DNA from: Streptomyces sp. SID5785
GTDB taxonomy: Bacteria; Actinomycetota; Actinomycetes; Streptomycetales; Streptomycetaceae
Assembly (NCBI RefSeq): GCF_009870065.1
Contig: NZ_WWIA01000365.1
Span: 1-35,897, forward strand
DNA: 35,897 bases
Direction of reading: 5' to 3'
This document shows, one piece after another, positions 1 through 35,897 of this stretch (the first letter of the stretch is position 1; each line of letters starts with the position of its first letter). Position numbers and translations under genes: made by a program. The notes below the pieces were generated by a model that saw only the letters and a program-made list of their open reading frames with translations, was not told the origin of the DNA and did not search any database.

Positions 1-373
1 CGAGCTGGTCCTCGTCGTAGTGCTTGGCGGCGTTCGCCCACACCTCGTCGGACACCCCGCCCGAGGCGTCGGCGAGCCGGGTCCCGGCCTCGGCCAGCTC
101 CAGCGCCGCGCGCTCGGCGTCGGTGAACACCTTCGCCTCGCGCCAGGCGGCGATCATGTGCAGCCGCTGCGCGGTCTCGCCCGCCTCGGCGGCGTCCTTC
201 GTGTGCATGTCGAGGCAGAACCCGCAGCCGTTGACCTGGCTGGCCCGGATCAGGACGAGGTCCGCGGTGAACTTCGGCAGCTCCACCGCCTCGAGGGCCT
301 TGCCCGCGGCGTTGATGTGGCGGATGAACTTGGCGGTGACGGCGTTGCCGAAGAGGTCGAGACGGGCTTCCAT
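1..373 (-). CDS. AhpD-like carboxymuconolactone decarboxylase family protein (partial, 3' end off window)
   Basis: The minus-strand frame opens with ATG at 373 and runs off the left edge, giving 124 residues. Residues 48-57 read NGCGFCLDMH, the CxxC plus histidine signature of the AhpD/CMD family (C50, C53, H57). Members are peroxidase- or peroxidase-associated thiol proteins of the cytoplasm; the true substrate cannot be read here. The start is supported by an AGGAGAG ribosome site at 378-384, about six bases from the ATG. The gene is divergent from the acetyltransferase at 522, and a Crp-type palindrome lies in the 148-bp gap between them. It is truncated only by the window edge. The family call is firm, the physiological role open. 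Confidence 0.9.
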   Translation of the reverse strand, partial: MEARLDLFGNAVTAKFIRHINAAGKALEAVELPKFTADLVLIRASQVNGCGFCLDMHTKDAAEAGETAQRLHMIAAWREAKVFTDAERAALELAEAGTRLADASGGVSDEVWANAAKHYDEDQL

Positions 374-466
374 GGCGCTCTCCTAGTCCTACTGCTTCTG
401 CGAGTGGTTCCTGGTCGCTTACATCTGGATGACGGAGCGCACGCCGACGATGTGACCGCCCGCAAA

Positions 467-482
467 TGTGACCTGGGTCACG
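467..482. promoter_or_regulatory. Candidate Crp-type operator between divergent genes
   Basis: GTGACC at 468-473 and GGTCAC at 476-481 form a perfect 6-bp inverted repeat with a 2-bp centre. It can also be read as TGTGA-N6-TCACG, and it fits the GTG-N6-GNCAC pattern I associate with Streptomyces Crp. A further GTGACC half-site lies at 452-457. It sits about 40 bp upstream of the acetyltransferase ATG and 95 bp upstream of the AhpD-like start, so it could serve either gene. The match is seen; binding is inference. Confidence 0.45.
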
Positions 483-520
483 CCGCGACGCTGCGGTGCG
501 GCGCCTGCCTAGGCTCCTCG

Positions 521-556
521 CATGACGCACGACATGACGCACGACATGACGCATGA
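521..556. repeat. 12-bp tandem repeat over the acetyltransferase start codon, three copies
   Basis: The unit catgacgcacga is present at 521-532 and 533-544, with a near copy at 545-556. Each unit carries an ATG in the same reading frame, so changes in copy number alter the N-terminus by four residues without shifting frame. Confidence 0.9.
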
Positions 557-1022
557 GCCGCACCTGGAGAAGATCACTCCGGCCAACCTGGACGCCGCGC
601 TCGGCATCCGGGTCCGCCCCGACCAGGAGCACCGGGTCGCGCCCGTCGTGAAGTCCCTCGCCGAGGCGTACGTGCACCCGGACGTGGCGTGGCCGCGCCT
701 GATCGTCGACGGGGACCGGCCCGTCGGCTTCCTCATGGCCTTCTTCGGCATCGACTGGAAGGGCGACGGCTCCCGCGACGACGTGCGTTCCGGCCTGTGG
801 CGCCTCAACATCGCGGACGGCGAACAGGGCCGCGGCTACGGCCGCTTCGCGGTCGAGGCGGTCGCCGCCGAGATCCGCCACCGCGGCGGCACCCGCTTCA
901 CCACGACCTGGCACCCCGGCCCGACCGGCCCCGCGGCGTTCTACCTCCGTCTCGGCTTCCGCCCGACGGGCGAGACGAGCGGCACCGACGAGGTCGGGGA
1001 GATGGAGCTCGCCGCCCCCTGA
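522..1022 (+). CDS. GNAT-family N-acetyltransferase (BltD/PaiA/SpeG-like)
   Basis: This 166-aa protein carries the GNAT acetyl-CoA site EQGRGYGRFAVEAV (about residues 104-117) and the C-terminal AAFYLRLGFRP strand (about 139-149). The N-terminal layout, with a loop of the type AxxYVHPxxAWPRLI followed by DRPVGFLMAFFGI, resembles polyamine or amine acetyltransferases, so it probably transfers acetyl from acetyl-CoA to an amine in the cytoplasm; the substrate is inferred. Three in-frame ATGs at 522, 534 and 546 come from a 12-bp tandem repeat that encodes repeated MTHD. No Shine-Dalgarno is visible before any of them, so translation may be leaderless or start at any of the three. The longest form is given. 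Confidence 0.88.
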   Translation: MTHDMTHDMTHEPHLEKITPANLDAALGIRVRPDQEHRVAPVVKSLAEAYVHPDVAWPRLIVDGDRPVGFLMAFFGIDWKGDGSRDDVRSGLWRLNIADGEQGRGYGRFAVEAVAAEIRHRGGTRFTTTWHPGPTGPAAFYLRLGFRPTGETSGTDEVGEMELAAP

Positions 1023-1025
1023 GCC

Positions 1026-1077
1026 GGACCGGCCGCCCGGACCGGCCGCCCGGACCGGCCGCCCGGACCGGCCTCTC
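1026..1077. repeat. 13-bp GC-rich tandem repeat, four copies (last one degenerate)
   Basis: The unit ggaccggccgccc occupies 1026-1038, 1039-1051 and 1052-1064, with a diverged fourth copy at 1065-1077. It starts four bases after the acetyltransferase stop. The units contain ccgg and ggccgg palindromes, so the transcript can fold in several registers and may act as a terminator or RNA-stabilising element. Function is inferred. Confidence 0.85.
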
Positions 1078-1193
1078 CGGGCTGCCCGTCTCCGGGTGCG
1101 CGTCCGACCGGATCGGGCCACGGTGATCGGGCCCGCGCCGTACCGCTCCCGCGAGGATCGAGGGCGTAGAGAGGAAGGAACGGAGGAGGCCGC

Positions 1194-2078
1194 GTGATCG
1201 CGACGCTCAACGAACTGGCCGGCCGCGTGGAGCAGGTGCTCGACGGTGCCGGGGACCCGCTCGACGTGCCCGCCTTCGCGCTGGCGCACGGCACGAGCGA
1301 GTACCACCTGCGGCGGATGTTCTCGTCGCTGGCCGGGATGCCGCTCTCGGAGTACGTGCGGCGCCGCCGGATGACCGTGGCCGCGGCCGACGTCGTCCGC
1401 GGCGGCCCCGGCAACGATCTCCTGAGCATCGCCGTCCGGCACGGATACGGCTCGACCGAGGCGTTCGGCCGGGCGTTCCGCGCCGTGCACGGTGCCGCGC
1501 CCGGTGACGTGCGCCGCGACGGAGGCCCCCTGCGTTCCCAGCCACAGCTCAGGTTCCGCCTGACCGTCGAAGGGAGCACCCCCATGGACACCCGCATCGC
1601 CGACCGCCCCGCCTTCCGCCTGATCGGCCACGCCACCCGCGTCCCGCTGATCCACGAAGGCGTCAACCCGCACATCAAGGAGCACATCGAGTCGCTGCCC
1701 CCGCAGGCCCACGGCCGCCTCAAGGAACTCGGCGACACCGACCCGGCCGGCCTCCTCCAGGTCACCGACGACCTGGCCCAGGACGCCGCCGAGGGCACCG
1801 AGCTCACCTACCTCCACGGCGTGGCGGTGACCGCCGGGACCCCGGTCCCCGACGACCTGGACGCCATCGAGGTGCCGCCGGGCGCATGGGCGGTCTTCCG
1901 CACGAGCGGCCCGCACCCGCAGGCGCTCCAGACGGCGTGGGCGGCGACGGCGACGGAGTGGTTCCCGTCGAACCCGTGGCGGCTGCGCCCGGGCCCGTCG
2001 ATCGTCGCGACCCTGGAGCGGGCGCCGGACTTCAGCACGGCCACGTGCGAACTGTGGCTCCCGGTCGAGCCGGCCTGA
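1194..2078 (+). CDS. AraC-family regulator with GyrI-like effector domain
   Basis: The 294-aa protein has an N-terminal AraC/XylS double helix-turn-helix (about residues 8-105). Typical elements include SEYHLRRMFSSLAGM and YGSTEAFGRAFRAVHG. A GyrI-like small-molecule-binding domain follows from about residue 130 to the end, containing RIADRPAFRLIGHAT and the IPPGxWAVF-type strand VPPGAWAVFRT. This is the Rob-like order, known for regulators that bind hydrophobic or cationic compounds and activate efflux or stress genes. The GTG start at 1194 follows a strong GGAGGAGG at 1182-1189. It lies in the same direction as the next two-gene unit but is separated from it by an operator-bearing gap, so it is probably transcribed alone. 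Confidence 0.92.
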   Translation: MIATLNELAGRVEQVLDGAGDPLDVPAFALAHGTSEYHLRRMFSSLAGMPLSEYVRRRRMTVAAADVVRGGPGNDLLSIAVRHGYGSTEAFGRAFRAVHGAAPGDVRRDGGPLRSQPQLRFRLTVEGSTPMDTRIADRPAFRLIGHATRVPLIHEGVNPHIKEHIESLPPQAHGRLKELGDTDPAGLLQVTDDLAQDAAEGTELTYLHGVAVTAGTPVPDDLDAIEVPPGAWAVFRTSGPHPQALQTAWAATATEWFPSNPWRLRPGPSIVATLERAPDFSTATCELWLPVEPA

Positions 2079-2125
2079 GCGCATGTGAGGCCGGTGCGGT
2101 CCTCGTAGTTGATCGCCCGGCCCGA

Positions 2126-2191
2126 TTTCCATCCCGGAAACTCGACTCTTTCCATCCCGGAAACTGACGAGTACTCTTTCCGTCATGGAAA
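2126..2191 (+). promoter_or_regulatory. Three spaced TTTCC-N5-GGAAA palindromes (operator cluster)
   Basis: The same inverted repeat, TTTCC-N5-GGAAA, occurs at 2126-2140, 2149-2163 and 2177-2191. The first two share the centre atccc; the third has centre gtcat and overlaps the ATG at 2185. Starts are 23 and 28 bp apart, about two to three helical turns, which suits cooperative binding of a dimeric regulator. The best candidate ligand protein is the winged-helix regulator encoded second in this unit (2682-3077), giving negative autoregulation; that assignment is inference. Confidence 0.65.
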
Positions 2192-2685
2192 CAAACGGGG
2201 TCGACGGGCTGCACCTCACACCGGCGCAGGCCCACGCCGCACTGGCCGACACGGAGCACGTGCGGGCCAGTGCGGCCAAGAGGTCGGCCACCCCGTGGCC
2301 GACCTGGTTCTTCGTCACACTGACGCTCTACATCGCGGCTTTCCCCTTCGTGTACGGCGGCCTCGTCGCCGACCGCGACTGGCTGATCCCGCGCCCGGCC
2401 TGGCTCGCCGTCGCCCTGACGCTCACCGCGCTGTACGCGGCACTCTTCGCGGTCGCCGCCCGGTCCTGGCGGGCCCGCACCGGCGTGGCCCTGCGCCTCG
2501 ACGTCCTGCCCCGCCGGGTGACCGTCCCGGCGTCGATCGGCCTGCCGGTGCTCCTCGTGGGCTCGCCGCTCGCCTTTCGCCTGACCGGGAGCCCCGGCTG
2601 GCTCGCGGCGGCGTCGGGGGTCGGCGCGGCGGTCTCCGTGGCGTTCCATCTGGCCTTCGTCCGCCTGCACCGGAAGCCCGCGTGA
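2185..2685 (+). CDS. Four-helix integral membrane protein of unknown function
   Basis: The 166-aa product shows four hydrophobic spans, at about residues 42-64, 72-94, 117-136 and 140-159, separated by short basic loops (for example ARSWRARTG and RLHRKPA at the C-terminus). No catalytic motif is recognised. The stop overlaps the GTG of the next gene by 4 bp (GTGA), so the two are translationally coupled. Small membrane proteins paired with a winged-helix regulator are common in actinomycetes, where the regulator usually controls the pair. The palindrome cluster that overlaps the start codon supports tight repression. Function unknown. Confidence 0.85.
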   Translation: METNGVDGLHLTPAQAHAALADTEHVRASAAKRSATPWPTWFFVTLTLYIAAFPFVYGGLVADRDWLIPRPAWLAVALTLTALYAALFAVAARSWRARTGVALRLDVLPRRVTVPASIGLPVLLVGSPLAFRLTGSPGWLAAASGVGAAVSVAFHLAFVRLHRKPA

Positions 2686-3077
2686 GCACCGCCGCCGGTT
2701 CCCGGCCGGGGCAGGACCCGCTGGCCGGCTTCGACACCGTCGTCCACGCGCCGCACCGGCTGCGCATCTGCGCGCTTCTCGAGGCGGCGGGCGAGGCCGA
2801 GTTCGCCACGGTCAAGGAGGAACTGGCCCTGTCCGCCTCCGCGTTGAGCAAGCACGTGACGGTCCTGATGGACGCGGGCTACGTGACCCAGCGCAAGGCC
2901 GTCCGGGCCACGCGCCAGCGGGTGTGGCTCAGCCTGACCGACCCGGGCCGGGCCGCGTACCGCGGGCACCTCGCGGCGCTGCGGGCGATCGTGGGGGAGC
3001 CGGGGGTGGGGACCGGCGGGTCAGTCCAAGCCCAGGCCCAGGCCCAGGAGGCCCCGCCCGGCGACGCGCCTTCCTGA
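2682..3077 (+). CDS. Winged-helix (MarR/ArsR-like) transcriptional regulator
   Basis: The 131-aa protein begins with GTG inside the preceding stop codon. Residues about 15-100 form a winged helix: HAPHRLRICALLEAAGEAEF, then the recognition helix region LALSASALSKHVTVLMDAG, then a wing with RKAVRATRQRVWLSLTDPG. This fits the winged-helix DNA-binding family (PF13601-like) often called a MarR-like regulator. The tail is low complexity with alternating Gln-Ala. It is co-transcribed with the membrane protein upstream and probably binds the three TTTCC-N5-GGAAA sites at 2126-2191. The inducing signal is unknown. Confidence 0.88.
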   Translation: MSTAAGSRPGQDPLAGFDTVVHAPHRLRICALLEAAGEAEFATVKEELALSASALSKHVTVLMDAGYVTQRKAVRATRQRVWLSLTDPGRAAYRGHLAALRAIVGEPGVGTGGSVQAQAQAQEAPPGDAPS

Positions 3078-3100
3078 ACCGCCCAGCCCCCTCCCGTCCC

Positions 3101-3130
3101 CTCACCTCACCTCACGTCACCTCACCTCAC
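3101..3130. repeat. Pentanucleotide tandem repeat (ctcac), six units
   Basis: Units ctcac fill 3101-3130 with a single change (gtcac) in the fourth. It lies in the 49-bp gap between two convergent genes and reaches into the last codons of the reductase gene on the minus strand. Confidence 0.85.
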
Positions 3131-3756
3131 CCGCGCTCCTCCGGCCCGTACGACCCGAACTGCGCCGCCCCCGTCACCTCGTACACCTGCGCCGAGACCC
3201 CGCCGGGGGTCGTCTCGCTGCTCAGCAGGCGCAGCCCGGCCGGTTCGCCGCCGTCCGGGAACAGGCGGCGGCCCGTGCCCACGACCACCGGTGCGACCAT
3301 CAGCCGGACCTCGTCGACCAGCCCCGCGGCCAGCAGCGAGGCGCCGAGCCGTGCGCTGCCGTGGATGTGCAGCTCGCGCCCGGGCAGGCGCTTCACCTCG
3401 GCGACCTGGGCCACCACGTCACCGGACAGGACCGTGGTCGGGTTCCACGTCGCCTCGGCCTCGGTGAGGGTGTGCGACGCGACGTACTTCGGCAGCCCGT
3501 TGAGCTTGACGGCGACCGGGTCCCCCGGGTCGTTCATCTCCGGCCAGTCCCGCGCGAAGTTGACGTACGTGCGCCGCCCGAACAGGAACGCGTCCGCCTC
3601 CTCCAGCCAGCCCGTGATGATCCGCACGAACTCCTCGTCCAGGTGCGGCACGAGCCACCCGCCCCGCGTGAACCCGTCGCTCGTGTCCTCGTCCGGGGCC
3701 CCGGGCCCCTGCGCGACCCCGTCCAGCGACAGGAACTCCTGCAGTACCAGTCTCAC
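3127..3756 (-). CDS. Dihydrofolate reductase-fold / RibD C-terminal domain protein
   Basis: From the GTG at 3756 this is a 209-aa RibD_C/DHFR-fold protein. It starts with MRLVLQEFLSLDGVAQ, has the FGRRTYVNF loop (about residues 69-77), the strand ELHIHGSARLGASLLAAGLVD (about 140-160) and the ending VVVGTGRRLFPDG. Family members are NADPH-dependent reductases or proteins of unknown substrate, cytoplasmic. I chose the GTG because AGGAG lies seven to eight bases upstream and because family homology begins here; a longer frame up to 3786 lacks support. It converges with the winged-helix gene and appears monocistronic. Confidence 0.9.
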   Translation of the reverse strand: MRLVLQEFLSLDGVAQGPGAPDEDTSDGFTRGGWLVPHLDEEFVRIITGWLEEADAFLFGRRTYVNFARDWPEMNDPGDPVAVKLNGLPKYVASHTLTEAEATWNPTTVLSGDVVAQVAEVKRLPGRELHIHGSARLGASLLAAGLVDEVRLMVAPVVVGTGRRLFPDGGEPAGLRLLSSETTPGGVSAQVYEVTGAAQFGSYGPEERG

Positions 3757-3873
3757 GGCACACTCCTCGCTCGTCCCGCACTCCACTCGGGCCGTCGGCC
3801 CCTCCCAGCGTCCCGGTTCCGCCGCGACCGGGCCACCGCAACGCGCACGGTCGTGGCGCCGCGCGCCCCGAGG

Positions 3874-4953
3874 TCACCCGCCGGTGAACCCGCCGACGGG
3901 TCCGGCGACGGTTCCGGCGGCAGCGGGAAGTCCGGTGACGGGCTCCCGGCACCCCGCGCAGCGGTCCTCGTCGCCCACGGGGCGGAACAGGTGCGCCTGG
4001 ACATGGCGCGGGCCCGCGCATTCGCGGAGGGCGGCGAGACGGGCGGAGAGGCGGGGGCGCCCCGGCTCCTCGTCCGGTCGGCGGTCCCCGGCCGCGCGCG
4101 GCGCGGCTCCTCCTCGTACGGGATGGTGTTGCTGTGGCGCGGTCGGCACCTCGGAGAGCAGGTACCGCAACAGCCCGCCGGGGTGCCGTACGGGCGTGCC
4201 GTCGGAGGGCAGGCCGCGCAGGATGTGCATGCGGACGTCCCCGGGCGTGTGGCCCGCCTCCAGCCAGCGGGCGGTGAGGGCGGTGAGTTCGGCGGTCATG
4301 GCGCGGGGGATGTGGCGCAGCGCGGGGTCCAGCGCGCGGTAGGCGGTGGCCAGGGCGTGGGCGGCGTCGGTGGCGGTGCCGTTCGTGTCTGTGTCTGTGT
4401 CTGTGTCTGTGTCTGTGTCTGCGTTCGCGTCTGCGGCGGCTGAGGTCCGTCCCGGTCGCTCGGTGCTTGGTGCCGGAGGGGTGGGGGTGTTGTCCCCGGT
4501 GTGGTCGCCGTAGGGATGACCGTCGGCCGGCCGGGTGGTCGGCTGTCCGGCGGCCGGTTGTCCGGCGGCCGGAGACACGCGACTCGGTGCGAGCTGCGGC
4601 GATGCGTCCCGCGTCATCATCCGGAGTGCCTCCTCGCGGCTCAACGGCGTGCTGGAGACGAGCTGTTGGGTGATCCAGTGCCCGCCCGGCCCCTGGGTCC
4701 GGCGCTCGTGCACGAAGCCCTCGTCCTTCAGCTGCTTCTTGGCCCGGACGAAGGCGCTGTTGCCGATGCGGGCTCGCTCGGCGGTACGGGAGAGGGTGTC
4801 GCGGGCGCCGTCAGGCAGCGAGACCTGCCAGATCAGGAGCCGGACCGCGTCGGAGGAGAGTCGGGGGTGCCGGATGAGCTCGTTGGAGAGCTGGGTGAAG
4901 GCGCGCGAGGGCGCGGTACTGTGCCGGTAGATCACGGTGGAGGTCTTTTCCAC
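3874..4953 (-). CDS. Winged-helix DNA-binding protein with low-complexity linker
   Basis: The 359-aa product opens with a winged-helix region (about residues 15-110), including LSSDAVRLLIWQVSLPDGA, then RIGNSAFVRAKKQLKDEGF and a wing with RRTQGPGGHW. This resembles replication-initiator or plasmid-type wHTH domains. A Pro/Ala/Thr-rich linker follows, carrying six Asp-Thr pairs (about residues 178-190), then a helical domain and a C-terminal CAGC pair near residue 330. The start is GTG at 4953 with no clear ribosome site; a 15-bp inverted repeat ends 11 bp upstream of it. The function is not known; similar proteins are found on actinomycete chromosomes and integrative elements. Confidence 0.75.
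   Translation of the reverse strand: MEKTSTVIYRHSTAPSRAFTQLSNELIRHPRLSSDAVRLLIWQVSLPDGARDTLSRTAERARIGNSAFVRAKKQLKDEGFVHERRTQGPGGHWITQQLVSSTPLSREEALRMMTRDASPQLAPSRVSPAAGQPAAGQPTTRPADGHPYGDHTGDNTPTPPAPSTERPGRTSAAADANADTDTDTDTDTDTNGTATDAAHALATAYRALDPALRHIPRAMTAELTALTARWLEAGHTPGDVRMHILRGLPSDGTPVRHPGGLLRYLLSEVPTAPQQHHPVRGGAAPRAAGDRRPDEEPGRPRLSARLAALRECAGPRHVQAHLFRPVGDEDRCAGCREPVTGLPAAAGTVAGPVGGFTGG
4385..4420. repeat. Hexanucleotide microsatellite (gtgtct), six perfect copies
   Basis: Six uninterrupted gtgtct units encode (Asp-Thr)6 in the linker of the minus-strand wHTH protein. The 6-bp unit keeps frame, so length change alters only linker length. Confidence 0.95.
4544..4573. repeat. 15-bp tandem duplication inside the wHTH gene
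   Basis: tgtccggcggccgg plus one base is duplicated head to tail at 4544-4558 and 4559-4573, encoding the repeated peptide AAGQP in the linker of the minus-strand protein. Confidence 0.8.
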
Positions 4954-4963
4954 TAGTGGTTCA

Positions 4964-4999
4964 GGCCCTCGTCGACGGTTGCAGCCGTCGACGAGGGCC
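4964..4999. promoter_or_regulatory. Perfect 15-bp inverted repeat in the divergent intergenic region
   Basis: Arms 4964-4978 (ggccctcgtcgacgg) and 4985-4999 are exact reverse complements around the 6-nt loop ttgcag. It lies 11 bp upstream of the GTG of the minus-strand wHTH gene and about 200 bp before the plus-strand gene at 5198. It may be an attenuator hairpin in the leader of the wHTH gene, or an operator for that protein. There is no T-run on either side long enough for a classical terminator. Confidence 0.7.
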
Positions 5000-5152
5000 G
5001 TTTGCTTGGGAGTGACGGTACTCGACGGTGTGTGAGCGGCGGGGTGCGTTCGGTGAAGTCCGTTGGGCTTGGCGGGAGTCCTCGTGAGACACCGGCCTTC
5101 GTCCGCGGTCCCCTCCGAGCCGCCGCGGACGCAAGAATGCGCAGGAGGCTGC

Positions 5153-5183
5153 GATGGGCGCTTCCGATGGGCGCTTCCGATGG
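5153..5183 (+). repeat. 13-bp tandem repeat carrying three ATGs in three different frames
   Basis: The unit gatgggcgcttcc is at 5153-5165 and 5166-5178, and a third partial unit gatgg follows at 5179-5183. The ATGs at 5154, 5167 and 5180 fall in the three different reading frames because 13 is not a multiple of three. A perfect AGGAGG sits at 5143-5148, five bases before the first ATG. Only the third ATG is in frame with the gene that follows. Confidence 0.9.
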
Positions 5184-5197
5184 ACGGGGAAAGACGT

Positions 5198-5815
5198 ATG
5201 GGCTTGGACTACGGCTACGACATCTACCTGCCTCCACGGCGTATCCCCAGGGCCCTGGCGGTGCTCGCGGAGCATGCCCCAACCCACGACAGACAGCCGC
5301 TGGACCTCACCCTTCCCGGCGGTGCGCGCCTCGTGCTCCCGTTCACGTCCTTGTGGTGGTCCGACCCGGTCGACGCCTCGACGAGCGACACGGTCGAGCT
5401 GGACACCTCGATCCTGTTCGACGCCGACGACGAAGTGCTCGCGTACGCGGACGAGTGCGGCTTGCCGGTCAGGGACGACGGCCGCGTGCAGGTCGGCTAT
5501 GTCTATCTGCGGGTCCGCTTCCGCTCCTTGCCGCACCCGGATTACGCGGTACTGGAGTTCGCCGCGGCGACGTCGCGGATGAGCCGACTCTTCGACCGCT
5601 CCCTTACTGTCGGACAGTTCTTCACCGGCCTCACCGCCACCGCGGGCGGGGCGTGCTGCCTCTTCGACACCGGAGATGGCGGACCGGAGCGGGTGCGCCG
5701 GCTGAACGGCGAGTCGGTCGACGAGATGATCGGGGCCGGACGCTTCCCGGACCTGGCGGCGTTGGCGGCGACGTGGCCGGATCCGGGCGAGGGCCCGGAT
5801 CCGGGGACGCTTTAG
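5198..5815 (+). CDS. Conserved hypothetical protein
   Basis: The 205-aa product begins MGLDYGYDIYLPPRRI and is soluble, with alternating strands and no recognised catalytic motif. I do not recognise its family; it reads like a conserved actinomycete hypothetical. The start is uncertain. ATG 5198 has a modest GGGGAAAG at 5186-5193, and ATG 5180 in the same frame adds six residues. The best Shine-Dalgarno in the region (AGGAGG at 5143-5148) points at an ATG at 5154 in another frame, because two 13-bp units lie between it and the in-frame starts. The final codons form a strong hairpin (5777-5804). Confidence 0.8.
   Translation: MGLDYGYDIYLPPRRIPRALAVLAEHAPTHDRQPLDLTLPGGARLVLPFTSLWWSDPVDASTSDTVELDTSILFDADDEVLAYADECGLPVRDDGRVQVGYVYLRVRFRSLPHPDYAVLEFAAATSRMSRLFDRSLTVGQFFTGLTATAGGACCLFDTGDGGPERVRRLNGESVDEMIGAGRFPDLAALAATWPDPGEGPDPGTL
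5777..5804 (+). terminator. Hairpin terminator inside the 3' end of the 5198 gene
   Basis: Arms 5777-5788 (ccggatccgggc) and 5793-5804 are exact reverse complements around a 4-nt loop. The TAG stop is at 5813-5815, just after the stem, with only a short T-run (ttt). The stem is therefore part of the coding sequence. A GC-rich stem with weak T-tract is common for actinomycete terminators. Confidence 0.65.
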
Positions 5816-5877
5816 CTCAGTCCAGGCATGACCCGAATCGCTGACCTACCCGATCCATTGGCGGGAGCCGCGACGTC

Positions 5878-6093
5878 TCAGAGCGTCGACCTCAGGAACG
5901 TCGCCCACGATGCGCGAGTGAACGAGAGTCTCGGACCACAGTCCTGCTTCGAATCTCGTATCAACACAGGTCCGATGCCACCGACCCCACACTCCACGCA
6001 TTCACCCCCCGAGCCGTTGCTGTAAGACGACTTGAACCATGTCGTCTCGACATCGAGGGGGGTGCCCGTGGAACGTATGTGGTCGTCGCTCAT
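5878..6093 (-). CDS. DUF397 domain protein
   Basis: The 71-aa product contains the hallmark WFKSSYSNGSGGECVECG (residues 19-36), then VLIRDSKQ, and ends in the typical SFTRASWATFL element, all of DUF397. DUF397 proteins are small cytoplasmic partners of XRE/DUF5753 regulators in Streptomyces and are implicated in control of development and antibiotic production. Its ATG overlaps the stop of the upstream XRE gene by 4 bp (ATGA), so the pair is translationally coupled. It converges with the 5198 gene. Confidence 0.95.
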   Translation of the reverse strand: MSDDHIRSTGTPLDVETTWFKSSYSNGSGGECVECGVGGIGPVLIRDSKQDCGPRLSFTRASWATFLRSTL

Positions 6094-6938
6094 CGAATGT
6101 TCTCCTTCAGGGTTCGACTGATCAGCTGGCGTGAACGCTTGGTGTCGAGTGCAGCTGCCTGGATGAGCTCGAACGCGCGTGTGTACTCGCGTACGTGGGG
6201 TTCGCCCTCCAGGTAGACGGCATCGGTGATGCCGTCCCGGTAGACGACGTCAGGATCTTCGGGATCGGGGAAACCGAGGATCGTGAAGGCGCCGGTGATG
6301 GGGTGAGGAGCCGAGTCGAACGGCAGAACCTGGAGCGTGACGGAGGTCGAATCTCCTACCCCCAGGAGGCGTTCGAGCTGGCCGCGCATCACGGAGCGAC
6401 CGCCCACGAGGTTGCGGAGCGCGGCCTCGTGACAGATGAACGCTGCCTCTGGGGCATGCTCACGCGTCAACATCCCCTGACGCTCCATCCGTACGTCGAT
6501 GGCGCGCTCGACCTCGAACGGATCCGTCCGGGAGTCTGCGACATGGAGTGCCCGGATGTAGTCGGGCGACTGAAGAAGTCCCGGCACGACCTCGCACTGG
6601 TACTGCCTGAACGAGGCGGCGTCCTGCTCCAGTCCGATGTAGATGTTGAACCACTCCGGGATTCCCGACCCGTGAAGCTGCCACCAGCCCTTGGTCTTGG
6701 CCTCCTGCGCCAGCGACCGTAGAAAGCCGCGCAGCTCGTCGCTGGTCTCGTAGAGGCGGCAGAGCGCTTCCACGTCTGTCGGTTGGACGCGGCCGTGGCC
6801 CGTCTCCATCCGGTTGACCTTGGATCCGCTCCAGTCCATGGCCGCACCCACCTGGGCGCACGTCATGCCGCTCGTCTCACGCAGCTTCTTCAGTTCGATC
6901 GACAGTCGTCGGCGACGTGCCGTCGGTGATCCGGCCAT
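6090..6938 (-). CDS. XRE-family regulator with DUF5753 domain
   Basis: The 282-aa protein has an N-terminal XRE helix-turn-helix (about residues 12-70: LKKLRETSGMTCAQVGAAM, SGSKVNRMETGHGRV). A DUF5753 domain follows (about 95-275) with QYQCEVVPGLLQSPDYIRAL, RQGMLTREHAPEAAFICHEA and FTILGFPDPEDPDVVYRDG. This is the standard Streptomyces WhiJ-like regulator architecture. The ATG at 6938 is preceded by AGGGAGGA about nine bases upstream. It forms an operon with the DUF397 gene and is divergent from a GHKL ATPase at 7155. The ligand and targets are unknown; a palindrome at 7023-7035 is a candidate operator. Confidence 0.95.
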   Translation of the reverse strand: MAGSPTARRRRLSIELKKLRETSGMTCAQVGAAMDWSGSKVNRMETGHGRVQPTDVEALCRLYETSDELRGFLRSLAQEAKTKGWWQLHGSGIPEWFNIYIGLEQDAASFRQYQCEVVPGLLQSPDYIRALHVADSRTDPFEVERAIDVRMERQGMLTREHAPEAAFICHEAALRNLVGGRSVMRGQLERLLGVGDSTSVTLQVLPFDSAPHPITGAFTILGFPDPEDPDVVYRDGITDAVYLEGEPHVREYTRAFELIQAAALDTKRSRQLISRTLKENIR

Positions 6939-7022
6939 TGGAACGGGTCCTCCCTGCTAGCGGGACACAGTCTCAGTGCCAAGAGGAGGCATTGCCAACC
7001 ACTCGATGGAGGGAATCCCATC

Positions 7023-7035
7023 ATGCAAATTGCAT
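7023..7035. promoter_or_regulatory. Palindrome ATGCAA-A-TTGCAT in the divergent promoter region
   Basis: A perfect 6-bp inverted repeat with a single central base lies 84 bp upstream of the XRE gene and 120 bp upstream of the GHKL ATPase gene. A second palindrome, ATGCGCAT, is at 7042-7049. It is the least GC-rich patch in this gap, so a promoter with an operator is plausible; the XRE protein is a natural candidate to bind it. Confidence 0.45.
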
Positions 7036-7154
7036 AGCGGGATGCGCATGGTCACGCTTGGTGGTGGGTGAGGGGCGATCGGGTCACCAACTCGACGCCT
7101 CGACAGGCCGGTTGCGGCCCACCCCACCCACCGTGATCCTCCGGAGGGGGAGAG

Positions 7155-7811
7155 ATGGAGACACGACAGATCTGCGTGCGTCGTAAACCCTGGACGTTGG
7201 CGTTCGCGGCAGAACCCGAGGAACTGGCCGCCTTGCGCCGCATCACCGGCCTCCACCTGCGGTGCTGGGGGCTGCATCACCTCGTCGACGCCGCGCAGTT
7301 GTGCGTGACGGAGCTCGTCACGAACGTCATCGGACATGTGGGGCCGGGCACCCCGGCCGAGCTCTCGCTCGGCATGCGGGGCACGGCCGTGCGGATCGAG
7401 GTGCAGGACCCGGATCTCAGGGCGCTGCCCACCTTGCTGCGGGCGGCCGACGACGCCGAGGGAGGTCGCGGTATGGCCATCGTCGCCGCGACGGCCCGGC
7501 GGTGGGGGGTCCTCATCCAGGACGATCGAAAGGTCACGTGGTGTGAGCTGGCCACAGGGCTTGGACGACCGGGAGGCCACATCGACGACGACCGGGTGAA
7601 CCGGGCGGAGGCGCTGTTGGCGTTGTACTGCGAGGCGGAAGCCCTCCGGACAGCAGGGCCAAGGGCAGCGAGCGGCAGCCAGGGCCCCGACATCACCCGG
7701 GAGGCCACGGTCGGCGCTCTGATCGCGGATCTGCTCCGCTGGGCCCGGGCCCATGGCTATGACGCGGACGACGTGCTGAGCAGCGCCGAGGCACGCATCT
7801 ACGGCGAGTAG
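7155..7811 (+). CDS. GHKL ATPase / anti-sigma-factor-like ATP-binding protein
   Basis: The 218-aa protein has an N-terminal HATPase_c_2 domain of the SpoIIAB/RsbW type. The N-box is CVTELVTNVIGHV (about residues 50-62, Asn58), the G1 box lies around VQDPD and the G2 box at GGRGMAIVAA. The C-terminal 80 residues are helical and not recognised. Such proteins bind ATP and act as anti-sigma factors or signalling kinases beside XRE/DUF397 pairs in Streptomyces. The ATG follows a strong GGAGGGGGAGAG. It converges on the DrmB-like gene and is separated from it by a terminator hairpin. Confidence 0.88.
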   Translation: METRQICVRRKPWTLAFAAEPEELAALRRITGLHLRCWGLHHLVDAAQLCVTELVTNVIGHVGPGTPAELSLGMRGTAVRIEVQDPDLRALPTLLRAADDAEGGRGMAIVAATARRWGVLIQDDRKVTWCELATGLGRPGGHIDDDRVNRAEALLALYCEAEALRTAGPRAASGSQGPDITREATVGALIADLLRWARAHGYDADDVLSSAEARIYGE

Positions 7812-7844
7812 ACCCACCGAGGGTCCTCGCCGTCACCTGCACAT

Positions 7845-7880
7845 GCCCCCGCATCTCGATCTTCCTGGGAATGCGGGGGC
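7845..7880. terminator. Bidirectional hairpin terminator between convergent genes
   Basis: Arms 7845-7854 (gcccccgcat) and 7871-7880 (atgcgggggc) are perfect reverse complements with a 16-nt loop. It sits in the 97-bp gap between the GHKL ATPase stop and the last codon of the DrmB-like gene, so it can end both transcripts. It marks the left end of the 12-gene island. Confidence 0.75.
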
Positions 7881-7908
7881 TTGCCGTTCTCGGGGACGGG
7901 CCATGCCC

Positions 7909-9783
7909 TCAGACCTGGAGCAGGTTCGAGAAGAATCCGAGCTCCGGGTCGTCCGGAGTGCCGACGAGGAGCGCTCGGTCGAGCAGGATGTTGTTGTGCT
8001 CGCAGCTGGTCTCGGGGAGCATCACGCAGGCGTGGCACGCGGCCAGGTTGGTACCGCCGGTGCCGGACCTGCGCGACTCGACGCACAACGGATCCGACGA
8101 GCACCATTCGGCGCGGCGCACAGCAGAGTGGAGAGTGTCCGCGAGGCGTTCGGGCTCGCCCTGTGACACAAGTCCGCCAAGGCTGCCTGCCGAGTCGCTC
8201 GTGGCCGTGTAGATCAGCACGCCGGCCATCTGCTCGTCGGCGTAGAGCCGCTCGCGCAGGGCCGCCGCCGGATAGCCGGCGTCCAGACTCCACTCGTTGA
8301 TGAGCACATGCGCCAGGGTGTGCAGGAGAACCATGCGAGGGGTGGCGGGGGAGACCGGGACGTGCGCCGGGTCCGTGGCGCGTTGTTCCAGGAGCTTCTG
8401 GTGTGCGAAGCGAATCCTCTCCACGCGGGCGCCCGTGGCCAGAGCCGTCTCCCAGTCGTGCAACCGCTCCCCGTCGAGGCGCAGGAAGACGCCCTCGCCG
8501 CGTACCTCCATCGCCGGCAACCAGTTCAGATTCGAGGCGGCGAGCGCGGCCTCGTGCGCCTCCGTCGCCGAATCGGGTTCGGCGAGCCGCGTGAACGCCT
8601 TCAGGGCGCGTACCTCACGCAGCTTCTTCACCAGCATGGGGCCGGTCACACCCAATGGGCCCAGGACCTTCGGATCACCGAACGGAGGCTCGCAGACGAA
8701 CTGTTCCCCGTGAGAGTGCTCGCGATCGCTGTTGCCCGCCCGCAGGCGCTCGTACTCCTTGTTGCGCAGGGCCTGGTATCGATGTTCGAAAGTGGGGTTC
8801 TCCTCGCCCTGCGGATCCTCTTCTCGTTCGGCCGCGAGCAGTTCCATCACCTGATCCACGGACACCGGCGGCCCGTCGGGAAAGGCGCCATGGAGGAAGC
8901 CCTCGATCGCGGCCCTGCCCTCCAGCTGGCGCAGCGTCGACCATCGGTCCGCGAGCGGGTCGGCGCGGCCGTCGCTCCACGGTGGGATGGAGAGGGCCGA
9001 CTTGAGGACCGGCTGCCATGCGGACGACGAACCGCGCTGGATCGTGCGAGCCGTCTCGGCGCACGACTGCGCGGGGACCGACGTGCCGAGCCAGGGGCGG
9101 GTGCCTCGGCAGCGGAGGCCGAGGTCCTTCAGCGCGTTCTTGCGGAAGGATCCCTCCATCGAGACCTCGGGCACGGTGCCGCAGGTGCAGGACACGAGGA
9201 TCGACCGCAGTGACGAACTCCGCCCGGATGAGCGCAGCTTGAGTGTCCCGCCGCAGGTGCCCGCGGTCGCGCCGGAGCCGCCTCCACGCTCGGAGGAGCG
9301 GTGGACCCAGTGCCAGTACGGGAACTCGTCGATGTGTCCGGCCTCGCAGGCGATGACGAATCGGGAGGGGACCAGGTCGGCCTCACAGGTACCGCACGTG
9401 CTGCTTCCTGGCGGGGAGTTGAAGGACCGGTGCCGCTGGAGGTCCTTGCACTCGGGGCACGAGTGCATGAGGGGGAAGCGTCGTACGCGCAGTCCGTCCC
9501 TGCTGCTCTCGGCGGACGAAGGGGGCAGTCGGAAGTGGCTGACGCCCAGCAGCCGGGACAGACGCTGTTCGTGGATGCGTGGGGACTCGTCGCGGTCCCA
9601 GCGTGTCTCTGCCCCGTCCAGGCCGGAGACGATGAACGACTCCTGGTCGACGGCGATCATCGCCCCGACCCCGTACGTGGTGATCGCCTGTGCGCGGCGG
9701 ACCGCACCCCGGCGGAGCAGGTTGAGGGCGGGAACGGTGCTGTTCGCGCCGGTCCGGCGACGGCGGGCGGGGGGCGGGGTCAT
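7909..9783 (-). CDS. drmB: DrmB-like DUF1998 protein of a DISARM-type helicase pair
   Basis: From the ATG at 9783 the product is 624 aa. Near the N-terminus it has the DrmB-type segment AQAITTYGVGAMIAV (residues 31-45), then a zinc-ribbon-like CxxC pair (C109, C112, C130, C133). The C-terminal DUF1998 region starts at about 484 (HTLAHVLINEWSL) and ends in a Cys-rich cluster (CHACVMLPETSCEHNN, near residues 575-590). In DISARM, DrmB partners the DrmA helicase. The chosen start overlaps the drmA stop by 4 bp (ATGA), and the extra upstream codons of the open frame are inside drmA. It is the last gene of a four-gene unit. No DrmC phospholipase D follows, which departs from canonical DISARM. Confidence 0.87.
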   Translation of the reverse strand: MTPPPARRRRTGANSTVPALNLLRRGAVRRAQAITTYGVGAMIAVDQESFIVSGLDGAETRWDRDESPRIHEQRLSRLLGVSHFRLPPSSAESSRDGLRVRRFPLMHSCPECKDLQRHRSFNSPPGSSTCGTCEADLVPSRFVIACEAGHIDEFPYWHWVHRSSERGGGSGATAGTCGGTLKLRSSGRSSSLRSILVSCTCGTVPEVSMEGSFRKNALKDLGLRCRGTRPWLGTSVPAQSCAETARTIQRGSSSAWQPVLKSALSIPPWSDGRADPLADRWSTLRQLEGRAAIEGFLHGAFPDGPPVSVDQVMELLAAEREEDPQGEENPTFEHRYQALRNKEYERLRAGNSDREHSHGEQFVCEPPFGDPKVLGPLGVTGPMLVKKLREVRALKAFTRLAEPDSATEAHEAALAASNLNWLPAMEVRGEGVFLRLDGERLHDWETALATGARVERIRFAHQKLLEQRATDPAHVPVSPATPRMVLLHTLAHVLINEWSLDAGYPAAALRERLYADEQMAGVLIYTATSDSAGSLGGLVSQGEPERLADTLHSAVRRAEWCSSDPLCVESRRSGTGGTNLAACHACVMLPETSCEHNNILLDRALLVGTPDDPELGFFSNLLQV

Positions 9784-12700
9784 CGGGAAGCCTCCATGAA
9801 AAGGGCGGACTCGGCGTCGACGTCGCGCAGGCTCCACAAGGTGGGCCACGCCTCGCGATCCTCGGTCTCGTCGTCGTACGACTTGAGGAGAGAGGGAGCG
9901 CGGTTCCCCGGCAAGGGCTCGAAGAACAGACCGCCGTGGATGTCGGCCTCGTCGCACCACCAGTCCACGAACGCGTCGAACTCCTGAGCGGTGGCGGCAG
10001 CCTCCTCTGCGGCCACGTCGGTGACACGGTCGAGAAGCAGCGTCCTGATCTCGCCTCGGAGCCGGTCCTCGTAGTCGGCCACACGGCCGGCGGCGTCGTT
10101 GGCCCGAGCGGCGGGGATCAGAGCACGGGTCAGAGCCACGACCACCGCATGGAGTCCGCGGTCGCGGGCCCGTGCCGAGAACGGGGTGACCGAGGTGGAC
10201 TCGACCTCGCGGTAGAGCGCGGAGTGGAAGTGCTGGAAGCTCTCGTAGTGCGAACGGTCCCGAGATCGTGACGAGTTCAACATCACGGCGACCAGGCCGG
10301 GGTGGGCGCGGCCGACACGGCTGGTCGCCTGGATGTACTCGGCGGTCGTCTGCGGCTGGCCCATGACGGCCATCAGTCCGAGACGATCCACGTCGACACC
10401 CACAGCGATCATGTTGGTCGCGAGGAGGACGTCCACCGTGTCCTCGTCCGGGTACTTCTTCTCGATGCGCTTCAAGCGGGTGGGGATCTCACTCGCGTCC
10501 ACCCGGCTGGTCAACTCCGAGTAGTTCGCAACGGACCGCACGTCGACGCCCTCACGTGCGGCAAGGAGCTCCAGGTGGGCCACGACGTCGTCGTGGACCT
10601 GAAGTTCCGCGGCCGACAGCAATCGAAGGCTGTTGAAGTAGCCGACGAGGCTGACGTAGGCATCACGCACCTCGTCCGCGGTGCGCGCGTGCTTCGCCCG
10701 GTGCAGGAGGGTGGCGTACGTGCGGATGAGCAGGGTCGACTGGCTGGTGCCCGGGGCGAACAGACCCACGTACCTTCGGGTCGCCTTGTCCTCGCGCGGC
10801 GTCTCGACCGCGAACCAGGAGTCGCGGGCGTCCAGGCCGGCCGGCGGGAACTGTCGCACCTCCCGGTCGAAGAGATTCTGCCCCTGGTCCGCAGCGCGCC
10901 GGATCGTGGCAGTGGAAGCGATCACCTTGGGGCGGCCCGCCCACGGCCGGCCGGGAACGGCCGGGAGCGAGGAGAGTGCGTCCACCGCCGTCTCGTACAG
11001 GCCGGTGAGCGTGCCGAGCGGACCGGAGATGAGGTGAAGTTCGTCCTGGACGATGAGCTCCGGAGGCGGTGTCGCGTCGTCCCGATCACGGTTGAAGAGG
11101 GCGGCGGTGGCCGGTCGCCAGGGCATGGACGCGAACTTGTCCACGGTGGCGATCACCAGCGTCGGGCGGGCCGCGTAGACGGCCTCGTCGACCATGTGCA
11201 CCGGCAGACCGTCCGCGAAGGCACAGCCGGTGTTCGAGCAGCGTACGAACATGCGGCGGGCCTCCTGGTCCGCCTCGTAGTCACGTGCGTCGAGACGGGT
11301 GCCGCACCACGGGCAGGCATGCAGTTGGACAGGGTTCTCCTTGGCGAGGCGCTTGTCGAGATCGGCTCGCAGCTCCCGGAGCTTTTCGCCGGCGCTCTCG
11401 AGGGTGTTCGGCGTCGCCGACTTCCCCACCCACATCCCCAGGGAGAACTCTTCCTCCCCGAGCGTCGCCGGATCGGTGCGTCGCACCTGCTCCATGGCGC
11501 AGAGCAGGATCGCGGCACGCTCGAACTGCTGGAGCGTGAGCAGTCGCAGCGTGTAGCGCATCAGGACAGAGACGCCGCCGCCGTCGGCACCGAGGCGGAT
11601 ACGGCGGAGGAAGGAGGTGAGCGCGATCAGCCCGAGGTAGGCCTCGGTCTTTCCACCTCCTGTGGGGAACCACAGGAGGTCGGAGAACGCTCGGTCCGGG
11701 TGCGCGGGATCGTTCACCCCGGCCAGACACAGCAGCACGAAGGCGATCTGGAAGGGCCGCCAATGTCCCGCCTCCGGCCGCGGAACGCCCTGACGTCCGC
11801 TCTTCACCCAGGCGCTGCGCGCCCGCTGCTCCGCCATGGCGCGGTTGGCGAGCCGGAACGCCTGCATCAGGTCCGCTTCGGCAGCCAGCAGATCGATGCC
11901 CTCGCGGATCCTGGCCAGGGCTTCGCGACAGTCGCGGATTCGTTCCTGCGCGGGTTCGTGATGTTCCTCGTCCTTGAACGTGGCCGCTTCGAACTCCTTG
12001 GCCTCGATCCAGTGCTCGTACCCGTCCGCGAGCGCGCGCAGCGCGTCCAGGACCTCGGAGTCGGGGCGCTCGGCCAGGCCGACCATGGACAGGGACGAGG
12101 TGTCGATCTCTGGGTTGGAGTCGGTGAGGAGCACCTCGACCGAGGGCACGAACGAACTGCGCACCTCGGCGACAGCGGCCTCCCGGGGGTCGTTGACCCC
12201 GATCGGCGACGGGGTCCAGTCCCATTCCGCGGCGCATCCGTGGCCGACCGCGAAGGTCGGGGCGTGCCGATGGAGCAATCGGCTCGTCGCGACCTCGGGG
12301 TCGTGGGACGCCGTGTGCGCCCGGCGCTCGACGATGGAACTCGACCCGTCTGCCGACCGCACGACGAGCCCGCACTGGAAGAGTGCGAAGGCGTCCTGGA
12401 GTTCCCGCTCGCCGACCTTGTTCTCGTTGACCAGCGTGACCGTGATCGTGACCGTGCCGGAGATCGGGCTGCGGCGCCGGACGATGAACCGGAGCAGGGC
12501 CCCGAAGCCCAGATCGACCTCGAGACGCGGGTTCGGAGTCGACACGTCGATCGGCAGGACCGGCGCGAACACGACTTCCTCATGACGCCAGTGTTCGCGC
12601 TGTTCGGAGGTGGTACGCGCCTCGGCACGGCGAGCCGAGACCGGCTGACCGTCGGCGTCGATCGGCACGTACCTCGCGGCCCGCGGCTCGACAACAATCG

Positions 12701-13067
12701 ATCCACAGATGCTCGGATCGACCGCGAAGCTCATGCCCATCGAAGACGGTCGCCGGTCACCCGTCGTGTCGGGCTCCTGCGCCGGTGACTCCTCCCCGTC
12801 CCCACGTCCGCGGACAGGCGCCTCGTCGTCGCCCCGGTACTCGTCGGCGTCCTCGCGGAGGGCCTGTTCCGCGGCGGCGCTCGCCGGCATCGGGTACAGA
12901 ACGCCTGACAAGTACCGGTCGATCGGCGCGTCCTGGGTCAGCACCTCGTTCCCGTCCTCATGTGCCGCGTCCGGTGCCGGGCCGAACAGCTCACGTCGCA
13001 GCCCCACGAGCAGCTCCTCGTCGCGGACCCGATAGTGCTCGGCGTGCGGTCCTGCCGTGTGTGTCAT
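9780..13067 (-). CDS. drmA: DrmA-like SF2 helicase
   Basis: The ATG at 13067 overlaps the stop of the UvrD-like gene (ATGA) and gives 1095 aa. The helicase core shows motif I FPTGGGKTEAYLGL (about residues 466-479), motif II VQDELHLISGP (about 670-680, DELH rather than DEAH) and motif III ASTATIRRA. Motifs V-VI follow (ATNMIAVGVDVDRLG and YIQATSRVGR, about 910-920). A four-Cys insertion (CPWCG and CSNTGC, about 584-615) lies between motifs I and II. The N-terminal 460 residues are not assignable by eye. DELH, the zinc insertion and the adjacent DUF1998 gene match the DrmA helicase of DISARM. It probably translocates on DNA together with DrmB; the substrate here is inferred. Confidence 0.87.
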   Translation of the reverse strand: MTHTAGPHAEHYRVRDEELLVGLRRELFGPAPDAAHEDGNEVLTQDAPIDRYLSGVLYPMPASAAAEQALREDADEYRGDDEAPVRGRGDGEESPAQEPDTTGDRRPSSMGMSFAVDPSICGSIVVEPRAARYVPIDADGQPVSARRAEARTTSEQREHWRHEEVVFAPVLPIDVSTPNPRLEVDLGFGALLRFIVRRRSPISGTVTITVTLVNENKVGERELQDAFALFQCGLVVRSADGSSSIVERRAHTASHDPEVATSRLLHRHAPTFAVGHGCAAEWDWTPSPIGVNDPREAAVAEVRSSFVPSVEVLLTDSNPEIDTSSLSMVGLAERPDSEVLDALRALADGYEHWIEAKEFEAATFKDEEHHEPAQERIRDCREALARIREGIDLLAAEADLMQAFRLANRAMAEQRARSAWVKSGRQGVPRPEAGHWRPFQIAFVLLCLAGVNDPAHPDRAFSDLLWFPTGGGKTEAYLGLIALTSFLRRIRLGADGGGVSVLMRYTLRLLTLQQFERAAILLCAMEQVRRTDPATLGEEEFSLGMWVGKSATPNTLESAGEKLRELRADLDKRLAKENPVQLHACPWCGTRLDARDYEADQEARRMFVRCSNTGCAFADGLPVHMVDEAVYAARPTLVIATVDKFASMPWRPATAALFNRDRDDATPPPELIVQDELHLISGPLGTLTGLYETAVDALSSLPAVPGRPWAGRPKVIASTATIRRAADQGQNLFDREVRQFPPAGLDARDSWFAVETPREDKATRRYVGLFAPGTSQSTLLIRTYATLLHRAKHARTADEVRDAYVSLVGYFNSLRLLSAAELQVHDDVVAHLELLAAREGVDVRSVANYSELTSRVDASEIPTRLKRIEKKYPDEDTVDVLLATNMIAVGVDVDRLGLMAVMGQPQTTAEYIQATSRVGRAHPGLVAVMLNSSRSRDRSHYESFQHFHSALYREVESTSVTPFSARARDRGLHAVVVALTRALIPAARANDAAGRVADYEDRLRGEIRTLLLDRVTDVAAEEAAATAQEFDAFVDWWCDEADIHGGLFFEPLPGNRAPSLLKSYDDETEDREAWPTLWSLRDVDAESALFMEASR

Positions 13068-14974
13068 GCGAGCTGCTCCTTCTCCTCGTCGGACTCGCTC
13101 TTCCGATACCTGCCGATGCCGGTGATACGCGGAGCGATCCACACGCCCCGGTCGCCCAGCCCGGCATTCGCCCCGGCGGCGGTGCTGCCCGACACCGTCT
13201 CCAACGTGTCCACCCGCAGTGCACAGATCTCGTCGGGCCACCAGGGTTCCCACCCCCGATTCACCTTCTGCACCTGATACAGGTCGTGGGTGAACCTTTC
13301 GGAGGCCTCGCCGATCTCACGACCTTCGTGCAACAGGACGTACGGTGGGCTCTGCCACTCGCCGAGCGGAAGGTCGTGTCGTCTGCGCAGGACGACCTCG
13401 TCGCCGGGCCGGACCCGCTCCAGGAGGTAGGACTGGGTCGCGACGGCACCGTGCTCGCCCGCGGCCGGGGCGTCCGGGGAGACGTCATGGGCACCCGCCA
13501 CGATCCCGGCCCGGTCCCATGCTTTGAATCCACCGACGTACTGGCGTCCGCTCCTCCGGCGTTCCGCGCGCTTCACGATCGGAACCCGGGGTCCGTCCAT
13601 GAAGTGGAGGTCCTGCCGCGCGCGAGTCATGGCCACGTAGAGGGCCCACGCCTCGGCCCGCAGGTCCAGGTTCTCCTTGAACTGCTTGCGCAGTTCGGCA
13701 ACGGTCGGAGGCGTCAGCACGATCACCCGGTCGAACTCGAGGCCCTTCGCTCGGTGCGCCGTGGACACCGTGAGCCTTGCCGCCTCGCGGTCGGCCGCCT
13801 CGTCCGGGAAGCGCCGGTCGGCGACCGCGCGACGCAGCCGGTCGAGGTCGACGATGTCCCGCCCGGGACCGCGGGCGACCCGCCGTAGCACGGTCCACAG
13901 GACCTCTGTGTCCGGCTCGTACGGCAGAGGGATCGAGGCGAGAAGGGAGCGGAACCTTTCTGCCGACAGCGAGGAGGCCTCCGTACTGCGCAACAGCTCG
14001 GCCACCCAGTACGGGATCGGCCGTTCCTCCAACGGCTGCCGCAACCTGTGATCGATTCCATGGGCGTGCAGAAGTCCGGAGACGACGAGAGCCTGGCGAT
14101 TGTCGCGAGTCAGAACGGCCGTGGTGTCGCCGGAGGTACGGAGACTGTCCAGCGCGAGCCGGTCGGTGAGGCCCGCCATCCGGTTCGCGGGGTCGAGCAG
14201 CAACTCACGCAGCTCGTCGAAGAGCCGGGTGGCCTCCTCCTCGTCCGCGATCTCCTGGAGCCGGGGGCCGTGGGCGAGCGCGACCCGGGCCTCCGGCGTG
14301 GCGGCGCGGAAGTTCTCGCTCAGCCGCAGCTCCACGAGATCCAGGGCGAACGAGGCACGCAGCCAGGTGAAGAAGAACCCGGTCTCGTCGATCCGCTCGG
14401 AGGCATCCTCGATCTGGAACCCGTACACGAACTGAGCGGTGTCGCCGACCACGGTGAAGCCGCAGGTCTCCTGATGGACGTCGAGCAGCGTCTGGACGAG
14501 CTCCCGGCGGGCCCCGACCAGGTCCTGGACCTCGTCGATCATGACGTGGGCCGGCGGCACCGCGTCCCCGGCCGCCAGCACACCCTGCGCGACCGCGTCG
14601 GCCGCCGCCGCGATGCGCTCGTCGAAGCCGACTGAGCTCCATTCCCGGTCCGGGTACGCCTGTGTGACGATGCCGTACGCCCAGGCGTCGAAGGTCTGGG
14701 CCCGGACCCGACGAGCACGATCCCCGTGTCGGGCGAGCCGCTCGCGCAGCTCGCGCGCAGCCGCCCGCGAGAAGGTCAGCACGAGGATCTCCGAGGCCTC
14801 CAGGGCCTCGTCGGGGTCCTCGTGCCCGCACAGTTGGTCGAGGCGACGCACCAGCGTGTGTGTCTTGCCCGCACCTGCCATGGCGGTGACGACGACACGC
14901 GCGTCCCACGGCTGCTCGACCACGGCCCGCTGCTCGGCGGTGAGCGGGGGCGAGTCGAGGTAGGCGTCGGTCAC
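13064..14974 (-). CDS. UvrD/Rep-like superfamily 1 helicase
   Basis: The 636-aa protein contains the SF1A set. Motif I is AMAGAGKTHT (31-40), motif Ia LTFSRAAARELRER (66-79), motif II MIDEVQD (145-151) and motif III GDTAQFVYGFQ (177-187). SENFRA (motif IV), STAHRAKGLEFDRVIVL (motif V, about 407-423) and YVAMTRARQDL (motif VI, about 443-453) follow. The last 160 residues after motif VI are not a standard UvrD tail and may hold a small beta-barrel-like domain. It starts with GTG overlapping the previous stop (GTGA) and overlaps drmA by 4 bp, so it is translated in step with both. No nuclease motif is visible. Its likely role is 3'-5' ssDNA unwinding in the defence complex; this is inferred from position. 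Confidence 0.92.
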   Translation of the reverse strand: MTDAYLDSPPLTAEQRAVVEQPWDARVVVTAMAGAGKTHTLVRRLDQLCGHEDPDEALEASEILVLTFSRAAARELRERLARHGDRARRVRAQTFDAWAYGIVTQAYPDREWSSVGFDERIAAAADAVAQGVLAAGDAVPPAHVMIDEVQDLVGARRELVQTLLDVHQETCGFTVVGDTAQFVYGFQIEDASERIDETGFFFTWLRASFALDLVELRLSENFRAATPEARVALAHGPRLQEIADEEEATRLFDELRELLLDPANRMAGLTDRLALDSLRTSGDTTAVLTRDNRQALVVSGLLHAHGIDHRLRQPLEERPIPYWVAELLRSTEASSLSAERFRSLLASIPLPYEPDTEVLWTVLRRVARGPGRDIVDLDRLRRAVADRRFPDEAADREAARLTVSTAHRAKGLEFDRVIVLTPPTVAELRKQFKENLDLRAEAWALYVAMTRARQDLHFMDGPRVPIVKRAERRRSGRQYVGGFKAWDRAGIVAGAHDVSPDAPAAGEHGAVATQSYLLERVRPGDEVVLRRRHDLPLGEWQSPPYVLLHEGREIGEASERFTHDLYQVQKVNRGWEPWWPDEICALRVDTLETVSGSTAAGANAGLGDRGVWIAPRITGIGRYRKSESDEEKEQLA

Positions 14975-17900
14975 TTACGGCTCCAGAGGTGTTCGAACTG
15001 GTTGAAGGCGAGCTGGGTGTCGAAGTTCGTGATGTTGTCACTGACGTTGAGGATCAGGCAGGTGTCCTTCCCGCCGTTCTTGGGACCGCGCAGTCCGCGC
15101 CCGATCATCTGCTGGTAGACGTTCGTGCTGTAGACGGGCCGCGCGACGACCACGACACGGGTGGCGGGGGCGTCGAAGCCCTGGGTGAGTACGCCGTAGT
15201 TGGTGAGCACGCGGACGCCTCCCGAACGAAAGGCGTCGATGCGCCGGCGCCTGTCCTGGGCGCTCGTGGTCGAGTCCACCGACGTCGACGGGACGAGGCG
15301 ATCGTTCAGCTTCGCCGCCAGCAGTTTGGCGTGGTCGACGGAGGTGGCGAAGAGGAGCACCGGCCAGTCCTTCGGCAGTGCCGCGACCTCCTCCACGATG
15401 CGCAGACTGCGTTCGTGGTCGTCGGCCAGCCGCTGTTCGGCCGCACGGGACAGCATCGCCATCCGCTCGGCGTGCTCCTTCTCCTGGGCGTCGAGCATGA
15501 TCTCTCCACCCAGGAGTGTGCGGTGCTCCACCTGCGCGAGCATGCCCCACTCCTGGAGCGCGCGATACGGGTCCTCGTCCGGGAAGACGCCCTCGTCGAG
15601 CCGGCGGCCGCCGAAACGGTTGATCAGGCGTTGCGTCTCGACCTCGTTGGTGTTGCGGAACGGAGTCGCGGTCAGACCCAGCAAGTGACGCTCCGTCACA
15701 CTGTGTGTGAGCCCGAGCTGTTCGAGGATCTGGGTGTAGCGGGGCGAGATGGCGGTGTGCGCCTCGTCCACGATGACCAGAGCAGCCCCGCGGAGCCAGG
15801 CGTACTGGTCCGCGGAGAGTCGGCTGTGCAGCTTTGCGTCCGTGGCGACCACCAGGTGTGGATGGTCGACGACCTCACTGACCTCGTTGGTGCCCCACAG
15901 GCGGCTGATGCGCAGTGGCCGCTCCGCTCCTACCTTGCCCCACACGAACTTCCAGCTCTGTACTGCCTGTTCGCACAGTTCCTCGGTCTGCGCGATCCAC
16001 AGGAGCGGCCCCGACAGGTCGCCGACCTGCTTGACCCAGCGGATGACCGCCTCCGAGGTGACTCGCGTCTTACCCGCACCGGTGGGAAGCGAGAGCATGC
16101 CCCGCTGAGGGGCGAACCGGTCGAGCATCGTGGTGATGTTGCGGACCAGGTCTTCCTGGTAGTCGTGCAGCCGAGGAAAGTCCTGAGGCCCGTCCACGGT
16201 CTCGTACACCGGCGGCGCGGGAGTTCGGGAGCCGGCGAACGGGGCGGGCAGTTCGAGCTCGGAGACGAACGCGATGGCGCCGGAGGAGCCGGTGTACGAA
16301 GTGGGGGCATCCGGGAACCTCGCCTGGATGTCACGCACATGGGCCTGCAGCACGCCGTCGCCGTGCGCGTTGAAGGCCATCTGGGCCACCCGATGGCCTG
16401 AAGGCTCGATCCCCGCGTTCTCTTTCAGCTCGGCGTCCATCAGCCCCTGGGGGAGGCCCACCCGCAGCGCCTCGGCTCCGACCAGCAACTCGATCTTGGC
16501 GATCACGTCTCCGGCATTGCGCACTGCCTCTCGAGCAGCCTTGAGCGCGCTGTCCTTGGCCATCCGCTCCTGGTGTTCAAGGACCAGACGGCAGCCGGAC
16601 GAGCCCAGGCCCAGGCCGAGTTCTCGGTCGATCAGGCGCAGCATCGGCTCGGGCGCGAGCGGCAGGCGCACCTTGACCGTGTCGCCCTGGCGCACTGCGT
16701 CCAAGGGGGTGGCGTTCGTGCCGTTCGGAGTGCGGACGACTGCTTCCAGCTCGATGCAACACAGCACCTTCGCACTGCGCGCCGCGCCACTCAGGCGTTG
16801 TCGGAGAGCCGGGTACAGCTCCACGATCGGCGTCGGGACACCGTCGGGCACCTCACGGGTCTCCTTCGTGATGACGTCGGTGTGGCGCTTCATCCCCCAG
16901 CGCTCGACCATCAGCTCGGCATCCTCGACCGTGGTCACCAGGAGCGCGGGGATCAGCTCCGCGCGCAGGTCTCGGTACTCGGCCGTGCCCACGGCGACCG
17001 TGATCTCGTCGTCGGGACGTGTACCCCACTCTTCCCCGATGCGGCAGCGGGTCAGGGACTCTTCGGGGAAGTCCGCCTCGAAGCGGGTGAGCATCACATA
17101 GGTCCGGCCGACGAACGCGTCGTCCTCGCTCCGGGCGAGCTCGTCGTGCAGGGCCGCCCAGCGGTCGCCCGGTACTTCGTCGACGGTGAGGGGAAGGCCC
17201 AGCTTGCGTGCCTTCTCCGGGGAGATGTCGGCCACCGGGAGCACGTCGCGATACGCGGAGAGCTGCGGCCCCACGGCGTCGTCCAGACGCTTGAGGCCCT
17301 GGGACGTCGAGATGAATCCGTACTTCCTCAGCATCCAGTGGATCGGCGACCTGACGGTCCGCCGAGAGCTGGACTGAGCGCCTACCTGGAGGGTCCAACT
17401 GGACACCACCGAAGCGTCGGGCAGCGCCTTCAGGAAAGCCGCACGCGACTCCTCGGAGAGGGCCCGAAACAGGTGCAGCGGACCTCCGACGGCGGAGCCG
17501 TCCAGCTTCACGCGCGACATCTGCGGCCTTGCGACGTTCGACGGCAGTGTCTTCAGGTAGGCGTTGTAGACCTCTTCCCGGTACTCCTCGAACCAGTGCT
17601 CCTGTTCCGGTCGAAGCCCGATGACGGGACGCTCGTGCAGTCCGATCTCACGGAAGAAGTCGAAGTCGTCGGCGTGGAACTCGGTGTCCACGGCAATGCT
17701 CGGCTCGCGGTCGGCTGCGACCACGGCGCCCGGCAGCATGCAGTCCCGGACGGGCCGGAAGGTGCCCAGTGCCGTGCGTACACGCAGCTTGTTGCGATAG
17801 TCCGGCTCCCGGCTCAGGACCAGGTGGCCCACACGCCGTGCGCCGGCCTGCCGGAAAAGCTCCCAGAATCGCTGCCACTCGTTGTCCCCGTAACCGTCGA

Positions 17901-19752
17901 AGCCCTGGTCGAGGACGCTGACGAAGCGGCCCTCGACGTCTGCCTCTCGGATGCCGAGCTCGTTGAGTGCGTGCGCGAGGGACGGGTTCCGCGCGATCTC
18001 GTCGACCACGTACACCAGTGACTCGCGCAGGCCGCCCTCGTCGGCGCGACGGAAGACCTTGCCCGGGACCGGGGCGACGAGACCGTGCTCCTCGGTGAGC
18101 ACGATCTGCGCGCGACGCGCCTCCTCGGCGTAGGGAGAGCGGATCTCGATCATCTCGGCCAGGATGCGGATCGCCGCAGCCGAGGCCTCGGCGGTGCCGC
18201 ATGCGACCAGCGCCTCCAGCCACTCCCGGACCTCCGCCCGCTCCTGGCCGGCGGCGTCCAGGATGTGCTCGACCTTGCCGGACCGGAGAGTGTTCGCCTC
18301 GACGGCGGGGTGCAGCCAGTTCGAGGGCCGGCCGGGGCACTCGTGCCAGATGCGGAGCCAGCCGTCCAGTCGTTTGAGGTCCTTGTCGAGCCGAGGGTGG
18401 ACACGCAACTCGTGCGGTACCCGCAGGACCCCGTCCTGGTCGGGCAACGACGGCCGCTGGGCGGTTCGGGCCCAGATCTCCCGGGTCAGGAACTCGTCCG
18501 CCCAGCTGATGGCTTCCTTCACGCGGCCAGGCAGCAGAGCCAGGTAGGCGGCAGGGTCCTCGGCCGGGGCGAGGGCCGACAGCGAGTCGACGACGAGCGC
18601 CGCAGACACCTTGATCATCTCTTCGTTGAAGGGGGAAGAGTCGAGCAGGTTCTGGCGGTCCTCGTTGGTCTTCCAGGCGCCGTTCAGGATGCCGCTCAGC
18701 GACATCTCGTACTTCGTCGGGAAGAACGACCAGAAGCGTCCGCGACCGCGGGCCTTCGCGCTGCCGAACACGCCGCGCTCCACGTCGAGTTCGAGCGAGG
18801 GCACGGCCCACGAGACGTCGAGGGAGACACGGTCGTGCAGCTCACCGGCGTCCTTGCGGGCCTCCGCCCCCGGTTCGTGTCCGATCGTGAAGACGCGCCA
18901 GTGGTCGGTGAGTTCGGCCTTGCCGGGGCGGGTCTCCTTCACCGTGTGCAGATCGCCCAGGCGCGTGGTCGTCAGTACGCGGCGGGCCGAAGGACGGACA
19001 CGTCGGTCTTCGAGGACGACCTCTGCCACGTGAGGGGAGAAGAGCTGGAAACCGAGAGGGAACTCCTCCCGGTCCTGGCCGTCGACCCGCGCTCTGCCAC
19101 CGTGCATGTCCAGTCCGAGCCGCTTGTCCGCGCCGGGGAGCAGCGGCAGTCGTACGACGGTCGTGGCCCAGTTGAGCAGCTCGTCCAGAACGGGGTCTGT
19201 GGCGCGCTCGGTCCGCTCGTCGAGAGGACGGGCCATGCGCAGTACAGGAGCCTCGAAGTTGTCGCCGTACCGTTCGCGCACACCCGGGACGGAACGGATC
19301 TGCTCCTGGGACCAGGCCCGATCGAAACCGAAGCTGCCGGTGCGGCTGAAGAATTCCGGAGTGTCCGTGACGACGAGGACTGATTTCACGCCGACGCCGA
19401 ATCGCCCGATCTGGCCTCCGCGTTTACGTGACATGCTCATGCGCAGAATGGTCTCGGCGCCCTCGGGGGTCACCGGAGTTCCTTCGTTCGCGCAATAGAG
19501 GTGTGCGGCGGTGAGGACCACGTGTGTTCGCCCGCCCGGCTCCGCCGCGATCTCGTCGGCGGCGTTCTGCACGAGTTCGAAGAGCTGGCGGTCTCCGTAT
19601 CCGCCCTGGGTGATGCGGCGTTCGCCGTTGGAGTGCTCCGCGACGAGTCCGGGGTCGATCGCGTACGTCCTCAGCACACGCGAAGACTGGTCGATCACGG
19701 TATTCAGGACGGACGACGGTTCAGTGGTCACGGAACTCCGATCCTCGGGCAT
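14971..19752 (-). CDS. Sacsin-like GHKL ATPase fused to SF2 (Res/DEAH) helicase
   Basis: This 1593-aa protein joins two engines. The N-terminus has a GHKL/sacsin-type ATPase: N-box ELVQNAADE (59-67, Asn63), a G1-like YCANEGTPVT (86-95) and G2 GRFGVGVKSVL (116-126). A long middle region of roughly residues 300-1150 is unassigned. The C-terminus is an SF2 helicase: SLPTGAGKTRVTSE (about 1219-1232), IVDEAHTAIS (about 1322-1331), LLGLTATPFRN (about 1353-1363) and QQMIGRGLRGP (about 1545-1555). It is the first gene of unit III. ATG 19752 has no ribosome site; GTG 19731 (residue 8) has GGAG nearby and may be the true start. Fusion of a chaperone-like ATPase to a restriction-type helicase suggests ATP-gated DNA handling; no nuclease domain was recognised. 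Confidence 0.88.
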   Translation of the reverse strand: MPEDRSSVTTEPSSVLNTVIDQSSRVLRTYAIDPGLVAEHSNGERRITQGGYGDRQLFELVQNAADEIAAEPGGRTHVVLTAAHLYCANEGTPVTPEGAETILRMSMSRKRGGQIGRFGVGVKSVLVVTDTPEFFSRTGSFGFDRAWSQEQIRSVPGVRERYGDNFEAPVLRMARPLDERTERATDPVLDELLNWATTVVRLPLLPGADKRLGLDMHGGRARVDGQDREEFPLGFQLFSPHVAEVVLEDRRVRPSARRVLTTTRLGDLHTVKETRPGKAELTDHWRVFTIGHEPGAEARKDAGELHDRVSLDVSWAVPSLELDVERGVFGSAKARGRGRFWSFFPTKYEMSLSGILNGAWKTNEDRQNLLDSSPFNEEMIKVSAALVVDSLSALAPAEDPAAYLALLPGRVKEAISWADEFLTREIWARTAQRPSLPDQDGVLRVPHELRVHPRLDKDLKRLDGWLRIWHECPGRPSNWLHPAVEANTLRSGKVEHILDAAGQERAEVREWLEALVACGTAEASAAAIRILAEMIEIRSPYAEEARRAQIVLTEEHGLVAPVPGKVFRRADEGGLRESLVYVVDEIARNPSLAHALNELGIREADVEGRFVSVLDQGFDGYGDNEWQRFWELFRQAGARRVGHLVLSREPDYRNKLRVRTALGTFRPVRDCMLPGAVVAADREPSIAVDTEFHADDFDFFREIGLHERPVIGLRPEQEHWFEEYREEVYNAYLKTLPSNVARPQMSRVKLDGSAVGGPLHLFRALSEESRAAFLKALPDASVVSSWTLQVGAQSSSRRTVRSPIHWMLRKYGFISTSQGLKRLDDAVGPQLSAYRDVLPVADISPEKARKLGLPLTVDEVPGDRWAALHDELARSEDDAFVGRTYVMLTRFEADFPEESLTRCRIGEEWGTRPDDEITVAVGTAEYRDLRAELIPALLVTTVEDAELMVERWGMKRHTDVITKETREVPDGVPTPIVELYPALRQRLSGAARSAKVLCCIELEAVVRTPNGTNATPLDAVRQGDTVKVRLPLAPEPMLRLIDRELGLGLGSSGCRLVLEHQERMAKDSALKAAREAVRNAGDVIAKIELLVGAEALRVGLPQGLMDAELKENAGIEPSGHRVAQMAFNAHGDGVLQAHVRDIQARFPDAPTSYTGSSGAIAFVSELELPAPFAGSRTPAPPVYETVDGPQDFPRLHDYQEDLVRNITTMLDRFAPQRGMLSLPTGAGKTRVTSEAVIRWVKQVGDLSGPLLWIAQTEELCEQAVQSWKFVWGKVGAERPLRISRLWGTNEVSEVVDHPHLVVATDAKLHSRLSADQYAWLRGAALVIVDEAHTAISPRYTQILEQLGLTHSVTERHLLGLTATPFRNTNEVETQRLINRFGGRRLDEGVFPDEDPYRALQEWGMLAQVEHRTLLGGEIMLDAQEKEHAERMAMLSRAAEQRLADDHERSLRIVEEVAALPKDWPVLLFATSVDHAKLLAAKLNDRLVPSTSVDSTTSAQDRRRRIDAFRSGGVRVLTNYGVLTQGFDAPATRVVVVARPVYSTNVYQQMIGRGLRGPKNGGKDTCLILNVSDNITNFDTQLAFNQFEHLWSRK

Positions 19753-20197
19753 GAGCGGGGCGGCTGATGTTCACGGACGCGTGCGAGGTGTACGTGGTTG
19801 CGGGGGAGCTCGTGGGGCGCTTGTCGTTCTGAATCCAACGTTCGGATTCGAACATGGAGAAGGGCACACGAAAGTGCGGTGGGAGCAAGGAGAGGAGGGT
19901 GCGTGTCGAGTGGCTGGAAGTGCCTACGCAGGGCAGGGCACACCTGTGGCAGGTCTCGGAAGAATGTCTTTTCCGATGCAGGTGGGGCTGCTGACAAGGA
20001 CATTAGCCCCGCTGTCGATCGATCCGCAAGACCGTTTCTGCATTCCTTTCGGGGGAGATTCGGAATTGCATACTCCGCTTTTCTCGGACCGACTTCCGTG
20101 GGCGTTTCGTGTACGAACCAAGGGGGCTTATAGGATTTTTGCTGACGAATCTGGGCAACTGGGTCATCGAATGATTCCGCTCGGAGTGACGTCCGGT

Positions 20198-20218
20198 CTG
20201 TCAAAGGGCGTTTGACAG
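20198..20218. promoter_or_regulatory. Operator-like inverted repeat upstream of the HTH-GHKL gene
   Basis: CTGTCAAA (20198-20205) and TTTGACAG (20211-20218) are perfect 8-bp inverted arms around a 5-bp centre. The right arm includes TTGACA, a minus-35-like hexamer. It is 83 bp upstream of the GTG at 20301, whose product begins with an XRE-type HTH, so autoregulation is a natural reading. Binding is inference. Confidence 0.6.
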
Positions 20219-20255
20219 GCCCGGGTGCGTCAATCTCGGCCCCGATCCCGACGGG

Positions 20256-20276
20256 TAGGGTGTCTGTCGACCGACA
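20256..20276 (+). promoter_or_regulatory. Candidate minus-10 TAGGGT overlapping an imperfect 16-bp palindrome
   Basis: TAGGGT at 20256-20261 fits the Streptomyces TAGRRT minus-10 pattern. tgtctgtcgaccgaca at 20261-20276 is a palindrome with one mismatched pair (two positions) and overlaps the last base of the hexamer. No good minus-35 lies at 16-18 bp, and TTGACA (20212-20217) is too far away, so the promoter call is weak. Confidence 0.35.
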
Positions 20277-20300
20277 CAACCACCACAGACCGGAGCGCAG

Positions 20301-22442
20301 GTGAGCGTGGAAGCAGGCGAGGACTTCGGCCCCTGGCTCTCGCGACAGTTGGCGCTGGCTCGGAAGACACAGACACAGCTCGCGGACGACGTGAACGTCA
20401 CCCGCGCCGCGGTGTCCGCTTGGATCACCGGACGGGCGACGCCGAGGCCGGAGACCATCGAGCGGATCGCGCGGGCGCTCAACACCGACCTGGCCACTGT
20501 GCACACCCGGACCACCGACACCTTGTCCGGCCTGCCCGTCGACTGGCTCCACCGGCCCGGACACCCCGACCGAGGGCGGGAGTTGGGCAACGCCGCTGCC
20601 TTCGCCTTCGACGCCGACGTCGGCGTACTGGCCCGCGAGACCTGCCAGAACAGCCTCGATGAGCGGATCGAAGACAACGGCCGGCCCGTTCGGGTCCGCT
20701 ACACGCTCCATGAACTGACCGGCGAGACGCTGGCCCGCTTCCGCGAGGCCATCAAGTGGGACAGCCTCGCCCCGCACTACGAAGTCGCCGCAGGACAGGA
20801 CCAGAAGGTCGGACGCGTCATCGCGGCCGGCCTGCGGGACATGCGCGACAACGATCGACTCGTCCTGCTGCGTGTCGACGACTACAACGCCGCGGGACTC
20901 ACGGGCGACGACTACGACAACGGCCGCTTCGCCGCTGTGGTGCGCCGGCAGCTCGACAGCCACAAGTCCGGTAGCGCGGCCGGAGGATCGTACGGGCTCG
21001 GCAAGGCGACGCTCTGGGCGACAAGCCGACTCGGCCTTGTCCTCATCAACTCCACCCTGTCCGAGCCGCACGAGGGGCGCACCGAGCGGCGGCTCGTGGG
21101 CCGTCTGGACCTGCCATGGCGCGAGGTCGACGGAAACACCTGGGCGGGGCCCGCCTGGTTCGGCCGCCCGGATCCGGAGTCCTCCTCGGAGGTTCCCGTA
21201 GCCAGGTCCTGGTGGGCCGACGAGACAGAGGTGGAACGCCTCCATCTCACGCGTGAGAGCGACGAGCCGGGCACCTCGTTCCTGATCGTCGGCGCTCATG
21301 ACGTGGCGAGTCTCGCCGACCCCGCTACGTCGGAGGAAGGGGAGGGGGAGAGCGAGGACGGCGACAGCATCCATCGCATGCATCACCGACTCGTCGAGGC
21401 GCTGGGGAAGAACTTCTGGGCAGCCATGACGTCGGGCGAGGGGCACCCCGCCCTGCTCGACGCCTCGGTGCGCACTCTGCGCAACGGCGAGGTGATCATC
21501 GAGGAACAGCGGGTCGATCCGGCGGTCGCCCAGCCTTCACGCACGCGCGCGCTCAAGGCGTTTCTCGACGGGGCCACGGTGGAGCGCCTGACCGAGGCCG
21601 GCCAGGTCGCCATGGTCAAGGTTCCGCTCAAGCTGCCCGGACGGGGCAAGCGCACGACGTTGGGCGAGCATGCGGCTGTTCTGCTCGTCACCGAAGCCGA
21701 TCAGGTCAGCGGAAAGTTCAATCGGGTCGTCGCGATGCGCGGCAACAGGATGACCGTTCGCGACTCGGGGGTATCGGACCTGCCGCTCTCCACGAATCCG
21801 TTCCAGGCGGTGCTCCTCGCCGGCCGGGCGGCGGGCCCGGACGCCCCCTTCGCCGACGAGGCGGAGGCCTTCCTGCGAGCGGCCGAGCCGCCGGAACACA
21901 ACAAGTGGGGACAGACCGAGGAGTTGGCCCTCACCTACTCGTCCGCTGCCCACCGACGGATCGCCACGATGATCAGAGACACCAACAAGGCGGTGAAGGA
22001 ACTCGTAGCACGACCGAAGCGTCCCTCGCAGTCCCGCGCGGGAGTCAACCTGGCCAAGAAGCTCAGTGTGGGAGCGCCGTCCAGGAGGGCCCGTGCCACC
22101 TCGGGCAATCAGCCCAAGTTGGAGAGCCTGGACGCCCGCGTGATGGACGACGGCGCCTGGCAGGTCACGGGCGAGGTCAAGGTCCCGGCGGGCGGTGAGG
22201 CATGGCACATGGTTCCGGTCGCCAAGTTCGACGTCAGGTCCGGCACCCGCCCGGTCCTCGGTTGGGCCGAGCTGGTGGGGGTGCACAACTGCGACGTGGT
22301 CGAAGGCTCCCTGCGCTTCGCGCCAGGAGCGCGCACCGCGACCTTCCGCGGAGTGACCGACCCGGCGACGCACACCGTCCGGACGAGCCTGAGCGGGCTC
22401 GTCGTCGAACTGCGCTCGGGCGAAGGAGAGATGGGCTCGTGA
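20301..22442 (+). CDS. XRE-HTH fused to GHKL-type ATPase
   Basis: The 713-aa protein starts with an XRE-type HTH (residues about 10-68): LARKTQTQLADDVNVTRAAV, then AWITGRATPRPETIERIARA. A GHKL-like ATPase follows. RETCQNSLDE (112-121) gives the N-box with Asn117, VDDYNAAGLTG (192-202) resembles a G1 box, and GGSYGLGKATLW (228-239) resembles the glycine-rich G2 lid. The C-terminal 400 residues are unassigned. GTG at 20301 has GGAG at 20292-20295. It leads a three-gene plus-strand unit and ends in a 4-bp GTGA overlap with the next gene. It could be a DNA-binding, ATP-gated regulator or sensor of the island. The GHKL reading is by motif only. Confidence 0.8.
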   Translation: MSVEAGEDFGPWLSRQLALARKTQTQLADDVNVTRAAVSAWITGRATPRPETIERIARALNTDLATVHTRTTDTLSGLPVDWLHRPGHPDRGRELGNAAAFAFDADVGVLARETCQNSLDERIEDNGRPVRVRYTLHELTGETLARFREAIKWDSLAPHYEVAAGQDQKVGRVIAAGLRDMRDNDRLVLLRVDDYNAAGLTGDDYDNGRFAAVVRRQLDSHKSGSAAGGSYGLGKATLWATSRLGLVLINSTLSEPHEGRTERRLVGRLDLPWREVDGNTWAGPAWFGRPDPESSSEVPVARSWWADETEVERLHLTRESDEPGTSFLIVGAHDVASLADPATSEEGEGESEDGDSIHRMHHRLVEALGKNFWAAMTSGEGHPALLDASVRTLRNGEVIIEEQRVDPAVAQPSRTRALKAFLDGATVERLTEAGQVAMVKVPLKLPGRGKRTTLGEHAAVLLVTEADQVSGKFNRVVAMRGNRMTVRDSGVSDLPLSTNPFQAVLLAGRAAGPDAPFADEAEAFLRAAEPPEHNKWGQTEELALTYSSAAHRRIATMIRDTNKAVKELVARPKRPSQSRAGVNLAKKLSVGAPSRRARATSGNQPKLESLDARVMDDGAWQVTGEVKVPAGGEAWHMVPVAKFDVRSGTRPVLGWAELVGVHNCDVVEGSLRFAPGARTATFRGVTDPATHTVRTSLSGLVVELRSGEGEMGS

Positions 22443-23434
22443 AGGCGTGGCCGTACAGAAGACTGCCGGGCACGGTCGCGGTTCGCGTCGACGGGGTCTC
22501 GGTCCGTTCCCCGCAGGGGGAGACCGAGGAGCTCGACGCGTTGGCTCGCTCCGTCGTCGACCGCGTGGTGGTGGTCGGCCAGGTGGAGACCGAGAACTGG
22601 GACACAGCTCGGCTGAACGTCTCGGTGACGACTCCCGGTCGACTCACCGAGCCCGGAGCGCCGTGGAAGGACGTGGTCGTCGCCGCGGTGCTGACCGAGC
22701 GGGCCACCAACCTGCGGGTCACCACCGTCCTGAGTCCCGACGGGGACGGCGGCCGGGAGTGGCGCGGCACGCTGCCGGTGCTCCGCTCCGACATCTACGA
22801 CCGCGCGACGCTCACGGCGCAGGTGGTCGCCACCGTCGGCGGAGTACCGGGCCGAGCCGTCGCGGAGTCCACGGAGGACTGGATCGTGGATGTGCGTACG
22901 GATACGCCCACCCGCGACCGTCCCTTCGACATCAAGGAAGTCGGCTTCCGCACCGGTCCGAGCATGCTGCGCCCGTTCGCCGACGTGCCGTGGAAGGTCA
23001 GCGCGACCGGTCGGCTCCCGATCGTGCACATCAACACTGACTTCGAGGGCATGACCGACCTGCTGGCGGCGGAAGGACAGACGGCTGCCGGCCTCGTCAA
23101 CGAACTGCTCGTCGCGCAGATGGCCGCAGACGTGTGGACGGCCGTCTTCCACGCGGCGTTGGGCAACCTGGAGATCGAGGAGGACGGGGCGCCGGTGCTG
23201 CCGCACGACTGGAGGGGGGAGGTGCTGCGCGAGATGCTCCCCGACGTGCTGCCGCACCTGTCGGTGGAGGACGCGCTCCGCGAGGCGCACCGTCGACGCA
23301 CCGGGACCACGGGCTGGACCGAGCTTCAGCCGAACATCCACTACGCAGCCTCCCGACGCGCGGATGTGCCGAAGGCCCTGTCCGCGACCGTGCGCGGACT
23401 CGACCGACTCAACCGCAAGGACGCCGAGGCATGA
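22439..23434 (+). CDS. Unrecognised 331-aa protein of the HTH-GHKL cassette
   Basis: I do not recognise this family. The product starts with GTG inside the preceding stop (GTGA) and ends inside the ATG of the next gene (ATGA), so it is tightly coupled to both. The first 200 residues are strand-rich with many Val/Thr alternations (for example VVVVGQVETENWDTARLNV). Residues about 205-280 are helical, including MTDLLAAEGQTAAGLVNELL. No membrane segment, signal peptide or nuclease motif is seen. Its fixed position between a GHKL ATPase and a DUF6339-like protein suggests a partner subunit of the ATPase. Nearby longer frames starting at 22202 are inside the upstream gene. Confidence 0.82.
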   Translation: MKAWPYRRLPGTVAVRVDGVSVRSPQGETEELDALARSVVDRVVVVGQVETENWDTARLNVSVTTPGRLTEPGAPWKDVVVAAVLTERATNLRVTTVLSPDGDGGREWRGTLPVLRSDIYDRATLTAQVVATVGGVPGRAVAESTEDWIVDVRTDTPTRDRPFDIKEVGFRTGPSMLRPFADVPWKVSATGRLPIVHINTDFEGMTDLLAAEGQTAAGLVNELLVAQMAADVWTAVFHAALGNLEIEEDGAPVLPHDWRGEVLREMLPDVLPHLSVEDALREAHRRRTGTTGWTELQPNIHYAASRRADVPKALSATVRGLDRLNRKDAEA

Positions 23435-24315
23435 CGGACCGGCCCCAGTACATTCCCGAGCACCTCGCCCGGCTCTCCGACGACGCCGCGACCTCGCACC
23501 TGACGGAGGGGCTCCTCAGTGGGAGGGAAGACGTACGGTGCATCGACCTGGACAAGAACACCGAGCCGCTGCCCCCTCAGGAGCGGTGGCGCGCGCAGCC
23601 GATCCGCGACCTCGTCGAGGATGCCATGCACGCGTTCCGTGAGGAGCCGTCCAGGCCCAAGGCCGACGCCTGGCTCGCACCACGCCTGCACGCCACCCTG
23701 CGCCTCACACGGGCCGAAGCTGCGGACCACGACATCTGGAACCACGTGGCGCTCGCGGTGGCACCGGACTACGTGGTCTGGCGTCACGTCTCCCGTCCTC
23801 GACACGGTCGCCCCTCCGTCAACGGCGACCGCTTTCGAGGCGTGTACCACAAGCAGGCCTTCGCCCGCCTCTGGTGGGCCGCGGAACTCTTCCGGGACGG
23901 CCCCGACTACGGGCCGGTCGTGACGGCGTGCGGCAATCAGGACGTCCTGAATTCAGTGCTGCGTACCGCGGAACTCGTCAGTCACCGGCCGACGGCCCTT
24001 GCGATCGTGGATCTGCTGCGGCGCGGGGTGGTGACGAGCACCCGCGAGGTGGTCGCCGTCTCCGCGGCCGTGAACGCCTCCGCCGCCACGCTTGCCTACG
24101 ACGTCCTCGCCCCGGACGTCCCGCGTGAGGCCGAGGCCGTACGGGCCTGGATCGACGGAGCGGAATCGGCCGGCGCAGTGCCGCGCCGCACTCTGTCGTT
24201 CGACGGACCGCCCGAGGAGAAGGCCCCCGAGGCGTCGGTGCGATTCCTGTCGGACTATTTCGAGGGGCTCTTCGTGGACGCTCCGGTGCGGGGGAGGGGC
24301 AGCGAGGCTCCCTGA
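23431..24315 (+). CDS. DUF6339-like protein
   Basis: The 294-aa product begins MTDRPQYIPEHLARLSDD. It contains AWLAPRLHATLRLTRAEAAD (about 79-98) and DIWNHVALAVAPDYVVWRH (about 100-118), which I associate with DUF6339, a family of unknown function. It is mostly helical with no visible catalytic triad or metal site. The ATG overlaps the previous stop by 4 bp. Its 3' end overlaps the convergent methyltransferase gene by 61 bp (24255-24315), so transcripts from the two units are antisense to each other there. The family name is from memory and moderate; the coding call is strong. Confidence 0.75.
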   Translation: MTDRPQYIPEHLARLSDDAATSHLTEGLLSGREDVRCIDLDKNTEPLPPQERWRAQPIRDLVEDAMHAFREEPSRPKADAWLAPRLHATLRLTRAEAADHDIWNHVALAVAPDYVVWRHVSRPRHGRPSVNGDRFRGVYHKQAFARLWWAAELFRDGPDYGPVVTACGNQDVLNSVLRTAELVSHRPTALAIVDLLRRGVVTSTREVVAVSAAVNASAATLAYDVLAPDVPREAEAVRAWIDGAESAGAVPRRTLSFDGPPEEKAPEASVRFLSDYFEGLFVDAPVRGRGSEAP

Positions 24316-25652
24316 TCGGAGCCGTTGCCGGCCCCGTCCTCCTCGTCGGCGGGCGTCGCGGGGTGTCGCGTCGGACAGCCGTCGGCGTGCCCACAGCCGC
24401 GCCGGCGCAGCATCTCGACGAGCGAGCGGTCCACCGGCGGCCAGGTCAGGTTGAGCTCGTCCGGCAGCTCCGGCGTCCGGCCGAATGCGGCGCCGAGCAC
24501 ATGCATGCCGAAGACGGGGGGTACGGCGTTGCCGACCTGCTGGGCCTGATCGTTCCCTGCCCAGGGGTAGTTGCCGGGGAACGACTGCAGTACCCCGGCC
24601 TCGTGGATGGTGAAGCGCGGGATCGTGTTACCGGAACTGTCCTCGAGTCGGTTACGAGACACCTTCCCTGTCACCGTGAAAGACGGTTGATCCCACTTTC
24701 GGATGCCACGGTTCGTGGAAACGCCGCCCGACCCGTAGTTGGAAACGACGTGAAAGTCGCCAGGGCGGTCGATGGTGTCGTGCGACAGGGCAAGTTCTGT
24801 GCGGGCGGCGGAGAGGGCATCGTGAATGGAACGCCACCGACTCTTTTCCGGGGCTTTCGATACGACATCGATGCCCGGAATTGTCTCGTCGTCCTTCTTC
24901 TTTTTTTTCTCGAGCTTCGCTCCGAAACGAAGATGTGTCGGCTTCGGCAGCTCGAGTTCGGACTGCCGATCCTGGTCGGCGGTCGCCAGGCGAGCGATCA
25001 GCACGGCACGCTTGCGGGTCTGCGCGACCCCGTACTCCTCGGTTCTCAGGACGTCGACGACGACCTCGTACCTGACCTCCGAAAGCGGCGAACTCGCCGG
25101 CAGGAACTTCGTCAGCCTGCCGCTGGTCAGCACCTTCTCGTACGCGAGCCAGAGTGGGAAAACCGTGGGCACCTGCTCCAGGACGATCCGCTCGTACGGA
25201 CCGCGGCCCGAAGTGATGGCCTTGATGAGGTATCGCAGGGGCTCGAGGACGAGACCGGTCCTCGGGTCGAGTTCGGACAACTCCTTGTCGATACGCTCGT
25301 CGTCCGGAGTGTCGATGAGTTCGTCGATGAGAGCGGTGACCGTGTCGAGCGCTTTGCGTCCGGCACCCTTTCCAGCGATGGAGAAAGACTGGCACGGCGG
25401 CCCGCCGGTGAGCATCCGCGCGTGCGGCACTTCGTTCCAGCGCTCACTGCGCATCACGGTGACGTCGGCGTGAATCGTCGGAAGCCCTGCCCGGTAGCGG
25501 GTCTCGCAGGCGTTCCCGTCCCATTCGATACCGATGCTGCGCAGATTCGAGAAATGGGCGGCGACGTCCAGTCCACCGGGGCCGGCGAACAGGTCGAGGA
25601 CGTCGAACTCCTCGACGGTGGGAGCAGGCACCTGTGCCTCCGGGTTGTTCAT
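24255..25652 (-). CDS. DNA cytosine-C5 methyltransferase (complete catalytic set)
   Basis: The 465-aa protein has motif I DLFAGPGGLD (20-29), the catalytic motif IV GGPPCQSFS (83-91, Cys87), motif VI VLEQV (157-161), motif VIII QTRKR (211-215) and motif X GNAVPP (374-379). In motif VI the usual ENV reads EQV, with the catalytic Glu kept. It should transfer methyl from S-adenosylmethionine to cytosine C5; the target recognition region lies about residues 225-345. The tail after residue 400 has a CGHADGCPTRH cluster and looks disordered. Start and previous stop overlap by 4 bp (ATGA). An A8 run in the coding strand encodes five lysines (249-253). Probably the protective modification enzyme of the island. 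Confidence 0.95.
   Translation of the reverse strand: MNNPEAQVPAPTVEEFDVLDLFAGPGGLDVAAHFSNLRSIGIEWDGNACETRYRAGLPTIHADVTVMRSERWNEVPHARMLTGGPPCQSFSIAGKGAGRKALDTVTALIDELIDTPDDERIDKELSELDPRTGLVLEPLRYLIKAITSGRGPYERIVLEQVPTVFPLWLAYEKVLTSGRLTKFLPASSPLSEVRYEVVVDVLRTEEYGVAQTRKRAVLIARLATADQDRQSELELPKPTHLRFGAKLEKKKKKDDETIPGIDVVSKAPEKSRWRSIHDALSAARTELALSHDTIDRPGDFHVVSNYGSGGVSTNRGIRKWDQPSFTVTGKVSRNRLEDSSGNTIPRFTIHEAGVLQSFPGNYPWAGNDQAQQVGNAVPPVFGMHVLGAAFGRTPELPDELNLTWPPVDRSLVEMLRRRGCGHADGCPTRHPATPADEEDGAGNGSDQGASLPLPRTGASTKSPSK
24901..24908 (-). repeat. A8 homopolymer (coding strand) with slippery heptamer in the methyltransferase gene
   Basis: On the coding strand eight A are followed by G, in frame as AAA AAA AAG. 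The last seven bases form A AAA AAG in the register known from the dnaX frameshift site. Such a run is rare in this GC-rich window. The minus-one frame beyond it stays open to 24652. Confidence 0.7.
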
Positions 25653-26659
25653 GTGGCTGAAGTGTAGCCGGCGTGGGCGTGTGATCGTCCCGTCAAGGCG
25701 GCGGCCACCGATCGGGCCAGAGCCTCACCCACCGGAGGAGGGGACGCGTGTCCGATCTGGCGATAGCGCGCCGTCTTGCGTCCCTGGAACACCCAGTCTG
25801 TGGGGAAGCCCTGGAGAACCGCCGCCTGCTCGACCGTGATCTTCGCCATGTGGTCCTTGCCCAGGCCCGGATCCCATACGAAATCGGGCCCAGGAACCTC
25901 GTCGCCGAGCGAACCGGCGTTGACTCCCATGCGGGCCCACGCAGCCTTCGAGCCACGTGGCCCCAGATCGGCACCCCCCCGCTTGTCGGAGCCCCCGACC
26001 AAGGTCGGCGCGACCTTGTCCGCCTGGGCCGCCCACCGATCCGCGTCCCCCCACCCGCGTGCCCCCATGGAATGCACGAGCGCGCGTCCGACGGACACGT
26101 ACTCGTCGACCGTGGGAACGGGCCGCTCGAACCAGGGTGCCCAAGGCTCCTTGATCGCGACCAGCACGCCCTGCTTCCGGTCCTGGGGAACGCCGAAGTC
26201 CGCGGCGTTCAGCACGAACCACTCCAGCCTGTAACCGAGGTGTGCCAGCTCGGCACGGGCGAACGAGCGCAGTTCCGCGAATCGGTCGGACTCGACGAAC
26301 CCTGGGACGTTCTCGACGACCAGAGCTCGAGGCTGGACGGAGTGGGTGAGGTAGATCGTGGCCCGGATCAGCCGGATCTCGGTGTCCGAACCGGCCCGTG
26401 TGACTGTCGAGCTGGACTTGACCCGGGGCAGACCGGCCAGCAGCAGGTCGACATCCTGAGCCGACTTGTGTTCCTCGGGCTCGAAGTCGAGAAGGTCGGC
26501 CTGGAGGACGTTCCACCCCGGTCGGTTCGCGCGTAGCGTCGCGCAGGCGCGCGCCTCTTTCTCCAGCAGCAGTCGTGGCGTGAATCCGGCCCGCTCAGCT
26601 CCGAGGGAGAGCCCACCACCTCCGGCACAGACATCGACGAAGGTCAGTACCTCAGACAT
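25649..26659 (-). CDS. C5-methyltransferase homologue lacking the catalytic cysteine
   Basis: The 336-aa protein has the C5-MTase frame: motif I FVDVCAGGGGLSLG (7-20), ENV at 116-118 (VVENVPGF) and a motif VIII-like PQDRKQGVLVA (158-168). A motif X-like GHASPPP stands near residue 311. Motif IV is broken: instead of G-P-P-C it reads LAGLPRVKSS (74-83), so the nucleophile position is Arg79. It therefore cannot methylate by the normal route if this alignment is right. It may bind DNA or S-adenosylmethionine as a regulatory partner of the intact enzyme encoded next (4-bp ATGA overlap). Its start overlaps the vsr-like stop by 8 bp. No frameshift or stop breaks the gene, so it looks maintained rather than decayed. 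Confidence 0.87.
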   Translation of the reverse strand: MSEVLTFVDVCAGGGGLSLGAERAGFTPRLLLEKEARACATLRANRPGWNVLQADLLDFEPEEHKSAQDVDLLLAGLPRVKSSSTVTRAGSDTEIRLIRATIYLTHSVQPRALVVENVPGFVESDRFAELRSFARAELAHLGYRLEWFVLNAADFGVPQDRKQGVLVAIKEPWAPWFERPVPTVDEYVSVGRALVHSMGARGWGDADRWAAQADKVAPTLVGGSDKRGGADLGPRGSKAAWARMGVNAGSLGDEVPGPDFVWDPGLGKDHMAKITVEQAAVLQGFPTDWVFQGRKTARYRQIGHASPPPVGEALARSVAAALTGRSHAHAGYTSAT

Positions 26660-27083
26660 CTCCCCGCCCCGACGCCTTGTGCAAGGACGTGGCGATGCGT
26701 ACCGCCACGTCCTTGGGATCCTCGTGCTCCCAGAAGCGCAACACCGTCCACCCTTCGGCGTGCAGATGCTCGGTGGTCTCCCGGTCCCGAGCCATGTTCC
26801 TGTCCAGCTTCTCGCGCCACCATGCGGCGTTGGCCTTGGGCTGCGTCGCGTGCATGGGGCAGCCGTGCCAGAAGCAGCCGTCGATCAGCACGGCGATCTT
26901 GACGCGGGTGAACGCGATGTCGATGCGCCGCCGGGGCATTCCTGGCACCGGATACTCGACGCGATACCGCATCCCCGCCGCATGCAGCAGTCGCCGTACC
27001 GCGAGCTCGGCGCCCGTGTTCTTGCTGGCCTGCCTGCTCATGCGGGTGGACACGCCGGGAGAGGAGGGCTTCATCTCGGTCAC
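26652..27083 (-). CDS. Very-short-patch-repair (Vsr)-like endonuclease
   Basis: The 143-aa protein matches Vsr over its length: RRRIDIAF (51-58, catalytic Asp55), LIDGCFWHGCP (66-76, His73), WWREKLDRNMARDR (88-101) and LRFWEHE (115-121). Vsr nicks DNA next to T:G mismatches that arise when 5-methylcytosine deaminates; in restriction-type clusters Vsr-like folds may also act as effector nucleases. It is the only nuclease I can recognise with confidence in the island. GTG 27083 is 12 bp after the Z1 stop; ATG 27074 (residue 4) is an alternative start. No strong ribosome site is seen for either. Confidence 0.94.
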   Translation of the reverse strand: MTEMKPSSPGVSTRMSRQASKNTGAELAVRRLLHAAGMRYRVEYPVPGMPRRRIDIAFTRVKIAVLIDGCFWHGCPMHATQPKANAAWWREKLDRNMARDRETTEHLHAEGWTVLRFWEHEDPKDVAVRIATSLHKASGRGDV

Positions 27084-27095
27084 GAGGGTCGAGCC

Positions 27096-30056
27096 TCACA
27101 CATGGGACGGTGCACGGTCGATGATCGCCGCGTCACTCCGACCCGAGTCGAGGGCACGGAAGCGTACCAGTGAGCTGCCGGCGACGGCCGCCGACGCCGG
27201 GGCGACGAAGGCAAATGCCATGACGAGGTCACGCGGGTCGATCGAGCCGTCGGGGTCGATGCGAGGCTCGGACTCCACCACCGGGTACAGCACCAACGCG
27301 CCACGGCGCGGCCGACGGTTGTCCTCGATCGTCGCGTTGCCGTTCAGGCCCGATGCGCCCGCGAGTCGCTTCGCCGCGGCCACATGGCGCGGCTCGCGGA
27401 CGGCGCCGAACAGATTCCCGCGACGCCGATTCCTTCGGGCGAGCGAGAAGGGTCCGTGCCCCAGGATCCGGGCCTCTCGGCGCCGGGCCGATGTCTGCAT
27501 GGGCGCGATCACGAACCAGTCGTCGATCGCGTGGTCCCCCTGCGCGGCGCTCAGGAGGAACTCCAGATGGGGGGAGAATCTCTCCGGAGCCGACCACCGC
27601 AGTTCGCACAGGACCGTCAGCAACTGCGCGTGCGTGATCGTGCCCACCTGCGCGTGGTAGTGCGGGCCGCTGTCCATGGCCAGCGACACCGGGGTCCCGT
27701 CGAGCGATCCGAGCACCGGTTCCCAGCACCGCGCGTTGTGACGCAAGGATTCGGGCTCCTCCGGGTACGCCGTGGGCTCCACCCATACCCCCGGCGAACG
27801 CACCTCCACCAGCTCCGCGTTGAACATCTTGTTCGCCGCCGCGGGCCGCACCCAGGACAGATGCTGGGAGACGAGCGGCGGTACCTGCGACGGGGTCAAC
27901 TGGGGCTTGCCGTCGACGAGTTCCGCGTAGCGGGAGAGCTGCTCGCGGAAGAGCTCCTCGTCACGGCAGATGCCTTCGAACGCCTCGTACAGGTCGGCGG
28001 TCCGCTCGCGGCCGTACGTCTCTTCGCGTCCGATGTACAGGCGGACCAGGTCCTGGTAGCCGGGCCGGAAGCCGAACCACCGGCCCATCTGCATGAGGGT
28101 GTCGGCCTGCCGCGTGGTGCGCCGGTAGTACGTGACCGTCAGGCCCTCGACCGTGAACCCGCGGGACAGTTTGGTGCCGCCCACGAGGATCTTCCAGACC
28201 GGGTCCGGGCCGTTGAAGTCGAGGTCCAGCTGGTCGAAGTAGCGGTCGGAGTCGCCGTTGACGACGAGCACGGGGCGGCCGCCGGAGGCGATGCGCTGCT
28301 TGGCCCCGCTCACGTACTGCTGCAGCTCCTCGTAGGTGCCCGGCGTCGGCAGACCCGGGGCCTGCGCAGCGGAGACCGGACCGAAGTCTCGTTCGTACAG
28401 GCTCCGCAGACGGGCCTGCCCGGCTGTGGACGCGTGGCCCGACTCGTGCCACATGGTGTTGATGCGCAGCGCGAGCTCCGCGTGATCGTCGGTCCTCACG
28501 GATTCGTGCACCAGCATCGTGTGATGGCGGAACGGACCGGCAGGCACTCCGTGGGCGGCGCGGTACAGCTTCAGGGCGCCAGTCAGGAGGAATGCGTCGA
28601 GTGCCTCCTGGAGACGGTCGTCCCCGCCCGAGTCCGCGTAGATGCCGCGTACGTGCGCCTTCTCCTTGGAGTTGGTGAGGTCGCGCTCGTCGAACGGGAC
28701 CGGGTTGTCCAGGTCGTGGAAGTCCTGGACGCCCATGTAGCCGACGGGGCGGGGGAGTGAGATCAGGAAGTCGGAGGGGAAGATGTCCTCACCGTCGGAC
28801 GGGTCGACGAAGACGTTCGCGAACGGCGTCGCCGTGTATCCGACGTACTGGGCGCGCGGGAGCAGGCCGAGGAGCTGGGAGATCTGGGCGTTGATCGCCG
28901 TGCGCTCCGTGCTGCCGGCCGCCCACTTCTTCGGGTTCGACGTGTTGACCGAAGCCTGGTCGGACTCGTCGTCGATGATCAGGGTCGGGATCTCGCCCAA
29001 CAGCGCCTTGATCTGCTTGAGATCCTTGACCAGCTTGCTCAGGACGGCCTTGTTCTTCTTCACGACCATGACGCGGGCCGCAGCGTGATGCAGGTTGGAG
29101 GGGTGGGTCAGCGGAAGGGAGGGATCCCGCTTCTCGTACTCCAGAGCGCGGATGCCGGTCGTGAGCGACTTGTAGTCGTTGTCCCGTGTGGTGAGCCGTT
29201 CGATGTCGAAGGCGCCGTGGGCGGACGGCCTGCCGCCGTGCGAGACGAAGTTCGGCCAGTCGGGGTCCTCGTCGCCCACGTAGTCGACGCCTACGAGCGA
29301 GTCCACGTCGTCGGGGTCGGCGCCGCGCAGGATGTTCTCCTGGCCGATCAGCTCCATGTCGAGACGACGCTGGGTCTGTGCCCGCAGCAGGTTCAGTGTG
29401 CCGCCGAGGACGATCACCAGGCGGTAGCCCGCGTCGATGGCCTTCGCCGTCACGCCGGTGAAGTTGGCCGTCTTGCCGGACTGGACGTAGCCGACGACGA
29501 GCCCCTTCGCCTGGCGGGCGGCGGACTGTTCGGGGTCGGACAGCCGCTCGACCACGGCACGGCTCGCCTCGTCGAGCCCGGCGATCGCCTCGGGTGACCA
29601 GCCCTTGGCGCGCAGCTTCTCCTCGTAGGCCTGCCAGTAGAAGGAGCGGGCGGCGGCGCGCTCGGGGGTGTACCAGGGCGTGAACTCTCTGGTGATCACC
29701 GTCGGAGCCGGAACCTCGGAGACGGGCATCGCGGAGTCGAGGACCTTGCGCAGGTCCGTGCCCAGGCAGAGCCTGTCGTACAGCGCGTCGCGGCGGGCCC
29801 GGGTGCGGGGGCCGCTCCCCGGCGCCCAGGAGGCGTCCTGGGCGAAGTCCCAGCTGTTGAGGTGCCGAGCCCACAGCGCGGCGAGCTGCTCGTCACCGCC
29901 CAGCAGGCGCGCGCGGAAGGTGTCCTCACCGAGGTCCTCGTCCGGGTGGTCCTCGTCAGCGACGAAAGCGGCGAACTTTCCGAAGTGTCGGGGGGACTCG
30001 CCCATGCCGGCCAGGGTGTTCGTGTGGATCTTCAGGAGCGCGTCTTCGGTGGTCAT
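27096..30056 (-). CDS. Z1-domain SF2-type ATPase / predicted endonuclease
   Basis: From ATG 30056 the product is 986 aa. It has Walker A GYVQSGKT (189-196), motif II IIDDESDQAS (360-369) and GYTATPFANVF (406-416). The Z1 core (PF10593) shows GGTKLSRGFTVEGL (626-639) and a motif VI-like QMGRWFGFRPGY (656-667). Z1 proteins are known from restriction-type neighbourhoods with MORC/MutL-like ATPases, Vsr and cytosine methyltransferases, and are predicted to use ATP to handle or cut DNA; the nuclease activity is a family prediction that I cannot confirm. The open frame extends to 30350, but that part lies in the upstream ATPase gene and has a Ser/Thr-rich shadow composition. A 58-bp gap with AGAAAGAG precedes the start. 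Confidence 0.92.
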   Translation of the reverse strand: MTTEDALLKIHTNTLAGMGESPRHFGKFAAFVADEDHPDEDLGEDTFRARLLGGDEQLAALWARHLNSWDFAQDASWAPGSGPRTRARRDALYDRLCLGTDLRKVLDSAMPVSEVPAPTVITREFTPWYTPERAAARSFYWQAYEEKLRAKGWSPEAIAGLDEASRAVVERLSDPEQSAARQAKGLVVGYVQSGKTANFTGVTAKAIDAGYRLVIVLGGTLNLLRAQTQRRLDMELIGQENILRGADPDDVDSLVGVDYVGDEDPDWPNFVSHGGRPSAHGAFDIERLTTRDNDYKSLTTGIRALEYEKRDPSLPLTHPSNLHHAAARVMVVKKNKAVLSKLVKDLKQIKALLGEIPTLIIDDESDQASVNTSNPKKWAAGSTERTAINAQISQLLGLLPRAQYVGYTATPFANVFVDPSDGEDIFPSDFLISLPRPVGYMGVQDFHDLDNPVPFDERDLTNSKEKAHVRGIYADSGGDDRLQEALDAFLLTGALKLYRAAHGVPAGPFRHHTMLVHESVRTDDHAELALRINTMWHESGHASTAGQARLRSLYERDFGPVSAAQAPGLPTPGTYEELQQYVSGAKQRIASGGRPVLVVNGDSDRYFDQLDLDFNGPDPVWKILVGGTKLSRGFTVEGLTVTYYRRTTRQADTLMQMGRWFGFRPGYQDLVRLYIGREETYGRERTADLYEAFEGICRDEELFREQLSRYAELVDGKPQLTPSQVPPLVSQHLSWVRPAAANKMFNAELVEVRSPGVWVEPTAYPEEPESLRHNARCWEPVLGSLDGTPVSLAMDSGPHYHAQVGTITHAQLLTVLCELRWSAPERFSPHLEFLLSAAQGDHAIDDWFVIAPMQTSARRREARILGHGPFSLARRNRRRGNLFGAVREPRHVAAAKRLAGASGLNGNATIEDNRRPRRGALVLYPVVESEPRIDPDGSIDPRDLVMAFAFVAPASAAVAGSSLVRFRALDSGRSDAAIIDRAPSHV

Positions 30057-30114
30057 CGCGGCTGCGGCTCTTTCTGCGGGTGGGTAGGCGTCAGTGCTGG
30101 GGGCCGGTGAACGG

Positions 30115-31677
30115 TCAGTCGTCGGAGCGGAGGCGGCGTTCTCGCTGGGCGCGGACCGATGCCAGCAGGATGGTGTTCCAGTAGTCGATCCGGTCCTGCC
30201 GGATGCGTTCCCAGCGGCCCAGTCCGAAGCAGTCCTCAAGGAGCAGGTAGAGCAGGGCCTTGGTGACGGGCGCATCGTTGGAACCGCCGCGGCGACCGTC
30301 ATTGAAGTCGTCGCGGAAGGCCTTGTTGAGCAGGATGCGGTTGACCTCACGGTCCAGCTTGAAGAACACGTCCTCCGGCAGAGGCGCCCACTTGAACTCG
30401 ATGGGGTCTTCGCCCGGCTTCTCGGGAAGCTCCTCCTTGATCACGCGCTTGATCGCCGGGTCGATGCCCTTGCCGGGTGGAGTCACCGGCTTGCGGACCA
30501 CCTCGGAGCGCTTCGAGCCGTCGCGGTATGCGGTCTCGGCGTCGCCGAGGAAGCGCTGGAAGGTGCCGCCCTTGTCGTCCACGGCCTTGTCCACGGCCGA
30601 CGTGAAGGCGGGGGTGACGGTGACCCGTTCCTTCTTCACGTCGAGGCTGAACACACCGTTCACCGCCGACGGCAGGTTCACGGCGATGCGGGCCAGCACC
30701 AGGTGGGACTCGGCGCTGCGCAGACCGTTCCAGCCGCCCGCCTGGACGAGGCGGTCGTTGCGGTAGAAGTAGAAGCCCTGCCGGTCGATGAGGGAGCCGA
30801 TCTGGCGGAAGCCGGCCTGCTTGGACTTGGCCGGCCAGACATGGGTCGTGAGGCCGACGTCGCCGACGCCTTCGACGGGCGCCGTGTGGGTACGTGGATA
30901 CCCCTTGCTCCCAGGGACCTTGTAGCCGAACGGGTCCAGCGGCTTGACCGCGATGTGGTCGACCTCCTCGCCGAATCCGGCGCCGGCGCCGGTCACGTCC
31001 CACACGGCGATGTCCAGCTGGAGGCCGCGTTGGAGGAAGCGGTGGAGATACAGGCCGAGGTGGTTCTCCAGGCGGGCGATCGCCTTCGACAGATATGCGT
31101 CACTGTGCCCGCGTGCCACGGTCTCGAAGGCCCGCACACCGTCCCAGCGCACCACCGTGCCGTGCCATTCGATGACCCCGTCATAGCGGTCGACCATGTC
31201 CTGCGCGTACCGCTGGTCCACGGTGTCGCAGCGGAACGAGTCCTCGATGCCCTCGGCGGTGAGCCGGCGGCCCGCGGCGCGGCTGCGCTTGGTGCGGCTG
31301 ATCACGGTCAGTGCGGAGGCGTTGGACAGCGAGGCGGCTTTGAGGCCGGTGCCGTACATGCCGAGGGCGTCGTCCCCGTAGGCGCGCCGCCGGCCGACGA
31401 TCATGGCGGCCTCGAGCCCGGCGTCGTCCATGCCGTGCCCGTTGTCGATGATCAGCAGGGTCAGGATCCGGTCCGCGTCCCGGAGGAAGTGGACGACGAC
31501 CTTGTCCGCTCCGGCGTCGATCGAGTTGTCGATCAGGTCGGCGACCGCCACCTCGAAGCCGTAGCCCTGGTTCATGAGCGCCTTGCCGTAGCCGGCGTCC
31601 GGCGGCAGGTGGGTGGATCCGGAGGTGGGGACGTCGTACTGCCACGCCTCACCGGCGGCCCCGGTCTCGTACGCCAT
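30115..31677 (-). CDS. MORC/MutL-like GHKL ATPase
   Basis: The 520-aa protein carries a textbook GHKL site: DLIDNSIDAGA (47-57, Asn51), IIDNGHGMD (76-84) and GMYGTGLKAASL (106-117). The S5-like transducer half follows, then a charged C-terminal tail (EELPEKPGEDPIEFKW). This is the HATPase_c_3 type shared by bacterial relatives of eukaryotic MORC proteins; these form ATP-driven clamps on DNA. ATG 31677 is preferred over GTG 31695 because GAGGA lies six bases before it. It is the first gene of the five-gene unit I. A 9-bp inverted repeat lies immediately upstream (31691-31713) and may control the whole unit. Confidence 0.93.
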   Translation of the reverse strand: MAYETGAAGEAWQYDVPTSGSTHLPPDAGYGKALMNQGYGFEVAVADLIDNSIDAGADKVVVHFLRDADRILTLLIIDNGHGMDDAGLEAAMIVGRRRAYGDDALGMYGTGLKAASLSNASALTVISRTKRSRAAGRRLTAEGIEDSFRCDTVDQRYAQDMVDRYDGVIEWHGTVVRWDGVRAFETVARGHSDAYLSKAIARLENHLGLYLHRFLQRGLQLDIAVWDVTGAGAGFGEEVDHIAVKPLDPFGYKVPGSKGYPRTHTAPVEGVGDVGLTTHVWPAKSKQAGFRQIGSLIDRQGFYFYRNDRLVQAGGWNGLRSAESHLVLARIAVNLPSAVNGVFSLDVKKERVTVTPAFTSAVDKAVDDKGGTFQRFLGDAETAYRDGSKRSEVVRKPVTPPGKGIDPAIKRVIKEELPEKPGEDPIEFKWAPLPEDVFFKLDREVNRILLNKAFRDDFNDGRRGGSNDAPVTKALLYLLLEDCFGLGRWERIRQDRIDYWNTILLASVRAQRERRLRSDD

Positions 31678-31690
31678 GTCATTCCTCGTG

Positions 31691-31713
31691 CACACAGGGT
31701 CGGGCCCTGTGTG
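31691..31713 (-). promoter_or_regulatory. Inverted repeat in the leader of the MORC/Z1/Vsr/methyltransferase unit
   Basis: CACACAGGG (31691-31699) and CCCTGTGTG (31705-31713) are perfect 9-bp arms around a 5-nt loop. It ends 13 bp before the start codon of the first gene, just upstream of its GAGGA site. It could be an operator or a leader hairpin that limits translation. Beyond it, about 31740-31795, the DNA is AT-rich and probably holds the promoter, but no clean minus-10/minus-35 pair is visible. Confidence 0.6.
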
Positions 31714-31831
31714 GGGAGTGCGGCCCGACGGATCTCGTTTCAGCAGATGTGATGGTATTGCAAAGAGGGAGAATGGTGTACCAAACGGAGGTATGGGCGG
31801 GGATGTGCGACCTGCCCCCAGAAGCAGCTGA

Positions 31832-31855
31832 GCGGGGCGGCCTCGGCCGCCCCGC
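31832..31855 (-). terminator. Hairpin terminator after the small membrane protein gene
   Basis: Arms 31832-31842 (gcggggcggcc) and 31845-31855 are exact reverse complements with a 2-nt centre, so the real loop is probably six bases. It starts nine bases past the stop of the minus-strand gene at 31864 and separates that gene from the promoter of unit I. No T-run follows. Confidence 0.65.
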
Positions 31856-31863
31856 GGGTCCTG

Positions 31864-32082
31864 CTACTGCGCCTGCTTCCTCACGTACGAGAGCGCACTC
31901 ATGCCGAGCCCGAAGGCTCCGGCCAGGGCGGCGGCGCCGCCGGCCACGGCAGGGCCGGGGGCCGTGCCGAGGACGGTCAGCAGGATGCCGGCCATCAGGC
32001 CCACCACCGTCGAGGCGGAGAGCAGGAGGCTCACCTCGAGTGCGCGGTGGTCGCACGAGTCTTGCGTCGGGTTTGCTGTCAC
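31864..32082 (-). CDS. Small two-helix membrane protein
   Basis: The 72-aa product starts with GTG at 32082 after GGAGG at 32090-32094 with 7-bp spacing; the longer open frame up to 32163 has no ribosome site. Two hydrophobic spans are seen, LEVSLLLSASTVVGLMAGIL and VAGGAAALAGAFGLGMSAL, before the basic end RKQAQ. No family is recognised. It lies just right of the island in the same direction as unit I, but a terminator hairpin divides them. Confidence 0.6.
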   Translation of the reverse strand: MTANPTQDSCDHRALEVSLLLSASTVVGLMAGILLTVLGTAPGPAVAGGAAALAGAFGLGMSALSYVRKQAQ

Positions 32083-32306
32083 CTGGATACCTCCATGAAC
32101 CTCGCCGCTGTTGCGGACGCCGGACCCCGATCCCCCGATCCGGGTCCCGCGACGTCGCCTCACAGGCAGGCGTGCGATACACGAAAGCTCAAGTGGCAGT
32201 CACTGTACGGAAGTTGCAGCAGGAGTACTTTACCGCCGGCCTCGGGGCGGCACCAGGGTCGTTCGCGGGGGTGCCGGGCGGAGGCCGGAGCCGGGGCCCC
32301 TTTCGG

Positions 32307-32708
32307 TCAGCTGCCGCACGTGCCCTTGATCCAGCGGTGCGAGCGCAGCTTGTACGTTCCGGCGAGGTTCCCGCTCTTTCCCTGCTTCGTGCAGCCCTTG
32401 CGGGTGCTGTAGTCCTTCCCCGCGTAGTAGGCGACACCGCTCCAGTTGCTGCTGGTGCCCTTGTTCTTGATGGACTTGACGTTCTTGGTGGAGGACCAGG
32501 AGCACTTGATGTTGCCGCTCTGCCAGTCCGGGTCCGTCTGGCTCCACATGCACATGTCGCCGGAGTAGTCGGAGCCCGTGTAGAAGCAGACGTACTTGTC
32601 CGGGCAGGGCGGCGGAGACGCGGCACTCGCGGTGCCCGGTACGGCAAGCGTGGCGGCGGCCGCGGCGCCCACCGCGAGTGCGGCGAATGCGGAACGGGTC
32701 CTGCGCAT
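32307..32708 (-). CDS. Secreted peptidase-inhibitor I36-like protein
   Basis: The 133-aa precursor has a Sec signal peptide (residues 1 to about 29: MRRTRSAFAA start, hydrophobic core, cleavage after TASA). The mature part is Cys- and Tyr-rich: CPDKYVCFYTGSDYSGD, then NVKSIKNKGTSSNW and VAYYAGKDYSTRKGC. This matches the peptidase inhibitor family I36 of Streptomyces, small secreted beta/gamma-crystallin-like proteins. The ATG at 32708 follows AGGGGG. The next gene upstream has an almost identical AGGGGGAC leader and also encodes a secreted protein, so they may be co-regulated. Confidence 0.88.
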   Translation of the reverse strand: MRRTRSAFAALAVGAAAAATLAVPGTASAASPPPCPDKYVCFYTGSDYSGDMCMWSQTDPDWQSGNIKCSWSSTKNVKSIKNKGTSSNWSGVAYYAGKDYSTRKGCTKQGKSGNLAGTYKLRSHRWIKGTCGS

Positions 32709-32784
32709 GTGTCCCCCTGTGGTCGGTGTGAGAGCGAGCGTGACGGCGATGGAGCGACAGGTCGTCGGCCGGGGGCTGGGTGGG

Positions 32785-33354
32785 TCAGGCGCAGGTGTGG
32801 GAGGTGTACGACGCGAAGCGGTACTTGCCGTTGTCGTTCGTGGAGCCCTCCCAGAAGACGTAGACCCCGTTCTCGGCGCGCACCAGGTAGAAGCTGCGGG
32901 CGGCGCCCGAGTAGGTCAGGATCTTGCCGCCGAACGCGTACTCGTAGGCGTAGTCGTAGAAGCGCAGCTTGCTGTCCGCGTAGCCCCAGGTCTGGTTGCC
33001 GGCCTTGCCGTCGACGCCCAGGTGCCAGCGGGACTGGAGGTTCTTCGTCGCCGCGGTCGTGTTCGCGCCGAACCGGCCGTCGACGTCCGCGGCGGTGTAC
33101 GCCTTGCCGTTCGACTTCTTCGCGCCTTCCGCCCACAGGATCTGCTGCCACAGGCACGTCGCGTTCGAGTTGGCGTGGCTCGACGCGGAGATGGTGCCCT
33201 CGTCGCCCCAGTCGTTCGTGAAGTCGCCGCCTCCCGACACGGATCCGCTGCTGATGCTCGCGGACGCCGGGGCGGCGGCGATCGCGAGTGCGCCGGCGAC
33301 GGCTGCGGTCACGACGGCCGTGGTGACGCGGGTCTTCGTCGTACGGAAGGTCAT
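32785..33354 (-). CDS. Secreted peptidoglycan-binding-domain-like protein
   Basis: The 189-aa precursor has a signal peptide (1 to about 33, ending PASAS). A Ser/Gly linker follows, then a PG_binding_1-like module with ADVDGRFGANTTAATKNLQ and WHLGVDGKAGNQTWG (about 88-125). The C-terminal 65 residues are aromatic-rich (RFYDYAYEYAFGGKILTYSG) and unassigned. The protein is probably exported and may bind the cell wall. ATG 33354 follows AGGGGGACCC. The gap to the next gene downstream is 76 bp, without a clear terminator, so co-transcription is possible. Confidence 0.85.
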   Translation of the reverse strand: MTFRTTKTRVTTAVVTAAVAGALAIAAAPASASISSGSVSGGGDFTNDWGDEGTISASSHANSNATCLWQQILWAEGAKKSNGKAYTAADVDGRFGANTTAATKNLQSRWHLGVDGKAGNQTWGYADSKLRFYDYAYEYAFGGKILTYSGAARSFYLVRAENGVYVFWEGSTNDNGKYRFASYTSHTCA

Positions 33355-33474
33355 GGGTCCCCCTGGGTGATGCGGTCAGATGCCGGTGCGCCCATGCTCG
33401 CCAAGCCGGTGCCGCGGCGTCGACGCTGTTGCGGCTCGGCGCAAAGGCCCTGGCCAGGGGTGGGAAGGGAACCC

Positions 33475-34464
33475 TTACTCGGTCGATGCGCGCAGCAGCG
33501 CCGCGCCCGCGGGGGTGAGCGTGTGGAGGACCGACGGGCCCGTGCGGACCGTGGTCAGCAGGCCCGCGTCGCGCAGCACCGTGGCGTGCCGGCTCGCCGA
33601 GGACGCCGAGACGCCTGCGGCGCGGGCGAGTTCGCCGGTCGTGGCGCCCGTGGCCGCGACGCGCAGGGCGACGGCCCGGGCGCGCCCGAGCAGGGCGACC
33701 AGGGACTCGTGCTCGGGCTGCGGCTCGGAGGGCCGGGAGGGCTCGTGGAGCAGGGAGTACCAGAGGACCGGGGGCAGCCGGGGGTCGGCGAAGGCCACCG
33801 GCTCGCCCCAGTTGAAGTAGGAGGGGACGAGGGTGAGGCCGCGGCCGTTCAGGTACAGGTCGCGGTCCTCGACCTGCTTGGGGTAGGCGACCTCGAGGAC
33901 CGGGGAGCGCCAGCGCAGCATCGGGCCGAGACCGGCGAGCATGCCCTCGACGCCGCCGTCGAGCAGGCTGCGGCAGCGCCGGGCGCGCTCCGCCTCGATC
34001 CGGGCCTGGGCCCGTTCCTCGTACGGGGCGATGACGGCGGCGTGGTACGCGCGCAGCACCGCCACGAACTCCTGGCGCACGTCCCCTCGGACGAGGTGTC
34101 CGGTCCAGGGCGGGGTGGCCGTCGCCCGGCCGAGGAGCGACAGTTCTTTCTGGACGCGTCCTGGCGGCGCGGCCAGGATCGAGTCGAGGCCCGCGCGCAG
34201 GTCGCCGATCGCGTCGGGCGGGGTCAGGAAGTCCGGGAAGTACGCGGCTCTCGGGTACAGGGGGAGCAGGACGTCCCGCAGGGCGCGCTCCAGCCCGTTC
34301 TCCCGCAGCTGCGTGCGGGCCGTGCGGTACCAGCCGGCGTAGGCCCAGCGTCCCCGGCGCGACTGGAGCCGGTGCAGGCTGGACGCGATCTCCCAGAGCG
34401 GGTCGGGCGCGGTGGCGATCCTGGTTCTGGCCAGGTCGGCATGGGTGAAGTGAATGCGCAGCAT
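33475..34464 (-). CDS. ArsR-type winged-helix regulator with N-terminal DUF5937-like domain
   Basis: The start is ATG 34464 (GGGGAGAG upstream), giving 329 aa that begin MLRIHFTHADLARTRIA, a typical opening of this group. The first 230 residues form the ligand or partner domain. The C-terminal 90 hold the winged helix: GRARAVALRVAATGATTGEL, the recognition segment GVSASSASRHATVLRDAGL, and the wing VRTGPSVLHTLTPAG. Such regulators often repress a neighbouring transporter or their own gene; none is beside it here. The open frame to 34524 lacks a ribosome site. Confidence 0.88.
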   Translation of the reverse strand: MLRIHFTHADLARTRIATAPDPLWEIASSLHRLQSRRGRWAYAGWYRTARTQLRENGLERALRDVLLPLYPRAAYFPDFLTPPDAIGDLRAGLDSILAAPPGRVQKELSLLGRATATPPWTGHLVRGDVRQEFVAVLRAYHAAVIAPYEERAQARIEAERARRCRSLLDGGVEGMLAGLGPMLRWRSPVLEVAYPKQVEDRDLYLNGRGLTLVPSYFNWGEPVAFADPRLPPVLWYSLLHEPSRPSEPQPEHESLVALLGRARAVALRVAATGATTGELARAAGVSASSASRHATVLRDAGLLTTVRTGPSVLHTLTPAGAALLRASTE

Positions 34465-34690
34465 GTCGTTGGCTCTCCCCCGTCGAGCTCGACCGGCGGG
34501 GCGAGCGTAGGAGTTGGAGGTCAAGGAATAGTAAACGAAAGGTCAACGGACTGGTGGGCCCCGTGAGACGCGACCACTGTGCGGCGCACCTCCGGCCGCG
34601 CCACGCCTCCTCGCGGCCCGCCCCGCCCGCGGCGTCGGCCGGTGTAGAACGGTGCAGGGACGATCGAGCCTGATCCGGGGGTGGACGCAG

Positions 34691-35897
34691 ATGGCGGGGC
34701 AGGAACGGCGGCGGTCGCGTGGGGAGTTGATCCGGGAGCGGGCGCAGGGGGAGTTCGTCGGGCGGCGGGAGCAGTTGTCGTTGTTCAGCGAGAACCTGGC
34801 CAAGGACCCGCTGTCGGAGAGTGATCCCGCCGATTTCCTCTTCTCCGTGCACGGGCTCGGCGGGGTCGGGAAGTCGACGCTGCTGCGGCAGTGGCGGGAG
34901 GCGGCGCGGCGGGCCGGGGCGCTGACGGCCGTGGTCGACGAGAACGATGTGCACGGGGTGCCGCAGACGCTGACGGAGCTGGCGCGGCAGCTGGCCGGTG
35001 AGGGCGGCGCGCTGAAGGGGTTCGACAAGGCCGTCGAGCAGTTCGAGCAGCTGGAGCGCGAACAGGCCGCGGCCGGGCCCGACCCGGCGGGCGGGGACGG
35101 CGCCGCCTCCCTGTCGAGCCGGGTCGCGGCGCAGGCCACGCTCGGGGCGCTGTCGATGGTGCCGGCCGTCGGGGCGGTCACCGCGATGGCGAGCTCGGAC
35201 GCCGCCGCACAGGCCCTCGACCGGCTGCGGGAGAGCGCCCGCAGCCGGGTGCGGCGCGGGCGGTCCGCGGACGCGGCGGGCCTGTTCCGGGCGTTCGTCA
35301 CCGAGCTGGAGCGGCTGTGCGGGCAGTACCGCTGGGTGGTGCTGTTCTTCGACACGTGGGAGCAGACCGGCCGCCACCTCGACGCGTGGGTGCGCGAGCT
35401 CGTCCAGGACGGCTTCGGGCCGCTGCCGGTCAACGTGATGGTGGTGCTCGCCGGGCGCGACGAACTGTCCGAGCGGGACTGGGCCCCGCTGCGGCCCCTC
35501 GTGAACGACCTGCGGCTCGACGTGTTCACCGAGGCCGAGACGCGGGCGCTGCTCGCGGCGCGCGGGGTGTCCGAACCGGCCGCCGTGGACGCGGTGTTCC
35601 AGCTGTCCCTCGGCCTGCCCCTGCTCGTGGAGCTGCTCGCGCTGACCCCGCCCGCGGACGACGCCCCCACGGTGCTCGAACACCGCGGGGACGCCGTCGA
35701 CGCCGTGGTGAAGCGCTTCGTGCAGTGGATCACCGACCCGGTGCAGCAGCGGACCGTGCTGGCGTGCGCGCTCGCACCGCAGCTGAACGAGGACGTGTTC
35801 GCCGCCGCCGCGCCGCAGGAAGGGCGGCACCTGTGGGAGTGGCTGAACGCGCAGCCCTTCGTCAGCGGCCACGGCGACTTCAAGCAGTACCACGCCA
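34691..35897 (+). CDS. P-loop NTPase, STAND/AAA-like (partial, 3' end off window)
   Basis: A plus-strand frame opens at ATG 34691 and stays open to the right edge (402 codons). It reads MAGQERRRSRGELIRERAQG, then FVGRREQLSLF, the usual lead-in of STAND ATPases. Walker A is HGLGGVGKSTLL (about 56-67) and a Walker B-like strand WVVLFFDTWEQ lies near 216-226, followed by VMVVLAGRDEL as sensor. The part after about residue 330 begins a helical winged-helix-like region. STAND NTPases serve as signalling or defence hubs; the effector domain lies outside the window. The start has GGGGGTGG about seven bases upstream. It is divergent from the ArsR-type gene. Confidence 0.85.
   Translation, partial: MAGQERRRSRGELIRERAQGEFVGRREQLSLFSENLAKDPLSESDPADFLFSVHGLGGVGKSTLLRQWREAARRAGALTAVVDENDVHGVPQTLTELARQLAGEGGALKGFDKAVEQFEQLEREQAAAGPDPAGGDGAASLSSRVAAQATLGALSMVPAVGAVTAMASSDAAAQALDRLRESARSRVRRGRSADAAGLFRAFVTELERLCGQYRWVVLFFDTWEQTGRHLDAWVRELVQDGFGPLPVNVMVVLAGRDELSERDWAPLRPLVNDLRLDVFTEAETRALLAARGVSEPAAVDAVFQLSLGLPLLVELLALTPPADDAPTVLEHRGDAVDAVVKRFVQWITDPVQQRTVLACALAPQLNEDVFAAAAPQEGRHLWEWLNAQPFVSGHGDFKQYHA

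What the first reader, a model, noticed from the sequence alone, without database searches (positions are those of the whole stretch)
7909..13067. DrmA-DrmB pair without DrmC, led by two other helicases
Canonical DISARM has drmA, drmB and the phospholipase D drmC. Here drmB is followed directly by a terminator and a GHKL ATPase gene of another unit. The places before drmA are taken by a UvrD-like helicase and a sacsin-SF2 fusion, all with 4-bp overlaps. This suggests a DISARM-related type in which other motors replace or supply the missing activity.
Basis: partly seen in the sequence, partly recalled or inferred. Interest (0 to 1): 0.72.

Follow-up and report, generated by a model that had tools for sequence, protein, structure and literature searches.

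The report
DISARM-like helicase arm with methylation hub
In Streptomyces and related soil bacteria a stable four-gene set of DNA motors related to the DISARM phage-defence core sits back to back with a DNA-methylation and ATPase gene set, which looks like an undescribed, modular variant of DISARM-type immunity.

Summary
drmA (9780-13067) and drmB (7909-9783) match the DISARM core; no drmC is present, and uvrD plus a sacsin/Hsp90-like-ATPase-SF2 fusion ("sacHel") precede them. It is not a strain-specific loss: sacHel occurs full length in 25 of 150 same-genus genomes, and all four genes stand together in 77 of 80 named actinobacterial loci. DrmA and DrmB form their own clade (27 of 28 sampled rows), outside class 1 DISARM.

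Divergent from sacHel run an HTH-GHKL ATPase, X331 and DUF6339; facing them, vsr and two C5-methyltransferases, one with the catalytic P-C replaced by P-R (81 of 90 homologues). This hub flanks the arm in 23 of the 25 genomes, but also sits beside MutL-nuclease-Z1 (6) or another DrmAB with a sigma70-fused GHKL protein (3).

Best reading: a methylation-gated, modular DISARM-like system with DrmAB-UvrD-sacHel as one exchangeable effector arm. DrmC's absence needs no special replacement, as DrmC is reported dispensable. Phage targeting and block-versus-degradation are inferred. New variant of a known kind; ten searches of open-licence papers showed no description.

The parts
14971..19752 (-). sacHel, 1593 aa: N-terminal sacsin/Hsp90-type GHKL ATPase, long middle part, C-terminal SF2 helicase; first gene of the arm
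   Evidence: NCBIfam P_loop_sacsin and RadD-like match, Pfam, fold match to human sacsin SR1 5v44, E 1e-4
13064..14974 (-). uvrD, 636 aa SF1 helicase (GajB-like)
   Evidence: Pfam, PADLOC GajB 9.5e-26
9780..13067 (-). drmA, 1095 aa, short form without the N-terminal part of Serratia DrmA
7909..9783 (-). drmB, 624 aa, with MrfA-type Zn-binding domain
7845..7880 (-). inverted repeat after drmB, possible terminator without T run
   Evidence: sequence, fold z -1.6
20301..22442 (+). xre713, HTH plus GHKL (MutL/MORC/Hsp90-type) ATPase, divergent from sacHel
   Evidence: Pfam HTH_3, MutL Z 12.5, PADLOC PDC-M33A 1e-23
22439..23434 (+). X331, 331 aa, unknown, GTGA overlap with xre713
   Evidence: sequence; conserved in 74 of 80 named loci
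23431..24315 (+). DUF6339 protein, 294 aa, ATGA overlap with X331
   Evidence: Pfam; 74 of 80 named loci
24255..25652 (-). dcm465, C5-methyltransferase with intact PCQ
   Evidence: Pfam, motif
25649..26659 (-). dcm336, C5-methyltransferase fold with PRV in place of PCQ, predicted inactive
   Evidence: Pfam, motif, alignment to 3g7u
26652..27083 (-). vsr endonuclease
   Evidence: TIGR00632 112 bits, cut-off 97.85
27096..30350 (-). Z1 helicase (MzaC-like); ORF shown, true start probably nearer 30.1 kb; accessory arm
   Evidence: Pfam Z1, PADLOC MzaC
30115..31695 (-). MutL/MORC-like GHKL protein (MzaB-like); accessory arm
   Evidence: Pfam HATPase_c_3, PADLOC MzaB

Best explanation
A chromosomal, methylation-gated anti-phage locus built of modules. 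Hub: a C5-methyltransferase (dcm465) with a catalytically dead partner (dcm336) marks host DNA, Vsr mends deaminated 5mC, and the HTH-GHKL protein with X331 and DUF6339 binds DNA and licenses the response. Arm: DrmA with its DrmB canopy loads on unmarked foreign DNA with single-stranded ends and translocates, as in DISARM; UvrD adds an SF1 motor, and the sacsin-type ATPase of sacHel acts as a clamp coupled to its own SF2 motor. The arm encodes no recognisable nuclease, so it most likely blocks or unwinds phage DNA, or hands it to Vsr or host nucleases. Shown: gene content, conservation, separate clade, motifs, the hub's occurrence with different arms. Inferred: complex formation, methylation gating, phage targeting, block versus degradation.
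For: DrmA/DrmB identity. Four-gene set in 77 of 80 named loci from 15 genera and in 25 of 150 same-genus genomes by sacHel, complete in 22 of the 24 others. Hub adjacent in 23 of these 25 and xre713 within 10 kb in 75 of 80 named loci. G097, whose DrmA lies outside the clade, still has vsr and both methyltransferases directly before sacHel. The hub occurs with three kinds of arm, each of restriction-type genes. Motor and ATPase motifs are kept: sacHel DEAH 80, DrmA Walker A 77, UvrD DExQ 78 of 80 loci (stricter patterns 65-77). Serratia DrmAB: ATPase reduced by 5mC DNA, DrmC dispensable (PMC9142583, passages).
Against: No function was measured. 2 of 25 genomes (G095, G097) and several non-Streptomyces loci (xre713 in 13 of 18; two of the five without it have almost no upstream flank) have the arm without the full hub, so the hub is not strictly needed. 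The hub also lives without the arm (9 of 32 genomes). The methyltransferases are a separate transcription unit, and their best PADLOC families are not DrmMII. Sister Tsukamurella locus has uvrD-drmAB without sacHel.
Confidence: 0.55

Rival explanations
1. Two independent neighbours: a complete DISARM-like arm (sacHel-uvrD-drmA-drmB) and a separate MORC/MZA-type restriction system (GHKL-X331-DUF6339, Dcm pair, Vsr, MutL-Z1) that share an island but not a mechanism.
For: Hub with MutL-nuclease-Z1 and no DrmAB beside it in 6 genomes; GHKL/SF2/DCM/VSR operons are a described kind (PMC2292703); arm without hub in G095 and in L149, L159.
Against: Adjacent in 23 of 25 genomes and across genera; in 14 genomes hub and arm occur with no MutL-Z1 in the flanks held, so the hub would lack an effector (two of these flanks are short); the head-to-head layout suggests shared control.
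Confidence: 0.25
2. An ordinary DISARM that lost or replaced its accessory genes, with no new mechanism: DrmAB core plus a 5mC methyltransferase, DrmC dispensable as reported.
For: DrmA passes NCBI's DISARM DrmA model; DrmC reported dispensable and often missing.
Against: Own clade in both trees; fixed UvrD and sacHel partners in 77 of 80 loci; no DrmD, DrmMI or DrmE match in the proteins scanned.
Confidence: 0.13
3. A DNA-repair cassette rather than immunity: YprA/MrfA-like helicase pair, UvrD, a RadD-like SF2 and Vsr.
For: SF2 part of sacHel resembles RadD; YprA/MrfA act in repair (PMC12458937, section 3); Vsr repairs mismatches.
Against: Patchy distribution (25 of 150 genomes), restriction-type neighbours, DrmA far closer to DISARM than to YprA (E 8e-181 against 0.007).
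Confidence: 0.07

Closest known systems
DISARM class 1 (DrmD-DrmMI-DrmA-DrmB-DrmC)
   Same: DrmA-DrmB core, operon layout, motifs, acidic loop between the anchors that flank the Serratia trigger loop
   Different: No DrmD, DrmMI or DrmC; uvrD and sacHel instead; separate clade; DrmA lacks the N-terminal about 120 residues
DISARM-like plasmid loci with SF1 or NERD helicase partners (Tsukamurella, Rhizobium, Azospirillum, Rhodococcus opacus)
   Same: DrmAB without DrmC next to UvrD or NERD helicase genes, often with Dcm and Vsr nearby
   Different: No sacsin-SF2 fusion and no HTH-GHKL/X331/DUF6339 hub seen there
'Uncharacterized DISARM-like classes' and ARMADA (Bell et al. 2025 preprint, PMC12458937)
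   Same: YprA-family helicases in the DISARM-like clade; ARMADA II also has a GajB-like helicase and a Vsr-type nuclease
   Different: ARMADA fuses the canopy and Vsr domain to the helicase and has BrxHII and PglX genes; no sacsin or histidine-kinase term occurs in its main text; supplements not seen
MORC/paraMORC and MutL restriction systems, MZA (Iyer et al. 2008, PMC2292703)
   Same: GHKL ATPase with SF2 helicase, DCM and VSR genes; MutL-Z1 arm
   Different: Hub here also partners DrmAB arms, and one methyltransferase is dead; the text parts read do not mention DrmAB
PDC-M33 candidate system (PADLOC)
   Same: xre713 matches PDC-M33A (1e-23); DUF6339 matches PDC-M33C weakly (0.003)
   Different: X331 had no PADLOC match; partial matches only; no paper on PDC-M33 found

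Membership tests
DISARM | DrmA helicase | tested here: met
   NF038325 1016 bits, cut-off 950; 7s9v_A E 8e-181
DISARM | DrmB (DUF1998/MZB) as separate gene | tested here: met
   NF038324 465 bits, cut-off 240; 7s9v_B
DISARM | DrmC phospholipase-D nuclease | tested here: not met
   None in locus; 0 in own genome with two models. Over the 25 arm genomes: 2 strong (G029, on the contig of a second long DrmA; G139, a fragment with a stop), 7 weak, 16 none; control: 9 of 10 genomes with long DrmA strong. Reported as dispensable
DISARM | DNA methyltransferase (DrmMI or DrmMII) | tested here: inconclusive
   Two C5-methyltransferases in a separate nearby unit, one dead; DrmMII matches weaker than DruM2 or MTase_II
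DISARM class 1 | DrmD and DrmMI; DrmA/DrmB inside the class 1 clade | tested here: not met
   No such PADLOC match; separate clades, SH-aLRT 100
DISARM class 2 | DrmMII, DrmE; DrmA/DrmB with class 2 | tested here: inconclusive
   No DrmE match in the proteins scanned; only four class-2-like rows, long branches
DISARM | Restriction of phages | not testable with these tools
   Needs infection assays
ARMADA | YprA helicase fused to canopy and Vsr domains, with BrxHII and PglX genes | tested here: not met
   Canopy is the separate drmB; no BrxHII or PglX-type match in the proteins scanned
MORC/paraMORC restriction systems (MZA-like) | GHKL ATPase, SF2 (Z1) helicase, DCM and VSR genes together | tested here: met
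   For the neighbouring hub and accessory arm:
MORC/paraMORC restriction systems (MZA-like) | PD-(D/E)XK (DUF4420/MzaD-type) nuclease | tested here: not met
   No match in the window to the L211 protein; present in 7 of 15 MutL-Z1 loci, absent in 8
PDC-M33 (PADLOC candidate) | PDC-M33A and PDC-M33C proteins | tested here: inconclusive
   A: 1e-23 over the GHKL part only; C: 0.003

The most novel reading that the evidence does not exclude
One recognition-and-marking hub (HTH- or sigma70-fused GHKL ATPase, X331, DUF6339, Vsr, and an active plus a conserved dead C5-methyltransferase) serves interchangeable effector arms: DISARM-like DrmAB-UvrD-sacsin-SF2, MutL-nuclease-Z1, or DrmAB-SF1. The dead methyltransferase reads or steers 5mC. 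This would join DISARM-type and MORC-type restriction into one modular immune family.
Probability: 0.4. Interest if true: 0.82.

Novelty: new variant of a known kind. Interest (0 to 1): 0.66.

Why it matters
How DISARM tells self from non-self, and which nuclease it uses, are open. Here the DrmAB core is kept across actinobacteria without DrmC, with fixed other motors and a separable methylation/GHKL hub that also partners other effectors. That is a natural swap experiment: which parts decide target recognition and which decide the kill. A conserved, catalytically dead C5-methyltransferase beside an active one in a defence locus is also directly testable.

Tried and rejected
Rejected: DrmC lost only in this strain (trees; recurrence). 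Rejected: the long minus-strand ORFs 6957-7817, 19728-21446 and 32189-35893 as genes; they had no Pfam or PADLOC match and read like shadow ORFs. A viral-contig scan with DrmA alone (finds close relatives only) found nothing.

Hidden nuclease in sacHel: a model of residues 20-1175 (mean pLDDT 77.9, pTM 0.49) gave Hsp90/sacsin/GyrB-type rows in the lists shown, spanning about the first 390 model residues. The rest was not searched alone, so a nuclease there is not excluded. Operator between sacHel and xre713: an alignment of 19 intergenic stretches showed only short conserved blocks; not pursued. Trigger-loop anchors: of 14 DrmA rows looked at, the loop could be cut out in 9, not in 5.

Count method changed: a strict regular expression found both methyltransferase types in only 51 of 80 loci because its first motif was too tight; the ORF-based count replaced it: of 93 loci examined 87 had a methyltransferase hit, 77 both types, 4 P-R only, 3 PCQ only, 3 with incomplete or other genes. 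The 5 PCQ and 4 other rows among 90 dcm336-type ORFs stay in that count; two of the PCQ rows (L211, L212) are the second methyltransferase gene of their locus.

Papers: ten searches, listings seen. PMC12458937: outline, passages, sections 3, 4 (parts 1-2 of 3) and 26. PMC11090510, PMC3710099, PMC9142583: passages. PMC12839542: term search without hits. PMC2292703: parts 1-2 of 4. Supplements could not be read.
Full report
1. What is there. On the minus strand four genes follow each other with start-stop overlaps: sacHel 14971-19752, uvrD 13064-14974, drmA 9780-13067, drmB 7909-9783. DrmA and DrmB match the solved Serratia DISARM core and pass NCBI's DISARM models. sacHel is a sacsin/Hsp90-type GHKL ATPase joined to an SF2 helicase (folds). 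UvrD is a GajB-like SF1 helicase. No DrmC lies in the locus, and two DrmC models find none in the draft genome. After drmB comes an inverted repeat (weak terminator evidence) and, on the other strand, a convergent HATPase gene. The host is probably a Streptomyces: same-genus contig G071:C90 and the named S. roseus contig behind L095 both have 70,689 bases.

2. It is stable. Of 150 same-genus genomes (own included) 25 carry a full-length sacHel, at 33-77% identity in the 24 others. uvrD, drmA and drmB follow it in 22 of these 24: in G097 (L062) a NERD-SF1 gene stands in uvrD's place, and in G144 drmA runs off the contig, with a further piece on another contig. In G070 the uvrD frame is short (425 aa). 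A scan of named genomes kept the best 80 of 320 relatives, from 15 genera: uvrD in 79, drmA in 78, drmB in 77; L127 and L138 are cut by contig ends, L158 has 2.5 kb after sacHel and no uvrD match. A start codon overlaps the stop at the three junctions in 77, 73 and 64 of 77 loci; as any stop TGA after A, G or T scores, this is supportive only.

3. Place in the DISARM tree. I built trees of 60 DrmA and 60 DrmB proteins chosen from the loci in hand: 28 sacHel-linked (of about 100 available), 12 class 1 DISARM, 20 others. 27 of the 28 form one clade (SH-aLRT 100 for DrmA, 97 for DrmB), sister to a Tsukamurella plasmid locus with uvrD but no sacHel. Class 1 is a separate clade (100 in both). The 28th, G097, branches near the sigma/Photobacterium group in both trees, so sacHel has met a second DrmAB lineage. 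Class-2-like rows sit on long branches and are unsure. Several plasmid DrmAB pairs with no annotated DrmC have UvrD or NERD helicase neighbours, so DrmAB with an SF1 partner instead of DrmC seems a wider theme.

4. Divergent from sacHel run xre713 (20301-22442), X331 (22439-23434) and DUF6339 (23431-24315), again with overlapping ends. xre713 is an HTH protein whose remainder folds like MutL/MORC3/Hsp90 ATPases (MutL Z 12.5, rmsd 4.4, 292 residues; model mean pLDDT only 64.7) and matches PADLOC candidate PDC-M33A. Facing them lie vsr (26652-27083), dcm336 (25649-26659) and dcm465 (24255-25652). Within the flanks of up to 10 kb in the 80 named loci: xre713 75, X331 74, DUF6339 74, dcm336 73, dcm465 65, vsr 63; in the 18 outside Streptomyces: xre713 13, X331 12, DUF6339 12, dcm336 12, vsr 8, dcm465 7.

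5. Arms swap. In the 150 genomes xre713 and DUF6339 occur in the same 32, own included. Around these, within the stretches held: 14 have hub plus arm with no MutL-Z1 seen (flanks of G139 and G017 are short). 8, the window among them, have hub, arm and MutL-Z1 without the DUF4420 nuclease; G144 has all of these with the nuclease. 6 have hub plus MutL-nuclease-Z1 and no DrmAB beside it (one of them, G099, has DrmA elsewhere). 3 have the hub beside another DrmAB with a small SF1 helicase, and there the xre713 orthologue carries an N-terminal sigma70 (two by Pfam; the third by BLAST). Arm without xre713: G095, and G097, which has vsr and both methyltransferases. The MutL-Z1 genes with and without the nuclease differ in identity (57-78% against 50-54% to the window's MutL), so that contrast may reflect few events. 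MutL-Z1 outside hub loci was not searched for.

6. A dead methyltransferase. dcm336 has PRV where C5-methyltransferases have the catalytic PCQ (the role of that cysteine is recalled knowledge). Of 90 dcm336-type ORFs 81 are P-R, 5 PCQ, 4 other; of 77 dcm465-type ORFs 76 are PCQ; 77 of 87 loci with any hit have both types (93 loci examined). So an active and an inactive enzyme are kept side by side. What the inactive one does is unknown; reading or steering 5mC is inference.

7. Mechanism. Serratia DrmAB binds DNA with single-stranded 5' overhangs, is held by a trigger loop, has lower ATPase on 5mC DNA, and works without DrmC (PMC9142583, passages). DrmA here lacks the N-terminal about 120 residues but keeps an acidic loop between the anchors that flank the Serratia loop. 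I therefore think the arm recognises and translocates on unmarked phage DNA, with UvrD and sacHel as added motors and clamp; degradation, if any, would fall to Vsr or host nucleases. These steps are inferred.

8. Known or new. GHKL/SF2/DCM/VSR restriction operons were described in 2008 (PMC2292703, parts 1-2 of 4). [quoted passage not shown] Ten searches of the open-licence library listed no paper that I recognised as describing the sacsin-SF2/UvrD/DrmAB arm or its hub; subscription papers, supplements and most preprints were not seen. I rate it a new variant of a known kind.

Noticed in passing
25649-26659 (-): dcm336 is a C5-methyltransferase-like protein with PRV in place of the catalytic PCQ, kept next to an active partner in most loci.
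   Followed up: partly
L198 6031-9627, L199 5808-10745, L200 5904-9530: Orthologues of xre713 carry an N-terminal sigma70-like part (regions 2, 3, 4 in L198 and L199) and sit beside a different DrmAB pair.
   Followed up: partly
L203 3900-6941, L036 10114-13935: A second Streptomyces DrmAB group is led by a large sigma70-like protein without the GHKL part and followed by a small SF1 helicase.
   Followed up: partly
27096-31695 (-): MutL-Z1 genes of the MZA/MORC type without the DUF4420 nuclease that accompanies them in the six loci lacking DrmAB.
   Followed up: partly
6090-6938 (-), 7155-7811 (+): A DUF5753 HTH gene and a HATPase_c_2 gene lie after drmB; relatives are found in 34 and 33 of 80 named loci.
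   Followed up: no
L033 10753-12147: The Tsukamurella sister locus has a RelA/SpoT-domain gene before uvrD-drmA-drmB.
   Followed up: no
L220: Sphingomonas plasmid with drmD-methyltransferase-drmA-drmB and no annotated drmC lying between cas3 and the other type I-E CRISPR genes.
   Followed up: no
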